Assembly: GCF_004217145.1 (NCBI RefSeq)
Contig: NZ_SHKR01000011.1
Span: 558,001-622,000 of the forward strand
Origin: Kribbella rubisoli
Lineage (GTDB): Bacteria; Actinomycetota; Actinomycetes; Propionibacteriales; Kribbellaceae
Direction of reading: 5' to 3'
Length of the DNA: 64,000 bases
In this document: piece by piece, positions 1 to 64,000 of the stretch
How positions within the stretch are numbered: the first letter of the stretch is position 1
How the letters are laid out: the number at the start of each line of letters is the position of its first letter
The notes under the pieces: generated by a model
Told to the model about the DNA's origin: nothing
The model's input: only the letters and a program-made list of their open reading frames with translations
The model's database searches: none
Made by a program: the position numbers and the translations under genes

Positions 1-255
1 TTGGAGGTAGTCGACGTGTTGGCCGAGGCCTTGTTTGGTCATCACCGCGACCTCGGCCAGGTCGGTGATGCGGGCGCCGTCGGGCGGGATCATCTCGAGG
101 AGGCGGTAGTGCGAGACGCGCAGTCCGGGGTAGAGGTCCTCGGAGGAGGCCAGGATCTCCTCCCGGATCCGCTTCAGGGCGGCTCCGAGCAGGCCGGCGA
201 TGTGTCCGGACCACGGCCCCTGCACCCGGCCCGATACGTCGTTGACGGAAGTCAT
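1..255 (-). CDS. MarR-family transcriptional regulator, C-terminus beyond window
   Basis: The first 85 residues are readable, starting MTSVNDVSGRVQ at 255. They include a helix-rich N-terminus, then SHYRLLEMIPPDGARITDLA and a recognition-helix-like segment ending KQGLGQHVDYLQ, the usual layout of a MarR winged helix. The gene runs off the left edge, so its length and dimer interface are unknown. It diverges from the phosphotransferase at 309, and a large palindrome lies between the two starts. I infer that it represses itself and the phosphotransferase. Confidence 0.8.
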   Translation of the reverse strand, partial: MTSVNDVSGRVQGPWSGHIAGLLGAALKRIREEILASSEDLYPGLRVSHYRLLEMIPPDGARITDLAEVAVMTKQGLGQHVDYLQ

Positions 256-291
256 AAAGCCACTTTACTATGCCGTTAGTAAGGTGGCTTT
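256..291. promoter_or_regulatory. Palindromic operator between MarR gene and phosphotransferase
   Basis: The arms are AAAGCCACTTTACTA (256-270) and TAGTAAGGTGGCTTT (277-291). They are reverse complements with one mismatch, around a 6-nt spacer. The site abuts the MarR start and precedes the phosphotransferase RBS, so one bound dimer could control both directions. Confidence 0.8.
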
Positions 292-308
292 ACTTCTTGG
301 GGGGAACC

Positions 309-1460
309 ATGATCACCGCACTCGAACCGCTCGGGCGAGATGCCCTGCCCGACGACGAATTCACCGCCCTGGTCCGGACGATCACCGGCGATCCACAGGC
401 CGTGCCCGCCGACGTACGGGTCGAGCCGGTCGACTACCCGATCGGTACGCCGAGCACCGAGTCGCTCAACCGGGTCTTCGGCATGTCCAAAGGCGTCAAG
501 TGGTCGTGCTTCGTGAAGAAGTTCCAGTCGGTCCGGCACTGGCCGATGATCCACATGCTGCCCGAGGAGTTCCGCGCGCTGTTCATCCACAACCTGCCCT
601 GGCAGCTGGAGATCGCTGTCCACCGCAGCGATATCGCCGACCTCCTCCCGGAGGGCATGCGACTGCCGGCGACGTACCGGATCGACGTGTACGACGACGA
701 CCGCGCCACGCTCTGGATGGAGAACATCACCCAGGAACCCGGTCCTTGGCCGATCGCCCGGTTCGAGCGTGCGGCGTACCTGCTCGGACGCCTGTCCGCG
801 CGTCGCCAGCCGCACATGGTCGAACCGTTCCTCCCCCGCGAGCACGTCACGACTCCGGGCATCGGACTGCGCTTCTACTCAGAGGGTCGGGTGAGCCGCG
901 CCGCACTGCCCGCGCTGGCAGACCCCCAGACCTGGAAGCACCCACTGCTGAGCGCAGCGGTCTGCAACCTCGGCGAGCACGGCCTACGGGACGATCTGCT
1001 CGAGCTGGGCGAGCGCATCCCCGCAGTACTCGATGCACTCGAGGCGTTGCCGCAGTGCTACCAGCACGGGGACGCGAGCCCGCAGAACCTCCTGGTACCG
1101 CAGGGCAAGCCGGACGAGTTCGTGGTGATTGACTGGGGCTTCGACTGCCCGCAGGCCGTCGGGTTCGACCTGGGGCAGCTGCTGATCGGACTGGCTCACG
1201 CCGGCGAACTGGCACCGGAGGCGTTGCCCGTGGTGCACAAGGTCATCCTCAAGTCGTTCCAGGACGGGCTCAAAGCCGAGGGAATGCAGGTGTCCGAGGA
1301 CGAGGTGCTGTACGGGTACCTGGGCTCGCTCCTGGTCCGCGCAGCGTTCACCGCGCTGCCACTGGAGCTACTCGGCAATGCCGACGCGTCGAAAGAGCTG
1401 TTCGAGCAGCGCGTCCAGCTGACCCGCGCAATGGTCGACCTGGTCACACCGGTGATCTGA
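309..1460 (+). CDS. Phosphotransferase, APH/choline-kinase-like fold
   Basis: This 383-aa protein probably phosphorylates a small-molecule hydroxyl; the substrate is unknown. The C-terminal half shows the Brenner motif HGDASPQNLL and a downstream metal-binding IDWGFD, both typical of aminoglycoside/choline kinase-like enzymes. ATG at 309 is preferred because a GGGGGG-type RBS lies just upstream. An earlier in-frame ATG at 270 falls inside the operator. The gene is divergently paired with a MarR regulator, so it is probably induced by a ligand. It could serve antibiotic modification or a metabolic kinase role; the sequence does not decide. Confidence 0.8.
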   Translation: MITALEPLGRDALPDDEFTALVRTITGDPQAVPADVRVEPVDYPIGTPSTESLNRVFGMSKGVKWSCFVKKFQSVRHWPMIHMLPEEFRALFIHNLPWQLEIAVHRSDIADLLPEGMRLPATYRIDVYDDDRATLWMENITQEPGPWPIARFERAAYLLGRLSARRQPHMVEPFLPREHVTTPGIGLRFYSEGRVSRAALPALADPQTWKHPLLSAAVCNLGEHGLRDDLLELGERIPAVLDALEALPQCYQHGDASPQNLLVPQGKPDEFVVIDWGFDCPQAVGFDLGQLLIGLAHAGELAPEALPVVHKVILKSFQDGLKAEGMQVSEDEVLYGYLGSLLVRAAFTALPLELLGNADASKELFEQRVQLTRAMVDLVTPVI

Positions 1461-1519
1461 GAACATTTCAGTCCTGTCACAGCTGCAACGAACACCCCGC
1501 CTCCGTGTATCCATAGTGC

Positions 1520-3528
<2,009 letters not shown>

Positions 3529-5610
3529 TCAGCTCGCGGTCAGCGAGGTGTCGTCGATGACGAAGCTGGTCTGCGCGGAGGAGTCCTCCTGGCCGACGAA
3601 CTTCACCGTGACGGTCTTGCCCTTGTACGCCGAGAGGTTCAGCGTCTTCTGCACGTACGACGTGTTCTTGTTCAGGTTCGAGTACGTCGCCAGCGTGGTC
3701 GCGGTCGAGCCGTCGACGACCTGGACCTTCACCGTGTCGTACACGGTCGCGGTGGTGGTCTCGGCGGTGTCGATCCGGATCCAGAACGACAGGCTCGCGG
3801 TCGTCGCCGACGCCGGGATCGCGACCGACTGGCCGACGTTCTCGGTGGTGGCGCGGCCGTTGCCCTGCAGCCACAGCTTCCAGCTACCGGTGCGTGCCGG
3901 GCGGCCGGTGTTGTTGGTGACCGGGCCGGAGGTGCCGGTCCAGTTCACCGCGCCGGACTCGAAGCCCGGGTTCTGCAGCAGGTTGTCGCCGGTGGGCGGC
4001 GGCGTGGTGCCACCACCGCAGGCAGCGGAGCCGGCCGGGACCGCGATACCGCTGAACGCGGCCTCGATGCCCTTGCACTCCGCGGAGTCCGCGCCGTACA
4101 GCTCCTGGGCGGACGTGATCGCGCCTTCACGAGCGTCCTTGTAGGTGCTGCCCGAGCTGAGCTTGGTGCTCAGCGTGCGGTACCAGACCTTCGACGCGAC
4201 GTCGCGGCCGACACCGCTGAAGGTAGCGCCGTTGCAGGCGGTGCTGTTGTAGGAGACACCGTTGATGACCTTGCTGCCGGTGCCCTCGGAGGCCAGGTAG
4301 AACCAGTGGTTCAGCGGGCCGGACGAGTAGTGCGGGTCGAGCCCGCCGGTGCTGGTCGACCAGCAGTCCACGCTGGCACCGTCCTTCGACGGCTTGTCCA
4401 TGTAGCGCAGCGGCGTACCGTCGCCGTTGATGTTGATCTTCTCGCCGATCAGGTAGTCACCCGGGTCGCTCGAGTTGTTCGCGTACCACTCGACCATCGT
4501 GCCGAAGATGTCGCTGGTCGCCTCGTTCAGGCCGCCCGCGTCACCGGAGTAGTTCAGGTTGGCGGTCGCCTCGGTGACACCGTGGCTCATCTCGTGGCCG
4601 GCCACGTCGATCGCGGTCAGCGGGTGGGTGTTGCTGATCCCGTCGCCGTACGTCATCTGGGTGCCGTCCCAGAACGCGTTCACGTACGAGCTGCCGTAGT
4701 GCACACGCGAGCGGGCGCCCTGGCCGTTGTTGAAGATGCCGTTGCGGCCATGGACGTTCTTGTAGTAGTCCCAGGTCAGCTGGGCGCCATAGTGCGCGTC
4801 CACACCGGCGGTCTGGCGGTTCGACGCGGCGCCGGTCCCCCAGGTGTCGTCGGGGTCGGTGAACGTGGTGCCGTTGCCGGAGGTCGAGCCGTTCAGGTCG
4901 GTGGTGTAGTTGCCGCCGCGGCTCGGGTCCGTCATGGAGAAGCTGCCGGAGGATCCCGACGTACCGATGGTGACCGTGCCGGCGTACATCGAGTTGCCGG
5001 TACCGGTCTTGACCTCGTCGTCCTGGTCGAGAACAGCCCCGGTCTTGGCGTCGATGAACGAGTGCAGCACCGACGGGGTCTGGTCGGGCTTCACACCGGT
5101 GGTGACGACCTCGTAGGCGAGCACGGGCTTGGCCGGCGTCACGAAGACGACCAGCTGGCCCTTGTTGCCGGAGGCCTTGAACTTCGCGGCTTGCGCGCCC
5201 TTGGCGAGCGCCGCCGACTGGGACAGAGTCGGCTTGGTGGCGACCTCGACGGTCTTCGCGCCGCGGTTGTAGGTGACCTGACCGATCGACTCGCCCTTGC
5301 GCTTGACGATCAGGTCACCGCCGACGACCTTCAGGCCGTTGAACGTACGGTCGTAGCGGACATACTCGGTGCCGTCGGCATCTTTCACCACGTCGCGAAC
5401 CTTGAGCTGCTCGCCACTGCCGAGACCGAGAGCTGCGGCCGTCTGCGCGGTCAGCGCCTGTTCGGCCTGGACGGCAGCGGGCTGGTTGAACCCGGATGCC
5501 GGAAGCGGAACCGCCCGGTCGGCGGCACCCGCGGTCGAAGCGGTGATCGTCGTGGCAAGACCCGCTGCCGCGACGATGGCCACCGCCCCTGCTGATGTCA
5601 GTCGTCTCAA
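3529..5610 (-). CDS. Secreted M4 (thermolysin-like) metallopeptidase
   Basis: A 693-aa preproenzyme: signal peptide (residues 1-30), FTP/PepSY-type propeptide (about 40-200), M4 catalytic domain, and a C-terminal domain of about 150 aa shared with the M28 protein. The zinc site is clear: H339-E340-M-S-H343, with the third ligand in GGLNEA (E363). TTG at 5610 is the start; GAGGAG lies 8 nt upstream and no better codon is in frame. The 226 bp before it, up to 5836, contain no gene. The two proteases probably process extracellular protein together. The emfourin-like lipoprotein nearby is a candidate inhibitor. Confidence 0.93.
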   Translation of the reverse strand: MRRLTSAGAVAIVAAAGLATTITASTAGAADRAVPLPASGFNQPAAVQAEQALTAQTAAALGLGSGEQLKVRDVVKDADGTEYVRYDRTFNGLKVVGGDLIVKRKGESIGQVTYNRGAKTVEVATKPTLSQSAALAKGAQAAKFKASGNKGQLVVFVTPAKPVLAYEVVTTGVKPDQTPSVLHSFIDAKTGAVLDQDDEVKTGTGNSMYAGTVTIGTSGSSGSFSMTDPSRGGNYTTDLNGSTSGNGTTFTDPDDTWGTGAASNRQTAGVDAHYGAQLTWDYYKNVHGRNGIFNNGQGARSRVHYGSSYVNAFWDGTQMTYGDGISNTHPLTAIDVAGHEMSHGVTEATANLNYSGDAGGLNEATSDIFGTMVEWYANNSSDPGDYLIGEKININGDGTPLRYMDKPSKDGASVDCWSTSTGGLDPHYSSGPLNHWFYLASEGTGSKVINGVSYNSTACNGATFSGVGRDVASKVWYRTLSTKLSSGSTYKDAREGAITSAQELYGADSAECKGIEAAFSGIAVPAGSAACGGGTTPPPTGDNLLQNPGFESGAVNWTGTSGPVTNNTGRPARTGSWKLWLQGNGRATTENVGQSVAIPASATTASLSFWIRIDTAETTTATVYDTVKVQVVDGSTATTLATYSNLNKNTSYVQKTLNLSAYKGKTVTVKFVGQEDSSAQTSFVIDDTSLTAS

Positions 5611-5836
5611 GACAACATCTCCTCACGGTGTGGTCGCTGTTTGGGCGCAGCGACCGAATTCAGTTGGGGACGCGCCGGATGCTGACCCAGCAGTGCCACT
5701 GCCTCATTTGTGACACTGTGTGTCGAATCATGCGATTTCTGTTACATCCGACGTGAGGACCGACTGTTGCGGTCCGGTCGCCGTGAGTCAAGAGATTTGA
5801 CCGAAACGAAGGGGAAAACCTGCGTTCGGCGAGGGG

Positions 5837-7789
5837 TCAGTCCGCCGGACGCAACTCGCGCCGAAGGTGTTCCGGCAACGTGACGGGCAGCCGGCAGGTG
5901 AATTTCTGACAGACGTACGCCGCGCGCTGGTCGCGACCCTCCATCAGTGGTACGGCGAGACCGGGCTCGCCCGCGACGATCGCCGTACCCCAGGGCGCGT
6001 CGGTGAACGCGATCCTGATCAACTCGGGCTGCAGGCCGACGACGGCGATCTCAAGGGGGCCGCCGGCAATCGTCTCGGCGACCGCGAGCGCCCGGCCGGC
6101 GAATCTCGGCGCCCGCTCAGCGATGGCCGCCGACGCCTTCAATGCTTCAAGAGCTGCCGTCTCGTACCGGACCGATCCGGTCAGACTCGCCAGCGTGGTG
6201 AACGCCTCGGCGGCCAAGCTGACACCGGACGGCGTGGCATTGTCCGTCGGATCCTGCGGCCGCCAGACGAGCTCCTCCGCATCCGCCGCAGTGTCAAAAT
6301 AGGAGCCATCAGCAACAAACTGCTCCAGAACCCTGTCCAGCAAGGACTCCGCCGTCTCGAACCACTCGACCTCACCCGTCGCACCCAGCAATGTCAAACA
6401 GGCTTGGGCAAACGCCGCATAGTCCTCGAGTACGCCGTCCGCGCTCCCGCGAACACCATCCCGCGACGTCCGATACAGCCGCCCGTCGAGATGTACGTCC
6501 CGGATCAATCCAGCCGCGGCGACAGCAGCCTCGACGTACTGCGGTTTGCCGAGCACCACGCCCGCGCGGGTGAGGGCCGTGATCGCCAGACCGTTCCACG
6601 CGGCAACTACCTTGTCGTCGCGACCCGGGTAGGTGCGGTTGCTCCGTGCCTGCTTCAACGCTTGCCGAATGCGCTGCCAACGCCCGGCATCGTCGGGATC
6701 CTGCCGGAGCTGGAGCACCGACGAGCCGTGCTCGAAGGTGCCGGTGACGTCGCAGAGGTCGATGACCCAGTCGGCATCTTCCGTGCCCAGCACCTCGTGC
6801 AGCTGATCCGGCGTCCAGGCGTAGTACTTGCCCTCTTCCCCGTCCGTGTCGGCGTCGAGCGCCGATGCGAACCCGCCCTCCGGCGTACGGAGCTCTTCCA
6901 ACAAGAAGTCCGCGGTCTCCTCGGCGATCCGCTTCGCGAGCGGATCCGCTGACCCGGTCCACCACTGCGTGTAGACGTCGAGGAGGAGCGCGTTGTCGTA
7001 CAGCATCTTCTCGAAGTGCGGCACGGTCCACTGGCCGTCGACGGAGTACCGCGCGAACCCGCCGGCCAGCTGGTCGTACATCCCGCCGCGCGCCATCCGG
7101 TCGCAGGTGTGCGCGACCATCGCGAGCGCATCCTCGTCGCCGGTACGCCGGTGATGGCGCAGCAGGAAGTCGAGCACCATCGACGGCGGGAACTTCGGCG
7201 CCTGCCCGAACCCGGCGTCGACCGGATCGAAGTCGGTCTTCAGCAGCTGCACCGCCCGGTCCAGGTCGAACTCTCCCCCCGTCGGCTGCTGCTGCGCGCC
7301 GAGTTGCTCGACCACCCGCTTCCCGATCCCGTCGATCTGCTCGCGCCGGTTCGTCCAGGCGTCGGTGATCGCCTCCAGCACCTGCCGGAACGACCCCATC
7401 CCACCGCGCGCCTCCTTCGGGAAGTACGTCCCGCAGAAGAACGGCTCGCCCGCCGGCGTCAGAAACGCCGACATCGGCCAGCCGCCCTGCCCGGTCATCG
7501 CCACCGTCGCCGCCATGTAGATCGCGTCGACGTCCGGCCGCTCCTCCCGATCCACCTTCACGCTCACGAAGTGCTCGCTCAGGTAGGCCGCCGTCTCCGC
7601 GTCCTCGAACGACTCATGAGCCATCACATGGCACCAGTGACAAGCGGAGTACCCGACCGACAGGAAGATCGGCACGTCCCGCTCCCGCGCCTCCGCGAAC
7701 GCCCGGTCCGACCACTCCCGCCACTCGACCGGGTTCTCCGCGTGCTGCCGCAGATACGGACTGGTCGATCGCCCGAGCTCGTTCGCCAT
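5837..7789 (-). CDS. YyaL/COG1331 protein: thioredoxin-like DUF255 plus six-hairpin domain
   Basis: 650 aa. The N-terminus has the family signature NELGRSTSPYLRQHAENPV and the thioredoxin-like motif SACHWCHVMAHESF (CxxC at about 47-50). The rest is an alpha/alpha barrel related to N-acylglucosamine 2-epimerase folds, ending CRLPVTLPEHL. The molecular function of the family is unsettled. ATG at 7789 is chosen because it opens the conserved N-terminus and a TACGGT -10 sits 6 nt upstream (7796-7801), so a leaderless message is likely. It is divergent from the nitroreductase. Confidence 0.9.
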   Translation of the reverse strand: MANELGRSTSPYLRQHAENPVEWREWSDRAFAEARERDVPIFLSVGYSACHWCHVMAHESFEDAETAAYLSEHFVSVKVDREERPDVDAIYMAATVAMTGQGGWPMSAFLTPAGEPFFCGTYFPKEARGGMGSFRQVLEAITDAWTNRREQIDGIGKRVVEQLGAQQQPTGGEFDLDRAVQLLKTDFDPVDAGFGQAPKFPPSMVLDFLLRHHRRTGDEDALAMVAHTCDRMARGGMYDQLAGGFARYSVDGQWTVPHFEKMLYDNALLLDVYTQWWTGSADPLAKRIAEETADFLLEELRTPEGGFASALDADTDGEEGKYYAWTPDQLHEVLGTEDADWVIDLCDVTGTFEHGSSVLQLRQDPDDAGRWQRIRQALKQARSNRTYPGRDDKVVAAWNGLAITALTRAGVVLGKPQYVEAAVAAAGLIRDVHLDGRLYRTSRDGVRGSADGVLEDYAAFAQACLTLLGATGEVEWFETAESLLDRVLEQFVADGSYFDTAADAEELVWRPQDPTDNATPSGVSLAAEAFTTLASLTGSVRYETAALEALKASAAIAERAPRFAGRALAVAETIAGGPLEIAVVGLQPELIRIAFTDAPWGTAIVAGEPGLAVPLMEGRDQRAAYVCQKFTCRLPVTLPEHLRRELRPAD

Positions 7790-7838
7790 GCCCCCACCGT
7801 ACGGAATGGACCGCTCGGCGCAGCAGTTGGACTGGTGC

Positions 7839-8366
7839 ATGCCCGTGCACCCGTTGCTCGCCAGCCGTTTCAGCCCGCTGTGGTTCGACTCTGGCTGGAC
7901 CGTTACCGACGACGACGTCGAGCTGCTCCTCGACGCGGCCCGATGGGCGCCGTCCGCGGGCAACTCCCAGCCCTGGGCGTACTTCGTCGCACGCCGCGGC
8001 GAGCCCGAGCACGATCGCGTGGTCAAGCACCTCGCTCGCAGCTCCGCCCGCTGGGCGCCGAGCGCGTCCCTGCTGATCGTCACCATCGCCCATCGGTACG
8101 TCGAAGACACCGATTGGGCCTACTCCGACTTCGCGGACTACGACCTCGGCCAGTCGGTCGCGCACCTGACCCTGCAGGCCCACGCCATGGACCTCGCCTG
8201 CCGCCAGTTCCGAGCCTTCAACCTCGAGACCCTGACCGACGACCTGAAACCGGGCGCCGGCTGGCATATCGTCTCCATGATCGCGATCGGCCGCGCCGCC
8301 GAGGACCGCCCGGCAGACCGCGAACGACGCACTACCGAGGAACTCCGGACTGCCCCCTGGGACTAA
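7839..8366 (+). CDS. Nitroreductase-family flavoprotein
   Basis: A protein of about 175 aa. It has the FMN-binding N-terminal pattern of nitroreductases: LLDAARWAPSAGNSQPWAYFV, then GQSVAHLTLQAHAMDLACRQF in the middle. It probably reduces a small electrophile using NAD(P)H and FMN. The start is uncertain: in-frame ATGs lie at 7788, 7806 and 7839. I chose 7839, which begins MPVHPLLASRFSP near the usual family start and leaves room for a promoter between divergent genes. The stop overlaps the convergent CopD-like stop by 4 nt. Confidence 0.82.
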   Translation: MPVHPLLASRFSPLWFDSGWTVTDDDVELLLDAARWAPSAGNSQPWAYFVARRGEPEHDRVVKHLARSSARWAPSASLLIVTIAHRYVEDTDWAYSDFADYDLGQSVAHLTLQAHAMDLACRQFRAFNLETLTDDLKPGAGWHIVSMIAIGRAAEDRPADRERRTTEELRTAPWD

Positions 8367-9397
8367 ATCGTCTGGGACAGGGCGATCGACAGGCCCAGGG
8401 CGAGCGCCATCACGAAGAGTTCCACGCCGACGATGCGCCAGAACGGCTGGCCGCCGTCGACGAGGTCGCCGTGGGCGCGGCCGCGGTGGAGGGCGGACAG
8501 GACGATGAGGAGCAGGAAGGCGGCGATCTTGACGATCAGCAGGGCGCCGTACGCGTCGCCGGTGAGCGGGTCGAGGATCGAGCCCCAGCCGCCGCCCTTC
8601 GCGGCCAACCGTCCGGCGGCGCTGATCAGGCCGCTGAGCAGCACGGCGATCGACGAGATGTAGGCGACCTGCCCGTAGCGCTCCAGCACGATCGGCAGCC
8701 CGGTCCGGCTCGCCCGCCCGTACCGGACCAGCCCCGCGAGCCCGCCGACCCACGTGGTTGCCGCGATCACGTGGAGGACGAGCGCCGCGCCGGCCAGTAC
8801 GACGTACGACTCGTTCCGTGGGTACGCCGTGACCGCGGTCGGGATCAACGCGGCGATCGCGACCAGTACGCCGAGCCCTGCCGCCGACGACGTCTGCACC
8901 CGGCGGATGCCGATCGCCAGCGCGAGCACGAGAATGCCCGTGATCAGCAGCGCCTTGACCTCGGGCACGCCGAGCGCGTCGTCGAACCGCATGCGCAGCA
9001 ACCCGACAGGGGTGTCGAGCAGGATCGCCGCGGTGACGACCGCGTTGGCGAACGCGCAGACCGCCCAGATGATCGCCGAGTTGCTCGCGTCCCGGACCGC
9101 ACGCCGGCCCTGTACGCCGAGGGGACCGCCCTCGATCCGGAGCAGCACGACCGCCGCGAGCAGCGCGCCGGCGCAGCCGACCGTTGCCAACGTGGACATC
9201 AGCTTGAGCAGCGGCAGCAGCCAGGAGATGAAGAGGTCCGGACCGCCGACCCCGCCGAGGTCACGCGGCTGGCTGCCGGCCGCGAACAGCGCGACCACCA
9301 GAGCCACGGAGGCGATGACGACAGCACCGACCCCGGCCGCGACCAGACGTCCGGGCATGCGATGCCGGGCGGCGCGGGTAGCGCGAGTCGCGCTCAC
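8363..9397 (-). CDS. CopD-domain integral membrane protein
   Basis: 344 aa with roughly eight hydrophobic segments. The region VLHVIAATTWVGGLAGLVRYG, with its paired His/Trp, is typical of the CopD copper-resistance domain, and a conserved FWRIVG segment lies near the C-terminus. It probably handles copper import or delivery across the membrane. No CopC domain is fused and no copper chaperone is adjacent. GTG at 9397 opens a basic cytoplasmic tail before the first membrane segment. Confidence 0.82.
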   Translation of the reverse strand: MSATRATRAARHRMPGRLVAAGVGAVVIASVALVVALFAAGSQPRDLGGVGGPDLFISWLLPLLKLMSTLATVGCAGALLAAVVLLRIEGGPLGVQGRRAVRDASNSAIIWAVCAFANAVVTAAILLDTPVGLLRMRFDDALGVPEVKALLITGILVLALAIGIRRVQTSSAAGLGVLVAIAALIPTAVTAYPRNESYVVLAGAALVLHVIAATTWVGGLAGLVRYGRASRTGLPIVLERYGQVAYISSIAVLLSGLISAAGRLAAKGGGWGSILDPLTGDAYGALLIVKIAAFLLLIVLSALHRGRAHGDLVDGGQPFWRIVGVELFVMALALGLSIALSQTI

Positions 9398-9535
9398 CGA
9401 GCGGACCGGGGAGGGGCACCATTCAGCACCCGGCTCACTATAGGGTCACGCGGAGGTGGGCTGCCCAGTCCGACACCATCTCGTGACCAGGGTGTAGCCC
9501 AGCTCCCAGGAATCGGTTACCGCACTGTCATGGCG

Positions 9536-9877
9536 TCAGTGCTGAGAGTGTTCCTTCGACTCCTTCGAGTCCCCCGACGCTGCATCAGTCGCCGGCGAGG
9601 TCTCCGTCGGAGTCTCCGTCGGTGTCAGGGCCGAAGTCGTAGGCGCTGCATCGCCATCCTGGGACGGCGAGCTGTCCGGACTCGCTGGGTCGCCGGACGG
9701 TGCTGGGCCGTCCGCACCAGCGCGGTCCACGTCGATGCGCTTCAGCTGTTTGCCCATGTTGCGCCACAGAAGCACCGTGGCGGCACCGAGAGCGAGCACG
9801 ATCAACAGCGCGACCCAACCGGGTTTCACCGTATTCGGGTCGATCTCGGCCGTCAGAAGGGAGGTCGTCGCTGTCAC
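9536..9877 (-). CDS. Small single-pass membrane protein next to mca
   Basis: 113 aa with one hydrophobic helix (about 20-40, WVALLIVLALGAATVLLW), a short basic stretch KQLKRID, and a disordered Pro/Ser/Thr/Asp-rich tail to the end. I do not recognise a named family. A short membrane protein of this shape is commonly found just downstream of mca in actinobacteria, and here the gap to mca is 31 bp. GTG start. Confidence 0.72.
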   Translation of the reverse strand: MTATTSLLTAEIDPNTVKPGWVALLIVLALGAATVLLWRNMGKQLKRIDVDRAGADGPAPSGDPASPDSSPSQDGDAAPTTSALTPTETPTETSPATDAASGDSKESKEHSQH

Positions 9878-9908
9878 GCCACCAGTCTCTCACTGTCCAG
9901 CCCGCCCG

Positions 9909-10772
9909 TCAGCGCAGCCCCGCGAACAGGTCATTTTCAGGCAGCTCAGACTCGACCAGACTCCGCGCAAGCTCGTAGTCCTCGGTCGGCCAGGCCGCCT
10001 GGTGCACCTCGAGCGGCACGGTGAACCAGCCGCCGTCCGGGTCGATCTGCGTGGCGTGCGCCAGCAGTGCCCGGTCCCGGACCGAGAAGTACTCCGCGCA
10101 CTCGACCCGGGTGGTGATCCGGCGCTCGTTCTCCGGGTCCGGCTTCCAGTCCTTCAGGCGCTCGGCGTACGGCGATTCGAGGCCGCGCGCGACCATCGCG
10201 TCGTGCAGTGCCTTCATCCGCTCGTAGTGGAACGTGTGGTGGTAATACAGCTTCAACGGCTGGAACGGCTCGCCGAGCTCCGGGTACGCGTCCTTGTCAC
10301 CAGCCGCCTCGAAGGCAGCCACGGTGATCTGGTGGCACATGACGTGATCCGGGTGCGGATAGCCGCCGTTCTCGTCGTACGTCGTGACGACCTGCGGCCG
10401 GAACTCGCGGATCAGCTTTACCAGCGGCGCGGCGGCGTCCTCGACCTTGAGCGCGCCGAAACAGCCCTCGGGCAGCGGCGGCAGCGGGTCACCCTCCGGG
10501 AAACCCGAGTCGACCCAGCCCAGCCATTCCTGCCGGATGCCGAGGATCTCGCGGGCCGCGTCCATCTCCTTGCGGCGGATCTCGGTGATGTTCGCCAGCA
10601 CCTCCGGGCGGTCCATCTTCGGATTCAGGATCGATCCGCGTTCGCCGCCGGTACAGGTGGCGACCATCACCTCGACGCCCTCAGCCACGTACCTGGCCGT
10701 CGACGCGGCTCCCTTGCTCGACTCGTCATCCGGGTGGGCGTGCACATGCAACAACCGAAGATCTCCACTCAC
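9909..10772 (-). CDS. mca: Mycothiol S-conjugate amidase
   Basis: 287 aa. Mca hydrolyses mycothiol S-conjugates so that the mercapturic acid can be exported, a cytoplasmic detoxification step specific to actinobacteria. Diagnostic zinc motifs are AHPDDES near the N-terminus and YPHPDH in the middle, plus TGGERGS and KLYYHHTFHYERM. Its length fits Mca, whereas the related MshB is of similar length but lacks the YYHHTFHYERM block. The GTG at 10772 starts just before LRLLHVHAHPDDE; a GGAGG lies rather far upstream (13 nt), so a TTG at 10781 cannot be excluded. Confidence 0.93.
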   Translation of the reverse strand: MSGDLRLLHVHAHPDDESSKGAASTARYVAEGVEVMVATCTGGERGSILNPKMDRPEVLANITEIRRKEMDAAREILGIRQEWLGWVDSGFPEGDPLPPLPEGCFGALKVEDAAAPLVKLIREFRPQVVTTYDENGGYPHPDHVMCHQITVAAFEAAGDKDAYPELGEPFQPLKLYYHHTFHYERMKALHDAMVARGLESPYAERLKDWKPDPENERRITTRVECAEYFSVRDRALLAHATQIDPDGGWFTVPLEVHQAAWPTEDYELARSLVESELPENDLFAGLR

Positions 10773-10830
10773 AAGACACAATGGTCCTCCAACCTCCGGC
10801 AAAACCCACGACCGACCCCCTGGACTACCT

Positions 10831-11259
10831 GTGACCGAGTCATCTGCCGCCACCCCGACCTCCGACCTCAACACGCGGTACGGCAGGCGCGGGCGGTCCC
10901 GGCGGCCGCTCGTGATCGGCGGCCTGGGGGTCGTGATCCTGGCCGGTCTGGCGTGGCTGGTGTGGGCAGCCTGGGTGCAGTCGAATCCGCCGGTCACCTC
11001 GCAACTGAACGGTTTCGAGATCGTCTCGCCGACGAGCGCGAAGGCCACGATGCAGGTGGACCGGACCAAATCGGTGGAAGCCAGCTGCCGACTGCAGGCG
11101 AAGGCTGCCGACTTCTCGATCGTGGGAGAGGTGACCGTGACGGTGAAGGCGGATTCGCCCCGCCACCAGGTGCTCCCGGTCACGCTGACAACGCAACGCT
11201 CTGCAACCGCCGTCGTCCTCGTCGGCTGTACGACGGCGGACCAGCACCGCCCGCACTGA
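10831..11259 (+). CDS. DUF4307 membrane protein
   Basis: 142 aa with a basic cytoplasmic N-terminus containing NTRYGRR, one transmembrane helix (about 28-48) and an extracytoplasmic beta-rich domain with two Cys residues (about 91 and 134) that could pair. The NxRYG motif and the position between mca and greA match DUF4307, of unknown function. GTG start; divergent from mca. Confidence 0.85.
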   Translation: MTESSAATPTSDLNTRYGRRGRSRRPLVIGGLGVVILAGLAWLVWAAWVQSNPPVTSQLNGFEIVSPTSAKATMQVDRTKSVEASCRLQAKAADFSIVGEVTVTVKADSPRHQVLPVTLTTQRSATAVVLVGCTTADQHRPH

Positions 11260-11478
11260 CCCGCGCTCACGCCGGCCAACCTGACACGGCAACCGATTAC
11301 CGCGATTCTCGCCACAGGGCGGCGAAAACCTTCCAAGCAAGCGTTTTCCAAGCGTTTGAGTCGCCCTAGAACCCCTGCGTGATCGGCGGTCTCTTGCTAC
11401 GCTCGTTTGATTGGTCGCCGTCGACGACGGCGGCCAGCAGTATTTTCCTGCCCATTCCATCGACACAAGGAGCAGCCC

Positions 11479-11991
11479 GTGACGCAAAAGATCGCTGAGG
11501 ACAGCGTTGTCTGGCTGACGCAGGACGGTTACGACCAGCTGAAGTCGGAGCTCGAGCACCTCAAGGGCCCGGCCCGCGCGGAGATCACGCAGCGGATCAG
11601 TGAGGCCAGGGACGAGGGCGACCTCAAGGAGAACGGCGGCTACCACGCCGCCAAGGACGAGCAGGGCAAGATCGAGGCCCGGATCCGGCAGCTCGAGGAC
11701 ATGCTCCGTCGCGCCCGGGTCGGCGAGACCCCGAAGGCCGGCGGCAAGATCGAGCCCGGCATGAAGGTGTCGATCACCTTCGCCGGTGACGACGACGTCG
11801 AGACGTTCTTGCTCGGCTCCCGCGAGTTGCTCGCGCTGGACGCGTCGGTCGACATCGACGTGTACTCGCCGCAGTCCCCCCTCGGAGCCGCGATCCTCGG
11901 CAAGAAGAAGGGCGACAAGGCCACCTACGAGGCGCCCAACGGTAAGCCCGTAACGGTCCAGATCGTCGCCGCGGAGCCGTTCACCGGCTGA
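11479..11991 (+). CDS. greA: Transcription elongation factor GreA
   Basis: 170 aa. GreA binds RNA polymerase and stimulates cleavage of backtracked RNA. The N-terminal coiled coil carries the tip acidic pair in ARDEGDLKENGGYHAAK, and the C-terminal FKBP-like domain is complete. GTG at 11479 has AAGGAG 7 nt upstream. A TACGCT-like -10 lies around 11397, giving a leader of about 75 nt. A strong terminator follows. Confidence 0.97.
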   Translation: MTQKIAEDSVVWLTQDGYDQLKSELEHLKGPARAEITQRISEARDEGDLKENGGYHAAKDEQGKIEARIRQLEDMLRRARVGETPKAGGKIEPGMKVSITFAGDDDVETFLLGSRELLALDASVDIDVYSPQSPLGAAILGKKKGDKATYEAPNGKPVTVQIVAAEPFTG

Positions 11992-12005
11992 CCCACCAAA
12001 GCTCG

Positions 12006-12045
12006 CAAGCGCCCCGGTGGACACCCCACCGGGGCGCTTGCTTTT
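12006..12045 (+). terminator. Rho-independent terminator of greA
   Basis: Perfect 15-bp arms, CAAGCGCCCCGGTGG (12006-12020) and CCACCGGGGCGCTTG (12026-12040), with a 5-nt loop and then CTTTT. Confidence 0.93.
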
Positions 12046-12657
12046 GAGGGTCAGGTAATCCGGAGGCGGCTTCGCGACCGCGACATCATCCGGGACCAGG
12101 ACGGGCCCGCACTCGAGCTGGGGTGCGGGTCAGGCCGGTTGCTGCTGACCTACCTCGCCGAAGGTCTGGACGTGTCCGGGAGCGACATCTCGCGCGACAT
12201 GCTCACGGCCTGCCGGCAGGACGCGGCACGGCTGGGCCTGGAGCCCACCTTGTACGAGCAGCCGATGCAGGAGCTCGCCGTACCAGGCAGGTTCCGGACC
12301 ATCTACATCCCGTGCGGCAGCTTCTCCTGCATCATGGACCGGCAAGAAGCCCTCCAGACTCTCCGCCGGTGCCACGATCACCTCGCCGTCGGCGGCGCAC
12401 TCGCGTTCAACGTCTTCCCGGTCGGCATCAACTACGCGGAGCCACCCGCCGACAACTTCCCCACTCCCTGGGCGCCCGCGATCCAGGTCGACCTACCCGA
12501 CGGCGTCACCGTCACCGGCGACTTCACGCCGGCCCAGTTCGGGCCTGAGCACGACTACACGATGGCGATCACCGCCGTCCGCCGCTACTGCGCGACTGGG
12601 GCGAACAGCTCTAGCTGGATGTTGTCCTGGTCGCGGAAGACAAGGACGGAGGCGTAG
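12046..12657 (+). pseudogene. Remnant of a class I SAM-dependent methyltransferase
   Basis: The open frame continues from just after the greA terminator with no ATG, GTG or plausible RBS ahead of motif I. Motif I itself is intact (ALELGCGSGRLLL), followed by GLDVSGSDISRDML, motif IV-like IYIPCGSFSCI and HLAVGGALAFNVFP. The first 30-40 residues usual before motif I are missing. The match ends near 12591 (ITAVRRY), where the frame runs into the antisense of the VOC gene. I read it as truncated at both ends. The TTG at 12139 would delete the SAM loop and is not credible. Confidence 0.72.
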
Positions 12658-13019
12658 GGCTCGTCGGCGATCGGGGACTGGGTGAGGGGCTTGTCGGCGA
12701 CGTCGGCGCGGACAACGCCGTGGGCCTCGAGGTGGTCCTGCCAGGCTTCGAGGTCGGCGCGGGTCGCGACCGTGAAGCCGGCGTGGTCGAGCCCGGTCAC
12801 GGACTCGGCGCAGAGGGCTCCGTTGTTGGTGTCGTGGTGATGCAGCGCGATCATCAGCTGCTGGTCCGCGTCGGCGAGAATGCGGCCGACACCGCCCTGG
12901 TGCGGTACGTCGAGGATCGGATGGACGTCGAACACGTCGCCGTACCACTGGACGCTCGCGTCGAGATCGGTCACGGTGAGAGCCAGGTGATGGAGTCTGG
13001 GCTGCGTGACTGTGGTCAT
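12585..13019 (-). CDS. VOC-family (glyoxalase/bleomycin-resistance-like) protein
   Basis: 144 aa with two beta-alpha-beta-beta-beta halves. It opens LHHLALTVTDLDASVQWYGDVF and ends VLVFRDQDNIQLELFAP, the standard metal-binding VOC pattern (His near the start, Glu near the end, and HAGF in the middle). The substrate is unknown: it could be a dioxygenase, lyase or sequestering protein. Its ATG overlaps the TetR stop as ATGA, so translation is coupled and it belongs to the exporter operon above. Confidence 0.87.
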   Translation of the reverse strand: MTTVTQPRLHHLALTVTDLDASVQWYGDVFDVHPILDVPHQGGVGRILADADQQLMIALHHHDTNNGALCAESVTGLDHAGFTVATRADLEAWQDHLEAHGVVRADVADKPLTQSPIADEPYASVLVFRDQDNIQLELFAPVAQ

Positions 13020-13642
13020 GATTCCCCCTTGTGCTGCGTGGCGTCCCCGTACTGAGCGAGGAACATCCGGGTCACGTCCTCGATCAGACCGGTCCACCGA
13101 TCGCCGCCCGGGTCGTTGGAGATCTGCTGGCCGACCAGGCCGGTGGTGATCGCGGTCCAGATGTCGAGGTGCCGTGGATCGTGCACGCCGTTGCGTGCGA
13201 GGAGGTCGCGGGCCAGCGCGAGTGCGCTGAGCGCGATCCCGTACGACTCGGGCGACGGCGTGAAGCCGGGGACCGAGTGCTGGAACAACAGTTGGTACCG
13301 CGGTACGTCGGACACGCAGAAGTCGCTGAACCGGCGCACCGCGGCGGCCATGTCCGCCACCGGATCGTCGCTGGCCGGCAACGAGCTCATGAACTCCACG
13401 AACGACTGTGCGGCCTGCGCGAACATCGCGTCCAGGATCGCGTTCTTGGACTCGAAGTACGCGTAGACCGTCGGCGTGGTGATCCCGGCGCGCTTGGCCA
13501 GCTCGCGCAACGACAGCGCGGCCAGCCCGTTCTCCCGCACCAGACCCCAGGCGGCGTCGAGCACCGCCGCCCGGGCATTCGCCCGACGGGCCGCACGCCA
13601 GTCCCCGTCCGAACTCTTTAACACAGTTCGGATTATTTGCAC
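13016..13642 (-). CDS. TetR-family transcriptional regulator
   Basis: 208 aa. The N-terminal HTH is clear: AVLDAAWGLVRENGLAALSLRELAKRAGITTPTVYAYFESKNAILDAMF. The C-terminal half looks like a TetR_C-type ligand domain. The GTG at 13642 lies 15 nt after the permease stop; GTG at 13624 is an alternative. It sits in an operon with the drug-exporter-like ABC genes and the VOC gene, so it probably represses the operon and senses the exported compound. I do not see a convincing operator next to it; the site may lie ahead of 15468. Confidence 0.88.
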   Translation of the reverse strand: MQIIRTVLKSSDGDWRAARRANARAAVLDAAWGLVRENGLAALSLRELAKRAGITTPTVYAYFESKNAILDAMFAQAAQSFVEFMSSLPASDDPVADMAAAVRRFSDFCVSDVPRYQLLFQHSVPGFTPSPESYGIALSALALARDLLARNGVHDPRHLDIWTAITTGLVGQQISNDPGGDRWTGLIEDVTRMFLAQYGDATQHKGES

Positions 13643-13657
13643 GGTGTTTAAATCTTG

Positions 13658-14494
13658 TCAATGCCCAGTGGCACTCCGGTACTTGCGGACCGCCAGCGGG
13701 GCGAAGATCGCGATGATCGCCGCACACCAGATCAGCGAGAGCCAGACCGGGTGCTGGGCGGGGAAACCGTCGGGGCTGGCGAACGGCGACGGGTTGCCGA
13801 ACAGGTGCCGGCAGGCCGCGACGATCGAGGAGATCGGGTTCCACTCGGCGACCGGTTGCAGGGCGCTCGGGAGTTGCGGCGTCGGGACGAACGCGTTCGA
13901 GAGGAAGGTCAGCGGGAACAGCCAGATCAGCCCCGCGGACGCCGCCACCTCGGGGCCGCCGACGGACAGCCCGATCAGCGCACCCACCCAGAGCATCGCG
14001 AACGCGAACAGCAGCAGGATCGCGAACGCCGCCAGCGCCTGACCGAACCCGTTGTGCCAGCGCCAGCCGACGATGAATCCGCAGAGCACCATGATCAGCA
14101 TCACGAACGCGTTGAAGACCAGGTCGCCGACCACCCGCCCGGCGATCACCCCGGACCTTGCCATCGGCAAGGACCTGAACCGGTCGATCAGCCCCTTCGA
14201 CATGTCGTCGGCCAGCCCGACGCTCGCCGACGCGACCGCGAACGCCATCGTCTGCGCGAAGATCCCGGCCATCAGGAACTCCCGGTAAGCACGCGGTCCG
14301 GGAAAACCGGGGATCGGGATCGCGTTCCCGAACACGTAGGCGAACAGCAGCACGAACATGATCGGCTGGATGGTCGCGTAGATCAGCATGTCCGGCGTCC
14401 GCGGGATCCGCTTCAGGCTCCGCCACGCCAGGATCCCGGCATCCGACACCGCCCGCGCGACCGGACTCACCCGGGCCGGCACCTCGATACTCAT
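13658..14494 (-). CDS. ABC-2 type exporter permease, DrrB-like
   Basis: 278 aa with six predicted membrane helices and the ABC-2 family segments DMLIYATIQPIMFVLLFAYVFG near the N-terminus and PLTFLSNAFVPTPQLP in the second half. This is the daunorubicin-resistance type permease. The ATG overlaps the ATPase stop by 4 nt. Together with the ATPase it probably exports a hydrophobic drug or lipid. Confidence 0.9.
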   Translation of the reverse strand: MSIEVPARVSPVARAVSDAGILAWRSLKRIPRTPDMLIYATIQPIMFVLLFAYVFGNAIPIPGFPGPRAYREFLMAGIFAQTMAFAVASASVGLADDMSKGLIDRFRSLPMARSGVIAGRVVGDLVFNAFVMLIMVLCGFIVGWRWHNGFGQALAAFAILLLFAFAMLWVGALIGLSVGGPEVAASAGLIWLFPLTFLSNAFVPTPQLPSALQPVAEWNPISSIVAACRHLFGNPSPFASPDGFPAQHPVWLSLIWCAAIIAIFAPLAVRKYRSATGH

Positions 14495-15468
14495 ATCGAC
14501 TCCTTCTGCTCAGCCTCGTGCCCGGTGAGGGTGAGGAACACGTCGTCCAGCGTGGGCCGCCGCAGGCCGATATCAGCGATCCGGATCCCCGCGGCGTCCA
14601 GCGTCCGGATCACCTCGACCAGCGCACTCGAACCACCCGGAGCCGGCACCGTGATCCGGCGCGAGTGCTCCTCGAGCGACGTCGCTTCCGGATCGGCGAT
14701 CCCGAGCGCGCTGGTGAGCAGCTCCAACGCCCGGGTCAGATCGGCCGCGTCGTGGACGACGACCTCGATCCGCTCGCCGCCGACCTTCGACTTGAGCTCG
14801 TCCGCAGTACCGCGGGCGATCACCGAGCCGTGGTCGACCACCGCGATGCTGTCGGCCAGCTCGTCGGCCTCCTCCAGGTACTGCGTGGTGAGGAGGATCG
14901 TCACGCCCTCACTGACGCGATCGCGGATGATCTGCCACAGGTCGAGCCGGGATCGCGGGTCGAGCCCGGTCGTAGGCTCGTCGAGGAACAGCACCTTCGG
15001 ATGCGCGATCAGCGAGCCGGCCAGGTCGAGCCGACGGCGCATGCCGCCGGAGTACGTCTTCAGGATCCGGTCCGCGGCGTCGGTCAGATCGAACGTGGCC
15101 AGCAGCTCCTCCGCCCGGCGCTTGGCCTGGTCGCTCGGGAGCCGGTAGAGCCGGCCGAACATCCACAGGTTCTCCCGGCCGGTCAGTAGTTCGTCGACGG
15201 CGGCATACTGCCCGGAGAGGCCGACGAGCCCGCGAACGGTGTCCGCCTCCTTCACCACGTCGTGCCCGAGCACGCGGGCTGTGCCGGCGTCCGGCCGGAG
15301 CAGCGTGGTCAGCACCCGGACTGCCGTGGTTTTGCCTGCCCCGTTCGGCCCGAGCAGGCCGAGCACCGTCCCCTCCGGCACGTCGAGATCGATCCCGTCG
15401 AGTGCCTTGACCGTCGACTTCCTGCCTTTGAATGTCTTCACGAGGCCGGTCGCCTCGATTGCAGCCAT
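14491..15468 (-). CDS. ABC exporter ATP-binding protein, DrrA-like
   Basis: 325 aa. Walker A is GPNGAGKTT, the signature is YSGGMRRRLDLA, Walker B is VLFLDEPTTGLD and the switch His is in TTQYLEEA, where Q replaces the usual H (TTHYLEEA). The DrrA-type C-terminal extension ends LRRPTLDDVFLTLTGH. ATG at 15468 is chosen over GTG at 15474 because AGGGGG is then 8 nt away. First gene of a four-gene minus-strand operon. Confidence 0.93.
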   Translation of the reverse strand: MAAIEATGLVKTFKGRKSTVKALDGIDLDVPEGTVLGLLGPNGAGKTTAVRVLTTLLRPDAGTARVLGHDVVKEADTVRGLVGLSGQYAAVDELLTGRENLWMFGRLYRLPSDQAKRRAEELLATFDLTDAADRILKTYSGGMRRRLDLAGSLIAHPKVLFLDEPTTGLDPRSRLDLWQIIRDRVSEGVTILLTTQYLEEADELADSIAVVDHGSVIARGTADELKSKVGGERIEVVVHDAADLTRALELLTSALGIADPEATSLEEHSRRITVPAPGGSSALVEVIRTLDAAGIRIADIGLRRPTLDDVFLTLTGHEAEQKESI

Positions 15469-15545
15469 CCGCACGTCCCCCTTCTGGATGTGACGCAGGC
15501 CACCATCCTGCCGGAGAGCGCCGACAATTTCACCCGGGAATTATA

Positions 15546-15595
15546 TTGAGTCTCATCGACTCAACTTTGTTGATACTTGAGTCGACAGGACTCAA
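15546..15595. promoter_or_regulatory. Twin 19-bp palindromic operators upstream of MFS gene
   Basis: There are two perfect inverted repeats of form TTGAGTC-N5-GACTCAA, at 15546-15564 and 15577-15595. Their centres are 31 bp apart, about three helical turns, so two dimers would sit on the same face. The -10 of the MFS gene follows at 15605. No adjacent gene is an obvious owner. Confidence 0.85.
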
Positions 15596-15604
15596 CTCAG
15601 GCTC

Positions 15605-15610
15605 TACGGT
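15605..15610 (+). promoter_or_regulatory. -10 hexamer TACGGT of a leaderless MFS transcript
   Basis: TACGGT is followed by 6 nt and then ATG at 15617. No Shine-Dalgarno is seen. It is 10 bp downstream of the second palindrome, so bound regulator would block polymerase. Confidence 0.65.
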
Positions 15611-15616
15611 CGCGGA

Positions 15617-16867
15617 ATGGGCATCCTCCGTCACCCTGACTTCCGCCGGCTGTGGGCCGCCGACCTACTCAGTCAGCTCGGTTCCCGCCTGAGCATGAGC
15701 GCGATCCCGCTGCTCGCCGTACTCACGCTGAACGCGTCGACACTGCAGGTCTCGCTGCTCCGGACCTGCGAGACGGCGGCCTGGCTGGTCCTCGGCCTGT
15801 TCGCGGGCGCGTGGGCCGACCGGATCCGCTGCCGCCCGGTCCTCGTGTACGCCGACCTACTGCGGGCGCTGCTCTACGCGTCGATCCCGATCGCCTGGTG
15901 GTTCGACGTACTCACGCTCACGCAGGTGTACGCCGTACTCGTGCCGGCCGGGATCCTCACGGTGTTGTTCGACGTCGCGCACAATTCGTACCTGCCACGG
16001 CTGCTCGAGCGTGATCGCCTGCTGCCGGGCAACGCCAAACTGGCGGCCAACCACTCGATCGCCGCGGTGGTCGGCGCGGGCGCCGGCGGCATCCTCGTCC
16101 AGTGGCTCGGAGCGGCGCTGACCATCGGCCTCGACTCTTTGAGTTTCCTCTGGTCAGCCGTGTGGCTGCGCTCGATCCGGGCACCCGAGGCCGAGCCGGT
16201 CAAGCCCGAACGGCCTGACCTGCGGCGCGAGATCGCGGACGGGATGCGGCTCGTGTTCCATCACCCGCTGCTGCGGCCGCTCGCTCTGAACACCATGGTG
16301 ACGATGCTCTTCCAGGCAGCGGCAGGCGCGATCATGGTCGTCTACCTGGTCCGCGCGGTTCATTTGCAGCCGGCAACGATCGGCGTACTGAGCATGATCG
16401 GCCTCTGCAGCGCGATCGTCGCATCCGTCGTCACCGAGCGACTCAGCACCCGGTACGGCGATGCGCGCACGCTGCTGCTGTCCTCGACGGGGATCGGTGT
16501 CGCGTTCACCGTGCAGGCAATGACCGCGCCGGGCTGGCAGGTCAGCTGGTTCGTCGTCGGCACGTTGCTCGCCGGCTTCTCCATCATCGTCAGCTACATC
16601 CTGCAGGTCAGCACGCAGCAACGGCTGTGCCCGCCCGAGCTCCAGGGCCGGGTGAGCGCCACCATGAGCTTCGTCAGCTGGGGCGCCACACCCCTCGGCA
16701 GCCTGCTCGGCGGGGCACTTGGCACAGCGTTCGGCCTGCACACCACGTTGTGGATCGCAGGCCTCGGCACCCTCACCGGAAACGCTGTCCTCTACCTCTC
16801 CCCACTTCGCACGCTACGCACGATCCCCTCCCCCAACCCCCACCAACCACTCCACCCCGCGCCGTGA
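15617..16867 (+). CDS. MFS transporter, enterobactin-exporter/MFS_3-like
   Basis: 416 aa with about 12 hydrophobic segments. The N-terminus RHPDFRRLWAADLLSQLGSRLSMSAIPL and the loop PRLLERDRLLPGNAKLAANHSIAAVVG are typical of the MFS_3 group that includes EntS-like exporters. The C-terminus has RVSATMSFVSWGATPLGSLLGG. It probably exports a siderophore or drug; the substrate cannot be told. The tail (PNPHQPLHPAP) runs into the start of the repeat block. Confidence 0.88.
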   Translation: MGILRHPDFRRLWAADLLSQLGSRLSMSAIPLLAVLTLNASTLQVSLLRTCETAAWLVLGLFAGAWADRIRCRPVLVYADLLRALLYASIPIAWWFDVLTLTQVYAVLVPAGILTVLFDVAHNSYLPRLLERDRLLPGNAKLAANHSIAAVVGAGAGGILVQWLGAALTIGLDSLSFLWSAVWLRSIRAPEAEPVKPERPDLRREIADGMRLVFHHPLLRPLALNTMVTMLFQAAAGAIMVVYLVRAVHLQPATIGVLSMIGLCSAIVASVVTERLSTRYGDARTLLLSSTGIGVAFTVQAMTAPGWQVSWFVVGTLLAGFSIIVSYILQVSTQQRLCPPELQGRVSATMSFVSWGATPLGSLLGGALGTAFGLHTTLWIAGLGTLTGNAVLYLSPLRTLRTIPSPNPHQPLHPAP

Positions 16868-16868
16868 A

Positions 16869-17809
16869 CACCATGGGTTATCCCCTGGTGTTGCCGGTTC
16901 TCCCCCGTTCACAAGAGGTGAGAACCACCAACTCCACGGGATAACCCCTCGAATGCGGGCCTGGGCGGCGGGGCTGGCACAGCGGGGCGGGGCGGCCGCG
17001 GCGGGGCTGGCGGGACGGGGCTGGAGCGGCCTCGCCCCGCGCCGTTAACACCATGGGTTATCCCCTGGTGTTACCGGTTCTCCCCCGTTCACAAGAGGTG
17101 AGAACCGGCAACGCCACGGGATAACCCCTCAAATGCGGGCCTGGGCGGCGGGGCTGGCACGGCGGGGCGGGGCTGGCGCGGCGGGGCGGGCTGGCGGGGC
17201 GTGCTGGCGGGGCGTGCTGGCGCGGCGTGCTGGCGGGGCGTGCTGGCGCGGCCCCGCCCCGCGCCGTTAACACCATGGGTTATCCCCTGGTGTTACCGGT
17301 TCTCCCCCGTTCACAAGAGGTGAGAACCGGCAACGCCACGGGATAACCCCTCAAATGCGGGCCTGGGCGGCGGGGCTGGCACGGCGGGGCGGGGCTGGCG
17401 CGGCGGGGCGGGCTGGCGGGGCGTGCTGGCGGGGCGTGCTGGCGCGGCGTGCTGGCGGGGCGTGCTGGCGCGGCCCCGCCCCGCGCCGTTAACACCATGG
17501 GTTATCCCCTGGTGTTACCGGTTCTCCCCCGTTCACAAGAGGTCAGAACCGGCAACGCCACGGGATAACCCCTCAAATGCGGGCCTGGGCGGCGGCGCAG
17601 GGCTGGGCGGCTAGGCGGGGCTGGGCCGGCCGACGCGGGGGGCGGGGCTGGCATGGCCGGGCGGGGCGGGGCAGGGCGGGGGCGGCGGGGCTGGCTCGGC
17701 GGGCTGGCTCGGCGCGGCGGGGCGGGCTGGCGCGGCGGGGCGGGGCGGGGCGGGCGAGTCCGCGCCGCGCCGGGCCGCGGCACCACCCGGCGGGCGGGGC
17801 GGGCGGGGG
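16869..17809. repeat. Tandem 222-bp repeat block with hairpins, between convergent genes
   Basis: Four units start at the shared motif CACCATGGGTTATCCCC: 16869 (180-bp variant), 17049, 17271 and 17493. Units 17049-17270 and 17271-17492 read identical. Each has an AT-balanced stem-loop, GGGTTATCCC paired with GGGATAACCC plus an inner CCGGTTCTC/GAGAACCGG stem, followed by GC-rich runs built from GGGGCTGGC and GGGGCGTGCT words. The fourth unit decays into simple GC-rich repeats up to 17809. There are no credible genes; the ORFs here are repeat-derived. Confidence 0.9.
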
Positions 17810-18772
17810 TTAGTCGGAGGTGATTTGGGCGGTGCCGACGAGGACTTCTACGTCCAGGGCGGCGCGGCCGCGGCCGATCTCGACGTCCTTGGACTGGCCG
17901 GAGACGGCGCCGGACCAGGTGACGCGGCCGAGCTGGGCCTCGGTGTGGACGTGGACGTCGGAGCCGCGGCGGAGCGTGACCTGCGCCGTACCGGACTCGA
18001 CGCGGACGCGGGAGCGGCCCTTGGTGATCTGGGCGTCCAGGGTGGCCGAGCCGGCCTGCACGAGTACGTCGATCGGGCCGTCGACGTCGGTGACCTTCGC
18101 CGTACCGGCGGTGACGCGGACGCGGGTCAGACCGGGCAGGCGCTCGGCGTTGACGCTGCCGCCGGTGACCTCGACCTCGACCTGCAGGCTCGGGTTGACG
18201 CGGACCGACAGCTCCTTGGCGAGACCGTTGACGTGCGCCTTCAGGTCGGTCGGGTTGCGCAGCATGCTGAACCCGTCGATCGAGACGCCCATGTCGCCTT
18301 CACTGCTGATGGCGAGCGTGTCCCCGTCGCGCTTGATCAGATGCGGCCCGTCGACAGCCACGCCGTTCACGGCCGGCTCACCGATCAGCCGGACCCGCCG
18401 CCCGATCGCCCGCACCGTAACCCGCTGTACCCCCGCCGGAACCGGCACGTTGCTGTGCTCCTCTTCAACCGGCTCAGCCTCGTCCTCGGCATCCACGACG
18501 TCCTGAACCGAGGACGGCTCGACGACCGGCTCTGCCACAGGCTCGGCGACTGGCTCGGCGACTGGCTCAGCCGTGGGTGAGTCGACTGCATCGGCCCAGA
18601 CCGAAGTGGACGGCTCGTCGGCAACCGGAGCTTCTGCCGCCGGAGCCTCAGGCTCGGATGGGGTGGTCTTGATGGCGGCGATCAGGGTGGTGGCCTCCTC
18701 GGTGGAGAGGTGGCCCTTGGCGACCCGGTCGAGGATGTCCTTGACCTGCTGGTCGTAGCTCTGGTTGCTCAT
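17810..18772 (-). CDS. DUF4097-like beta-helix protein with SHOCT-like N-terminus
   Basis: 320 aa. Residues 1-35 (SYDQQVKDILDRVAKGHLSTEEATTLIAAI) form a short helical SHOCT/bacteriocin-activity-like hairpin. Residues 40-110 are an acidic linker with EPVAEPVAEPVAEP repeats. Residues 115-320 are a regular beta-strand repeat (VRVTAGTAKVTDVDGPIDV, VRVESGTAQVTL) as in DUF4097 adhesin-like proteins. No signal peptide. The function is unknown. ATG at 18772 has GGGGG at -8. The gene ends at the edge of the repeat block. Confidence 0.8.
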   Translation of the reverse strand: MSNQSYDQQVKDILDRVAKGHLSTEEATTLIAAIKTTPSEPEAPAAEAPVADEPSTSVWADAVDSPTAEPVAEPVAEPVAEPVVEPSSVQDVVDAEDEAEPVEEEHSNVPVPAGVQRVTVRAIGRRVRLIGEPAVNGVAVDGPHLIKRDGDTLAISSEGDMGVSIDGFSMLRNPTDLKAHVNGLAKELSVRVNPSLQVEVEVTGGSVNAERLPGLTRVRVTAGTAKVTDVDGPIDVLVQAGSATLDAQITKGRSRVRVESGTAQVTLRRGSDVHVHTEAQLGRVTWSGAVSGQSKDVEIGRGRAALDVEVLVGTAQITSD

Positions 18773-18829
18773 GTCCCCCAGTGCAGCACCCCGACGGGTC
18801 GAAACCAATCGGGGAATCCCCCGAAAAGC

Positions 18830-18864
18830 AGTGGTGCGGACCCCCGAAAGAAGTCCGCACCACT
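18830..18864 (-). terminator. Terminator downstream of MFS gene 18905-20398
   Basis: Arms AGTGGTGCGGAC (18830-18841) and GTCCGCACCACT (18853-18864) are perfect. On the minus strand the stem is followed by TGCTTTTC. Confidence 0.8.
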
Positions 18865-18904
18865 CATCTATAACCTCACAGCCCCGCGCGGGAGCCGGTT
18901 GTTG

Positions 18905-20398
18905 TCACGCCGCCGGCGTCATCTCCTCCGACGCCAGCTCGTCCTGTACGGCGGTCAGCTCGGCCGCCTCCTCCTCTTCGACGGCCCGGCGAGCCTTCAG
19001 CCCGCGCAGACCGGTCAGTGCGATCACCAGTCCGAGCGCCGCGATCCCCGTCACGACCCCCAGTCCGGCCTTGTACGCCGGCAGCATCCCGGCCGCCGTG
19101 GTGACACCGACCGACTGGCCGCTGATCACCGCGGTCACGATCGCCAGAACCACCGCGCCGCCGACCTGGTTCGAGGTGTTGAACAGCCCGGACGCGAGGC
19201 CCTGCTCGTGGTCCGGCACCCCGGACACCGCCTGGATGTTCAGCGACGGGAACCCGATCGCAAACCCGAGCCCGAGCAGCATGATCGTCGGGAACACCGT
19301 CGAGAAGTACGCCGACTCCGGGCCGATCCGCAGGCTCAGCGCGTACCCGGCGACGAACAGCCCCATCGCCAGAATGATCATCTTCTCGGTGCCGACCCGG
19401 TCCACGATCTTGCCGACGTTCGGCGAGAGCGTGGCGACCAGCAAGCCGGCCGGGAGGAAGCCCAGCGCGGTCTGGAACGACGACCAGCCGAGCAGGTTCT
19501 GGAAGTACATCGTGCCGATCAACTGGAAAGCGACGTACGAACCGAAGACGGTCAGGATGGCCAGGTTCGCCCGCCGCAGCGACGGGTTGCGCAGGATGCC
19601 GAGCCGGACCAGCGGGTGCTTGGTGCGCTGCTCGATCACGACGAAGCTCGTCAGCAGCACGATCGCGAGCGCGAACAGCCCGAAGGTCTGCACCGACACC
19701 CAGCCGGCGTGTTCGGCGCCGACGACGGCGTACACCAGGGACAGCATTCCGCCGGTGACGGTGACCGCACCCGGTACGTCGTACCCGCCGGCAGCGTCGT
19801 CACGCGGGCTGTTCGGGATCAGCTTGAGGCCGAACAGCAGCACGATCAGGGCGACCGGGCCGGGCATCAGGAAGGTCCAGCGCCAGCCGACCTCGGTCAG
19901 CGCGCCGCCGAGGATGAGGCCCATCGAGAAGCCGCTGGCGGCGCAGGTGGTGAAGATACTGAGGGCGCGGTTGCGATCCGGGCCCTCGTGGAAGGTCGTG
20001 GTGATGATCGAGAGCGCTGCCGGGGCCGTGAACGCCGCGGCGACACCCTTCACGAACCGCGCCGCGATGAGCAGTTCGGGGTTGCTCGCCAGCGAGCTCA
20101 GCATCGAGACGACGGCGAACACGGCCAGCGCGATCAGGAAGACGCGACGCCGGCCGAGCAGATCGGCGGTCCGCCCGCCGAGGAGCAGCAGGCCGCCGTA
20201 CCCGAGCACGTAGCCGGTCACGACCCACTGGAGAGACGAAAGGGAGACGCCCAGGTCGGCGCCGATGGACGGCAGTGACATGCCGACCATGGACACGTCC
20301 AGGCCGTCGAGGAAGATCACGCCGCAGACCACGAGGAGAGCGCCCCAGAGGCGCGCGTCCCAGGTCATGCGGGCCGGTGATGTGGTTTGCGTAGTCAC
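18905..20398 (-). CDS. MFS transporter, DHA2 (14-helix) drug exporter
   Basis: 497 aa. It has the DHA2 signatures FLDGLDVSMVGMSLPSIGADLG in helix 1, LQWVVTGYVLGYGGLLLLGGRTADLLGRRR across helices 2-3 and GAALSIITTTFHEGPDRNRALSI in the motif C region. It ends with an acidic cytoplasmic tail. GTG at 20398 has the -10 TAGTCT 6 nt upstream. It diverges from the MarR regulator at 20487 across paired palindromes, so it is probably the target of that regulator. Confidence 0.92.
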   Translation of the reverse strand: MTTQTTSPARMTWDARLWGALLVVCGVIFLDGLDVSMVGMSLPSIGADLGVSLSSLQWVVTGYVLGYGGLLLLGGRTADLLGRRRVFLIALAVFAVVSMLSSLASNPELLIAARFVKGVAAAFTAPAALSIITTTFHEGPDRNRALSIFTTCAASGFSMGLILGGALTEVGWRWTFLMPGPVALIVLLFGLKLIPNSPRDDAAGGYDVPGAVTVTGGMLSLVYAVVGAEHAGWVSVQTFGLFALAIVLLTSFVVIEQRTKHPLVRLGILRNPSLRRANLAILTVFGSYVAFQLIGTMYFQNLLGWSSFQTALGFLPAGLLVATLSPNVGKIVDRVGTEKMIILAMGLFVAGYALSLRIGPESAYFSTVFPTIMLLGLGFAIGFPSLNIQAVSGVPDHEQGLASGLFNTSNQVGGAVVLAIVTAVISGQSVGVTTAAGMLPAYKAGLGVVTGIAALGLVIALTGLRGLKARRAVEEEEAAELTAVQDELASEEMTPAA

Positions 20399-20404
20399 GA
20401 GGAG

Positions 20405-20410
20405 AGACTA
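20405..20410 (-). promoter_or_regulatory. -10 hexamer TAGTCT of the MFS gene
   Basis: TAGTCT on the minus strand is followed by 6 nt and GTG at 20398, with no Shine-Dalgarno. Confidence 0.6.
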
Positions 20411-20437
20411 TTCCATGCACATGCATCTAATGTCTAG

Positions 20438-20463
20438 GCATTAAATGCGTTTGCATTGAATGC
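20438..20463. promoter_or_regulatory. Paired palindromes between divergent MFS and MarR genes
   Basis: GCATTAAATGC (20438-20448) and GCATTGAATGC (20453-20463) are perfect odd palindromes with centres 15 bp apart. They are flanked by further ATGCAT-rich sequence (20415-20426 and 20467-20472). Likely the MarR operator. Confidence 0.75.
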
Positions 20464-20473
20464 GCGTGCATGC

Positions 20474-20479
20474 TATCGT
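20474..20479 (+). promoter_or_regulatory. -10 hexamer TATCGT of the MarR gene
   Basis: TATCGT is followed by 7 nt and ATG at 20487, and lies 10 bp beyond the palindromes. Confidence 0.6.
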
Positions 20480-20486
20480 CACCGGC

Positions 20487-20930
20487 ATGGCCGCTACGAA
20501 GGTCAGCGTTGGGACTGGTGAGACCAACGCCGATGTGCGCGAATGGCGCGAGCTCCTGGCTCGCCACGCCGACCTGACCTGTGCTCTCGACCGGGCGCTG
20601 CAGGTGGGCCACTCGCTGGGCATGAGTGAGTATGAGGTGCTCGAGCGCCTCGCCGAGCTGCCGGAGCACTCTGCGAAGGTGGCGACGATCGCCAAGTCCG
20701 TGCATCTGAGCCAGAGCGCCCTGTCCCGGGTGATCGGCCGCCTCGAGGTCGCCGGCCTGGTCGAGCGGCACATGTGCCCGGAGGATCGCCGCGCGATCAA
20801 CGTCCGGCTGACTGACGAAGGTCTGCAGCTTCAGGGCGAAGCACAGCCGACCCAGCGTCGTGTTCTCGCCGATCGCTTGCACGCACCTCTCGTGAAGAGC
20901 TGCGAGCCTCTACCCTCGACGGGTGACTGA
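20487..20930 (+). CDS. MarR-family transcriptional regulator
   Basis: 147 aa. Winged helix: MSEYEVLERLAELPEHSAKVATIAKSVHLSQSALSRVIGRLEVAGLVERHMCPEDRRAINVRLTDEG, including the DRR wing. ATG at 20487 is preferred to 20460, which lies in the operator, and because the -10 spacing fits. Cys and Met residues around the wing (RHMCPED) could sense oxidants; this is a guess. It probably represses itself, the divergent MFS exporter and the overlapping hydrolase. Confidence 0.9.
   Translation: MAATKVSVGTGETNADVREWRELLARHADLTCALDRALQVGHSLGMSEYEVLERLAELPEHSAKVATIAKSVHLSQSALSRVIGRLEVAGLVERHMCPEDRRAINVRLTDEGLQLQGEAQPTQRRVLADRLHAPLVKSCEPLPSTGD
20911..20916 (+). promoter_or_regulatory. -10 hexamer TACCCT inside the MarR 3' end
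   Basis: TACCCT is followed by 6 nt and GTG at 20923. It suggests that the hydrolase has its own leaderless promoter in addition to read-through. Confidence 0.5.
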
Positions 20931-21942
20931 GACCTTCGACGACGCCCGCGAGGTCATCGCGGACCTGCATCGCATCGTGACGCCGTCAGGCGTCCAGGAG
21001 AGCTACGAACTCACAGCCGGTGGCATCGACCACTGCGTCTACGCCCGCGGCAGGGATCGCTCGAACCCGGTCATCTTCTTCATCCACGGCGGTCCGGCCT
21101 CGCCGCTCGCCCCGGCGGCCTGGCAGTTCCAGCGGCCGGTCGAGGAGTACTTCACCGTCGTCACCTACGACCAACGCGCCGCCGGTCGCACGCTGCGCGC
21201 GGTCGACCCCGAGACGATCTCGGACACCCTCACGGTCGCGCAGTACGCCGCGGACGCGATCGAGCTCGCCGAGCAGATCAGGGATCGGTACGGCGTCGAG
21301 AAGCTGATCCTGCTCGGGCACAGCTGGGGCAGCATCGTCGCCCTGCAGGCCGCGCTGACCCGCCCCGATCTCTTCTACGCGTACGTCGGGATCGGCCAGA
21401 TCGTCGACGGCCACGCCAACGAGGGCCTGTGTTTCGAGTACGCAATGCAGCAGGCCCGCGCGCACAATCACACCGAAGCGCTCGAGCAGCTCGCGTCGAT
21501 CGCGCCGTACCCCGGTGACGAGCCGGTGACCCGCGAGCGGATCATCATCGCCCGGCAGTGGGCGCAGTACCGCGGCGGCCTGTCGGCGTACCGCGAGGAC
21601 TCGCTGTACTACTTCCAGGCGCCGCTGCTGTCACCGGAGTACACGGTCGAGGAGACCGAGACGATTGGCGAGGGCAACGAATTCACGTTGGGCCGCGTGC
21701 TGGACGAGATGCTCACGGTCGACTACACCGGGGTGACGGAGTTCCCGATCCCGGTGCTGATGTTCTTCGGACGGCACGACTACACGACGCCGACGAAGCC
21801 GGTGGAGGCCTGGCTCGAGGCGGTCGAAGCGCCTTATAAACAAGCGGTTTGGTTCGAGCACTCGGCACATCTCGCGCCGTGGGAGGAGCCGGGCAAGTTC
21901 CTGATCAGCCTGGTCGACCACGTTCGTCAGTTGAGCGTGTAG
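20923..21942 (+). CDS. Alpha/beta hydrolase, proline-iminopeptidase-like
   Basis: 339 aa. Oxyanion region FFIHGGPASPLAP, second loop TYDQRAAGRT, nucleophile elbow GHSWGS, catalytic Asp in FFGRHDYTTP and His in EHSAHLAPWEEP. The HGGP and DQRGxG-like pattern places it near proline iminopeptidases. The GTG overlaps the MarR end by 8 nt. The 3' end overlaps ilvA antisense by 16 nt. Confidence 0.9.
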   Translation: MTETFDDAREVIADLHRIVTPSGVQESYELTAGGIDHCVYARGRDRSNPVIFFIHGGPASPLAPAAWQFQRPVEEYFTVVTYDQRAAGRTLRAVDPETISDTLTVAQYAADAIELAEQIRDRYGVEKLILLGHSWGSIVALQAALTRPDLFYAYVGIGQIVDGHANEGLCFEYAMQQARAHNHTEALEQLASIAPYPGDEPVTRERIIIARQWAQYRGGLSAYREDSLYYFQAPLLSPEYTVEETETIGEGNEFTLGRVLDEMLTVDYTGVTEFPIPVLMFFGRHDYTTPTKPVEAWLEAVEAPYKQAVWFEHSAHLAPWEEPGKFLISLVDHVRQLSV

Positions 21943-23129
21943 CTGTAGCCGTTGGCAACGAGTCCGGCGAGGACGCGTTCGCGATGGTCCTCGCCGCGGA
22001 GCTCGAGCTGCAGGGCGACCTCGACCTCCTCGAGACTCAGTGTCTCGGAGATCCGCTCGTGCAGGATCTCGATGATGTTCGCGTCCAGCGCGGCGAGCTG
22101 GTTCAGCAACGTGGCCAGTCCACCGGGTGTGTCCGGGATCCGCACCCGCAGCGACAGGTACCGCCCGGCCGCCGCCATACCGTGCCGGATCACTCGCATC
22201 AGCAGCAGCGGATCGATATTTCCGCCGGACAGTACGACGACGACCGGCGGCTTGAACCGTTTCGGCGCGTCGAGTACGGCGGCAACCGCGGCGGCGCCGG
22301 CCGGTTCGACCACGAGCTTCGCACGCTCGAGGACGAGTAAGAGGGCCTTGGACAACGAATCCTCGTCGACGGTCCGCACCTCGCCGACGTACGCCTGCAC
22401 CGCCTCGAACGGCACCTTCCCCGGCAGCCCGACGGCGATCCCGTCCGCCATCGTCGCCATCTGCTCCAGTTGCACCGGCTCCCCCGCCTCGAGCGACGCC
22501 GGGTACGCCGCGGCCCCGGCCGCCTGTACGCCGACAACCTCGATCGGCATCCCGTCGCGCTGCATCGCGGCCGAGATCCCGGCCAGCAACCCGCCGCCAC
22601 CGGTCGGTACGACGACGGTCCGCACCTGTGGGCACTGCTCGACGATCTCGAGCCCCGCGGTCGCCTGACCGGCCACGATGTCGGGATGGTCGAACGGATG
22701 GATCAGCACCGCACCCGTCTCGGCCGCGAACGCGCGCGCCGCGATCAGGCAGTCGTCGATCGACGTGCCGACGAAGCGGATCTCCGCGCCGTACGCCCGG
22801 GTCGCCTTCTCCTTCGGGATCGGCGCGCCGTGCGGCATGAAGACGGTCGACCTGATGCCGAGCAACTGCGCGGCGAGCGCGACGCCCTGCGCATGGTTGC
22901 CGGCGCTGGCCGCGACCACGCCCCGGCTGCGCTCGGCTTTCGACAGGCGGGCCATCCGCACGTACGCGCCGCGCAGCTTGAATGATCCGGTCCGCTGGAG
23001 GTTCTCGCACTTGAGGAACACGTCGCCGCCGACGAGTTCGCTCAACCACCGCGAGTACTCCAACGGCGTCGGCGCCACCACGTCGTGCAACAGATCGGCC
23101 GCCCGCGCAATGTCCCTGGCATCGATCAC
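21927..23129 (-). CDS. ilvA: Threonine ammonia-lyase
   Basis: 400 aa. It deaminates threonine to 2-oxobutanoate, the first step to isoleucine. The PLP lysine lies in RTGSFKLRGAY, the phosphate-binding Gly loop is VPTGGGGLLAG, and the cofactor-ring region is VVLSGGNIDP. A C-terminal ACT-like domain (about 325-400, LRVRIPDTPGGLATLLNQLA) makes it the short-ACT form, not the long two-ACT enterobacterial form. GTG at 23129 has the -10 TAAAGT 6 nt upstream (23136-23141). Confidence 0.95.
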   Translation of the reverse strand: MIDARDIARAADLLHDVVAPTPLEYSRWLSELVGGDVFLKCENLQRTGSFKLRGAYVRMARLSKAERSRGVVAASAGNHAQGVALAAQLLGIRSTVFMPHGAPIPKEKATRAYGAEIRFVGTSIDDCLIAARAFAAETGAVLIHPFDHPDIVAGQATAGLEIVEQCPQVRTVVVPTGGGGLLAGISAAMQRDGMPIEVVGVQAAGAAAYPASLEAGEPVQLEQMATMADGIAVGLPGKVPFEAVQAYVGEVRTVDEDSLSKALLLVLERAKLVVEPAGAAAVAAVLDAPKRFKPPVVVVLSGGNIDPLLLMRVIRHGMAAAGRYLSLRVRIPDTPGGLATLLNQLAALDANIIEILHERISETLSLEEVEVALQLELRGEDHRERVLAGLVANGYSYTLN

Positions 23130-23135
23130 AAAATC

Positions 23136-23141
23136 ACTTTA
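23136..23141 (-). promoter_or_regulatory. -10 hexamer TAAAGT of ilvA
   Basis: TAAAGT on the minus strand, then 6 nt, then GTG at 23129. It is back-to-back with the -10 of the divergent gene at 23160. Confidence 0.6.
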
Positions 23142-23159
23142 CGTTTCGCGGTAGGCACA

Positions 23160-23165
23160 TACGCT
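23160..23165 (+). promoter_or_regulatory. -10 hexamer TACGCT of the phosphotransferase at 23173
   Basis: TACGCT, then 7 nt, then ATG at 23173; no Shine-Dalgarno. Confidence 0.6.
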
Positions 23166-23172
23166 GCAGCTC

Positions 23173-24324
23173 ATGAGAGTCACGGTTGTCGGCGTGTCCG
23201 AGGTGCCCCAAGAGATCGAGGTGCCGGACGGGACCCAGTTCCTCAACGTCGAGCCGGCAATCCGCGCGTTGCGGGACCAAGGCATCGGCACCGCCGTACT
23301 GACGTGTCTGTCCGAGGAGCCGCTCACCTATCAGGTGCTGCCCTCTGATGGCTTCGTCAGCTCGGACCTGGCGCCGTGGACAAAGCCCGAGTGGTACGAC
23401 GAGGCGCTGCCATGGATCGCTGAGCAGGTAGAGGCGACCGGTCCGTGGACGCAGGTCCGCTCGTGGGGTCTGTCGAACGTCCTTCGCATCCCGACAATCG
23501 ACGGTGATGTCTACTTCAAAGCAATCGCTCACTCCACCACGATCAAGCCGACCCGCCCGGACCCACTGCCTCTCCTGTTCGCGCACGAGCCCTTGTTCCT
23601 GCAGAAGGCCTCCGAGGACCACCCCGGCGGCGTCCCGGCGCCACTCGCCATCGACTCGCAGCGAGCTTGGATGCTGCTGCCCGACCTCGGCACACCACTG
23701 GCCGCCGAGACCGACGTCGACGTGTGGATCGACTTCGTACGCCGTCATGCGCGCCTGCAGCGCAGCTATGTGAATCACCCTGAACGCCTGCTGGAAATGA
23801 CCTGCGCCGACCGCCGCCTCGCCGTACTCGACGCCGAACTGGAGCGCGTACTCGGCCCCACCCCGGCAACCGAGCGGCTCGAACCGCACGAACGAGCCCG
23901 GCTGCCTATCCGCGCCAAACAGTTGCGTGAGGCAATCACCGAGCTGTCGTCGATCGGCCTCCCCGAAACCCTGCTCCACGGCGACCTGCACCCCGGCAAC
24001 GTGGCAGTCCGGGACGGTCAGGTGCTGGCCTTCGACTGGACGGACGCATCCTGGTCGCACCCGTTCCTCGACCTGGTGACGTTCATCGAGGAGGAGCGCT
24101 CACCGCTGTCGGCGGACCCGCGGGTCCTGGACGCGTACCTGAGCGAGTGGGAGGAGTACGCGACCCCCACAGACCTACGCCACGCCCTCGACCTCGCCAC
24201 ACAACTGGGCGCCCTCCACCAAACCATGACCTACGCCCACCTCCTCGACCACGTAACCGGCCCCAGCAAAGCCTCGATGCTCCGAGGCGGCGTGTGGTGG
24301 CTACGCCAACTCCTCAAGCCGTAA
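23173..24324 (+). CDS. APH-family phosphotransferase with extended N-terminus
   Basis: 383 aa. The C-terminal kinase half has LLHGDLHPGNVAV (Brenner motif) and LAFDWTDASWSHPFLDL (metal-binding D). The first 80 residues form a separate region with WTKPEWYDEALPWI, as in a group of uncharacterised actinobacterial APH-like proteins. The substrate is unknown. It sits alone between ilvA and the HExxH cluster, with its own leaderless promoter. Confidence 0.83.
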   Translation: MRVTVVGVSEVPQEIEVPDGTQFLNVEPAIRALRDQGIGTAVLTCLSEEPLTYQVLPSDGFVSSDLAPWTKPEWYDEALPWIAEQVEATGPWTQVRSWGLSNVLRIPTIDGDVYFKAIAHSTTIKPTRPDPLPLLFAHEPLFLQKASEDHPGGVPAPLAIDSQRAWMLLPDLGTPLAAETDVDVWIDFVRRHARLQRSYVNHPERLLEMTCADRRLAVLDAELERVLGPTPATERLEPHERARLPIRAKQLREAITELSSIGLPETLLHGDLHPGNVAVRDGQVLAFDWTDASWSHPFLDLVTFIEEERSPLSADPRVLDAYLSEWEEYATPTDLRHALDLATQLGALHQTMTYAHLLDHVTGPSKASMLRGGVWWLRQLLKP

Positions 24325-24341
24325 CCAGGGCGCGGCACCGG

Positions 24342-25109
24342 TCAGCGGTGGAGGATTGCCAGTTGGTTGCGCATCCCGCGGCGTACGGGTGGGTCCAGGT
24401 GGCGATCCCAGTCGGGTCTGCGTTCGCCTCGTAGGAGGGCGTAGTACGCGAGCGCCTCGGCCAATGCTGCCTCGCGCAAATACCCGCGGGCGACCGGCTG
24501 CTTGCCCCGCCCGTTGGGTCGCGGACGACGTTCGTACGCCGCGTTGGCGGTGAAGATCCCGAGCCCGTAGAAGACGGTGATGAGGTCGGTGAGCGGCTCA
24601 TGGTCAGGTCGGCGCGTGAGCGTGATCCGGTCGCCGCCGAGCAGCAGTTCGTGCCCGACCTCGTGCGCGTAGATTGCGATCAGCGCGACCGGATCGGCGG
24701 CCAGCGCGGGTGACAGTTCGATCTGGTTCTGGTCGGCACCGCGGCTCCATCGACCGTGCTGTTCCTTCACCACGGCAGTCGTCCCGCGGTTCGACGGGCG
24801 ACGTACGCCATTCAGTTCGAAGCTCAGCCCACACTGCCCAGGCCGCAGATCCATCCACCCATCAACCCGACCGCACAGCTCGGTCGCCGCGGCCCGGCTC
24901 CCGTCGTACCCGTCCGGAATGACATCGGCCGGCAGCGCGATCGGCCGAAGCAGGACATCCCGGCCGAACTCCGCGACCAACCAGTCCATCGACGACCGGA
25001 TCCAGCGGCGACTACCACCAGGCAGCCGTTCCCGCGGCGCCTTCAGTTGGGACCTTACTTGCTGGCTTCGTCGCATCATCCCGATCGGATTCCTCACCCG
25101 CCGGATCAT
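24342..25109 (-). CDS. HExxH putative metalloprotease, short paralogue (A)
   Basis: 255 aa, the last of three tandem paralogues. The conserved N-terminal part has LPGGSRRWIRSSMDWLVAEFG, IPDGYDGSRAAATELC and LSFELNGVR. The zinc-type motif HEVGHE spans 149-154, followed by EPLTDLITVFYGLGIFTANAA and ALAEALAYY. Compared with its neighbours it lacks about 70-100 residues before the HExxH, so it may be a pared-down or regulatory version. No signal peptide or membrane helix. I do not recognise a named family. Confidence 0.75.
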   Translation of the reverse strand: MIRRVRNPIGMMRRSQQVRSQLKAPRERLPGGSRRWIRSSMDWLVAEFGRDVLLRPIALPADVIPDGYDGSRAAATELCGRVDGWMDLRPGQCGLSFELNGVRRPSNRGTTAVVKEQHGRWSRGADQNQIELSPALAADPVALIAIYAHEVGHELLLGGDRITLTRRPDHEPLTDLITVFYGLGIFTANAAYERRPRPNGRGKQPVARGYLREAALAEALAYYALLRGERRPDWDRHLDPPVRRGMRNQLAILHR

Positions 25110-25165
25110 GCCTGCCCGGCGTCACGCCAAACCTTCCGGGGTCGTTCCGTCACCGTCGGTTGACA

Positions 25166-26245
25166 TCAGCCCAGCGGAGCACCCTCTTGGATCGACGCGA
25201 TCTCGGCGTCCTTCACCATCGCCGCGAGCCGCGCGAACGTACGCATCCGCACCGACCGGTCGAGCTCCGTCGGCATCACCGGCAGGATCGACACCGGCCA
25301 CAACTCATGTCGCCGCAAGCAGTACGCCGCCAGCGCCTCCGACGCCCCGCGCTCCCCCAGATACCCGAGCGTCTGCAGCGCCGAACGCCGACCGGGCACC
25401 CGCTCGACCGCCTGGTTCGCGAGGAAGATCCCGAACCCGTGGAAGATCGCGAACAGATCGGTCACCGCCTCATCATCCGGCCGCTGCCGGTCGATCAGGT
25501 GATACCCCCACAGCACCTCGTGCCCGAGCTCGTGAGCCGTCGCAGCCACCACCGCAGACGGGTCCGCGAGTACGTCGGCCGACAGCATCACCGCAGTACC
25601 GTCGAGGTCGCCGCTGCGCAGGTCCAGCCAGCAGGCGCGCGATCCGCTGCCCGGCGGCTTCGACCAGACAGCCTCGGCTCGGTCGCACAAAGCGGCCCGC
25701 CGATCGAGGTCGGTCTCCTGGACGATCGCCGTACTGCGGTTCAGCTCGGCCTGCAGCTCCCGCTCGGCAAGCACACCGATCTCGGGCGCAAAACCCGCGG
25801 CAGCGAGGGCATCGACCTCGGCCGGCGTCATTGTTGCCCGCAGCCCCGACACCGCCACGATGTTCGCGCGCTGCTCCGCCCGAAGACGGTGAACGGCCGC
25901 GCTGCGGGCGGCGGCGCGGACCTCGTCCATCCGGAAGCTGAAGCGGATCCGGTCGTCGGGCACCTCCAGCCAGGCGCAGACCTTCAGGCAGAGCTCACGG
26001 GCCGCACGCTCCGAACCGTCGTACCCGCGGGGCACGAACTCGCTCGGCAGCACCGGCGGACGACGCAGCGGCTCGACCCCGAACCGTTCGGTCAACCAGT
26101 CCAACGTGTCTTCGATCCATTGTTCGGGTCCCCCAGGCAGCATGACCTTCGGCCCATAAATGAGCCCCCGGTCCCGTTGCCGGCGCCGCCACGCACCGAT
26201 CAGATTCATACCGAACTGACGCGACCCGACGGCTGCCCGTTCCAT
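25166..26245 (-). CDS. HExxH putative metalloprotease paralogue (B)
   Basis: 359 aa. Same plan as its neighbours: LPGGPEQWIEDTLDWLTERFG (about 36-56), PRGYDGSERAARELC (72-86), IRFSFRMDEVR (100-110), a helical middle (about 110-195), HELGHE at 238-243, then DEAVTDLFAIFHGFGIFLANQAVE and GYLGERGASEALAAYCLRR. The acidic residue in (D/E)(E/P)xTDL is a candidate third metal ligand. Cytoplasmic by appearance. There is a 19-bp gap to gene C and 56 bp to gene A. Confidence 0.77.
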   Translation of the reverse strand: MERAAVGSRQFGMNLIGAWRRRQRDRGLIYGPKVMLPGGPEQWIEDTLDWLTERFGVEPLRRPPVLPSEFVPRGYDGSERAARELCLKVCAWLEVPDDRIRFSFRMDEVRAAARSAAVHRLRAEQRANIVAVSGLRATMTPAEVDALAAAGFAPEIGVLAERELQAELNRSTAIVQETDLDRRAALCDRAEAVWSKPPGSGSRACWLDLRSGDLDGTAVMLSADVLADPSAVVAATAHELGHEVLWGYHLIDRQRPDDEAVTDLFAIFHGFGIFLANQAVERVPGRRSALQTLGYLGERGASEALAAYCLRRHELWPVSILPVMPTELDRSVRMRTFARLAAMVKDAEIASIQEGAPLG

Positions 26246-26264
26246 CGCGACTATTGCGGCTGGA

Positions 26265-27410
26265 TCACCACCCGAGGACGGAGGGCGGACCTCCGATCAA
26301 CTCGTCGAGCCGGGCCGTGAAGCGCTCACGTGGCTCGGGATCGAGGGCAGAGTGCCAGGCCGGCACGAGCGGACCGTCCCGCAGCAGCCGATGCTGCCGG
26401 AAGCGGTACGCCGCGAGCGCCTCCGCGACGGCCGTTTCGCCGAGGTATCCGAACGTCTCCACAGTCGGCGTCCCGAGCGTGGTCTCGTCGAGCGCGGCGT
26501 TGGCGTGTGCAATGCCGAAGCCGTGCAGCACCGCGAAAAGGTCAGTCAGCGGCTCCCGCAGTACGCCGGTCGCACCTGGCACGTCAGACGGCATCAGGAC
26601 CTGATGACCGAGCTCATGCGACGCAGCGGCCATCAGAACAGCCGGATCCGCGAGTACGTCGGAACCCAGCATCACCGCGGTGTGTCCGGGCAGAAGCTCG
26701 ACCCCGGGCAGGCAGTAGGTCAGATCGGTCCATCGGCCAGCCGACGACGATTCCAGGCCTGCCGCCTCGGGGTCCGGCCGATCCGGCCGCTGCAGCAGCT
26801 CGGCTCGCCGCACCGGGTCAGGCTCGGCCGCGATCTCCCGGCAGCGAACCAGCTCGGTGAGGAAGTCGAGGAACGCAAACCGCTGGATCTCTGGCAGCAG
26901 CCCGACATCGACGCCGTCAAGCTCATCCGGCACAGCGTCGCCGACACGGCACTCCACCAGCAGCTCTGCGAGCCGATCACTCGGCGCGGCGCCCAGGACG
27001 CGTGAGTGCTTCCGCACGGCAGCGATGTCCGCCGGATCCGCACCGCGGAAGGCCGGCAGGCTCTGGGCGACGAAGGCATCGGCGAGCGTTGCCCCCAGCA
27101 ACTGACCCGCTTCGACCACCTTCTCCAACCGGAAGCTGAACCGGATCCGCCCCGACGGGATCCCCATCCGCTCGGCCACCAGCAGGCACAACTCCCGAGC
27201 TGCCGCCTCCGAGCCGTCGAACCCAGCCGGCACGAACTCGCCCGGCACGACCGCAGACCGGCGCAGCGGCTCGGTCCCGAAGTGGTCGATCAGCAACCGC
27301 AACGAATCGTCGACCCATTGCCGTGCCCCGCCCGGCAACTCGACCTTCGGCGCCCGCACGAGATCGCTGAAGGACATGTCCATGCCCTCTGCGACGTCAG
27401 CCAGCAGCAT
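26265..27410 (-). CDS. HExxH putative metalloprotease paralogue (C)
   Basis: 381 aa, the longest copy. LPGGARQWVDDSLRLLIDHFG (25-45), PAGFDGSEAAARELC (61-75), IRFSFRLEKV (89-98), a long helical insert (about 100-225), HELGHQ at 265-270, REPLTDLFAVLHGFGIAHANAAL and GYLGETAVAEALAAYRFR. ATG at 27410 follows the ABC permease stop by 11 nt, so it is co-transcribed with the exporter. A start at 27383 or 27377 is possible, since the similarity to B begins only at about residue 20. Confidence 0.77.
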   Translation of the reverse strand: MLLADVAEGMDMSFSDLVRAPKVELPGGARQWVDDSLRLLIDHFGTEPLRRSAVVPGEFVPAGFDGSEAAARELCLLVAERMGIPSGRIRFSFRLEKVVEAGQLLGATLADAFVAQSLPAFRGADPADIAAVRKHSRVLGAAPSDRLAELLVECRVGDAVPDELDGVDVGLLPEIQRFAFLDFLTELVRCREIAAEPDPVRRAELLQRPDRPDPEAAGLESSSAGRWTDLTYCLPGVELLPGHTAVMLGSDVLADPAVLMAAASHELGHQVLMPSDVPGATGVLREPLTDLFAVLHGFGIAHANAALDETTLGTPTVETFGYLGETAVAEALAAYRFRQHRLLRDGPLVPAWHSALDPEPRERFTARLDELIGGPPSVLGW

Positions 27411-27421
27411 CGCGGTTCCAG

Positions 27422-28225
27422 CTACTTGAGGAGGAGTTTGCCGAGGCGGCGGGAAGCGACGTACATGCCGAGGGTTCCCATGACAGCCAAGTAGAGGGCG
27501 TGGACGACGAGGAACCAGTCAACGGTGCCGGTGGTGAACGCGCGCTCGAGCACGACACCTTGGTAGAGCGGGGTGATCTCGACGAGCCAGCGGATCACGC
27601 CCGGATATGTCTCGACCGGGTAGAAGGTGGCCGAGAACAGGAACATCGGCATGATCGCGAGCTGCACGAACTCGAAGTCCTGCCAGCTGCGCATGAACGT
27701 GGTCAGCGCCATCCCCGCACCAGCGAACGCGAACCCGATCAGCACCGAGGCCGGTAGCGCGAGCAGCGCCCACCACGACGAGATCAGGCCCATGACCAGC
27801 ATGACCAGGACGAACATCGCCGAGTAGATCGCCCCGCGCAACAGCGCCCAGGTGATCTCGCCGGTCGCCACGTCCCACGGCCGCAACGGCGTCGCGAGCA
27901 TCGAGTCGTACAGCTTGGCGTACTTCATCCGGAAGAAGATGTTGTACGTCGAGTCGAAGATCGCGCCGTTCATCGCCGAGCTGGCCAGCATCGCCGGCGC
28001 GACGAATGCGGCGTACGCGATCTTGGTGCCGTCGGACAAGGTGAAGTCCCCGACGAGGTGAGCGACGCCGATGCCGATCGAGAGCAGGTAGAACACCGGC
28101 TCGAAGAACCCGGACAGGAACACGACCCACGATCGCCTGTAGAGCAGGAAGTTCCGCTCGACGATGTGTCGGCCACCACCGAGCCGAACCGGAACCGGGA
28201 CAACCCGGGCAGCGATAGTTGCCAT
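27422..28225 (-). CDS. ABC-2 type transporter permease, NodJ-like (second)
   Basis: 267 aa with six membrane helices. It has the NodJ/DrrB-like segments ERNFLLYRRSWVVFLSGFFEPVFYLLSIGIG and MAIMPMFLFSATFYPVETYPG-like positions near helix 5. Its ATG overlaps the stop of the upstream permease (TGATG), so the two are translated together and probably form a heterodimer. It runs directly into the HExxH genes. Confidence 0.9.
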   Translation of the reverse strand: MATIAARVVPVPVRLGGGRHIVERNFLLYRRSWVVFLSGFFEPVFYLLSIGIGVAHLVGDFTLSDGTKIAYAAFVAPAMLASSAMNGAIFDSTYNIFFRMKYAKLYDSMLATPLRPWDVATGEITWALLRGAIYSAMFVLVMLVMGLISSWWALLALPASVLIGFAFAGAGMALTTFMRSWQDFEFVQLAIMPMFLFSATFYPVETYPGVIRWLVEITPLYQGVVLERAFTTGTVDWFLVVHALYLAVMGTLGMYVASRRLGKLLLK

Positions 28226-29007
28226 CAGCGGATCAACTTTCGGGTGAAGCCGCGGACGGCGAGCCAGGTGCCGGCGATGAACCAGGCCAGCAGGTAGACG
28301 ACGTTGACCAGCGCCAGCCATGGGTTCACCGTGCCGAGGCTCAGGTTGCGGCACAGGTCGACCCCATGCCACAGCGGACTCACGTACGCGAGCCACTCGA
28401 TCCAGTTGGGCAGCTGGGAGACCGGGAAGAACGCACCGGAGAACAGGAACGCCGGGACCACGCCGAAGCGGAAGACCATCGCGAAGCCCGAGTCGTTCTC
28501 CAAGGTCGTCGCGTACGCCGCGATCGGGCCGGCGACCGCCATCCCGACGAGCAGCGCGACCGGCAGACCGAGGATCCCGAGCGGCGACTTCAACCCGCCG
28601 AACAACGCGATGATGACCAGGAACACCGCACACGAGCTCAGCACCCGGAACGCGATGAACGCCAACTGCCCGTAGACCACGTCCGCAGGCCGCAGCGGCG
28701 TCGCGATCATCGAGTGGAAGAACTTCTGCCATTTCAGCCCGGACATCACCGGGTACGTCGACTCGCCGACCGCGATCTGCAACGCCGTCGAGGCGAGCAA
28801 CCCGGGCGCGATGAACTGCAGATAGCTGACCCCGCCGAGCGCGCCCGTTCCGTTGCTGTCGACGAACGAGCCGAGCCCGATCCCCATCGCGGCCAGGTAG
28901 AGCATCGGCAGCAGGAAGCTGCTGATCATCGTGCCCTTCCAGGTCCGCTTGTAGACGGTCAGCCAGTAGTCGAACATCCGGCGACCGTTCTCGAGGGCGA
29001 CGGTCAT
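28225..29007 (-). CDS. ABC-2 type transporter permease (first)
   Basis: 260 aa, six membrane helices, beginning with an amphipathic N-terminus (FDYWLTVYKRTWKGTMISSFLLPMLYLAAMGIGLG). Conserved FSGAFFPVSQLP precedes the last helices. It is homologous to the next permease but distinct. It lies 118 bp after the ATPase, a gap that holds no gene. Confidence 0.9.
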   Translation of the reverse strand: MTVALENGRRMFDYWLTVYKRTWKGTMISSFLLPMLYLAAMGIGLGSFVDSNGTGALGGVSYLQFIAPGLLASTALQIAVGESTYPVMSGLKWQKFFHSMIATPLRPADVVYGQLAFIAFRVLSSCAVFLVIIALFGGLKSPLGILGLPVALLVGMAVAGPIAAYATTLENDSGFAMVFRFGVVPAFLFSGAFFPVSQLPNWIEWLAYVSPLWHGVDLCRNLSLGTVNPWLALVNVVYLLAWFIAGTWLAVRGFTRKLIR

Positions 29008-29125
29008 AGGGCCTCCCGGTCTGGACTGGGGAGCGCAGGGAGCGCAGCGACCGGAGCGACGAGGGAAGGCCGGGAATCACAGCCCCATGACCCGCCGCGA
29101 CGGAGTCGCGGCATCAGTAGCGCCA

Positions 29126-30073
29126 TCAGTCCACCAACGTCCGGCCGGTGAGGCGCAGGAACACGTCCTCCAGCGTCGAGCGGCGGACGAGAACAGCAGC
29201 CGGTTGCAGACCGCGCTCGTGCACGGCGGCGACGGCGCGCTCACCGTCGTCGGTGTAGAGCAGCAGGCGGTCCGGCAGCACTTCGATGCGCTGGGCAAGG
29301 TCCTCGACCTTGCCGGCCAGGGCGTCGTGGTCGGCCAGCATCACGTCAGGACCGAACCGAAGCTCGGTCACCTCGCGCGTCGAATAGTCGCGGATCAGGT
29401 CGGACGGCGAACCCTCGGCCGCGATCAGTCCACCGTCCATCACCACGAGCCGGTCGCACAGCTGCTCGGCCTCGTCCATGTAGTGGGTGGTGATGATCAA
29501 CGTGACGCCGGCCTGCTTGAGCCGGAACAGCTTGTCCCACAACAGGTGCCGCGCTTGCGGGTCGAGGCCGGTGGTCGGCTCGTCCAGGAGGAGCAGGTCG
29601 GGCTTGCTGACCAGGGAGCGGGCGATCGTCAGCCGGCGCTTCATCCCGCCGGAGAGCTCGTCGACCTTGACCTTCGCCTTCTCGGTCAGCGCGACGAACT
29701 CGAGCAGCTCGTCGGCCCGCTCGCGGCACTCGGCGCGGCTGAGACCGAAGTACCGGCCGTAGATCGTGAGGTTCTCCCGGACTGTCAGCTCGGTGTCGAG
29801 GGTGTCGTCCTGCGGGCAGACCCCCAGCCGGGCGCGGATCGCCGGGCCGTCGGTGGCCGGGTCGAGGCCGAGGATGCGCAGGGTGCCGCCACTGGTCGGG
29901 GAAACCGCGCCGATCATCCGCATCGTCGACGACTTGCCCGCGCCGTTCGGCCCGAGGAACCCGAAGGCCTCGCCGCGCCACACGTCCAGGTCGATCCCGC
30001 GAACCGCTTCGAAGTCGCCGTACGACTTCCGCAGCTCGCGGACATGGACCAAGGACTCCCGCTGCTCACTCAC
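29126..30073 (-). CDS. ABC transporter ATP-binding protein, NodI/DrrA-like
   Basis: 315 aa. Walker A GPNGAGKSS, signature LSGGMKRRLTIA, Walker B LLLLDEPTTGLD, switch His in TTHYMDEA; C-terminal domain ends RSTLEDVFLRLTGR. GTG at 30073 is chosen because TAGTGT lies 7 nt upstream and a start at 30139 would overlap the divergent gene. This is the head of a likely six-gene run: ATPase, two permeases, then HExxH genes C, B and A. Confidence 0.92.
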   Translation of the reverse strand: MSEQRESLVHVRELRKSYGDFEAVRGIDLDVWRGEAFGFLGPNGAGKSSTMRMIGAVSPTSGGTLRILGLDPATDGPAIRARLGVCPQDDTLDTELTVRENLTIYGRYFGLSRAECRERADELLEFVALTEKAKVKVDELSGGMKRRLTIARSLVSKPDLLLLDEPTTGLDPQARHLLWDKLFRLKQAGVTLIITTHYMDEAEQLCDRLVVMDGGLIAAEGSPSDLIRDYSTREVTELRFGPDVMLADHDALAGKVEDLAQRIEVLPDRLLLYTDDGERAVAAVHERGLQPAAVLVRRSTLEDVFLRLTGRTLVD

Positions 30074-30080
30074 CTGCTCG

Positions 30081-30086
30081 ACACTA
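30081..30086 (-). promoter_or_regulatory. -10 hexamer TAGTGT of the ABC/HExxH operon
   Basis: TAGTGT on the minus strand, then 7 nt, then GTG at 30073; it supports that start. Confidence 0.55.
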
Positions 30087-30128
30087 GACGCACCTCCGGA
30101 CAGTTTCTTCTCGTTTTGGGCAGGCGGG

Positions 30129-30518
30129 ATGGCATTCACTGTTGACGATCTTCAGCGGCTGAGCGATCTGACGGTCAGCGCCTGGCAGGACAGTCTCGAC
30201 CGGGACTGGTCGGCCCCGGCCGGCAACCTGAGCTGGACCTGTCTGCGGACGGCGGACCACACCGTGGACACCGTGCTCGCCCCGGCGATCTTCCTGGCTT
30301 CGCGGAGGCTCGACGACTATCCGTCGTACGGCATCAGCACACCCGGCCCGGACGCTGCTCCCGCGGTGTTCGTCGAGGCCTTGCAGACCGCGACAAGGAT
30401 CCTGATCGCGGTGGTCGGCGACGCCACCTCGGATGTCCGAGCAGTGCTCTGGCGACGGCCACGCGTCGAGCCCCGGGGACCTCAGGCCGCTAGGGCGGCT
30501 CGAACCCGCCGGGCCTGA
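30129..30518 (+). pseudogene. Truncated mycothiol-dependent maleylpyruvate isomerase/DinB-like gene
   Basis: 129 aa. The N-terminal part (FTVDDLQRLSDLTVSAWQDSLDRDW, LSWTCLRTADHTVDTVLAP) is a DinB-like four-helix bundle with the expected metal-site His. Typical relatives continue past DVRAVLWRRPRVEPRGPQ into an aaRgalElilHahDV-like helix, but here the frame turns into Arg/Ala-rich sequence and stops exactly where the convergent SDR gene ends. I infer loss of the 3' third. A functional short form is possible but less likely. Confidence 0.62.
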
Positions 30519-31247
30519 TCAGCCGCGGCCGACGTACGGCATGCCGGCGGCCATCACGGTCAGGGTCGGTACGGCGACCGTGGTCGGGAGCTTCGCGATC
30601 TGTACGACGAAGTCCGCGACGATCTTCGGGTCGAACGTCGGCTCGACCGCGATCGAACCGTCCGGCTGGAGCACGCCCTGCTCCATCCGCTGGGTCATCG
30701 CGGTCGAGGCGTTGCCGATGTCGATCTGACAGGCGGTGATGCCGTGCGCGCGCCCTTCCAGCTCGAGGCCTTTGGTCAGGCCGCTGATGGCGTGCTTGCT
30801 CGCGGTGTACGCGATCCCCTGCGGCCGCGGCACATGCGCCGAGATCGACCCGTTGTTGATGATCCGCCCACCCTTGGGGTCCTGCCGCAACATCAGGTCG
30901 AACGCCGCCTGCGCACACAAGAACGACCCCGTCAGGTTGGTGTCCACCACCCGCCGCCAGTCCTCCTCCCGCACATCCTGCACCCCAGCCGCCGGCGACC
31001 CCGTCCCCGCGTTGTTCACCAACAAATCAACCCGCTCAAGCCCCCCGAAAAACCCCCGAACGGCACTCCCATCAGCCACATCCAGTACTGCGAAGTCCAC
31101 TGCCCCGTTCCCAGCAGCAACGGTTTCTTGGAGCTTCTCCTCAGTCCTCCCAGTCACCCACACGCGGTACCCGGCCGCCGCGAGTGCCAGCGCCATCTCC
31201 CGCCCCAGCCCGGATCCACCGCCGGTCACCACAGCCACCTGCGTCAT
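30519..31247 (-). CDS. Short-chain dehydrogenase/reductase
   Basis: 242 aa. NAD(P)-binding TGGGSGLGREMALALA, NNAG motif, catalytic Ser in NNGSISAHVPRP and YTASK with the catalytic Tyr/Lys. R32 after strand 2 (VTGRTEEK) suggests NADP preference. The ATG has AAGGGTGG upstream and overlaps the CPBP gene stop (ATGA), so the two are coupled. The substrate is unknown. Confidence 0.93.
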   Translation of the reverse strand: MTQVAVVTGGGSGLGREMALALAAAGYRVWVTGRTEEKLQETVAAGNGAVDFAVLDVADGSAVRGFFGGLERVDLLVNNAGTGSPAAGVQDVREEDWRRVVDTNLTGSFLCAQAAFDLMLRQDPKGGRIINNGSISAHVPRPQGIAYTASKHAISGLTKGLELEGRAHGITACQIDIGNASTAMTQRMEQGVLQPDGSIAVEPTFDPKIVADFVVQIAKLPTTVAVPTLTVMAAGMPYVGRG

Positions 31248-32017
31248 CGCGCCACCCTTCTGCCTGTTCTGACTGGCGTCCAGGATGGCAGCAACGCGGC
31301 AGCGACCGCCGTCATGACCAGCAACTCCACCCACACACCACCACCGAGCGGCGGCACCAGTTCCTCGGTCAAGTTCCACGCAGCATGCACGAGGATCGCC
31401 CCCGGCACCCCGCCGCGCAGCTTCTCGCTCACGAACAACATGACGAACGTCAGCGGGAACAGCTCCAGGAAGAACGTCACCCCCGCCGCCGTGAACAGCC
31501 CGTCATCGTGCTGCCCCGTGCCGTTCAGGAAGTACAGCGGCACATGCCACAACCCCCACGCCGCCCCGAGCACCACCGTCGTCCCCAGCGGACCGAAGTA
31601 CTCCCGCAACCGAGGCTGCACATACCCGCGCCACCCAAACTCCTCCGACACCGGCCCTGCCAAGAACGTGTACGCCGCCGCGCCGAGCACCCCTCCGGCT
31701 CCCGCGACGACCGAGGCAGCGTGGTCAGGCAACTCGGGCAACTGCCCGCCGATGATGCACGCACCCAGCGGACCGATAGCACCAAGTACGACGGCAGCCA
31801 CCGGCCAGACCGGCGACCAGCGGACCATGCGCCGCCGCTCCCGGTACAGGAGCCACATCACCAGCGCGGCCAGCGACGGCCCCGACGCCGCCAGCGAGAA
31901 CACGAGCATGCCCACGCCTTCATCCAGATTCACCCCGAGTACGCCGAGCACCGCCCACGGCACCCACGTCAGAACAAGACAGATGACCCCGAACTCCACC
32001 AGCCGCCGCTTGATCAC
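31244..32017 (-). CDS. CPBP-family intramembrane metalloprotease (Rce1/Abi-like)
   Basis: 257 aa, about eight membrane helices. Family motifs: EEFGWRGY (catalytic Glu pair), WHVPLYF and HAAWN. GTG at 32017 is chosen because GGGAGG lies 8 nt upstream; the open frame extends to 32182 but that part is Arg-rich and atypical. CPBP members process prenylated or small peptides, or protect against bacteriocins; the role here is not clear. Confidence 0.88.
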   Translation of the reverse strand: MIKRRLVEFGVICLVLTWVPWAVLGVLGVNLDEGVGMLVFSLAASGPSLAALVMWLLYRERRRMVRWSPVWPVAAVVLGAIGPLGACIIGGQLPELPDHAASVVAGAGGVLGAAAYTFLAGPVSEEFGWRGYVQPRLREYFGPLGTTVVLGAAWGLWHVPLYFLNGTGQHDDGLFTAAGVTFFLELFPLTFVMLFVSEKLRGGVPGAILVHAAWNLTEELVPPLGGGVWVELLVMTAVAAALLPSWTPVRTGRRVAR

Positions 32018-32232
32018 CGACCCAGCCTCCCGGCGGGCGCAGCGCTCGGACCAGGGTGCTGGACCGACCTCCGAAGGGGATCCAGCACTACCTCGCGTCA
32101 CAAACACCCCCTTCCGCCGTCGAAAGAGTGAAGGACCCACGTCCTTCGCTGCGGACAGTAACCATCCGGCAACCGAGCGCAAATAAGTGGCGGCTCACTT
32201 GAACATCTTGGAAACTCATTTGCGTGTATCAC

Positions 32233-32252
32233 GCAAGCATGTATATGCTTGC
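32233..32252. promoter_or_regulatory. Perfect 20-bp palindromic operator at the MarR/MFS promoter
   Basis: GCAAGCAT-GTAT-ATGCTTGC, ending 3 nt before the MarR ATG at 32256. It contains the -10 TATGCT (32244-32249) of a leaderless transcript, so binding would directly block polymerase and a transcript starting at the ATG. Confidence 0.85.
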
Positions 32253-32255
32253 AGC

Positions 32256-32855
32256 ATGCAAGTAAACGACGCGTACTCTCCGCAGACCCCCATCGAGGGC
32301 GTCATGCACGCGTTCACCCGGATCGGACGCCGGCTCAAGGCCAAGCAGCCCGGTGACACGATCGACCACAGCGCGCACGTCGTGCTGTTCGCACTGCGGT
32401 GCAACGGTGCACTGCGCCTGTCCGACCTCGCCGGGCGACTCGAGCTCGACGCTTCGACCACCAGCCGGCACATCCGGTCCCTGGAGCAGCTGGGCCTGGT
32501 CCGCCGCTCCCCCGACCCCGACGACGGCCGCGCCTTCCGGGTCGAGCTGACCGACGAGGGCATCGAGCAGTGGGAAGCCAGCGCCCGTCACCGGATGGAG
32601 CTGCTGAGCGCCGCGATGGAGGGCTGGTCCGAGGAGGACGTGCAGACCTTCGAGCGGCTGATGACCCGCTTCGCGGACGGCGTCGCCGCCCGGACCGAAG
32701 CACCCTCCAGCGCCGCCTGGGCCGAGAAGGGGTGGGCCGCCGTGGCCCCGAGACCTTCCCCCCGGGCAGAGCGCAGTACAGACCAAGACTTCGCGGCCAG
32801 CGGCGACCCCGCAACCCGTGAGAACACCGACAAGAACCTGGAGAGCACCAAATGA
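32256..32855 (+). CDS. MarR-family regulator of the adjacent MFS exporter
   Basis: 199 aa. Winged helix LRLSDLAGRLELDASTTSRHIRSLEQLGLVRRSPDPDDGRAFRVELTDEG. The C-terminal 45 residues are a hydrophilic tail rich in Arg, Glu and Thr beyond the usual MarR length of about 150. ATG at 32256 follows the operator; an upstream in-frame start at 32187 is unlikely. It overlaps the exporter by ATGA. Confidence 0.92.
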   Translation: MQVNDAYSPQTPIEGVMHAFTRIGRRLKAKQPGDTIDHSAHVVLFALRCNGALRLSDLAGRLELDASTTSRHIRSLEQLGLVRRSPDPDDGRAFRVELTDEGIEQWEASARHRMELLSAAMEGWSEEDVQTFERLMTRFADGVAARTEAPSSAAWAEKGWAAVAPRPSPRAERSTDQDFAASGDPATRENTDKNLESTK

Positions 32856-34465
32856 GCACCACAGAGCCTGCCACCGCCGGCGGCGCTGCGCCTGATAGCG
32901 GTCCTAGCTACCTGTCCCACAAGCAGATCCTGGTGATTCTCGGCGGCCTGATGGCCGGGATGTTCCTGGCCGCGCTCGACCAGAGCATCGTGGGTACGGC
33001 GCTGCCGCGTATCGTCAGCGACTTCAACAGCCTCGACAAGTTGTCCTGGGTGGTCACGGCGTACCTGCTGACCTCGACCGCCTCGACCCCCTTGTGGGGA
33101 AAGATCTCCGACCTCTACGGCCGCCGCCCGCTGTTCATCGCGGCGATCGTCACCTTCCTCGGCGGCTCGGTGCTGTCCGCGCTGTCGCAGAACATCGAGC
33201 AGCTGATCGGCTTCCGCGCCGTCCAGGGTCTGGGCGCCGGCGGTCTGATGTCCCTCGCGTTCGCCACCATCGGCGACGTGATCCCGCCGCGCGAGCGCGG
33301 TAAGTACATGGGGTACTTCGGTGCCGTCTTCGGCCTGTCCTCGGTGGCCGGCCCGCTGCTCGGCGGTCTGCTCACCGACGGTCCCGGCTGGCGCTGGATC
33401 TTCTGGATCAACGTCCCGATCGGTCTCGTTGCCCTGGGCATCGTTGCCGCCGTACTCCGGCTGCCGCACGTGAGGCGCTCGCACAAGATCGACTACCTCG
33501 GCGCATCCACCGTCGCCGCGGCCGTCACCTCGTTGCTGCTCGCCGTCTCCTGGAGCGGTCCGAGCAACGGCTGGGGCAACGCGACCACGCTGGCCCTGCT
33601 GATCGGCTCCGTCGTACTTGCCGTCGCGTTCGTCTTCATCGAGCTGCGGGTGGCCGAGCCGATCATCCCGATGGACCTGTTCAAGGGCCGGATCTTCTCC
33701 GGGTACGCCGGATACGCGTTCCTGCTGGGCTTCGCGATGTTCGGTGCGCTGATCTTCCTGCCGCTGTACCTGCAGGCCGTCAAGGACCTGTCGCCGACCC
33801 GCTCCGGCCTGGCGTTGCTGCCGATGATCGTCGGTATCTTCTCCGCGTCGATCCCGAGCGGCCAGATGATGAGCAAGAGCGGGCGGTACAAGCACTTCCC
33901 GATCATCTCCGCGGTCCTGGTCAGCGGCGCGATGGTGCTGCTGTCCACGCTGAGCCTGACCACGCCGTACTGGCAGCTGGCGATCTACATGTTCGTGATG
34001 GGCGCCGGTCTGGGTCTGTCGATGCAGATCACCGTCACCGCCGCGCAGAACAGCGTGCCCCGGCAGCACATGGGCACGGCGACCTCGACGATGACCTTCT
34101 TCCGCTCGATGGGTGGCGCGATCGGTACGGCGGTCTACGGAGCCGTACTGACCACCCGGCTGAAGACCCACCTGTCCGACATCGTTCCGAACGCCACGCA
34201 GTCGATGGTCGACGGACTGGCCAAGGCCGCCAACAGCGTCCAGGCACTGCACGGGCTGAAGGAGCCGCTGAAGGGCTTCGCACTGCACGGGCTCGTCGAC
34301 GCGATGGACGACGTCTTCCTGGTCTCGCTGCCGTTCCTGGCGATCGCGCTGATCCTGGCGATCATCACCCCGGAGCAGCGGCTGGCCGGCCGTCACGACG
34401 GCCCGAAGGCCGAAGGCGAGACGGAGGACTCGTTGGAGTCCTCCGCAGCCGCCGCAATGCACTGA
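32852..34465 (+). CDS. MFS transporter, DHA2 (EmrB/QacA-like) drug exporter
   Basis: 537 aa with 14 predicted helices. Motif D1 MFLAALDQSIVGTALPRIVSDF, motif A GKISDLYGRRPLF and motif C FGLSSVAGPLLGGLLTD. It probably exports drugs by proton antiport. It is translationally coupled to the MarR gene upstream and ended by a terminator at 34517. Confidence 0.93.
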   Translation: MSTTEPATAGGAAPDSGPSYLSHKQILVILGGLMAGMFLAALDQSIVGTALPRIVSDFNSLDKLSWVVTAYLLTSTASTPLWGKISDLYGRRPLFIAAIVTFLGGSVLSALSQNIEQLIGFRAVQGLGAGGLMSLAFATIGDVIPPRERGKYMGYFGAVFGLSSVAGPLLGGLLTDGPGWRWIFWINVPIGLVALGIVAAVLRLPHVRRSHKIDYLGASTVAAAVTSLLLAVSWSGPSNGWGNATTLALLIGSVVLAVAFVFIELRVAEPIIPMDLFKGRIFSGYAGYAFLLGFAMFGALIFLPLYLQAVKDLSPTRSGLALLPMIVGIFSASIPSGQMMSKSGRYKHFPIISAVLVSGAMVLLSTLSLTTPYWQLAIYMFVMGAGLGLSMQITVTAAQNSVPRQHMGTATSTMTFFRSMGGAIGTAVYGAVLTTRLKTHLSDIVPNATQSMVDGLAKAANSVQALHGLKEPLKGFALHGLVDAMDDVFLVSLPFLAIALILAIITPEQRLAGRHDGPKAEGETEDSLESSAAAAMH

Positions 34466-34516
34466 CGCAGCACTGAGGTTTACCGCACTGAGACCAAACT
34501 CCGGTTGACCTACCCG

Positions 34517-34556
34517 ACAGCCGCCCTGGGAAGCTTCCAAGGGCGGCTGTTCTTTT
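34517..34556 (+). terminator. Rho-independent terminator after the MFS exporter
   Basis: Arms ACAGCCGCCCT (34517-34527) and AGGGCGGCTGT (34540-34550), with GGGAAGCTTCCA in the loop forming an inner GAAGCTTC stem, then TCTTTT. Confidence 0.88.
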
Positions 34557-34651
34557 GCTCTCGGTGAGACGAACGGCCCGCCTGACCCCGCCGGGGTCTT
34601 AGTTTCGACAGCAGAGTGTGATGCACCGCGACGATAGGGACAGCCTCACGG

Positions 34652-35245
34652 ATGAAGACTCTTGACCGGCCGTTGGACGACGACGACCGCGCGATGGCGG
34701 ACCTCGCCGAGGTCCGCGACTGGCGACGGCTCGGCGGACCGCAGTCGGGCGGTACCGGGCCGGACCCGGTGCGCCGCCTGATCCGCAGGGTCAAGTCCGC
34801 GACCAACTGGAAGCCGTGGCCGATCACCCGCAGGACCGTGATCGACGACCAGCTGGACGGTTGGGGTTTCCTGACCCGCCGCAAGACCGAGCTCGCCGTG
34901 TACGACGACCAGGTGTTGCCGCACAGCCCGTTCAGCGGCTGGGTCGCGTTCGCGATCGAGCGCACCGACATCGACGCGGCGATCGCCGGACTCGACGAAC
35001 ACTGGCCGGCGAAGTTCGACCTCGCCTGCCGGCACTGGGGACAACCGGCGTACGTCGGAATCGACAGCAAGACCGGATTCGTCGACGACTGGTCACCAGG
35101 CGCCGGCGCCGACCGTCGCCACCTCGCCGTGTGGACGCCGCCCGGTGCAGAGATCCACCTGTACAGCAACAAGCCGACACCGCGCCCCTTGTCGGTATCG
35201 GTCGGAATCAACTACACGGTCTACCTCACCGAGGAGGGGACATGA
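34652..35245 (+). CDS. Unrecognised conserved protein, module copy 1
   Basis: 197 aa, soluble, no signal peptide. One of three paralogues sharing MKTxDRxLDxDDxAxADxA, a W-x-PWP core (about 53-56), WGFxTxR, SGW-x-A (about 94-98), AGLDxHW, GxPxYxGxD, WxPGAGxxRRHLAxW and a terminal VGxxYxVY. The alternating polar/hydrophobic C-terminal half suggests a beta-sheet domain. I do not recognise a family; a chaperone or immunity-like role is only a guess. It overlaps its downstream partner by ATGA. Confidence 0.75.
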   Translation: MKTLDRPLDDDDRAMADLAEVRDWRRLGGPQSGGTGPDPVRRLIRRVKSATNWKPWPITRRTVIDDQLDGWGFLTRRKTELAVYDDQVLPHSPFSGWVAFAIERTDIDAAIAGLDEHWPAKFDLACRHWGQPAYVGIDSKTGFVDDWSPGAGADRRHLAVWTPPGAEIHLYSNKPTPRPLSVSVGINYTVYLTEEGT

Positions 35246-35544
35246 GGACACCAGTTCACGCGACCCGGGAACGGCAACGCGACGACCTGTTCGCGAACGT
35301 CGGGAACCCGCCGCCGACCGGAGCCGTCGACAGTAGCGTGTCGGAGACCTCGCTCACCGCTCTCGCCCACGACCGCCTCGCGACTGCGGCCGGTCCGGCG
35401 GTCAGCCCGGCGGCGCTGGACCCGAGCCTGCGGGCCGGGCTGCTGCCACCGGGCCAGACGCGGGCAGCCGGCAACACGGGCGCTCGTCCTCAGACCGGCG
35501 GATCGACGGCCCGCGGCACGGACCGGAACGGCCCCGCCCGCTAG
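35242..35544 (+). CDS. Small disordered partner protein, module copy 1
   Basis: 100 aa, rich in Ala, Gly, Pro, Thr and Arg with no hydrophobic core, so probably disordered. ATG overlaps the upstream stop, with GAGGAGGGG as RBS. It occupies the same place as the long partners in copies 2 and 3 and has a similar tail (ends GTDRNGPAR; copy 3 ends QQTGPAK). It may be a shortened partner. Confidence 0.6.
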   Translation: MRTPVHATRERQRDDLFANVGNPPPTGAVDSSVSETSLTALAHDRLATAAGPAVSPAALDPSLRAGLLPPGQTRAAGNTGARPQTGGSTARGTDRNGPAR

Positions 35545-35614
35545 ACCGGAACGCCTTGTTTTTCAGCACATTCGATCACCCCGACACCGCACCGACGGAA
35601 GGAACAATTCCGGA

Positions 35615-36196
35615 ATGAAAACGCTGGACAGGTCACTCGACGAAGACGATCGGGCCTTCGCCGACTTCGCCGATATTCGCGACTGGTCGGCAATCGCCGG
35701 ACCGAACAACAACGACAGCGGACCGAAGGTCGTCCGGGCGATCGTTCAGCGCGTCACCTCGGCCTCCGACTGGCAGCCCTGGCCGCTCGCGCAGGGCGAG
35801 GAGATCGACCGCGCGGTCGCTTCGTGGGGCTTCACCACCAAGCGCAACAGCACGATCATCGTCTTCCCGGGCATGGCGTTCGCGGATGCCAAGAACAGCG
35901 GCTGGTGCGCGTACGACATCGAGCCGGGCGACATCGCCGAGGCCGAGGCAGGCCTTGACGCCCACTGGCCGGAGCACTTCGAGCTGGCGCGCAAGTACTT
36001 CGGCGAGCCGACGTACGTCGGTGACGACAGCCAGCCGGGATTCCTCGACGCGTGGGGTCCGGGCGCCGGATCCGACAAGCGCCACCTCGCCACCTGGCTG
36101 CTGCCGGGCGCGCACCTGCGGCTGTTCAGCACCAAGCCGACCACTTCCCCGCTGACCCCCGCGGTCGGCGTCAGCTACGCGGTCTACATCAACTAG
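35615..36196 (+). CDS. Unrecognised conserved protein, module copy 2
   Basis: 193 aa, clear paralogue of 34652 and 43376: begins MKTLDRSLDEDDRAFADFADIRDW, keeps W-QPWP, SWGFTTKR, NSGWCAYDIEPGDIAEAEAGLDAHW, GEPTYVGDD and the tail VGVSYAVYIN. Closer to copy 3 than copy 1 over the middle (EAEAGLD against AAEAGLD). Followed after 8 nt, with TAGGAGACGTA as stop plus RBS, by the coiled-coil partner. Confidence 0.77.
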   Translation: MKTLDRSLDEDDRAFADFADIRDWSAIAGPNNNDSGPKVVRAIVQRVTSASDWQPWPLAQGEEIDRAVASWGFTTKRNSTIIVFPGMAFADAKNSGWCAYDIEPGDIAEAEAGLDAHWPEHFELARKYFGEPTYVGDDSQPGFLDAWGPGAGSDKRHLATWLLPGAHLRLFSTKPTTSPLTPAVGVSYAVYIN

Positions 36197-36204
36197 GAGA
36201 CGTA

Positions 36205-37365
36205 ATGACGACCCCTACACAGGAAAGCCCCGCGTGGCCGCAGGGCAGCTGGATGCAGTCAGGTGAGTGGCTCGCCAAGCTGAACGAGAACGAGCAGGCG
36301 AACCTCCGCGCCTTCGTCGGTATGACGCCGGAGCAGCGGACCGCCTCGATGCAGTACGCGAGCCTGGACTCGCGCCAGCAGGCGAACCTGATGCGCGCGG
36401 CGAACACCGACCCGTTGCGCGACCGGGTGAACGCCGCGGTCCGTGGCGCGGTCGCGCGGGTTCACCTGGCGTACGACAACACCCAGCACCGGCTGAGTGA
36501 GGCGGCACAGACCCTGGCCACTCAGGCCCGGGAGTACCGCGACGCCGCGGTCGGCGGCGCCACGCGTGCCTACGAGAACACGCGCGACACCGTCGTACAG
36601 GCCGGGCGTGACGTCCGGGACACCGCCGTACAGGCAGGTCGCGATGTTCGGGCCGGTGCCGAGGAGCTCGGTCAGCGGGCCGCCGGCGCGTACAACACCG
36701 GCGTGGACCGCGTGAACGAGTTCGGAAACCGGGTCGCCGAGACCTACCAGGGCGCGCGGGAGAGCGTCGTCGACGCGGCGCAGCGCGGTCAGGTGCGCCT
36801 CGACCAGGCGTGGCAGGCCGGCGCCGATCGGCTGAACGAGACCGGCCAGCAGATCGCCCAAGGCGCCCGGGACCTCCGGACCGCTGCGGTCGGCACCGCC
36901 CGGGACACGCGTGACGCGGTCGTCGGCGGCGCGCGGACTGCCCGCGACGCGGTCGCCGCGGCGCCCGGCAAGGTCGGCCGGTGGTTCGAGGGCAAGTTCA
37001 ACAACACCATGCTCAAGGCCGAGAGCTCGCTGGCGTCGTTCAACGCCGGTCGGCACAACCCGCCGCTGGGCGCCGACATGAACCAGGCGATGGACGGCAA
37101 GACGCAGCTGGCGATGATCCAGCAGTGGAGCGAGAACCTCCCGGGTCAGATCACGGTCGAGTCGAACGAGGCGATCCAGAACCTCGCCCAGGCGTCCCAG
37201 GCTCAGATCGACGCCCAGAACGCGGCCCGCCTCGCGGGTGGCGTCGCCCCGGCCAGCCAGGCCGTCGGCCAGCCGCCGCAGCCGCAGACCGCGCAGCAGG
37301 GTGAGCAGACCGGCCAGCCGGCCAACCTCACCAAGAACAACGACAAGGGCGGCCTCAACCGCTGA
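36205..37365 (+). CDS. LEA/apolipoprotein-like amphipathic-helix protein, module copy 2 partner
   Basis: 386 aa. Residues 1-90 are a small globular region (SGEWLAKLNENEQANLRAFVGMTPEQR). Residues about 95-255 are a long run of 11-residue-like amphipathic repeats rich in Ala, Arg, Asp and Thr (RDTVVQAGRDVRDTAVQAGRDVRAGAEEL), as in LEA group 3, apolipoprotein or phasin-like proteins. Residues 330-386 are a Gln/Pro/Gly-rich disordered tail. No signal peptide. It might coat a membrane, polymer or protein surface; this is inference from composition. Ended by a terminator at 37378. Confidence 0.72.
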   Translation: MTTPTQESPAWPQGSWMQSGEWLAKLNENEQANLRAFVGMTPEQRTASMQYASLDSRQQANLMRAANTDPLRDRVNAAVRGAVARVHLAYDNTQHRLSEAAQTLATQAREYRDAAVGGATRAYENTRDTVVQAGRDVRDTAVQAGRDVRAGAEELGQRAAGAYNTGVDRVNEFGNRVAETYQGARESVVDAAQRGQVRLDQAWQAGADRLNETGQQIAQGARDLRTAAVGTARDTRDAVVGGARTARDAVAAAPGKVGRWFEGKFNNTMLKAESSLASFNAGRHNPPLGADMNQAMDGKTQLAMIQQWSENLPGQITVESNEAIQNLAQASQAQIDAQNAARLAGGVAPASQAVGQPPQPQTAQQGEQTGQPANLTKNNDKGGLNR

Positions 37366-37377
37366 CCCCGATCACCC

Positions 37378-37412
37378 GAAGACGCCGCCGAGCCTGGCTC
37401 GGCGGCGTCTTC
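37378..37412 (+). terminator. Terminator after the copy 2 module
   Basis: Perfect 15-bp arms GAAGACGCCGCCGAG (37378-37392) and CTCGGCGGCGTCTTC (37398-37412). There is no clear T-tract. Confidence 0.75.
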
Positions 37413-37432
37413 GTGTCCGGCAGACTGACCCC

Positions 37433-38095
37433 ATGAACCCGCTGCAGACCAAGCTGGCCACCATAGGCCTGGAAGCCTTGGCCGACTACGGCTTCGTCCT
37501 GGCCGGCGGCTACGCCCTCCAGGCCCACGGCTACGGCACCCGCGAATCCGACGACATCGACCTGTTCACCAACGTCCTCGACCCCGAGACCTTCGCCGAG
37601 GCCGTCGAGCAACTCGTCACCGCCTACCGTGCCAGCGGTCTCACGATCGAGGTCGCCCGGCAGGTGTCGACGTTCGCCCGGCTCGTGGTGACGGATGATG
37701 ACGGGCCCACCGCCAAAGCAGACCTGGCCGTCGATCACCGCCTGCTCCCGCCGACGACGACCAGCCTCGGACCGGTGCTCTCCGAGGCGGACGCGATCGG
37801 CAGCAAGGTCGGAGCTGTGTACTCACGGCTCGAGCCCCGCGACCTGATCGACGTACAGGCGGTGCTCGACAGCGATCGCTACACCACCGACGCGCTCCTC
37901 GCGCTGGCCGATCAGCGCGAGGTCACGCCGTTGGACCGGAAGATGTTCGCCGGCCAGCTCCGTGCGGGCAGCCGGCTGCCTGATGCTGGGTTCCAGTGGT
38001 ACGGCGCCCCACCTGAGCTGATCGCGCGAATCCGTCGTACGGCGGAGGAGTGGGCCGAGCGGCTGGACCGCTCATCAGGGAGGATGGACGGGTGA
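37433..38095 (+). CDS. AbiEii-like nucleotidyltransferase 1
   Basis: 220 aa. The nucleotidyltransferase signature is explicit: LAGGYALQAHGYGTRESDDIDLFTN (GG plus DxD), with a likely third acidic residue in KADLAVD. This is the minimal-NTase fold used by AbiEii/MenA toxins and some tRNA or antibiotic modifiers. First gene of a three-gene overlapping operon. A weak CAGACT -10 lies 6 nt before ATG. The stop overlaps the next GTG (GTGA). Confidence 0.83.
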   Translation: MNPLQTKLATIGLEALADYGFVLAGGYALQAHGYGTRESDDIDLFTNVLDPETFAEAVEQLVTAYRASGLTIEVARQVSTFARLVVTDDDGPTAKADLAVDHRLLPPTTTSLGPVLSEADAIGSKVGAVYSRLEPRDLIDVQAVLDSDRYTTDALLALADQREVTPLDRKMFAGQLRAGSRLPDAGFQWYGAPPELIARIRRTAEEWAERLDRSSGRMDG

Positions 38096-38448
38096 ACGAG
38101 CCGCGCCCGGCCCAGCCCGGAGACTCCTACGCCTCCCGGATCCCCTACGTCGTACCGGACTCGCTGGACCAGCTGACCGGGCCACGGACCGGGATGGTCG
38201 AGATCCCGGTCTCCGTGGCCTGGGGACCGCAGCGGGTCTACGACCTCGGCAATCCTGTCGACCGGCTGTACCTGTACCAAACGGTTCTCAGCGAGGCCTC
38301 GACACTCGACCAGCTCACCCGGTTGGTGAACAAGGACCTGCTGATCGAGCTCTGGCCGCAGATGCACCTGCCGCGGTACTGCGTCCGGCGGTGGCACACC
38401 GCGTTCCCGCAGCTCGCCCAGATCGGCGCGGGCGGGATCTGGCAGTGA
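38092..38448 (+). CDS. Small unrecognised protein between two nucleotidyltransferases
   Basis: 118 aa beginning GTG. Features: SRIPYVVPDSLDQLTGPRTGMVEIPVSVAWGP, then RLYLYQTVLSEASTLDQLTRLVNKDLLIELWPQMHLPRYCVRRWHTAFPQLA. The second half is helical with a Trp/Arg-rich end. No HTH typical of AbiEi is visible. It overlaps both neighbours, so the three proteins are made together. It may be a partner or antitoxin of one NTase; not proven. Confidence 0.75.
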   Translation: MNEPRPAQPGDSYASRIPYVVPDSLDQLTGPRTGMVEIPVSVAWGPQRVYDLGNPVDRLYLYQTVLSEASTLDQLTRLVNKDLLIELWPQMHLPRYCVRRWHTAFPQLAQIGAGGIWQ

Positions 38449-39233
38449 TGGACCCCGAACACGCTCAAGTCGCTCGCATCGGCCTGTCCGCAATTCGCGA
38501 CGACGGGTACGCCCTCGCCGGTGGTCAGGCGTACAAGGAGCACGGGATCGGCGTCCGGACGCCGCACGACGTAGACCTGTTCACCGACCGGCAGGGCGAC
38601 TTCGGGCAGACGATGGACCGGCTGCAGTCGGCGTACCGCGACGAGGGTTACCAGGTCGGCCTGCTCGAGCAATCGGGCGAGCACGCCAAGCTCAGCGTGA
38701 GCAAGGACGGCCGTAGCACCGAGGTCGACATCGGCCGCGACTTCCGCAGCCGGCCGCCGGTCGAGACCGAGGTCGGCCCGATGCTCTCGGTCGAGGACTC
38801 GGTCGGCTCGAAGGTCGGCGCGGCCTACGACCGCGTCGAGGCGAAACACTTCATCGATCTCGAGGCCGCAGTACAGTCCGGCCGGTACTCGCGCGACGAC
38901 CTGCTCGCCCTCGGCGACGAGCGTGAGTTGTCAGGCATCGACCGCGACGGCTTCGCCTACCAACTGGACCAGGCCGCGCGGATCCCCGACGCCAAGTACG
39001 CCGAGCACGGCTTCAGCGCCGAGCAGACCGCGGCGCTCAAGGAGGACCTGGGCAACTGGGCCCAGCAGATCCGGACCCGCGCGTCGCACCCCGACATCGA
39101 CACTGCGATGCGCGTCACCGAGGCCGGCCAGGCGCGGGCCGGATCAGGACCTGCGAACCAGACGCAGGGCGCGGCCGCCCATCGTGGGCCCTCGCTGGGC
39201 CAGGAACGTTCTAAGGGCGAGCGGGGTAGCTAG
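38448..39233 (+). CDS. AbiEii-like nucleotidyltransferase 2
   Basis: 261 aa. NTase signature ALAGGQAYKEHGIGVRTPHDVDLFTD and STEVDIGRD as the third acid region; then VGSKVGAAYDRVEAKHFIDLEAA, which aligns with VGAVYSRLEPRDLIDVQAV in NTase 1, so the two are homologous. The C-terminal 50 residues are a disordered extension absent from NTase 1. Its stop overlaps the convergent AI-2E gene stop by 4 nt. Confidence 0.83.
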   Translation: MDPEHAQVARIGLSAIRDDGYALAGGQAYKEHGIGVRTPHDVDLFTDRQGDFGQTMDRLQSAYRDEGYQVGLLEQSGEHAKLSVSKDGRSTEVDIGRDFRSRPPVETEVGPMLSVEDSVGSKVGAAYDRVEAKHFIDLEAAVQSGRYSRDDLLALGDERELSGIDRDGFAYQLDQAARIPDAKYAEHGFSAEQTAALKEDLGNWAQQIRTRASHPDIDTAMRVTEAGQARAGSGPANQTQGAAAHRGPSLGQERSKGERGS

Positions 39234-40453
39234 TCCTCGGCGGGGGTCGGGCGGGGGCGGCGTCTGGGGAGTTGGCGTGGGGGGTCGGGCTCTGGGTCGT
39301 TGCCGGCCAGGTGGTTGACGATGGCGTTGAGGACGGCGGCGGTGGGGACGGCTACCAGGGCGCCGACGATGCCGGCGATGATTACGCCGGTGGCGATCGA
39401 GAGGATGACGGCGAGCGGGTGGACGCTGACCGCGCGGCCGAGCAGGAACGGCTGCAGGACATGGGCCTCCAACTGCTGTACGCCGATCACGACCGCGAGC
39501 ATGACGATCGCGACAATGGGGCCCTTGGCAACCAACGCGACGAGGACGGCGACCACGCCGCTGACCAGCGCGCCGATCACCGGTACGAACGCGCCGACGA
39601 ACACCAGGATGCCGATCGCGCTCACCAGCGGCAGGCCGAGGATCGCGGCGCCGAGCGAGATGCCGATCGCGTCCACGGCGGCGACCACGATCGTCGCGCG
39701 GACGAACGCGGTCAGCGAGACCCAGGCCCTGCGCCCGGAGGAGTCCGCCTTGTCGCGGGCCCGGCGCGGGAACAGCCGGACCAGCCACGCCCAGATCTGA
39801 TCGCCCTGGTACAGGAAGAAGAACAGGCAGAACAAGGCGATGAAAAGGCCGGCGACGACATGCGTGGCCGTCGTACCGACCGCCGCTGCCTGCTGACCGA
39901 TCGCGCCGCCTGAGGTGATCTGTTCGCGCAGTGTCTTGATCGCGTTGGTGACGTCCTGATCGGTGAGGCCGAAGTTGATCCGGCCCAGCTCGCGCAGCTT
40001 CTGCACACCTTCGCCGACCTGGGTCGACAGGCTGTCGAACTGACCTGCGATCTGCGTGCCGACCAAGGTGAGGAGGCCGGCCACCAGCACGACCGTCGCG
40101 ATCACGGTGACCCCGGCCGCGGCACCGCGCGGGAGGCGAAGCTTCTGTAGGCCGTTGGTGATGGGCACGAGCAAAGCGGTCAGCAGTACGCCGACGGTCA
40201 CCGGTACGACGACCTCGGACAGGTACCGGATGCCGTACCCGATCACGACCACGGCGGCCACGATCACCAGGAACCGCCACGCCCAGGTGCTGGCGATGTA
40301 CATCCCGCGCGTCACGCCGGCGTCGTCCACCGGCGCCACGTCATCGGCAAGCCTCTGCTCCTCCGGCTCGGCGGTCTCCTCAAGGATCTCGTTGTCCGCC
40401 ACCGGACTCTGATCCTCGGAGACCTCCGCGTCGTCCCGCCCCGCCTCGCTCAT
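39230..40453 (-). CDS. AI-2E family transporter
   Basis: 407 aa with about eight membrane helices. An acidic N-terminal tail precedes the first helix; the C-terminal core has GAFVPVIGALVSGVVAVLVALV and HPLAVILSIATGVIIAGIVGALVAVP, signatures of the AI-2E/PerM exporter family. The substrate is unknown. ATG at 40453 with GGAGG close upstream. Confidence 0.9.
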   Translation of the reverse strand: MSEAGRDDAEVSEDQSPVADNEILEETAEPEEQRLADDVAPVDDAGVTRGMYIASTWAWRFLVIVAAVVVIGYGIRYLSEVVVPVTVGVLLTALLVPITNGLQKLRLPRGAAAGVTVIATVVLVAGLLTLVGTQIAGQFDSLSTQVGEGVQKLRELGRINFGLTDQDVTNAIKTLREQITSGGAIGQQAAAVGTTATHVVAGLFIALFCLFFFLYQGDQIWAWLVRLFPRRARDKADSSGRRAWVSLTAFVRATIVVAAVDAIGISLGAAILGLPLVSAIGILVFVGAFVPVIGALVSGVVAVLVALVAKGPIVAIVMLAVVIGVQQLEAHVLQPFLLGRAVSVHPLAVILSIATGVIIAGIVGALVAVPTAAVLNAIVNHLAGNDPEPDPPRQLPRRRPRPTPAED

Positions 40454-40483
40454 CACACCTCCGCAGCTCGGTTGCTGCTGAGA

Positions 40484-41854
40484 CTAGTGCCCGCGCTCAC
40501 CGGTTCCATGAATGTGGGCCGCCAGCCCCTCCGCCGCCTTCGGCTCGTCATCCGCGAGCAGACCGACGGCTGCGAGCACGTAGTCCGCGTCCACGCACAC
40601 CTCCGCCCGCTGCGGGACGAGCCAGCCCTCCTCCTGCGCATTCGTCCCGATCGAGCCCAGGATCCGGGCGGCGACCTCCGGCGGGTTGTGCCGCAGTACT
40701 CCCCCGGAGCCGACCAGCAGATCCACCTCGCGCAGGTCCTTCCCGGATCGCTCGATCACCCGCCCGCCCGGCCCGAACACGATCCGCTGCCGTCCCGCAT
40801 GCCGCCTCAGCGCGACCGTCGCGGCAACGCTCGCCAGCGTCTCGTCGTACGACGCTTCCTGCCGGTCGCGGGGCAGGAATGAAGTATCGTCATGCCGACG
40901 TTCGGCAGCTGCGTGTACTTCGGCCACGTTCGGGATGAGCCCGGCCTCGGCGCCCGCGGCGACCACCGGTACGGCGCTCCAGCGCATCCCGAGATCACCC
41001 TCGACCGTACGGGTGACCGGATGCGTGGCGACGACCTCTCGGCCGAGGTTGGCGTCCTCGGGGTCGAGCTCGATCACCGAGTGCACGTCGGTCGTCGCGC
41101 CGCCGATGTCGACGACCGCCACATCGCCGTGCAAGCCGGCGAGCACCTCGACACCCCGCAGTACGACGTCCGGCGTCGCGGCGCGGATCATGCTCGCGAA
41201 CGACGGATCGCGCGACAGGTTCTTCCCGCCGATCACATGCGCGAGGAACATCTCCCGGATCGCCGCCCGAGCACTGTCCGGCGCGAACACACCGATCTCC
41301 GGCACGACGTTGTCCGCGAGCACGTGCGGTACGGCGGCCTCGGTGAGGATCGCGCCGATCTCGTTCCGTGCTTCGATGTTGCCGGCGACAACGACCGGTT
41401 TCCGCCACTTGTACCTCGCCAGCGTCTCGGTCGCCTTCAGCAGCACCGCCGAGTTGCCGCCGTCGGTCCCGCCGAGCAGCAGCACGACGTCCGGGCGATC
41501 CTTGCGCAGCTCCTTCTGACTGGTTGCCGTCAGTCCACCGTTGACGACGGCAACCACCCGGCCGCCGCTCGACAACGCGACCCGCTTGCCCGCCTCCGCG
41601 GTCACGAGCTCTTCGTTGCCCACGACACCGATCCGCAGCCCGCCGCCCGCACTCGAACAGGCCAGCACGTCGGCCTTCTTCACGCCACGATCGACCTCCT
41701 CGAGCGCGACCCGGCAGGCGTTCCAGCCGTCCATCACGTCGGTGTCGATCGTCGTACGGTGCTCGGCCCGGGCGACCAACTCGCCTGAGCCGACGTCCAC
41801 GGCAACCGCCTTCGTGAACGTCGACCCGAAGTCGACGGCCACCACCAAACTCAC
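40484..41854 (-). CDS. GlmL/MutL-family ATPase-like protein
   Basis: 456 aa. An ASKHA-type nucleotide fold: VAVDFGSTFTKAVAVD at the N-terminus, LLLGGTDGGNSAVLL, and VAVVDIGGATTDVHSV. It matches the GlmL/MutL family, whose members usually accompany B12-dependent glutamate mutase or amino-acid aminomutases. No such mutase is encoded in this window. GTG at 41854 with GGGGAG upstream replaces an Arg-rich extension. Confidence 0.87.
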   Translation of the reverse strand: MSLVVAVDFGSTFTKAVAVDVGSGELVARAEHRTTIDTDVMDGWNACRVALEEVDRGVKKADVLACSSAGGGLRIGVVGNEELVTAEAGKRVALSSGGRVVAVVNGGLTATSQKELRKDRPDVVLLLGGTDGGNSAVLLKATETLARYKWRKPVVVAGNIEARNEIGAILTEAAVPHVLADNVVPEIGVFAPDSARAAIREMFLAHVIGGKNLSRDPSFASMIRAATPDVVLRGVEVLAGLHGDVAVVDIGGATTDVHSVIELDPEDANLGREVVATHPVTRTVEGDLGMRWSAVPVVAAGAEAGLIPNVAEVHAAAERRHDDTSFLPRDRQEASYDETLASVAATVALRRHAGRQRIVFGPGGRVIERSGKDLREVDLLVGSGGVLRHNPPEVAARILGSIGTNAQEEGWLVPQRAEVCVDADYVLAAVGLLADDEPKAAEGLAAHIHGTGERGH

Positions 41855-41920
41855 AACCACTCCCCTCGCCTCCACCGCAACACCCACTCCGCCCCCGCCG
41901 CCGCCCCCGCCCTCCGGCGT

Positions 41921-42006
41921 TCGAGGGGTTATCCCTTCGAGTTGCCCCTTCTCCCCCCTTCACAGCGCCTGAGAACCGGCAACGCGAGGGGATATCCCCT
42001 CGCATT
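41921..42006. repeat. Dispersed copy of the 16.9-17.8 kb palindromic element
   Basis: The element shares GGTTATCCC, the loop TTCACA, TGAGAACCGGCAACGC and GGGATATCCCCTC with the tandem units 24 kb away, at reduced identity. It folds into the same type of hairpin (arms near 41922-41945 and 41979-42002). It lies between two same-strand genes, GlmL-like and metB. Confidence 0.8.
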
Positions 42007-42042
42007 GACCGGGACGCGGATGCTGTCGCCGGAGGCCGGAGG

Positions 42043-43197
42043 TCAGGAAAGGGCGCGGTCGAGGTCGAGCAAGAGGTCGTCGACGGTCTCGATGCCGACG
42101 CTCAGGCGGATCAGGTCGGCCGGCACCTCGAGCGGCGTACCGGCGACCGAGGCGTGGGTCATCTTGCCCGGGTGCTCGATCAGCGACTCGACGCCGCCGA
42201 GGGACTCGCCGAGCGTGAAGACCTCGGCCTTGTTGCAGATGTCCAGCGCGTGCTTCTCGCCGCCGGTGACGCGGAAGCTCACGATCCCGCCGTACCGCTT
42301 CATCTGCTTGGCGGCGGTCTCGTGGCCCGGGTGGCCGTCGATGCCGGGGTAGAGCACCTGGCTGACGGAGTTGTGCCGCTGCAGGAACTCGACGACCTTC
42401 TCGGCGTTGTCGCTGTGCCGGTCCATCCGAACGCCGAGCGTCTTGATGCCACGCAGCACCAGCCACGAGTCGAACGGTCCGGCGACGGCGCCGATCGCGT
42501 TCTGGTGGAAGGCGATCTTCTCGGCCAGCTCGGCGTCACGGACGATGAGCGCGCCACCGACCACGTCGGAGTGCCCGCCCATGTACTTCGTGGTCGAGTG
42601 GACGACCACGTCCGCGCCGAGCTCCAGCGGCTGCTGCAGGTACGGCGAGGCGAACGTGTTGTCGACGACCAGCAGGGCGCCGGCATCGTGCGCGATCTGG
42701 GCGACGATGGCGATGTCCGCGACGTTCAGCAACGGGTTGGTGGGGGTCTCGAGCCAGACGACCTTGGTCTTCCCAGGCTGAATCGCGGCGCGGATCGCGT
42801 CCGGGTGGGTGACCGCGGCCGGCGTCATCTCGACGCCCCAGTTGCCGAGCACCTTGGAGAACAGCCGGAACGTGCCGCCGTACGCGTCGTCGGGGAACAC
42901 CACGTGGTCGCCGGGCACGCACAGCGAGCGGATCAGGGTGTCCTCGGCCGCCAGCCCGCTGGCGAACGCGAACCCCCGGTTGCCCGCCTCGATCGCGGCC
43001 AGGCACTCCTCGAGCGCCGTCCGGGTCGGGTTCGCGGAGCGGGAGTACTCGTAGCCGTTGCGCAGCCCGCCGACGCCGTCCTGCTTGTAGGTGCTGGTGG
43101 CATAGATCGGCGGGACCACCGAGCCGGTGGTCGGATCAGGCTCGTTCCCGGCGTGGATGGCGAGCGTTTCGAAGCCGTAGCGGTGTTCCGTATTCAC
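42043..43197 (-). CDS. metB: Cystathionine gamma-synthase
   Basis: 384 aa. PLP enzyme of trans-sulfuration. The PLP lysine lies in HSTTKYMGGHSDVVGG; other landmarks are GYEYSRSANPTR, ASGLAAEDTL and the C-terminal RLSVGIETVDDLLLDL. It could act as synthase or gamma-lyase; the actinobacterial context with msrA and ilvA favours MetB. GTG at 43197 has TACGCT 6 nt upstream (43204-43209). Confidence 0.93.
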   Translation of the reverse strand: MNTEHRYGFETLAIHAGNEPDPTTGSVVPPIYATSTYKQDGVGGLRNGYEYSRSANPTRTALEECLAAIEAGNRGFAFASGLAAEDTLIRSLCVPGDHVVFPDDAYGGTFRLFSKVLGNWGVEMTPAAVTHPDAIRAAIQPGKTKVVWLETPTNPLLNVADIAIVAQIAHDAGALLVVDNTFASPYLQQPLELGADVVVHSTTKYMGGHSDVVGGALIVRDAELAEKIAFHQNAIGAVAGPFDSWLVLRGIKTLGVRMDRHSDNAEKVVEFLQRHNSVSQVLYPGIDGHPGHETAAKQMKRYGGIVSFRVTGGEKHALDICNKAEVFTLGESLGGVESLIEHPGKMTHASVAGTPLEVPADLIRLSVGIETVDDLLLDLDRALS

Positions 43198-43203
43198 CGG
43201 ACC

Positions 43204-43209
43204 AGCGTA
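43204..43209 (-). promoter_or_regulatory. -10 hexamer TACGCT of metB
   Basis: TACGCT on the minus strand, 6 nt, then GTG at 43197; leaderless arrangement. Confidence 0.6.
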
Positions 43210-43375
43210 CGGCCTGGTCCTATCCGGCCGTGCACGCCGTCCACAGCTGGGGCGATCGGATGGATCCAGGTTGTCCACAGGCGCGTCGTACCGGCTGGCG
43301 AATGACCCATTGCGCCGCCTACGGTTGCGGTCAGTGGTTGCCGCCGGGGACCGAGAGGAAGGACGACGGGGCCGG

Positions 43376-43957
43376 ATGAAGACGCAGGACAGGCCGCTCG
43401 ACCAGGACGACCTGGCGATGGCGGATCTCGCCGAGATCCCGGACTGGGGCACGATCGCCGGTCCGGACGGCGACGAAGCCGGTCCGGAGGTTGTGCGCGC
43501 CCTGGTGAACCGGGTGATGGGTCAGACGACCTGGCAGCCGTGGCCTTTGGAGGCCGGCGGGGTCATCGGCGACGAGATGGTCTCCTGGGGTTTCACCACC
43601 CGGCGCGGGACGACGATGATCGTCTTCGACGGGCTCGCGTTCCCGGACTGCCCGGAGAGCGGCTGGTCGGCGTACGACATCGGTCCGGACGACATCGCCG
43701 CCGCCGAGGCCGGGCTCGACACACACTGGCTGGCGAAACTCTCGCTCGCCACCAGGCACTGGGGTCAGCCCGACTACCTCGGTGATGAGAGCAGTGTCAC
43801 GTTCGTCGACGAGTGGGAGCCAGGCGCCGGCACCGGCCGCCGGCACCTCGCCGTCTGGCTGCGCCCGGGTGCGCAGATCCACCTGTACAGCAACAAGCCC
43901 AGCAAGGACCCGCTGACGACGTCGGTCGGGGTCAACTACGCCGTGTACATCGACTAG
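43376..43957 (+). CDS. Unrecognised conserved protein, module copy 3
   Basis: 193 aa, third paralogue: MKTQDRPLDQDDLAMADLAEIPDW, TWQPWP, SWGFTTRR, ESGWSAYDIGPDDIAAAEAGLDTHW, GQPDYLGDE, WEPGAGTGRRHLAVW and VGVNYAVYID. Separated from copies 1 and 2 by 7 kb. ATG at 43376 is chosen because the other copies begin at the same MKT. The partner gene follows after 8 nt with the same TAGGAGACxTx stop/RBS sequence as copy 2. Confidence 0.77.
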   Translation: MKTQDRPLDQDDLAMADLAEIPDWGTIAGPDGDEAGPEVVRALVNRVMGQTTWQPWPLEAGGVIGDEMVSWGFTTRRGTTMIVFDGLAFPDCPESGWSAYDIGPDDIAAAEAGLDTHWLAKLSLATRHWGQPDYLGDESSVTFVDEWEPGAGTGRRHLAVWLRPGAQIHLYSNKPSKDPLTTSVGVNYAVYID

Positions 43958-43965
43958 GAGACCTG

Positions 43966-45717
43966 ATGAGCGAGCCCTCTGCTGAGCCCCGCCAAGGGCG
44001 GATCTCCCGTTGGCGTGCGCGGTCACGCGGCACGAAGACGATGAAGGCCGGCTACGCACTGGCCGCACGCGACGTGAAGAACTGGGACCGGGAAGTCCTG
44101 GCCCGCATCGGCACCGCCCGGATGACACCGGCGCATCTGGCGCGACTGTCGCAGGTAGGCGTCAACGGGCAGGTCCGCCCGGACCTGCATGCCGGCACCT
44201 CGCAGTCGATGAGCCAGCGTGCAACCAACCGGATGCAGCTGACCCAGCGCCAGCAGACCCAGACCAGGAACCCGTTCAGCCGGGTGGCGCAGCGGTACTC
44301 CCGCTGGCAGGACGTCCGGCACGGAACCAAGATGGTCAAGGCCGCGATGGTCCTGGCCGCCAAAGAGGCGAAGAACGCCGATCCCAACGTCAGACTGGCG
44401 ATGGGCAACAACCCGACCATCACCCCGGCCCAGATCTCCAACATGGTCCAGGGCCAGTTGGAGACCGCCTTCAGACCGGAGGTGTATGCGCCACAGCCGG
44501 GCCAGGGCGCCGGCCAGCAGGGTGTCGGTCAGCAGCAGGTTCAGGGCGCCGGCCAGCAGGTTCAGGGCCAGGGCCAGGGGCAACAGGGTCAAGGTCAGCA
44601 GGTTCAAGGTCAGGGCCAGAGGCAACAGATCCAGGGCGGGCGGGTGCAGGCGCAGCCACAGCGGGGAGCTGCGGTGATGCAGCAACTGGTGGCCGCGGCA
44701 GGCAGCCAGGCGGCTGGGGACACCGAACAGGCGCTGGTCCAGGCCTTGGCCGAGTTCCAGCGGCTGCAGGGCGAGATCAAGCAGCTGATCGAGACCCGCA
44801 TGGCCCAGATCCAGCAGGAAAACACCAACCTGACCGCCCTACTGAACGAGGTCAATCGCTCCGGCCAGCAGGTCAACCAGCAGGTCAACCAGCAGCCGGC
44901 CCAGCGACCGGAGATCGACCCGAACGTCCACAACGTAGGCCAGCACGCGATCATCCAGACTGAAGATCCTGCCCAGCAGCAGCCCGGCTCCCAGCAGCCC
45001 GAAGGCCAACAGGTCGCCGAAGGCCCGGAGGCCGGCGACGGCGAGCAAGGCGCAGACGGCCAACAGACCGGCGACGGTCAGCAGGTTGGCGACGGTCAGC
45101 AGGTCGGCAACGGCCAACAGGTCGGCGATGGGCAGCAGGTTGCCGGAGGCACGCAAGTTGCTGAGGGACAGCAGGCTGAGGGTGGTGAGCAGGAAGCCGG
45201 TGAGGGAGCACAGCAGCCGGTCACCGCGAACGGTCAGCAGGTAGTCCAAGCCGGCCAGGAAGGCACTCAGCAGCAGGCCGAGACCGCCGCACAGCCGGTC
45301 AGCAGGAGCGAAGACTGGACCAGGACCGCCGAGGCCCCCGAGGCCCACGCCGAACAGCCCGTCGCCCCTCCAACCCAGGGCCAGCCTCAGATCCAAGGCC
45401 AGCCCCAGGGCCAGCCTCAGATCCAGGGCCAACCGCAGGCCCAGGGCCAGACCCAAGGCCAGGGCCAGCCCCAGGTCCAGGGGCAGCCTCAGGCCCAGGG
45501 GCAGCCTCAGGTCGAGACCGGCGGCGACCCCAAGGAGGTCAGGGCGAAAGAGGAGGCCGCACGGGCCGCCGCAGCAGCCGGAGATGTCGCGCCGGTCCGC
45601 AACTCGACCCAGGCGGAAGCCACCAAGACAGCGGAGTCCGCCAGACAAGACACTGGAACGCGAGCCACCGGCCAGACCGCAAGCAGGAGCCCGCAGCAAA
45701 CCGGCCCCGCCAAATAA
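43966..45717 (+). CDS. Gln-rich repeat protein, module copy 3 partner
   Basis: 583 aa. Residues 1-170 are basic and partly helical with an internal duplication: RGTKTMKAGYALAARDVKNWD at about 22-42 recurs as HGTKMVKAAMVLAAKEAKNAD at about 119-139. Residues 180-235 and 500-540 are QGQGQQ/QPQxQGQ repeats, residues 240-310 a helix (QALVQALAEFQRLQGEIKQLIETRMAQIQQ), and residues 345-430 GDGQQVGDGQQVGNGQQ repeats. No signal peptide or membrane helix. A scaffold, condensate-forming or toxin-delivery role is conceivable but unproven. Confidence 0.72.
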   Translation: MSEPSAEPRQGRISRWRARSRGTKTMKAGYALAARDVKNWDREVLARIGTARMTPAHLARLSQVGVNGQVRPDLHAGTSQSMSQRATNRMQLTQRQQTQTRNPFSRVAQRYSRWQDVRHGTKMVKAAMVLAAKEAKNADPNVRLAMGNNPTITPAQISNMVQGQLETAFRPEVYAPQPGQGAGQQGVGQQQVQGAGQQVQGQGQGQQGQGQQVQGQGQRQQIQGGRVQAQPQRGAAVMQQLVAAAGSQAAGDTEQALVQALAEFQRLQGEIKQLIETRMAQIQQENTNLTALLNEVNRSGQQVNQQVNQQPAQRPEIDPNVHNVGQHAIIQTEDPAQQQPGSQQPEGQQVAEGPEAGDGEQGADGQQTGDGQQVGDGQQVGNGQQVGDGQQVAGGTQVAEGQQAEGGEQEAGEGAQQPVTANGQQVVQAGQEGTQQQAETAAQPVSRSEDWTRTAEAPEAHAEQPVAPPTQGQPQIQGQPQGQPQIQGQPQAQGQTQGQGQPQVQGQPQAQGQPQVETGGDPKEVRAKEEAARAAAAAGDVAPVRNSTQAEATKTAESARQDTGTRATGQTASRSPQQTGPAK

Positions 45718-45735
45718 CCACCACCACGCACTGAC

Positions 45736-45772
45736 ACGACGAACGCCGCCGGCCCCCGGCGGCGTTCGTCGT
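45736..45772 (+). terminator. Terminator-like hairpin after the copy 3 module
   Basis: 17-bp perfect stem with a 3-nt loop: ACGACGAACGCCGCCGG pairs with CCGGCGGCGTTCGTCGT. No T-tract. The rest up to 45903 holds degenerate copies of CAGCAGCCTTCGTCGTACCC and no gene. Confidence 0.75.
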
Positions 45773-45903
45773 ACCCGCCGACCCAGCAGCCTTCGTCGTA
45801 CCCCCGGCGACCCCAGCAGCCTTCGTCGTACCCCGCCTGTCGCGCGGCGGCACCCGTCGTACTGCGCCGGTCCCGCGGCACCGAGGGTTCGTCGTACTGC
45901 GGG

Positions 45904-46200
45904 CTAGAAGTCGACGAGGTCGAGCCGGGTCTCGACTGGCGTGCCTTCGGTCAGGGACTCGGCGACGCGCACCGGCTTCTTCACCGGGAGCAGGTAGCTG
46001 CCGGACTTGCTGGGGAACAGCGAGGTCTGCCACGTGCTTGCGCCGACCGTCACGCTGACCCGCACCGACCCGAACCCTTTGCGCCGCCCTGCCGTCAGAT
46101 CCGCGATGTCGTCGCTGATCTCCTCCGGGACGGCGACGAAGTACCAGCTGCCTTCGCCCGGGTACTGCCACAGCGGTGCCGAGAACCGATAAGTGCTCAC
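45904..46200 (-). CDS. DUF1905-domain protein
   Basis: 98 aa beginning GTG. FSAPLWQYPGEGSWYFVAVPEEISDDI followed by GRRKGFGSVRVSVTVGASTWQTSLFPSKSGSYLLPVKKPVR is the DUF1905 beta-barrel pattern. Function unknown. It starts 3 nt after the yczE stop and is probably co-transcribed with it. Confidence 0.88.
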   Translation of the reverse strand: MSTYRFSAPLWQYPGEGSWYFVAVPEEISDDIADLTAGRRKGFGSVRVSVTVGASTWQTSLFPSKSGSYLLPVKKPVRVAESLTEGTPVETRLDLVDF

Positions 46201-46203
46201 ACC

Positions 46204-46869
46204 TCAGGATTTCAGGCGGACGGTGAAGATCGGTAGCAGGAAATGGACGAGCGGTCCGATCGCGAGGGCGTACACGACGGTGCCGACGCCGATCGATCCG
46301 CCGAGGAGGACGCCGGTCGCGAGGACGGTGAGCTCGATCGACGTACGGACGAGCCGGACGCTCAGGCCGGTACGACGGACCAGCCCCGTCATCAGCCCGT
46401 CGCGCGGACCTGGGCCGAACTGCGCGCCGATGTAGAGCGCGCCGGCGAGCGCGTTGACGACGACCCCGGCCAGCATGAACACGATCCGGAGCCAGAGTGC
46501 GTCCGGGCGGTCGACCGTGGCCAGCGTGAGGTCGGTGACCAGGCCGATCACGATGGCGTTGCTGATCGTGCCGAGACCGGGCCACTGCCGCAGCGGGATC
46601 CAGGCCAGCAGTACGACGAAGCTGACCGCGATCACCACAGTGCCGAAGCTGAACGGGAAGTGCTTCGTGATGCCGGAGTGGAACACGTCCCACGGGTCCA
46701 GACCGAGGTTGCCCTGGATCATCAGGCCCATCGAGGCGCCGTACAGAGTCAGTCCGACATACAGCTGGACGAGGCGTCGCGGCAGGTGGCCTGCTTTCAG
46801 CTGCTGGATCGGGTTGATGGGCGCGAGCTGGCGCGGCGGGGCATCCGGAGTGGCGGTCACATTCTCCAT
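46204..46869 (-). CDS. YczE/YitT-like membrane protein
   Basis: 221 aa with five predicted helices; conserved LGLDPWDVFHSGI and GAQFGPGPRDGLMTGL match the YczE family. It diverges from a MocR regulator. The YczR-YczE pairing is known for actinobacterial MocR proteins, so regulation by the neighbour is likely. Transport substrate unknown. Confidence 0.88.
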   Translation of the reverse strand: MENVTATPDAPPRQLAPINPIQQLKAGHLPRRLVQLYVGLTLYGASMGLMIQGNLGLDPWDVFHSGITKHFPFSFGTVVIAVSFVVLLAWIPLRQWPGLGTISNAIVIGLVTDLTLATVDRPDALWLRIVFMLAGVVVNALAGALYIGAQFGPGPRDGLMTGLVRRTGLSVRLVRTSIELTVLATGVLLGGSIGVGTVVYALAIGPLVHFLLPIFTVRLKS

Positions 46870-46879
46870 GTCAGCAGTA

Positions 46880-46921
46880 AGTGGCCTGGTATTCGATAGC
46901 CAATTACGTCATAGTGGACTG
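46880..46921. promoter_or_regulatory. Direct-repeat operator for the MocR regulator
   Basis: AGTGGCCTG (46880-46888) and AGTGGACTG (46913-46921) are direct repeats 33 bp apart, between the divergent starts at 46869 and 46923. Direct repeats at about three turns are typical of MocR dimers. Confidence 0.65.
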
Positions 46922-46922
46922 C

Positions 46923-48365
46923 ATGAAGGGGCAATATCTCCCGGCCAGCACTCTCGTCGGCCTGCTCGGCGCGTGGGCCGACGGCACCGGACCGGCGTAC
47001 TGGCTACTGGCCGAGCGGCTCCGGTTGCTGATCGCGGACGGCCGGATCACGCCCGGTTCGCGGCTGCCGAGCGAGCGCGAGCTGACCGAGAGCCTCGGCG
47101 TGAGCCGGACGACTGTCGCGTCGGCGTACCGCGAGTTGCGCGACCGCGGGTACGTGATCAGCCGCCGCGGTTCGGGCAGCGTCACCGCTCTCCCGGGACG
47201 GGTCCAGCCTTCACTCAGCCGGCACCACGCGCCGACGTTCGAGACCGACGGACACTACGACTTCACCGCGGCCGCACCCGCCGCGATCCCGGGGATCAGC
47301 GCGGCGGTCGCATCGGCCATGGACGACCTGCCTGCGCAGCTCGCCACCCCGGGCTATCACCCACAGGGCTTGCCGGAGCTGCGCGCAGAGGTCGCAGCCG
47401 TGTACGCCGAACGCGGGCTGCCGACCTCGCCAGACCAGATCATCATCACCGCCGGCGCGCTGGCCGCGACGTCGATCGCGATCCGTGCGATGACGCAGAT
47501 CGGCGACCGGGTGCTGACCGAGAGCCCCACGCATCCCAACTCCGTCGACGCGATCCGGCACAGCGGATGCCGCATCGTTGCGACCCCGATGGGTCCGGAC
47601 GGCTGGGACCTTCCGTTGCTGGAGGCAACCATCCGGCAGACGGCACCGCGGGCCGCGTGGATGGTCGTGGATTTCCAGAACCCGACCGGGTGGTTGATGC
47701 CGGCGGCAGACCGCAAGCAGTTGGCGGCCGCGTTCGCGCGCAGCCGGACGACGGTGATCGTCGACGAAACGCTGTACGGGTTGTCGCTCGACGGACAGGA
47801 GATGCCACCACCGTTCGCGTCGTACAACCCGGAAGGTGTGATCACGGTCGGCTCGGCGAGCAAGTTGTTCTGGGGCGGCCTGCGGATCGGCTGGATGCGG
47901 GTGCCGGAGGCGCTGGTCGCCCAGGTGCTCGACGCCCGCGCGTCGCTCGATCTCGGGGCACCTGTGCTCGAGCAACTAGTTACAGCGCAACTACTCCGGC
48001 AGCGGGAGTCTTTGTTGCCGGACCGCCGGCTGATGGTCGCCCGCCAGCGCGACGCCCTGGCCCAGGCCGTGTCCGAAGAGCTGCCGTCGTGGCGGTTCCG
48101 GCTGCCGGGCGGCGGCCTGTCGTTGTGGTGCGAGCTGCCGGAACCCGTCGGCTCGAGCCTGGTCGGACTGGCCGAGCGGAACGGCGTACTGCTGGTGGCC
48201 GGCGCGCGATTCTCCCCGGATGGCGGCCTGGAGTCGTTCATCCGGTTGCCGTACACGCTCCCCGCGGACGCGCTCCGTGACGGAGTACGCCGGCTCGCCG
48301 CGTCGTACGCATCGCTGACCAGCGGTATGCCCCGTGCGCGGCGCTCCGCCGCGATGATCGCGTGA
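46923..48365 (+). CDS. MocR-type regulator (GntR HTH plus aminotransferase-like domain), YczR-like
   Basis: 480 aa. N-terminal GntR winged helix (RLRLLIADGRITPGSRLPSERELTESLGVSRTTVASAYRELRDRGYV), then a fold type I PLP domain with VDFQNPTGWLMP and the likely PLP lysine in VGSASKLFWGGLRIGW. ATG at 46923 follows the second direct repeat. It probably controls the divergent yczE and itself, sensing a vitamin B6 or amino-acid adduct. Confidence 0.92.
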   Translation: MKGQYLPASTLVGLLGAWADGTGPAYWLLAERLRLLIADGRITPGSRLPSERELTESLGVSRTTVASAYRELRDRGYVISRRGSGSVTALPGRVQPSLSRHHAPTFETDGHYDFTAAAPAAIPGISAAVASAMDDLPAQLATPGYHPQGLPELRAEVAAVYAERGLPTSPDQIIITAGALAATSIAIRAMTQIGDRVLTESPTHPNSVDAIRHSGCRIVATPMGPDGWDLPLLEATIRQTAPRAAWMVVDFQNPTGWLMPAADRKQLAAAFARSRTTVIVDETLYGLSLDGQEMPPPFASYNPEGVITVGSASKLFWGGLRIGWMRVPEALVAQVLDARASLDLGAPVLEQLVTAQLLRQRESLLPDRRLMVARQRDALAQAVSEELPSWRFRLPGGGLSLWCELPEPVGSSLVGLAERNGVLLVAGARFSPDGGLESFIRLPYTLPADALRDGVRRLAASYASLTSGMPRARRSAAMIA

Positions 48366-48368
48366 CTG

Positions 48369-48458
48369 CGGATCCCCACGCCATCACAATCGCGTCTCAC
48401 ACTCCCCCGCCCGAGGCGTTCCTCCGCGAACGCCCGATTGTGATGGCGTGGGGATCCG
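48369..48458. repeat. 90-bp inverted repeat with nested hairpin
   Basis: The 24-bp arms (48369-48392 and 48435-48458) are perfect reverse complements containing CCCCACGCCATCACAATCG. The loop holds a second stem, GGCGTTC (48415-48421) and GAACGCC (48428-48434), directly abutting the right arm. It begins 3 nt after the MocR stop and lies upstream of msrA. It may terminate MocR transcription or be a non-autonomous element. Confidence 0.82.
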
Positions 48459-48549
48459 GCACGTCATCGCGCGGTAAGGGGTGCGGGGAAGGTTCGCCTT
48501 ACATCTGGCGTTGAGAGCCTATGAGAGTCACTCTGCGAGAGGCGTGAGA

Positions 48550-49194
48550 ATGTCGTTCTTCACCCGCAACACCGCCATGGTCGAGCCGTCGGCCGCCCTG
48601 CCCGGGCGGGAGACCCCCGGGTTCGCCGTACCGGACGAGAACATCGTCCTGCACACGCCGCAGACCGCCGCCGCGCCCGAGGGGTTCGAGGAGGTCTGGT
48701 TCGGCACCGGATGCTTCTGGGGTACCGAGGAGATCTTCTGGCAGCAGCCCGGCGTGTACACCACGGCCGTCGGCTACGCGGGCGGTTACACCCCAAACCC
48801 GACGTACGAAGAGGTCTGCACCGGCCGCACCGGCCAGACCGAGGCCATCCGTGTCGTCTACGACCCCACCAAGACCACCTTCACGGACCTGCTGAAGGTC
48901 TTCTGGGAGACCCACGACCCGACACAGGGCATGCGCCAGGGCAATGACCTCGGCTCGCAGTACCGCTCGGCCATCTACTACACCACCGACGCCCAGCGCG
49001 CCGAGGCCGAACGCACCCGCGACCTGTACGCCCCCGTCATCAAGCCCCTCGGCTACGGCGACATCACCACCGAGATCGCCCCCGCCACCACCTTCTACTA
49101 CGCCGAGGGCTACCACCAGCAGTACCTGTTCAAGAACCCGAACGGCTACAGGTGCCACAGCAACACCGGGGCTAAGTTCCCGGCTGACGTCTGA
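48550..49194 (+). CDS. msrA: Peptide methionine sulfoxide reductase MsrA
   Basis: 214 aa. It reduces methionine-S-sulfoxide. The catalytic Cys is in [37 protein letters not shown] and [10 protein letters not shown] are family landmarks, and the C-terminal resolving Cys is in GYRCHSNTG. The N-terminus [20 protein letters not shown] is the usual actinobacterial extension. Terminator at 49207. Confidence 0.96.
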
Positions 49195-49206
49195 CAGATC
49201 GACCGT

Positions 49207-49239
49207 GATGCCCCTGGACTCTCCGAGTTCAGGGGCATC
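49207..49239 (+). terminator. Terminator of msrA
   Basis: Arms GATGCCCCTG (49207-49216) and CAGGGGCATC (49230-49239), with an inner CTC/GAG pairing. No T-run. Confidence 0.78.
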
Positions 49240-49247
49240 AGGCGTAT

Positions 49248-50162
49248 TTAGCGCGCGACTTGTTCTGGCGTAGCGGTCGGGCTGGGCGCAGTGTTCTGGG
49301 TGCGGCGGCGGGCGGCCAGCAGGATGACGGCCCCGGGGAGGGTTGCGACGAGGGCGAGCATGCCGTAGGCGACTGCGACGGTGACGCCCAGTGCGGCGCC
49401 TAGTCCGACGGAGCTGAAGGCCCAGGCGGCTGCGCCCTCGCGTGGGCCCCAGCCTGCGATGTTGGTCGGCAGGGCCGAGGCTGTCAGCACGACCAGTGCC
49501 AGAGGCAACAGCCGAGTCGGCGACACATCGGCTCCGGTCGCTCGGACGGCGATCAGGAACACAGATGCGTGGCCGAGTACGGCGACGGTGGAGGCGAGCA
49601 AGATGCCTGGCCAGGCTCGCGGCGCCAGGACGGCGTCGCGGAGATCGCTGGTGAAGGCGCGTCCGATCCGCGAGGAGAGGTTGAGGAACAGGGGTACGGC
49701 GATGAGCGCCACACTGGCGATGACCACGACCGTCACGGCGGGCGAGGGGACAAAGGAGCCGGCAGGCCAGGACAGCAGGAACAGCACGGCCGCTGTCAGG
49801 ACGAGCTGCACAGCAAATCCTGACGCCCGCTCCCACGCAACGGCCCGCAGGCTACGGCCCAGGTCGCCGACCTCACGGCCGTGCCGCACGGCGCGGTGTA
49901 CGTCGCCCACCACCCCGCCGGGCAGCGTGGCGTTGAGGAACTGGGACCGGTAGTACGCCGCAACCGCAGTCCTCAGCGGCAACTCGACGCCGAGTCCGCC
50001 GGCGACGAGCCTCCACCGCCATGCGCAGCACAGCGTGGTCAGCGAGGTGATTGCGAGCGCGGCGGCGATCGGCCAACCGGTCGTCAGTCGGAGCCCGTCC
50101 ACCAACGGGCCCGTGCCGACCCGCCACACGAGAACGGCGAGAATCGCGGCGCCGCCCGTCAC
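49248..50162 (-). CDS. Lysylphosphatidylglycerol synthase-like (UPF0104) membrane protein
   Basis: 304 aa, about eight helices. YRSQFLNATLPGGVVGDVHRAVRHGRE and ALPTNIAGWGPREGAAAWAF are characteristic of the LPG_synthase_TM/AglD family. The aminoacyl-transfer domain of MprF is absent, so it is more likely a flippase-like or glycan-lipid protein. GTG at 50162 is the only start before an in-frame stop. Same strand as the glycosyltransferase 90 bp upstream. Confidence 0.88.
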   Translation of the reverse strand: MTGGAAILAVLVWRVGTGPLVDGLRLTTGWPIAAALAITSLTTLCCAWRWRLVAGGLGVELPLRTAVAAYYRSQFLNATLPGGVVGDVHRAVRHGREVGDLGRSLRAVAWERASGFAVQLVLTAAVLFLLSWPAGSFVPSPAVTVVVIASVALIAVPLFLNLSSRIGRAFTSDLRDAVLAPRAWPGILLASTVAVLGHASVFLIAVRATGADVSPTRLLPLALVVLTASALPTNIAGWGPREGAAAWAFSSVGLGAALGVTVAVAYGMLALVATLPGAVILLAARRRTQNTAPSPTATPEQVAR

Positions 50163-50252
50163 GCGGGCCCAGGTCCAGAGGCTACGGCTGATGGCAGTTC
50201 CGATCTCTTAGTTGGGCTCGTACCAACAACACGGCTGTCACCTGCCGCTGGT

Positions 50253-51287
50253 TCATCCGCCGACCTCCGACAGCACGGCCGAGAGCTCGCGGGAAGTCTG
50301 CGCCCAGTCGGACAATGTCAGGCGCCGCGATCCGGCCGTCGCGCGCAGCCGGGCGCGCTCCACGGGGTCACCCAGCCATCGACGCAGCGCCCGCGCGAGA
50401 GCGTGTGGGTCGCCCGGCGCGACCAGCAGGCCCGGTCGGCTGCCGTCGGGGGCGTGACCGAGAGCCTCCGGTACGCCGCCGACCTCAGCGGCCACGACCG
50501 GCAGCCCGCGGGCGAGCGCCTCGGTGACGACCATGCCGTAGGTCTCGAACTGGGAGGCCAGCACCAAGACGTCTGCCTCTGCGTACGCACGCTCGAGTTC
50601 GGCGCCCGTGAGCGGGCCGGTGAAGCACACCCGGTCGGCCAGGCGCGGGTCCCTGGCCTGCCGGCGCAGTCCAGCGACGTACGACGTATCAAGGTCCAAT
50701 GAACCGACGAAAACGCATCGCCAGTCCGGACCGTCCACCGTGGCCAGCGCCTCGAGCAGGAGGTGGGGCCCCTTGGCCGGGGTGATCGCTCCGACACAGA
50801 GCAACCGCCCGCCGGACACCGAGCCCGATGCCAGGTCGGCCTTGTCGACGCCCGGCCGTACGACGTACACGCGATCCTCTGGCAGCGCGTAGTGGTCGAG
50901 CAGCCACCGCCGGGTCCAGTCGCTCGTGGCCACGGTGGCTGATGCCGCCAACAGCGCGGCGACCTCGCTCGCCTCGTCCCGCGGCATGTGCAGGAGTACG
51001 ACGAGCCGCAGCCGGTCAGCCTCCGGCTCCAGCACCTCCGGGACCACCGACGCCAGCAGGCCATCGACCAGCACCACTCCACCGTCCGGGACCCGAGCCA
51101 GCGTCGCGCCAATGGCCAAGCACGCCGCCGCATCAGGGTGGGGCCACTGCCCAGCCATGGCGTCCTCGTGGACCGACCAGCCGAGTGCCATGAGACCGTC
51201 ACAGACCCGGCGGTCGTAGACGTTGCCACCGCTCGGCCGCCGCGGGTCATCGATCCCATCCGGGATCAGGACGTGCACCTGCCTCAC
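50253..51287 (-). CDS. Glycosyltransferase, GT4-type (GT-B fold)
   Basis: 344 aa. The C-terminal donor domain shows LLCVGAITPAKGPHLLLEALA, RVCFTGPLTGAELERAYAEADVLVLASQFETYGMVVTEALARGLPVVAAEVGGVPE, the E-x7-E motif of GT4. The acceptor is unknown, but neighbours suggest a lipid-linked or cell-envelope glycan. GTG at 51287 overlaps the stop of a 21-codon remnant. Confidence 0.92.
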   Translation of the reverse strand: MRQVHVLIPDGIDDPRRPSGGNVYDRRVCDGLMALGWSVHEDAMAGQWPHPDAAACLAIGATLARVPDGGVVLVDGLLASVVPEVLEPEADRLRLVVLLHMPRDEASEVAALLAASATVATSDWTRRWLLDHYALPEDRVYVVRPGVDKADLASGSVSGGRLLCVGAITPAKGPHLLLEALATVDGPDWRCVFVGSLDLDTSYVAGLRRQARDPRLADRVCFTGPLTGAELERAYAEADVLVLASQFETYGMVVTEALARGLPVVAAEVGGVPEALGHAPDGSRPGLLVAPGDPHALARALRRWLGDPVERARLRATAGSRRLTLSDWAQTSRELSAVLSEVGG

Positions 51288-51349
51288 AACGACGGCTCGT
51301 AGCGCGCGCCGGGTTCGCCGATCCAGAACGCGCGTGCTTCGATCGGCAC
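51284..51349 (-). pseudogene. 21-codon remnant of a zinc-type dehydrogenase start
   Basis: The reading frame is GTG then PIEARAFWIGEPGARYEPSL, with a strong GGAGG RBS 5 nt upstream and a stop overlapping the glycosyltransferase GTG. The peptide resembles the beginning of zinc-binding dehydrogenases (ARAFWxxxPGxGEIR). I read it as the edge of a deletion that kept the ribosome-binding site and now feeds translation of the glycosyltransferase. Confidence 0.55.
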
Positions 51350-51427
51350 CGCAGCCTCCTCCCGCCCGGGTGAACCGGTGCGACGCTGTTCTCGTATGAC
51401 TCTCGTACCCGTAGATACGGAGGCAGT

Positions 51428-53728
51428 GTGCGCCAGGTTCAGGGTCGAGTGCCCAACCGCATCCTGACCGGCCCGCTCGTCGGCTTCGCTTGTCTGCTCG
51501 TGTTCCTCGGCGCGCTCGCAGCGGTCACTGGCCTCGACGTCGCCGGCTGGGTGACCGGCGTCGCCTGCGGAGCCGGCCTTGCCGCGCTGCTCGCGCGCGC
51601 GATGGCGCATCACCGTCGTGACGGGCTCGGACCCGCGGACAGAGTGACACTGACTCGCGCGGTCCTCGCCTGCGGGGTGGCGGCGCTCACCGCGGACTCG
51701 TTCGGCAGCCAGTCGCCGGTGGCGATCCTGGTGACGCTCTCGACGATCGGGCTGATTCTCGACGGAGTGGACGGCCAGGTCGCGCGGCGTACCGGCACCG
51801 TTTCGGCGTTCGGCGCACGCTTCGACATGGAGGTCGACGCGTTCCTGGTCATGGTCCTGAGCGTGTACGTCGGCAGTACGACGGGTTGGTGGGTGCTTGC
51901 CATCGGTGCGGCCCGCTATCTGTTCGTGGCGGCCAGCTGGGCGTTGCCGTGGCTGCGCGGTTCGCTCCCGCCTCGCTACTGGGCCAAGGTCGTCGCCGCG
52001 ATCCAGGGCATCACCCTCACCGCCGCGGCGGCCGGTTTCCTGCCCGATGCCGTGACCACGCTGGTGCTGCTGATCGCCATGGCACTGCTGGCTGAGTCGT
52101 TCGGCCGTCAGATTTGGGGGCTGTGGCGCCAGGCCGGAAGCCCGCCCGGCACTCGTGCCGCGTTGACGTCGGCACTCGCAGTGCTCCTCGTCTGGGCTGC
52201 GCTCCTCGTGCCCGACCACACCACCAACCTGTCGCCGGCCGCCTTCCTCCGGATCCCGCTCGAAGGCCTGGTGTTTGTCCTCCTGGTCTGCCTACTGCCA
52301 GCGAGACTCGCGAGGGTCCTCGCTCTGATCGGCGGTCTCGCCGTCGGGGTGCTGCTGATTCTGCGGCTGCTCGACAGGGGCTTCTACTTCGCCTTCGACC
52401 GCGCCTTCCACCCCGTGTACGACGCGGCGTACGTCGGCTCCGCGCTGGGCCTGCTCAGCGACTCGATCGGCCGCGTCGGCGCCATCGCGGTCTTCATCGG
52501 AGCCGGACTCCTCCTTGTGGCCCTGCTCGCTCTGCTGCCGCTGTCGGCAATGCGGGTGACCCGGCTCGTGGCCAGACACCGGCGGCCGACGCTCCGGGTC
52601 GTAGCCGTCCTGGCCGTGATCTCGATCGTGCCCGCGCTGACCGGCGCCTGGCCGGAGCCCGTACGACAGCCCGTCTCGACCTCCGCAGCCCGGCTCGCCA
52701 CGCAGGTCCGTGACGACCTCCGCGACCAGCGGGAGTTCGTACAGGCGCTCAAGCAGGATCCCTTCCGCAACACCCCGGGCAACGAGCTGCTCACCGGCCT
52801 GAGAGGTAAGGACGTGCTCCTGGTCTTCGTCGAGAGCTACGGACGCACGGCGCTCGATTATCCGGTCGTTGGGTCGGCGCTCGAGGCCGGGGACCGACGG
52901 CTGCAGCAGGCCGGCTTCTCCTCGCGCAGCGGCTTCCTCACCTCACCGACCTTCGGCGGAATCAGCTGGCTGGCGCACTCCACCCTGCAGTCCGGGCTGT
53001 GGGTGAACAACCAGCAGCGGTACGACCACCTGGTCACGCTCGACCGGGTCACCCTCACCGACGCGTTCGGCCGGGCCGGCTGGCGGACGGTCGCCGACGT
53101 ACCGTCCAACAACGAGGACTGGTCGGTGGCGAAGACCTACTACCACTACGACATGGTGTACGACCGCCGGAACGTGGGGTACGCCGGGCCGTCGTTCAGC
53201 TATGCCTCGATGCCTGACCAGTACACCCTGGCCGCGCTCCAGCGGCTGGAGCTGGACAAGCCGAACCGGGCTCCCGTAATGGCCGAGGTCGACCTGGTCT
53301 CCAGCCACACGCCCTGGGCGCCGCTCCCCCGGATGGTCGACTGGAGCCAGGTGGGCGACGGCTCCGTCTTCGACCCGATGCCGGCCGAGGGCGACGCGCC
53401 GGAAGACGTATGGCGAAAGCCGGACCAGGTGAAGGCCGCCTACGCACAGTCTATTGCCTACTCGCTAGACGCTCTGACCTCGTTCGTCCAGCAACTCCAC
53501 GACCGCAACCTGGTACTCGTCGTCCTCGGCGACCATCAGCCGGCGAGCATCGTGTCCGGCAACGGAGCGAGCCACGACGTACCCGTGAGCATCATCGCCG
53601 CCGACCCAGCCGTGACAGATCGCGCAGCCGGCTGGGGCTGGCAGACCGGACTGCGACCAGCCGCCGGCACACCGCCCTGGCCGATGGACACCTTCCGCGA
53701 CCGCTTCCTCACCACCTACGCCCGCTAG
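51428..53728 (+). CDS. Fusion: CDP-alcohol phosphatidyltransferase plus sulfatase/LTA-synthase-like domain
   Basis: 766 aa. Residues about 1-235: membrane CDP-alcohol phosphatidyltransferase with DG-QV-AR then G-ARF-D-MEV-D (the DGxxAR...GxxxDxxxD motif). Residues about 240-430: more membrane helices. Residues about 455-766: an alkaline-phosphatase-superfamily domain with VLLVFVESYGR, HTPWAPLP and LGDHQPA, as in phosphoglycerol-transferase-like sulfatases. No formylglycine CxPxR is seen. It probably makes and modifies an envelope phospholipid. GTG start with CGGAGG upstream. Confidence 0.85.
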   Translation: MRQVQGRVPNRILTGPLVGFACLLVFLGALAAVTGLDVAGWVTGVACGAGLAALLARAMAHHRRDGLGPADRVTLTRAVLACGVAALTADSFGSQSPVAILVTLSTIGLILDGVDGQVARRTGTVSAFGARFDMEVDAFLVMVLSVYVGSTTGWWVLAIGAARYLFVAASWALPWLRGSLPPRYWAKVVAAIQGITLTAAAAGFLPDAVTTLVLLIAMALLAESFGRQIWGLWRQAGSPPGTRAALTSALAVLLVWAALLVPDHTTNLSPAAFLRIPLEGLVFVLLVCLLPARLARVLALIGGLAVGVLLILRLLDRGFYFAFDRAFHPVYDAAYVGSALGLLSDSIGRVGAIAVFIGAGLLLVALLALLPLSAMRVTRLVARHRRPTLRVVAVLAVISIVPALTGAWPEPVRQPVSTSAARLATQVRDDLRDQREFVQALKQDPFRNTPGNELLTGLRGKDVLLVFVESYGRTALDYPVVGSALEAGDRRLQQAGFSSRSGFLTSPTFGGISWLAHSTLQSGLWVNNQQRYDHLVTLDRVTLTDAFGRAGWRTVADVPSNNEDWSVAKTYYHYDMVYDRRNVGYAGPSFSYASMPDQYTLAALQRLELDKPNRAPVMAEVDLVSSHTPWAPLPRMVDWSQVGDGSVFDPMPAEGDAPEDVWRKPDQVKAAYAQSIAYSLDALTSFVQQLHDRNLVLVVLGDHQPASIVSGNGASHDVPVSIIAADPAVTDRAAGWGWQTGLRPAAGTPPWPMDTFRDRFLTTYAR

Positions 53729-53740
53729 TACCGCAGTCGG

Positions 53741-54220
53741 TCACTTGGCTGGGGTCAGTTGCTGGGCCAGGTATTGCTGGAGGCCGATGCGGTCGATGGC
53801 GTCGAGTTGGCTTTCGAACCAGTCGACATGGTTCTCTTCGTCGCGGACCATTTCCTCGAAGACGGCCGCGGAGCCGTGGTCGCCGAGGTCGTGGCACTCC
53901 TTCGCGGCGGCGTTGAACTGGGCGACCGCGGCGAGCTCGCCGTCGAGACCGAGGCGGAGCATCTCCTGGGCGTCCTCGCCGACGGCGATAGGTCCGAGCT
54001 TCTGGAGGTTCGGGTGGCCGTCGAACAGCAGGATGCGGCTGATCAGCGCGTCGGCATCCTTCATCTCGTCGATGGACAGGTCGTAGAACGCCTTGCCCAG
54101 CCGGCCGAAGCCCCAGTTGTCGAGCATCCTGGCTTCCAGGAAGTACCCGTTGATCACCGTCAGTTCGAGCGTCAGCGCCTCGTTGAGCAGCACCACGACG
54201 CGTGGGTCAACCGGTTGCAC
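53741..54220 (-). CDS. bfr: Bacterioferritin
   Basis: 159 aa. Ferritin four-helix bundle: LLNEALTLELTVINGYFL, LSIDEMKDADALISRILLFDG, GLDGELAAVAQFNAAAKEC and RDEENHVDWFESQL. The haem Met is present (DEM), as are Glu 18-, 51-, 94- and 127-type and His 130-type ligands, but the usual His 54 of EMKHAD is Asp here. GTG at 54220 has GGAGG 6 nt upstream. It overlaps bfd by 14 nt. Confidence 0.93.
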   Translation of the reverse strand: MQPVDPRVVVLLNEALTLELTVINGYFLEARMLDNWGFGRLGKAFYDLSIDEMKDADALISRILLFDGHPNLQKLGPIAVGEDAQEMLRLGLDGELAAVAQFNAAAKECHDLGDHGSAAVFEEMVRDEENHVDWFESQLDAIDRIGLQQYLAQQLTPAK

Positions 54221-54416
54221 TTGCCACCTCCGTGAGCGACTGTGCCGAGACAGACCTCCCATGCTGGCACAACAATCGCTTCACGGAGAAGACACAACTG
54301 CCGCAATTCCGCCCCGCCCCGGTCGCCCCGCACACCTGCGCAAGCGTCCGGGCGCCGTCGTCGATGCTCCGACGGACGTCCCGGTCACTGACGACCTCAC
54401 AGTGGCAGACGATCAC
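54207..54416 (-). CDS. bfd: Bacterioferritin-associated ferredoxin (BFD-like [2Fe-2S])
   Basis: 69 aa. Four cysteines bind the cluster: MIVCHC at the start and GRNCGSC in the middle, with the DRDVRRSIDDGARTLAQVCGATGAG helix pattern between. It delivers electrons to Bfr to release iron. GTG start with TAGCCT 7 nt upstream and an IdeR-like box over the promoter. Confidence 0.93.
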   Translation of the reverse strand: MIVCHCEVVSDRDVRRSIDDGARTLAQVCGATGAGRNCGSCVFSVKRLLCQHGRSVSAQSLTEVASATG

Positions 54417-54435
54417 ACAGGAAAGGCTACCCTAA
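54417..54435 (-). promoter_or_regulatory. Putative DtxR/IdeR iron box over the bfd promoter
   Basis: On the minus strand the 19-mer reads TTAGGGTAGCCTTTCCTGT and matches TTAGGTTAGGCTAACCTAA at 13 of 19 positions. It contains the -10 TAGCCT (54424-54429) and ends at the GTG. Confidence 0.55.
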
Positions 54436-54475
54436 CGACCCGGCCTAAGCATGGTCGCGTCCATCACACGAACGG

Positions 54476-54793
54476 CTAGCGGACGCCGGTCCAGATGACT
54501 CGGTTGTCAAAGGTCCCACGCTCGGCGGCCTTGGCGGCTCGGGTCGTTTCGAGGTCTTCCCTGGTTGTGCCCAGGTCGGCCGCCAAGGCGTAGACGACCT
54601 CGAGGATGTCCGCAAGCTCCTCGACGGCGGCCTCTCCGTCGGCAGCAAGAAACTCGTCAACCTCCTCCAGCAACTTGTCCCGCAGCCGACGCCGGTACTC
54701 CGCAGCCCCGGCCCGGTAGATGACCGGCTCAGCACCACTCCCCCGAATGATCTCCGGAATCCGATCCCTCACAAGCTTCCCGTCAGCATTCAT
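54476..54793 (-). CDS. MazG-like/phosphoribosyl-ATP-pyrophosphohydrolase-type NTP pyrophosphohydrolase
   Basis: 105 aa. KLVRDRIPEIIRG then LRDKLLEEVDEFLAADGEAAVEELADILEVVYALA gives the E-x2-E...E-x2-D metal site of all-alpha NTP pyrophosphohydrolases. A house-cleaning role on aberrant nucleotides is typical. ATG at 54793 is chosen for GGAGG 5 nt upstream. The region from here to 55114 has one weak ORF and a terminator. Confidence 0.87.
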   Translation of the reverse strand: MNADGKLVRDRIPEIIRGSGAEPVIYRAGAAEYRRRLRDKLLEEVDEFLAADGEAAVEELADILEVVYALAADLGTTREDLETTRAAKAAERGTFDNRVIWTGVR

Positions 54794-54822
54794 CTGTTCC
54801 TCCATCACGCCCAGACCCTAGT

Positions 54823-55053
54823 TCAGCGCAGTGTGGAAGCCGGTCCGGTGAATGCGAACTTCGTTTCCGTTCGTGCGATGTCGACCTGATACATGACGTA
54901 CAGCCGCAGCGGCGTGCAGTACTCGTATGGCCTGCTCCTGCAGGATAGGAACCTGTATCGGCACTCGACCACCACTCCAGTCAGCGGCAGGCACCGGGTG
55001 ACGGCGACCAAGCTCGGGAGCGGGTGGACGAGCGTCCACGCCTCACGCACCAT
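54823..55053 (-). CDS. Possible small protein, weak support
   Basis: 76 codons from ATG at 55053 with moderate third-position GC. The sequence has beta-like hydrophobic runs (LTGVVVECRYRFL, LRLYVMYQVDIA). No family is recognised, no RBS is clear, and an overlapping plus-strand ORF (54893-55078) is nearly as plausible. It may equally be a decayed gene or non-coding. Confidence 0.25.
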   Translation of the reverse strand: MVREAWTLVHPLPSLVAVTRCLPLTGVVVECRYRFLSCRSRPYEYCTPLRLYVMYQVDIARTETKFAFTGPASTLR

Positions 55054-55081
55054 GGGCAGTCCTCTAACCGGCGAATAGGCC

Positions 55082-55109
55082 GAGGGGCGCCTCCAGGGAG
55101 GCGCCCCTC
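55082..55109 (-). terminator. Terminator after the heparinase-like gene
   Basis: GAGGGGCGCCTCC and GGAGGCGCCCCTC form a perfect 13-bp stem with a minimal loop, 5 bp past the stop at 55115. Confidence 0.8.
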
Positions 55110-55114
55110 AGGTG

Positions 55115-57070
55115 TCAGCCGGCGCGGTAGAGGGAGCCGCCGCCGGAGATGGCGATGCTGGTGGCTTTACCGCCGACGTTGAGGTTGACGATGAACGTCG
55201 TACCGGACTGGCGGACGCTGTAGGTGACCGAGCCGGTCGAGCGGACCGGGACGACGAACGACAGGATCGACGCCGTCGTGCCGGAGCGGGCCAGCATGAG
55301 GGTCGGCGCGGACTTGCGGACGAAGCTGCTCGGGTAGACCCAGCCTTGGATCGGATTCGTCTGGGCCTGCTTGACCAGGATCGCGCCTGCGGGCAGCGCC
55401 TGCTTGAACGGGATCTGGAACAGGATCGTCTTCGTCGTGTCGCCAGGCGCAGCCGCAACCGCGGTGGTCCGCGAGTACACACTCGCCCGCTGATCGGACG
55501 GCAGATGCCACAGCGTCTGGAACGCCTGAGCCGTCCTCGCCGACGCGCGGTCCCACGTCACCAGCAAATCCGGGTCCTTGAGCACCAGGACCGAACGCAC
55601 GCGACTGATCCCACTCCCGGGTGCGTCGCTGAACACATAGGCCTCGGCATTCGTCTTCACCGATGACGCGGTCAGCCGGGTCGTCGGGTTCAGGTACGTC
55701 GACAGTGGCGTCGTCATGTCGCTGTGCGCGTTAGGGCTCACGACCCAGGTCCGATAAGCGCCGGCGTTGTACGCCGCATACCCGCCGTCGACGATGATGT
55801 CCCGCCCGCGCGCCGTGTACGTGATGCTCGTGTGGTCGAAGTGCCCGTGGAACGCCCGCGGCGGACCGAACCTGATGCTGTACGACGACTCACCCGTGAA
55901 CCCACGCGCCGCGTCGGTACCCCAACCGGTCCGCCCGAACACGTAGCCGGCCGAGTAGATCCCGACCCGCCACGGCGGCGCCGTACCCTGCGCGCCGAAG
56001 GATCCGGCGTACTCCAGCGGCGTACCCACCCACGGGTACGTCGACTGCACCTCGGTGTCGCCGAGCTGATGGAGCTTGCCGAGCGAGTTCGTTGCCAAGG
56101 CCAAGAACTTCGCCAGCAACGCGCGCCGCGTCGAGATCGTCGTACCGGGGTCGACTCCGCAGTTCTGCATCACGGCGATCGCTCGGCCCCAGAGCGAGTA
56201 GTTGAACGACGCGTACCCGGTCGACTGTTCGTTGGTCGCACCCTGGGAATCGATCGAAGTCGTGATGCCTGCCGCGAACCGTTGCTGTGCAAGGTTCTTG
56301 TAGTCGGTGCGATTGAGCGTGCACCCGACGCCGAACAGCGCGATGCTCTCGTCCGTACCGTGGTTCCACGCACCGCTCCAGTAGTTCGTCAGGAACCTCG
56401 CGTGACTCAGCAACGCCGTGTCCAGCCAGGCGTAGCGGGTCGGCAGTGTGGTGACCTTCAGCCCGGACAGGATCGCCTGGCGCAGGCAGATGAGCACGTT
56501 CGTCCGGTGCATCGTGGACTCCCACGCGCCCACGTTCGCCTTCCACGAGTACGGGTTGTCGCGGTACCAGTCGTACGCGATCGTGTTGACCCGCGTCAGC
56601 GCGGTCAGATCGCCTTGGCCGGCCGCGACGATGCCCTGCCCGAGCCAACGCAGCGAGTGGAACCACATGTACCAACTGGCGTTCTTGTACGGGTTCGACG
56701 CCCAGTTGATGTTGCCGCCGCCGTTGCCGACCTTGTACGCCGCGTACGGTCCCCACTGGAACTTGTCGGCGTACAGGTTCGCCACCGGGTTCGTCCTCTC
56801 GATCCCGCTGAACCCCGGACACGCGTAGAACGGCGCCGCGAGCGACTGGACTTTGTTGTTGGCACCGATGTCCGTCGCCGGCGGAGCAGTCGGCGGTACG
56901 ACATTGGTTGCCCCCGGCACGAATTGCGCCTCGAGCGGATCCTCCGGCCCGGGCACGATCTGGATGCCCGGCGTAGCTTCCGGCGTACGTGTTTGCCCTG
57001 TTGCCGTTCCCGCTCCCAGCACGAGAACGACGATCCCCGCGGCCAGTCCGGCCGCTCCCCTGAATCGCAT
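55115..57070 (-). CDS. Secreted heparinase II/III-like polysaccharide lyase
   Basis: 651 aa with a Sec signal peptide (1-26). Residues about 80-380 form an alpha/alpha toroid with conserved Trp/Tyr/Asn/His (NYWSGAWNHGTDESIALFG, TNEQSTGYASFNYSLW). Residues 400-651 are beta-rich with GPPRAFHGHFDHTSITYTARGRDIIVDGGY, the typical heparinase II/III core His/Tyr block. The polysaccharide is unknown. ATG at 57070 with GGGGGTG upstream. Confidence 0.88.
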   Translation of the reverse strand: MRFRGAAGLAAGIVVLVLGAGTATGQTRTPEATPGIQIVPGPEDPLEAQFVPGATNVVPPTAPPATDIGANNKVQSLAAPFYACPGFSGIERTNPVANLYADKFQWGPYAAYKVGNGGGNINWASNPYKNASWYMWFHSLRWLGQGIVAAGQGDLTALTRVNTIAYDWYRDNPYSWKANVGAWESTMHRTNVLICLRQAILSGLKVTTLPTRYAWLDTALLSHARFLTNYWSGAWNHGTDESIALFGVGCTLNRTDYKNLAQQRFAAGITTSIDSQGATNEQSTGYASFNYSLWGRAIAVMQNCGVDPGTTISTRRALLAKFLALATNSLGKLHQLGDTEVQSTYPWVGTPLEYAGSFGAQGTAPPWRVGIYSAGYVFGRTGWGTDAARGFTGESSYSIRFGPPRAFHGHFDHTSITYTARGRDIIVDGGYAAYNAGAYRTWVVSPNAHSDMTTPLSTYLNPTTRLTASSVKTNAEAYVFSDAPGSGISRVRSVLVLKDPDLLVTWDRASARTAQAFQTLWHLPSDQRASVYSRTTAVAAAPGDTTKTILFQIPFKQALPAGAILVKQAQTNPIQGWVYPSSFVRKSAPTLMLARSGTTASILSFVVPVRSTGSVTYSVRQSGTTFIVNLNVGGKATSIAISGGGSLYRAG

Positions 57071-57205
57071 GCTGTTGCACCCCCACTGCTCGCACCACGG
57101 TCGGCACGCAGATTCAGCGGGGGCGGACAGCTCTCCGAGGTTCAGTTTTCCTACTAACCTCGATGCAGCCGCAGCGCAGAAGGTTGCGGCAGGGATGATG
57201 GGGCG

Positions 57206-57811
57206 GTGTCGATTGCCGCGAACCATGAGTTGACTCCGCAGACCAACACCGGCCGCCCAGGGCGTTTGATCCTGCTGAACGGCACCTCGAGCTCCGGGAA
57301 GTCGAGCATCGCCGAGGAACTGCTGGCCACGTTGGACGGCGCGTGGTTCCATCTGGCGATCGACCGGTTCCATAGCGTTCGCGCCCGGCGTGACTGGACC
57401 GAGGAGACTTTCTTACCCGTCTTCCAGCGCACGGTCCTCGGGTTCCATCGGGCCGTGGCGGGGATGGCCGCGGCGGGCAACGACGTGGTTGTCGATCACA
57501 TCCTCGGCGAACGCTGGCGACTCGAGGACTGCCTGACGGTCTTCGACGGCCTCCCCGTCCTCTTCGTAGGCGTCCGCTGCTCCCTGCCCGAACTGGAACG
57601 GCGCGAACGCGAGCGCGGGAACCGGACCATCGGCAGAGCCGCGGTCCAGTTCCCGCTCGTGCATCAGCATGGCAAGTACGACGTGGAGGTCGACTCGGAA
57701 CACAACACCCCCGCTGAGTGCGCCGCCCTCATCCGCGACCGTCTCGGCCAGGCTCCTCCGGCGGCCTTCGACGAGCTGCGGTCAGCCCATGGTTTTCTGG
57801 CCGTCGATTGA
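57206..57811 (+). CDS. Chloramphenicol phosphotransferase-like P-loop kinase
   Basis: 201 aa. P-loop LNGTSSSGKSS, catalytic-type Asp in HLAIDRFH, VVDHILGE and VGVRCSLPELERRERERGNRTIG, as in the CPT family. It may confer phosphorylation of chloramphenicol-like compounds or another small alcohol. GTG at 57206. The 3' end overlaps the convergent DinB gene by 30 nt. Confidence 0.88.
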   Translation: MSIAANHELTPQTNTGRPGRLILLNGTSSSGKSSIAEELLATLDGAWFHLAIDRFHSVRARRDWTEETFLPVFQRTVLGFHRAVAGMAAAGNDVVVDHILGERWRLEDCLTVFDGLPVLFVGVRCSLPELERRERERGNRTIGRAAVQFPLVHQHGKYDVEVDSEHNTPAECAALIRDRLGQAPPAAFDELRSAHGFLAVD

Positions 57812-58300
57812 CTCCCGGATGATGTCGGCGTGGCCGGCGTGCTGGGCGGTTTCAGCGGTGATGTGCAGGAAGACGCGGCGAACCGACCAGAAGACGCCCG
57901 GGGGCTGCCACGGAGCGGCGGGCAGTTCGTACGACGCGTCGAGGTCGAGCGCGCGCACCAAGTCGTCGGTGGCGGCGGCGATCTTCTCGTACTCCGCGAG
58001 TACGCCGGCCAGCGTCTCGCCCTCGACCAGCCGGAACTGGTTCTCCCACGCCGCGATCACCTCAGGCGTGTACTCCGTCGGCGTCGCCGCGCTCTCCCCC
58101 TTGCCCTGAGCGAAGTCGGCCCAGTGCTGCTCGACCGACGCGACATGCTTGATCAGCCCACCGACCGTCAGCGCACTGACCGTACTGCGGGTGTTCGCCT
58201 GCTCGTCCGTCAGACCCTGCGCGGTGTGCCGCAGGAAGCCCCGGTGCTTGGCCAGGAAGTCGAGAATGTCTTGCCGCTCACCGCTCTGGTTCGTCGTCAT
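57782..58300 (-). CDS. DinB-family protein (DUF664-like)
   Basis: 172 aa. Four-helix bundle with the three metal His expected: LIKHVASVEQHW and LHITAETAQHAGHADIIRE. Possible thiol-dependent transferase using mycothiol. ATG at 58300 with TAGAGT 6 nt upstream (58307-58312), so probably leaderless. Confidence 0.9.
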   Translation of the reverse strand: MTTNQSGERQDILDFLAKHRGFLRHTAQGLTDEQANTRSTVSALTVGGLIKHVASVEQHWADFAQGKGESAATPTEYTPEVIAAWENQFRLVEGETLAGVLAEYEKIAAATDDLVRALDLDASYELPAAPWQPPGVFWSVRRVFLHITAETAQHAGHADIIRESIDGQKTMG

Positions 58301-58306
58301 ACCCTG

Positions 58307-58312
58307 ACTCTA
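58307..58312 (-). promoter_or_regulatory. -10 hexamer TAGAGT of the DinB gene
   Basis: TAGAGT on the minus strand, then 6 nt, then ATG at 58300. Confidence 0.55.
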
Positions 58313-58451
58313 GGGACAGAACCGGCCAGATACTGACCTCTTCTCCAAGAAGAGGGACGCGCGCCGGTCGTCCCAGGTATCGTGACCCGAGGCTGGCTGG
58401 GGGACAACCTTTGTACACAAGGGGTTTTCGAGCTGAGGGGGTTCCGAACAC

Positions 58452-59276
58452 ATGGGAACGATCACTACCAGCGACGGCACCGAGATCTTCTTCAAGGACT
58501 GGGGCGAGGGGCAACCGATCGTCTTCAGTCACGGCTGGCCGTTGTCGGCCGACGACTGGGACAACCAGTTGCTGTTCTTTCTCTCGAAGGGCTACCGCGT
58601 CGTCGCACACGACCGCCGCGGGCACGGCCGGTCGACGCAGACCGGTGACGGGCACGACATGGACCACTACGCCGACGACCTGAAGGCTGTCGTCGACCAC
58701 CTCGACCTGCACGACTGCATCCACGTCGGTCACTCGACCGGCGGCGGCGAGGTCACCCACTACCTGGCCCGGCACGGCGAGGACCGGGCCGCGAAGGCAG
58801 CGCTGCTCTGCGCGGTCCCGCCGCTGATGGTGAAGACCGACGCGAACCCGGAGGGCCTGCCCAAGGAGGTCTTCGACGACCTGCAGAACCAGCTCGCCGC
58901 GAACCGTTCACAGTTCTACCGCGCACTTCCCGAAGGGCCGTTCTACGGCTACAACCGGCCCGGCGCGGAACCGTCCGAGGCCGTCATCGCGAACTGGTGG
59001 CGCCAAGGAATGATGGGCGGCGCGAAGGCCCACTACGACGGCATCGTCGCGTTCTCCCAGACCGACTTCACCACCGACCTGCAGCAGATCACCATCCCGG
59101 TCCTCGTGGTCCACAGCGAGGACGACCAGATCGTCCCGTACGCCGACGCCGGTCCGAAGTCGGCCGCGCTGCTCAAGAACGGGGTCCTCAAGACGTACAA
59201 GGACCTCCCGCACGGCCTACCCACGACACACGCCGACGTGGTCAACGCCGACCTGCTCGAGTTCTTCCAGTCCTAG
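58452..59276 (+). CDS. Alpha/beta hydrolase, non-haem chloroperoxidase type
   Basis: 274 aa. Family order is complete: FSHGWPLSADDWDNQ, AHDRRGHGRS, nucleophile GHSTGGGE, Asp in HSEDDQIVPY and His in LPTTHADVVN. Non-haem haloperoxidase-type hydrolases act as esterases or perhydrolases; the physiological substrate is unknown. No signal peptide. Confidence 0.94.
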   Translation: MGTITTSDGTEIFFKDWGEGQPIVFSHGWPLSADDWDNQLLFFLSKGYRVVAHDRRGHGRSTQTGDGHDMDHYADDLKAVVDHLDLHDCIHVGHSTGGGEVTHYLARHGEDRAAKAALLCAVPPLMVKTDANPEGLPKEVFDDLQNQLAANRSQFYRALPEGPFYGYNRPGAEPSEAVIANWWRQGMMGGAKAHYDGIVAFSQTDFTTDLQQITIPVLVVHSEDDQIVPYADAGPKSAALLKNGVLKTYKDLPHGLPTTHADVVNADLLEFFQS

Positions 59277-59357
59277 TCCCGCAGTTCCGGGCACCACAGG
59301 CTTCGTCACGCTCCCGCGCGCCCTCCCGGCGACAGTCGCTTGACGAAAGGCTCATCC

Positions 59358-60173
59358 ATGCACCAGCACCGCACGCGAGTACTCGCCGTACTGGGCGTAG
59401 TACTCGCCCTCGTGCTTGCCGCCGTGACACCGGCGGCGGCATCACACCCGAGCGGCCCCAAACCCACCATTGTCCTGGTCCACGGCGCGTGGGCCGACGG
59501 ATCCAGTTGGCAGAAGGTCACCAACAAGCTCCTCGACGACGGCTACACGGTCCGCGTCCCACCCAACCCACTCCGCAACCTCACGACGGACGCCGCGACG
59601 ATTCGCGACTTCCTGTCGACGCTGTCCGGCCCGATCGTGCTGGTCGGCCACTCGTACGGCGGCGCCGTGATCACCAACGCCGCGACCGGCAACGCGAACG
59701 TCAAGGCACTCGTGTACGTCGACGCCTTCGCCCCCGCCGAGAACGAGACGGTCCTACCGCTGGCAGGTGCCGGGTCCGCGCTCAACGTACCCGACCCGAC
59801 GACCGTGTTCGACTTCGTCCCGTACCCCGGGGCGCCGGCCGGTGATGTCGATCTGTACCTCAAGCACGACACCTTCCTGAACTCGTTCGCCTCCGGGTTG
59901 TCGCACAGCGCCGCGGAGAGGCTCTACCCGTCGCAGCGACCGCTGACCTTCAGCGCCGGCAACGTCCCCTCCGGACCGCCGGCCTGGGCCTCGATCAAGT
60001 CCTGGTACGTCCTCGGCACCAAAGACCTGATCATTACCCCGGCGTCGCAGAACATGATGGCGACCCGGGCCCACTCCATCATCACCCGCATCCCGACCGG
60101 CCACCTCGGACTCATCTCCGATCCCCGCCCGATCACGAAGGTCATCGAAACCGCAGCCCGCTCCACCCGCTGA
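59358..60173 (+). CDS. Secreted alpha/beta hydrolase
   Basis: 271 aa with signal peptide (MHQHRTRVLAVLGVVLALVLAAVTPAAAS). Mature enzyme: VLVHGAWADGSSWQKV, nucleophile GHSYGGAV, AFAPAENET, and His in TGHLGLISDP; the YVLGTKDLIITP segment supplies the Asp. It resembles the MenH-like/salicylate-esterase group. ATG at 59358 has AAAGG upstream. Confidence 0.9.
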   Translation: MHQHRTRVLAVLGVVLALVLAAVTPAAASHPSGPKPTIVLVHGAWADGSSWQKVTNKLLDDGYTVRVPPNPLRNLTTDAATIRDFLSTLSGPIVLVGHSYGGAVITNAATGNANVKALVYVDAFAPAENETVLPLAGAGSALNVPDPTTVFDFVPYPGAPAGDVDLYLKHDTFLNSFASGLSHSAAERLYPSQRPLTFSAGNVPSGPPAWASIKSWYVLGTKDLIITPASQNMMATRAHSIITRIPTGHLGLISDPRPITKVIETAARSTR

Positions 60174-60206
60174 CGAACCGCCGCGGGTCGTTCGCCGCCG
60201 ACCATC

Positions 60207-60246
60207 CCATACCGTTTGGTATGGCATCCCATACCGTTTGGTATGG
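60207..60246. promoter_or_regulatory. Two tandem 18-bp palindromes upstream of GNAT gene
   Basis: CCATACC-GTTT-GGTATGG occurs twice, exactly, at 60207-60224 and 60229-60246, 22 bp apart. The shape suits a TetR-family repressor. No TetR gene lies next to it in this window. Confidence 0.85.
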
Positions 60247-60297
60247 ACGATGCGGTCCGGCGGGATAATCCGGGCGACCCGCGGTTGTCCGCGGGGC

Positions 60298-60303
60298 TAG
60301 GCT
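60298..60303 (+). promoter_or_regulatory. -10 hexamer TAGGCT of the GNAT gene
   Basis: TAGGCT, then 8 nt, then ATG at 60312; no Shine-Dalgarno. Confidence 0.55.
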
Positions 60304-60311
60304 GCCCGCTC

Positions 60312-60812
60312 ATGGACGACGGTTTGGAGATCCGACCGCTGCAGCCGGGCGATCCGCCGGTGATCGCGGCGGCGATGGCTGCGTTGGGGTGGGACAAGCC
60401 GGAGAGCCAGTACCAGCGGTACGTCGCCGAGCAGGCCGCCGGGACTCGGGACGTCCTGGTGGCGACAGTCGACGGCGCGTACGTCGGCTACGTGACCGTT
60501 TACTGGATCTCACCGTACTTCGGGACCATCCCGGAGATCTCGGACTTCAACGTGTTGCCGTCGTACCGGCGGCGTGGGATCGGGTCGGCGCTGATGGACG
60601 CCGCAGAGGCCAAGGTGGCGGAGCGGTCCCCGGTGGTGGGGATCGGCGTAGGGCTGTACCCGGACTACGGACAGGCACAGCGGATGTACGTACGGCGCGG
60701 GTATCTCCCGGACGGCCGCGGCCTGATCTACGACAACCGTCAGGTCGCGCCGATGGAGACGATCCGCAACGACGACAGCGCCTGCCTGATGTTCACCAAA
60801 CAACTGAGGTAG
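60312..60812 (+). CDS. GNAT-family N-acetyltransferase
   Basis: 166 aa. Motif A DFNVLPSYRRRGIGSALMDAAE contains the acetyl-CoA pyrophosphate loop RRRGIG; motif B is QAQRMYVRRGYLPDGRGL. ATG at 60312 begins the conserved LEIRPLQPGD. An earlier ATG at 60243 lies inside the second palindrome and would add 23 residues. The substrate is unknown. Confidence 0.9.
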   Translation: MDDGLEIRPLQPGDPPVIAAAMAALGWDKPESQYQRYVAEQAAGTRDVLVATVDGAYVGYVTVYWISPYFGTIPEISDFNVLPSYRRRGIGSALMDAAEAKVAERSPVVGIGVGLYPDYGQAQRMYVRRGYLPDGRGLIYDNRQVAPMETIRNDDSACLMFTKQLR

Positions 60813-60815
60813 CGT
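60810..60815 (+). promoter_or_regulatory. -10 hexamer TAGCGT of the oxidoreductase at 60823
   Basis: TAGCGT overlaps the GNAT stop, then 7 nt and GTG at 60823. Confidence 0.5.
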
Positions 60816-60822
60816 CGGGGGC

Positions 60823-61845
60823 GTGCGTGCGATCGAGTACTCGCGAACCGGTGAACCTGACGTCCTGACGCTTGTGGATCGGGCCGTGGCCGATCCTGGG
60901 CCAGGCGAAGTGCGTGTGCGGATCCATCGGTCGGGCGTCAACCCGACCGACTGGAAGTCGCGCCGGGGCAGCGAGGCCGGTACGCCGGTCGACCCGGCCC
61001 AGGTGCCGAACCAGGACGGCTCCGGCGAGATCGACGCCGTCGGCCAGGGCGTCGACGCGGGCCTCGTCGGCCGCCGCGTCTGGATCTGGGAGGCCGCGTA
61101 CCAGCGCCCGTCCGGAGGAACAGCCCAGGAGTACGCCGTGGTGCCGGTGCGTCACGTGGTGGAGCTGCCGGACGAGGCGTCGTACGACCTCGGCGCTTGC
61201 CTCGGCGTGCCGTTCATGACCGCGCATCGCTGCCTGACGGTGACGGAGGACGGTCCCGATCACCTCGGCCCGGGGAAGCTGGCGGGTCGCACCGTGCTGG
61301 TGGCCGGTGGCGCCGGCGCGGTCGGTAACGCGGCGATCCAGCTCGCGCGCTGGTCGGACGCGACCGTGATCACGACCGTGAGCAGCCCCGAGAAGGCGAA
61401 CCTGGCCGCGCTCGCAGGCGCCGACCACGTCATCAACTACAAGCAGCAGGACGTGATCGAGGAGATCCGCGAGATCGTGCCGCACGGCGTGAACACGATC
61501 GTCGAGGTGTCACCCGCGGCGAACGCGGCGATCGATGCCGCGATCATCGCGATGCACGGTTCGGTCGCGATCTACGCGACCGACGGAGGCAACACGTTCG
61601 AGCTGCCGGTGCGCCCGTCGATGGTGCCGAACGCTCGCTGGCAGTTCGTCCTGCTCTACAACGCGCCTGACTCGTGGCGCCCACGTGCGTTGGGCGACGT
61701 CGAGGCCGCGGTCCGGGCCGGCGCCGTGCGGGTGGGACCCGAGGCCGGGCTCCCGTTGCATCACTATTCGCTGGAGCAGGCCGCCGAGGCACACGCCGCC
61801 GTCGAGCAAAGCATCGTCGGCAAGGTCCTCATCGACGTACGCTGA
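60823..61845 (+). CDS. NADPH:quinone-reductase-like medium-chain oxidoreductase
   Basis: 340 aa, MDR superfamily without structural zinc cysteines. N-terminus GEVRVRIHRSGVNPTDWKSRRG and NQDGSGEIDAVG; Rossmann segment TVLVAGGAGAVGNAAIQLA; C-terminus SIVGKVLIDVR. Zeta-crystallin/QOR type. A MITE-like element begins 3 bp after the stop. Confidence 0.93.
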   Translation: MRAIEYSRTGEPDVLTLVDRAVADPGPGEVRVRIHRSGVNPTDWKSRRGSEAGTPVDPAQVPNQDGSGEIDAVGQGVDAGLVGRRVWIWEAAYQRPSGGTAQEYAVVPVRHVVELPDEASYDLGACLGVPFMTAHRCLTVTEDGPDHLGPGKLAGRTVLVAGGAGAVGNAAIQLARWSDATVITTVSSPEKANLAALAGADHVINYKQQDVIEEIREIVPHGVNTIVEVSPAANAAIDAAIIAMHGSVAIYATDGGNTFELPVRPSMVPNARWQFVLLYNAPDSWRPRALGDVEAAVRAGAVRVGPEAGLPLHHYSLEQAAEAHAAVEQSIVGKVLIDVR

Positions 61846-61847
61846 CC

Positions 61848-62012
61848 AGGTCCTGTCTGGTAATCCAGCGCCGTAGCGAGGAGGTGCTCGGTGCGGTGCA
61901 TCGCCGCGCGGGGGCGAAGGGGTCGATGCGGAGCATCGTCACCTTTGCACCCGTGCGGCGAGGTGCCGTGCCGAGTGCCCCGCAGTAGGCGCTGGATTAC
62001 CAGACAGGACCT
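61848..62012. mobile_element. 165-bp MITE-like element with 25-bp perfect terminal inverted repeats
   Basis: The terminal repeats begin AGGTCCTGTCTGGTAATCC (61848-61872) and are mirrored at 61988-62012. The interior has a second imperfect inverted repeat (GGTGCTCGG and CCGAGTGCC flanks). It encodes no transposase, so it would depend on a related IS. The right end reaches into the AAC(3)-like gene and supplies its stop. No clear target duplication is seen. Confidence 0.85.
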
Positions 62013-62821
62013 AACTGCTGCAGGGCGGCTGCGCAGCGGCACTCAGGGTTGTCGGTGCACAGCAGCGCGGCCGGGTCTGCCTGGATCAGTTGCCGAGCGG
62101 CCCCGAGTACGGCGTCCTTCGGGATCCGGCGTACGCGCGCCTGCCCGATGCGGAGCTCCTTCGTCGCGGGACGCAGCACCGGCTCTATGTCGTCGAAGCG
62201 GTGGCTCTCGCCGGGGATGTTCGGGAGCTCGATCCACAGGCCGTCGGCGTTCTTCGCGTAGCGGTAAAAGAGCGAGCGGCCGAGGTGCTGCTCGGCGAGA
62301 TGGATCGTGGTGTTGGAGGTGTGGCTGACGCCGAGCAGGAGTACGTCGCCGTCGAGCGCCTCGATCGGCCCGAGCGGCCAGTCGGCCCGCTGAGCCCCGA
62401 GCAGCCGCTCGGCCGCGGGGCCTGCCGCCTGGTAGGCGAACAGCGGATGCGAAGTACGCAACGGCGAGCACGTCTGCCGAAACATCTCCGGCACCCGTCC
62501 GAGCCACCGATCCACCGGAAGGTCAGAGCTGAAACTAGTTGCCCCCGACAACTTCTCGTCGAACTCCGCCCAGTCGGCAGCATTCCAGTAAGCATTATCG
62601 GGCCGCACCAGCCCCGGCGGCGCCGGAACCCCGGTCAGATCCCACGTCCCACCCGGCATCAACACAGTCCCACAAACCTCGGTCAACGCCTCACAAACCG
62701 CCTCCGCCCCACCCTCGACATACCCGAACGAACTAAGCGACGAATGCACAATCACCTCAGACGACCCGTCCAGCCCAAGCTGCCGGAGCCCGTCCACAAT
62801 GTCCGCCCTGGTCACGACCAT
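61997..62821 (-). CDS. AAC(3)-family N-acetyltransferase
   Basis: 274 aa. Family motifs VIVHSSLSSFGYVEGGAEAV near the N-terminus, GTVLMPGGTWD and LGVSHTSNTTIHLAEQ in the centre. These proteins acetylate the 3-amino group of aminoglycosides or unrelated substrates. The last residues (after QQ) and the TAA stop are encoded by the MITE terminal repeat. ATG at 62821 has TAGCTT 6 nt upstream (62828-62833). Confidence 0.9.
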   Translation of the reverse strand: MVVTRADIVDGLRQLGLDGSSEVIVHSSLSSFGYVEGGAEAVCEALTEVCGTVLMPGGTWDLTGVPAPPGLVRPDNAYWNAADWAEFDEKLSGATSFSSDLPVDRWLGRVPEMFRQTCSPLRTSHPLFAYQAAGPAAERLLGAQRADWPLGPIEALDGDVLLLGVSHTSNTTIHLAEQHLGRSLFYRYAKNADGLWIELPNIPGESHRFDDIEPVLRPATKELRIGQARVRRIPKDAVLGAARQLIQADPAALLCTDNPECRCAAALQQLGPVW

Positions 62822-62827
62822 TCCCGC

Positions 62828-62833
62828 AAGCTA
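62828..62833 (-). promoter_or_regulatory. -10 hexamer TAGCTT of the AAC(3)-like gene
   Basis: TAGCTT on the minus strand, then 6 nt, then ATG at 62821. Confidence 0.55.
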
Positions 62834-62887
62834 TCGCGCTTGGAACTGTCCGGTCCTCCGATATTCCGGCAATGAGAGGGTAGGGCC

Positions 62888-63637
62888 GTGGATTGGGTGA
62901 GGCGGCGGGCCGGATGGGTGCTGGGGCTGGGGCTGATCGGCGGGCTGGTGTGGACCGGGATCGTCACCCTGTCGCAGCCGGGGTGGTACGACCCGACGCA
63001 GGACTGCTCGCGCAAGCTCGGCCCCGACGCGACCGGCGTCCACACCTCGTGGTTCCCGCCGACGGCGAGCTGTCTGTACGGCGACGAGTCCCGCACCTAC
63101 ATGTCGACCCCGCGAACCGTCGTCCTCTCGATCATCGCCGTACCGCTCCTGATCATCATCGTGACCGGCCTGATCCTGACCGTACGGCGACTCGCAGGTG
63201 ACCCCGGACCGATCCGCGCGGCCGGTGCCCTCGACCTCCGCAAGCGATGGATCAAGCACCTGACCTTCGGGGCAGCGGACCTGGCGATCGTCTTCGCGCC
63301 GCTGACCTTCCTCAACGCGGTCGCGATCGTCTTCGGCGCCATCCCCGGCGGCATCCTGTTCATCGTGACCTCGCTCGTCGGACTCAGCGCGATCTGCACC
63401 GCCCTGGACCGGCACCTGGGCCCGCTCCCCAGCCGCGCCCTGGACAGCCGCCGTCGCGGCACGATCGCCGGCGTCACGACGTACGCCGTCGTCTTCGCCG
63501 CCACCGCGATCACCGGCGGGCTACCGTTCCTCCGGCTCTGGTCGGTCCCGCTCGGCGGCATCGCGTACGCCGTGATCGTCGCCGTGCAATGGCGTCGCGC
63601 GAGCACTAGCGCCAACCAGGTTCAATATTCTGATTGA
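62888..63637 (+). CDS. Five-helix membrane protein of unknown function
   Basis: 249 aa. An N-terminal helix (about 8-28) is followed by an extracytoplasmic loop with two Cys (about 38 and 62) that may form a disulfide, then four more helices from about 80. No family is recognised. GTG start. The 3' end overlaps the convergent FAD oxidase by 32 nt. Confidence 0.75.
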   Translation: MDWVRRRAGWVLGLGLIGGLVWTGIVTLSQPGWYDPTQDCSRKLGPDATGVHTSWFPPTASCLYGDESRTYMSTPRTVVLSIIAVPLLIIIVTGLILTVRRLAGDPGPIRAAGALDLRKRWIKHLTFGAADLAIVFAPLTFLNAVAIVFGAIPGGILFIVTSLVGLSAICTALDRHLGPLPSRALDSRRRGTIAGVTTYAVVFAATAITGGLPFLRLWSVPLGGIAYAVIVAVQWRRASTSANQVQYSD

Positions 63638-64000
63638 GGTGGAACACGTTCTCGGGGTCGTACTCACACTTCACCCGGGCCAGCCGGTCGTAGTTCTCAG
63701 CACCGAATCCCGCGATCACCCGGTTCTGCCCTTCGTGCCCGATGAAGTTCGGGTACACCTGCCCGGTCGACCAAGGTTCCAGGTCCGCACACACGTCGCG
63801 CGCCCACCGGATCGCCCGCGCGTCGTCGCACGGATCCGACCACGCTCCGAACGGATGCGCCACCCAGGCCGCGTCCCGGTACGGCTGCGGCCACTTCTCC
63901 GCACCCCGCCGTACGGCGCCGCCCCACGGCAGGACCACCTGCTGGGACCGTGACGGCCAGATCATCTCCGTGGCCCGGTCGCAGAACGCCTGCACGGCCT
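63606..64000 (-). CDS. FAD-linked (berberine-bridge-type) oxidase, C-terminal part
   Basis: About 130 residues are visible and the gene continues beyond the right edge. YPNFIGHEGQNRVIAGFGAENYDRLARVKCEYDPENVFHLNQNI is the BBE domain that closes the active site of PCMH-type FAD oxidoreductases. The FAD-binding half is outside the window. Substrate unknown. Confidence 0.9.
   Translation of the reverse strand, partial: AVQAFCDRATEMIWPSRSQQVVLPWGGAVRRGAEKWPQPYRDAAWVAHPFGAWSDPCDDARAIRWARDVCADLEPWSTGQVYPNFIGHEGQNRVIAGFGAENYDRLARVKCEYDPENVFHLNQNIEPGWR

Follow-up and report, generated by a model that had tools for sequence, protein, structure and literature searches.

The three tandem HExxH genes (Z1, Z2 and Z3) that follow an ABC-2 exporter in Kribbella rubisoli most likely encode zinc-dependent peptidases of an unnamed, sporadic family of cytosolic gluzincin-like metalloproteins, duplicated beside an exporter that is independent of them. 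We put the probability of this reading, which draws on sequence comparison and predicted models, at roughly 0.6. The genes lie within a window of 64,000 nucleotides (contig NZ_SHKR01000011.1, positions 558,001 to 622,000).

Results

Z1, Z2 and Z3 come after the genes for an ABC-2 ATPase and permeases 1 and 2, all six on the minus strand (Table 1). The same-strand layout of six genes described in the initial annotation is correct and its gap values are exact (118 bp, overlap, 11, 19 and 56 bp). The ATPase and both permeases match ABC_tran (PF00005) and ABC2_membrane (PF01061), respectively, above cut-off, which identifies an ABC-2 exporter. It is of the same ATPase plus two-permease type as NodIJ and DrrAB, but stays below the cut-off of every named NodI, DrrA, NodJ and DrrB model in NCBIfam, the best ATPase matches being NodI and DrrA. 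By eye, an in-frame alternative GTG start of the ATPase at 30073, the one used in the initial annotation, is possible. In the synteny analysis the PALP-family gene often occurs next to Z3, on the side away from the exporter. No inverted repeats (≥14 within 60 bases) were found. A scan of positions 24200–30500 for promoters and terminators gave none and is uninformative on transcription; the six genes may be transcribed jointly.

Table 1. Genes of the exporter/HExxH locus and its flank.
Feature	Coordinates	Strand	Characteristics
ABC-2 exporter ATPase, NodI/DrrA-like	29126..30139	-	PF00005 E 8e-32
ABC-2 permease 1	28225..29007	-	PF01061 E 7e-17
ABC-2 permease 2	27422..28225	-	PF01061 E 2e-19; present in 38/38 Kribbella genomes
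Z1, long HExxH paralogue, 381 aa	26265..27410	-	HELGHQ + E286xxTD290
Z2, long HExxH paralogue, 359 aa	25166..26245	-	HELGHE + E259xxTD263; predicted four-helix insert, ~residues 106-195
Z3, short (ancestral-type) HExxH protein, 255 aa	24342..25109	-	HEVGHE (H149 E150 H153) + E171xxTD175, N189, Y210
APH-type phosphotransferase gene	23173..24324	+	PF01636; synteny
PALP-family (threonine-dehydratase-like) gene	21927..23129	-	PF00291; synteny

Pairwise comparison bears out the proposal of three HExxH paralogues and places their relationship far beyond chance: the identity of Z1 and Z2 (381 and 359 aa) is 39% across 357 aligned columns (E 5e-60), and Z2 and Z3 (359 and 255 aa) align in two main stretches, the better of which has an E value of 8e-23. 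The second motif ascribed to them is indeed present in all three, but as ExxTD throughout (E286, E259, E171) and not with a choice of Glu or Asp at its first position. Median pairwise dN/dS values of 0.31 (Z1), 0.20 (Z2) and 0.15 (Z3) fit constrained coding genes. Judged by Kyte–Doolittle hydropathy, neither a signal peptide nor a membrane helix is suggested in Z1–Z3, as the largest 19-residue means are only 1.38–1.52 and residues 1–45 show no hydrophobic character. This agrees with the earlier view that signal peptides are missing, and the proteins are probably cytosolic.

All 38 Kribbella genomes retain the exporter, as represented by permease 2, and 32 contain the family. In 21 of the 38 an HExxH gene is located directly behind the exporter, in the same orientation and within 170 bp of permease 2; in eight, other genes separate the two, with an APH-type phosphotransferase gene between exporter and Z3 in five of these. 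Six genomes have the exporter in the same neighbourhood without any HExxH gene, and the rest comprise one locus at a contig end, one genome with only a remote paralogue and one with remnants. Long copies (Z1 and/or Z2) occupy the space behind the permeases in 17 of the 38 genomes.

Outside Kribbella, neither permease was matched at E ≤ 1e-5 at any of the 59 family loci, several of which end at contig ends, and 29 exporter loci of other genera gave no Z match within flanks of up to 1.5 kb. At two Acidobacteriota family loci an MsbA-type exporter, unrelated to these permeases, lies immediately upstream. Among the close co-directional neighbours of the family outside Kribbella (n = 37) no Pfam family is shared by more than two, and apart from the family itself no neighbour cluster, as defined with a simple gene caller of our own, covers more than 6 of the 59 loci. 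One cluster of six loci consists of antisense ORFs of the family gene. Linkage of the kind that marks an exporter-linked maturation peptidase is thus found in 21 of 38 Kribbella genomes and at none of the 59 loci elsewhere, and the exporter/HExxH unit of the initial annotation does not hold as a general one. Judged by these permeases, the 59 loci are the exporter-free homologues that the initial annotation itself had named as refuting it. Since exporter and HExxH genes occur apart elsewhere, their association is probably a local feature and not an essential one.

Small ORFs of at least 20 aa were listed for the ATPase–permease gap and for the region upstream of the ATPase. The sole candidate in the gap (29004–29126, 40 aa) could not be accommodated in 27 of 28 relatives, whose gap measures 2–17 bp, and a gene for a small precursor peptide, which the initial annotation had proposed to look for nearby, is not evident in these regions. 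Upstream of the ATPase, an SDR gene is situated within 164 bp in 14 of 28 relatives; 0.6–3 kb lie between in the other 14.

These data bear on the possibility, put forward in the initial annotation, that in the species that have the trio it is functionally coupled to the exporter and would act as cytosolic peptidases, trimming a peptide or protein ahead of its export or in the course of it. The close same-strand arrangement in 21 genomes, purifying selection on Z1, Z2 and Z3 and the position of the two Acidobacteriota homologues directly behind an exporter speak for such a coupling. We nevertheless consider it unlikely in view of the six genomes that keep the exporter without the family, the intervening genes in eight others, the mutual absence at the 59 and 29 loci outside the genus, and the precursor search.

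The long pair Z1 and Z2 forms a clade with support of 100/99, and on a tree built without the insert columns the insert is a single change. In 57 of the 59 non-Kribbella members (the 57 with recovered frames) the HExxH motif lies no further along than residue 148. According to this tree the short form is the ancestral one, and Z1 and Z2 share one gained helical insert. The loss of about 100 residues previously ascribed to the smallest copy, Z3, is rejected on the basis of the tree and the early HExxH motif; its direction has to be reversed.

Family homologues were found in seven bacterial phyla. A total of 124 loci were confirmed and 80 kept, 21 of these from Kribbella; several of the 80 end at contig ends, where absence of a neighbour is only partly assessable. 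In the phylum samples, the family occurs in 3 of 246 and 2 of 296 genomes with the K. rubisoli genome counted in both, frequencies which are approximate because only the top eight first-look candidates per genome were scored. For Z1–Z3, every Pfam and NCBIfam model stays below its cut-off, in line with the initial impression that they stand outside any named family, and a literature search turned up no paper on the family, although one may exist. The family is thus best read as unnamed and sporadically distributed. Among plasmids Z3 matched a single record, whose annotation reads hypothetical protein (31.5% identity, E 1e-11); a second family member had no match among phages. The defence system search (PADLOC) returned weak matches only, capP in 7 of 42 members (best E 0.0091).

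Seven residues (H149, E150, H153, E171, D175, N189 and Y210 in Z3 numbering) are invariant in 139 of 140 alignment rows, a count in which at least 19 rows are repeats and from which members L096 and L145 were left out, their full frame not being recovered. The one deviating row is a truncated copy, in which just the first His and Glu are retained. The gluzincin motif, HExxH with a downstream Glu in ExxxD, is present in the same proportion of rows, and the invariant Glu of ExxxD is a plausible candidate for the third metal ligand which the original zinc-site proposal called for.

Below cut-off, Pfam matches among 42 members are mostly to metallopeptidases: SprT-like (15), M78 (9), M50B (7) and M48 (4). 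None of the following models matches the trio or reaches its threshold: SprT-like PF10263 (gathering score 25.6 bits; best E 0.0003; two singly scored members at 15.4 and 18.5 bits), M78/IrrE-ImmA PF06114 (best E 0.0078), M48 PF01435 (gathering score 20.3 bits; best E 0.062; two singly scored members at 12.9 and 13.3 bits) and TIGR04267, the commonest NCBIfam match (18 of 42 members; best E 0.00022; cut-off 40 bits, maximum 18.4 bits among 10 members scanned singly, which do not include the member with the best E value). The family profile gave a best E value of only 0.0093 against PDB sequences, with snake-venom metzincins and not gluzincins in the top rows.

The predicted models are confident for both Z3 (pLDDT 91.3, pTM 0.88) and Z2 (pLDDT 90.6, pTM 0.88). 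Foldseek found no match to the PDB at E ≤ 0.001 for either; the best row for Z3 was MATCAP (E 0.13), and for Z2 the two best rows were unrelated proteins, followed by ZMPSTE24 (E 0.98). A viral fold library likewise gave no match at E ≤ 0.001, the best (0.015) being an SprT-like protein. When Foldseek's matches were realigned with VIA-align, 47 of the 50 rows listed for Z3 were zincin peptidases by title, about 30 of them ACE/ACE2; the other three (3o0y, 6d2s and 7a03) could not be placed by title. The top structures for Z3 were 6mdw, which like 6mdx we take to be SPRTN (Z 7.1, rmsd 3.6, 122 aligned), selecase 4qhi (Z 6.7, rmsd 3.0, 101 aligned), ZMPSTE24 6bh8 (Z 6.6, rmsd 5.5, 138 aligned) and proabylysin 4jiu (Z 6.2, rmsd 3.1, 98 aligned). 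PprI reached Z 4.8, and MATCAP and M32 carboxypeptidases Z 4.8–5.8 at rmsd 4.2–7.2. For Z2 we obtained Ste24p (Z 7.2, rmsd 9.0), selecase (7.0, 2.8) and the putative zinc peptidase 3c37, presumably M48-like (6.4, 3.8). The predicted Z3 fold thus resembles that of zincins, at Z values of only 5–7, a range which the tool terms a possible common arrangement.

Discussion

Two other functions have to be weighed against a family of gluzincin-like peptidases. SprT and SPRTN have a His as third metal ligand. The family might cut or sense intracellular proteins in stress or repair by self-regulated proteolysis, like SPRTN/Wss1/SprT or IrrE/PprI, as the best fold rows of Z3, the sub-cut-off SprT-like and M78 matches and the TPR or HEAT extensions of five members, which suggest protein partners, could indicate. 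This appears improbable: the third His ligand of SprT is absent, the only invariant His residues being those of HExxH, and the candidate ligand is a Glu; a Pfam scan of the trio gave no DNA- or ubiquitin-binding parts as in SprT/SPRTN/Wss1; and outside Kribbella no partner gene recurs beside the family genes. Very improbable is an iron/2-oxoglutarate enzyme on a zincin fold, not a peptidase, like the aKG-HExxH peptide beta-hydroxylases of RiPP pathways (TIGR04267), for although TIGR04267 leads the sub-cut-off NCBIfam matches in frequency, the HExxH helix is common to both and the ChlB HExxH domain (8s5f) matches Z2 at Z 3.3, six of the 10 singly scanned members match TIGR04267 at just 9.4–18.4 bits over 26–64 residues round that helix, the Z2 scores of Ste24p and selecase are roughly double that of 8s5f, and the 10 neighbouring genes scanned with Pfam include no radical SAM or RiPP gene. 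Passages of PMC12636437 and PMC12257519 searched for a third ligand of these enzymes did not reveal one.

Two groups of gluzincin peptidases invite comparison. Selecase combines HExxH with a downstream Glu, and M48 peptidases have HExxH and ExxxD. The minigluzincins (selecase, proabylysin and jannalysin) are small soluble proteins with a single-domain zincin core, much as is predicted for the family, and match the Z3 model at Z 6.1–6.7 over about 100 residues at 3.0–3.1 Å. However, they have about 105 residues as compared with mostly 230–265 in the family, share 8–15% identity with it, lack its extra N-terminal helices and N189/Y210 signature, and gave no sequence match in the family-profile search of PDB sequences. 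M48 peptidases (Ste24p/ZMPSTE24 and 3c37) match the predicted models at Z 6.4–7.2, but the family differs in its weak PF01435 matches and in that membrane helices are not suggested.

In the proposed gluzincin-like peptidase, a single zinc ion would be held by both HExxH histidines together with the Glu of ExxxD further downstream, and the Glu of HExxH would activate water. The Asp of ExxxD may brace one of the metal-binding His, and oxyanion stabilisation may fall to the invariant Tyr (Y210). As to the neighbourhood, Z3 in Kribbella is found close to the PALP-family gene, with an opposite-strand gene between it and the ABC-2 exporter in some species; longer copies with the new helical insert (Z1 and/or Z2) may then have come to fill the space behind the permeases. 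A bolder version, which we regard as rather unlikely, has cross-phylum cytosolic mini-gluzincin peptidases (HExxH-ExxxD-N-Y) duplicated in part of Kribbella, given a helical lid and recruited to the position following an old ABC-2 exporter, where they would process its cargo or regulate the transporter itself.

Because exporter and HExxH genes part company in other genomes, the locus advises caution against inferring function from adjacency in a single genome. What emerges is a conserved, probably catalytic family in at least seven bacterial phyla, whose trio in K. rubisoli has no Pfam or NCBIfam model above cut-off. With fixed candidate active-site residues, confident models and small soluble proteins, the family is a well-defined target, and it offers natural variants with and without the helical insert.

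Gene arrangement in the window

As proposed in the initial annotation, the genes for an ATPase and two permeases are followed on the minus strand by three paralogous genes for HExxH proteins, which we refer to as Z1, Z2 and Z3. The first three encode ordinary ABC-2 components according to Pfam; NodIJ and DrrAB are the nearest models, yet the exporter scores below their cut-offs. Z1 and Z2 share 39% identity (E 5e-60), and Z2 matches Z3 in two stretches flanking an insert (E 8e-23). Genome searches revealed no copy in K. rubisoli beyond these three.

Features of the region (positions in the window)
Feature	Position	Strand	Remark
MarR–MFS pair	18905–20930		
APH-type phosphotransferase gene	23173–24324	+	
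Z3	24342–25109	-	255 aa, behind Z2
Z2	25166–26245	-	359 aa, behind Z1
Z1	26265–27410	-	381 aa, behind permease 2
ABC-2 permease 2	27422–28225	-	Pfam
ABC-2 permease 1	28225–29007	-	Pfam
ATG ORF	29004–29126	-	40 aa, spans the ATPase–permease 1 gap
ABC-2 ATPase	29126–30139	-	Pfam
MarR–MFS pair	32187–34465		MFS named by eye
Tandem paralogues	34652–35245, 35615–36196	+	49% identity, E 2e-73

The 40-residue ORF is probably not a gene, because the gap it spans is absent in 27 of 28 relatives. MarR–MFS pairs flank the region on both sides, and the neighbourhood is therefore rich in efflux-type genes. The tandem paralogues had no Pfam match at 1e-4.

Conserved residues, distribution and predicted structure

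No Pfam or NCBIfam model reached its cut-off with Z1, Z2 or Z3. For 42 members the best matches were SprT-like (E 0.0003), TIGR04267 (E 0.00022) and capP of PADLOC (E 0.0091); those members that were scored singly stayed below the cut-offs. A 12-row profile scan of 84,980 species gave 260 pattern matches, of which 124 were confirmed and 80 loci kept: 21 from Kribbella (including one record that bears the label Streptomyces sp. SID13031 but whose contig belongs to one of the Kribbella genomes) and 59 from other Actinomycetota, Acidobacteriota, Planctomycetota, Verrucomicrobiota, Bacteroidota, Spirochaetota and Armatimonadota. Among six longer members scanned, C-terminal protein-interaction repeats were found in five, TPR in four (L107, L130, L146, L153; L-numbers denote loci of relatives) and HEAT in one (L151).

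An ExxTD motif follows HExxH by 16–17 residues in Z1, Z2 and Z3 alike; its Glu is fixed, and the alternative Asp once read at this position was not found. Both His and the Glu of HExxH, E171, D175, N189 and Y210 (Z3 numbering) are conserved in 139 of 140 rows (78 tree and 62 family rows, at least 19 repeating the same protein), and the one row that departs is a truncated copy, which stops after the first His and Glu. In 63 of 64 family rows HExxH and ExxxD lie 12–16 residues apart; Bacteroidota have the shortest spacing. This is the classical gluzincin arrangement.

The AlphaFold2 model of Z3 (42-row alignment) has a pLDDT of 91.3 and a pTM of 0.88. A Foldseek search of the PDB gave nothing at E ≤ 0.001, the leading rows being MATCAP, ZMPSTE24 and a carboxypeptidase. 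VIA-align, applied to rows drawn from that list, gave Z scores of 7.1 for 6mdw (which we take to be SPRTN), 6.7 for selecase, 6.6 for ZMPSTE24 and 6.2 for proabylysin; its other rows included MATCAP (5.8), BlaR1 (5.6), two metallocarboxypeptidases (5.5), ACE (5.1) and PprI (4.8). Judged by title, zincin peptidases account for 47 of 50 rows, and ACE or ACE2 for about 30. Each score is modest and could reflect a common arrangement alone; the agreement among the rows is nevertheless more than one weak match. The Z2 model (pLDDT 90.6) gave 7.2 for Ste24p, 7.0 for selecase and 6.4 for the putative zinc peptidase 3c37, unrelated proteins turning up below about 4; Foldseek by itself ranked two unrelated proteins first for this model. 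Against a gluzincin count the weak top rows of a sequence profile search of the PDB, which are snake-venom metzincins (E 0.0093). We infer that the family most likely acts like a small cytosolic gluzincin peptidase.

Origin and maintenance of the long copies

A tree built from 78 proteins groups the long copies (the Z1 and Z2 types) in a single clade (support 100/99) nested among short Kribbella copies. The clade was retained (SH-aLRT 99; one change at the fewest) when the alignment was restricted to columns with at least 60% occupancy, which leaves out the insert; its exact sister group is unsure, as the tree program flagged long-branch joins. The short form is ancestral, because HExxH starts no later than residue 148 in all of the members outside the genus with frames recovered (57 of 59). 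Together with the tree, this reverses the earlier idea that the smallest copy had lost about 100 residues. The insert of Z2 is confidently modelled as four helices (about residues 106–195). One relative, L050, has a single 503-residue long-form copy (3893–5404, minus strand) with a larger insert and without Z3.

Median pairwise dN/dS values, computed for expected-length copies from L036–L049 and the window, were 0.31 for Z1 (66 pairs), 0.20 for Z2 (105) and 0.15 for Z3 (91). All three genes are maintained, Z1 being the most relaxed.

Linkage to the exporter

Permease 2 is present in all 38 Kribbella genomes and the Z family in 32. The predicted exporter linkage held in 21 of the 38 (K. rubisoli and 20 others), where a Z gene immediately follows permease 2 in the same orientation, at most 170 bp away, but it failed outside the genus: none of the 59 loci had a match to permease 1 or 2, and six had other ATPases only (27–33% identity). 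At least one gene separates exporter and Z gene in eight Kribbella genomes, in five of them an APH-type phosphotransferase gene on the opposite strand. The remainder comprise one genome in which a contig end cuts the locus, one with a remote paralogue only, one with remnants and six without Z genes, in which the exporter keeps the same neighbourhood. At least one long copy occurs in 17 of the 38 genomes and the Z1–Z2–Z3 set in 12 (K. rubisoli, L037–L044 and L046–L048), in L047 apart from the exporter. Z3 of L037 (4398–5143, minus strand) is split over reading frames, suggesting either a pseudogene or a sequencing error. Six genomes (L065–L070) carry a separate short-type paralogue with no exporter match within 14 kb.

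Outside the genus, Z genes have close co-directional neighbours upstream in 24 of 55 cases and downstream in 13 of 58; no Pfam family recurs in more than two of these 37. Conversely, 29 loci of other genera with exporter homologues had no Z match within flanks of up to 1.5 kb. In two Acidobacteriota loci a Z-family gene stands directly behind an MsbA-type ABC exporter, with a 1-base overlap (L111, 4300–7175) or 114 bp away (L152, 5823–8792), an adjacency separate from the Kribbella case.

Because of these counts within and outside Kribbella, the exporter is kept independently of its link to the Z genes, which is probably a local feature of part of the genus. A functional tie is possible in the Kribbella species that show the link. 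What was most striking in the initial proposal, a dedicated exporter operon, does not generalise; what remains is a clean, unnamed family of predicted enzymes.
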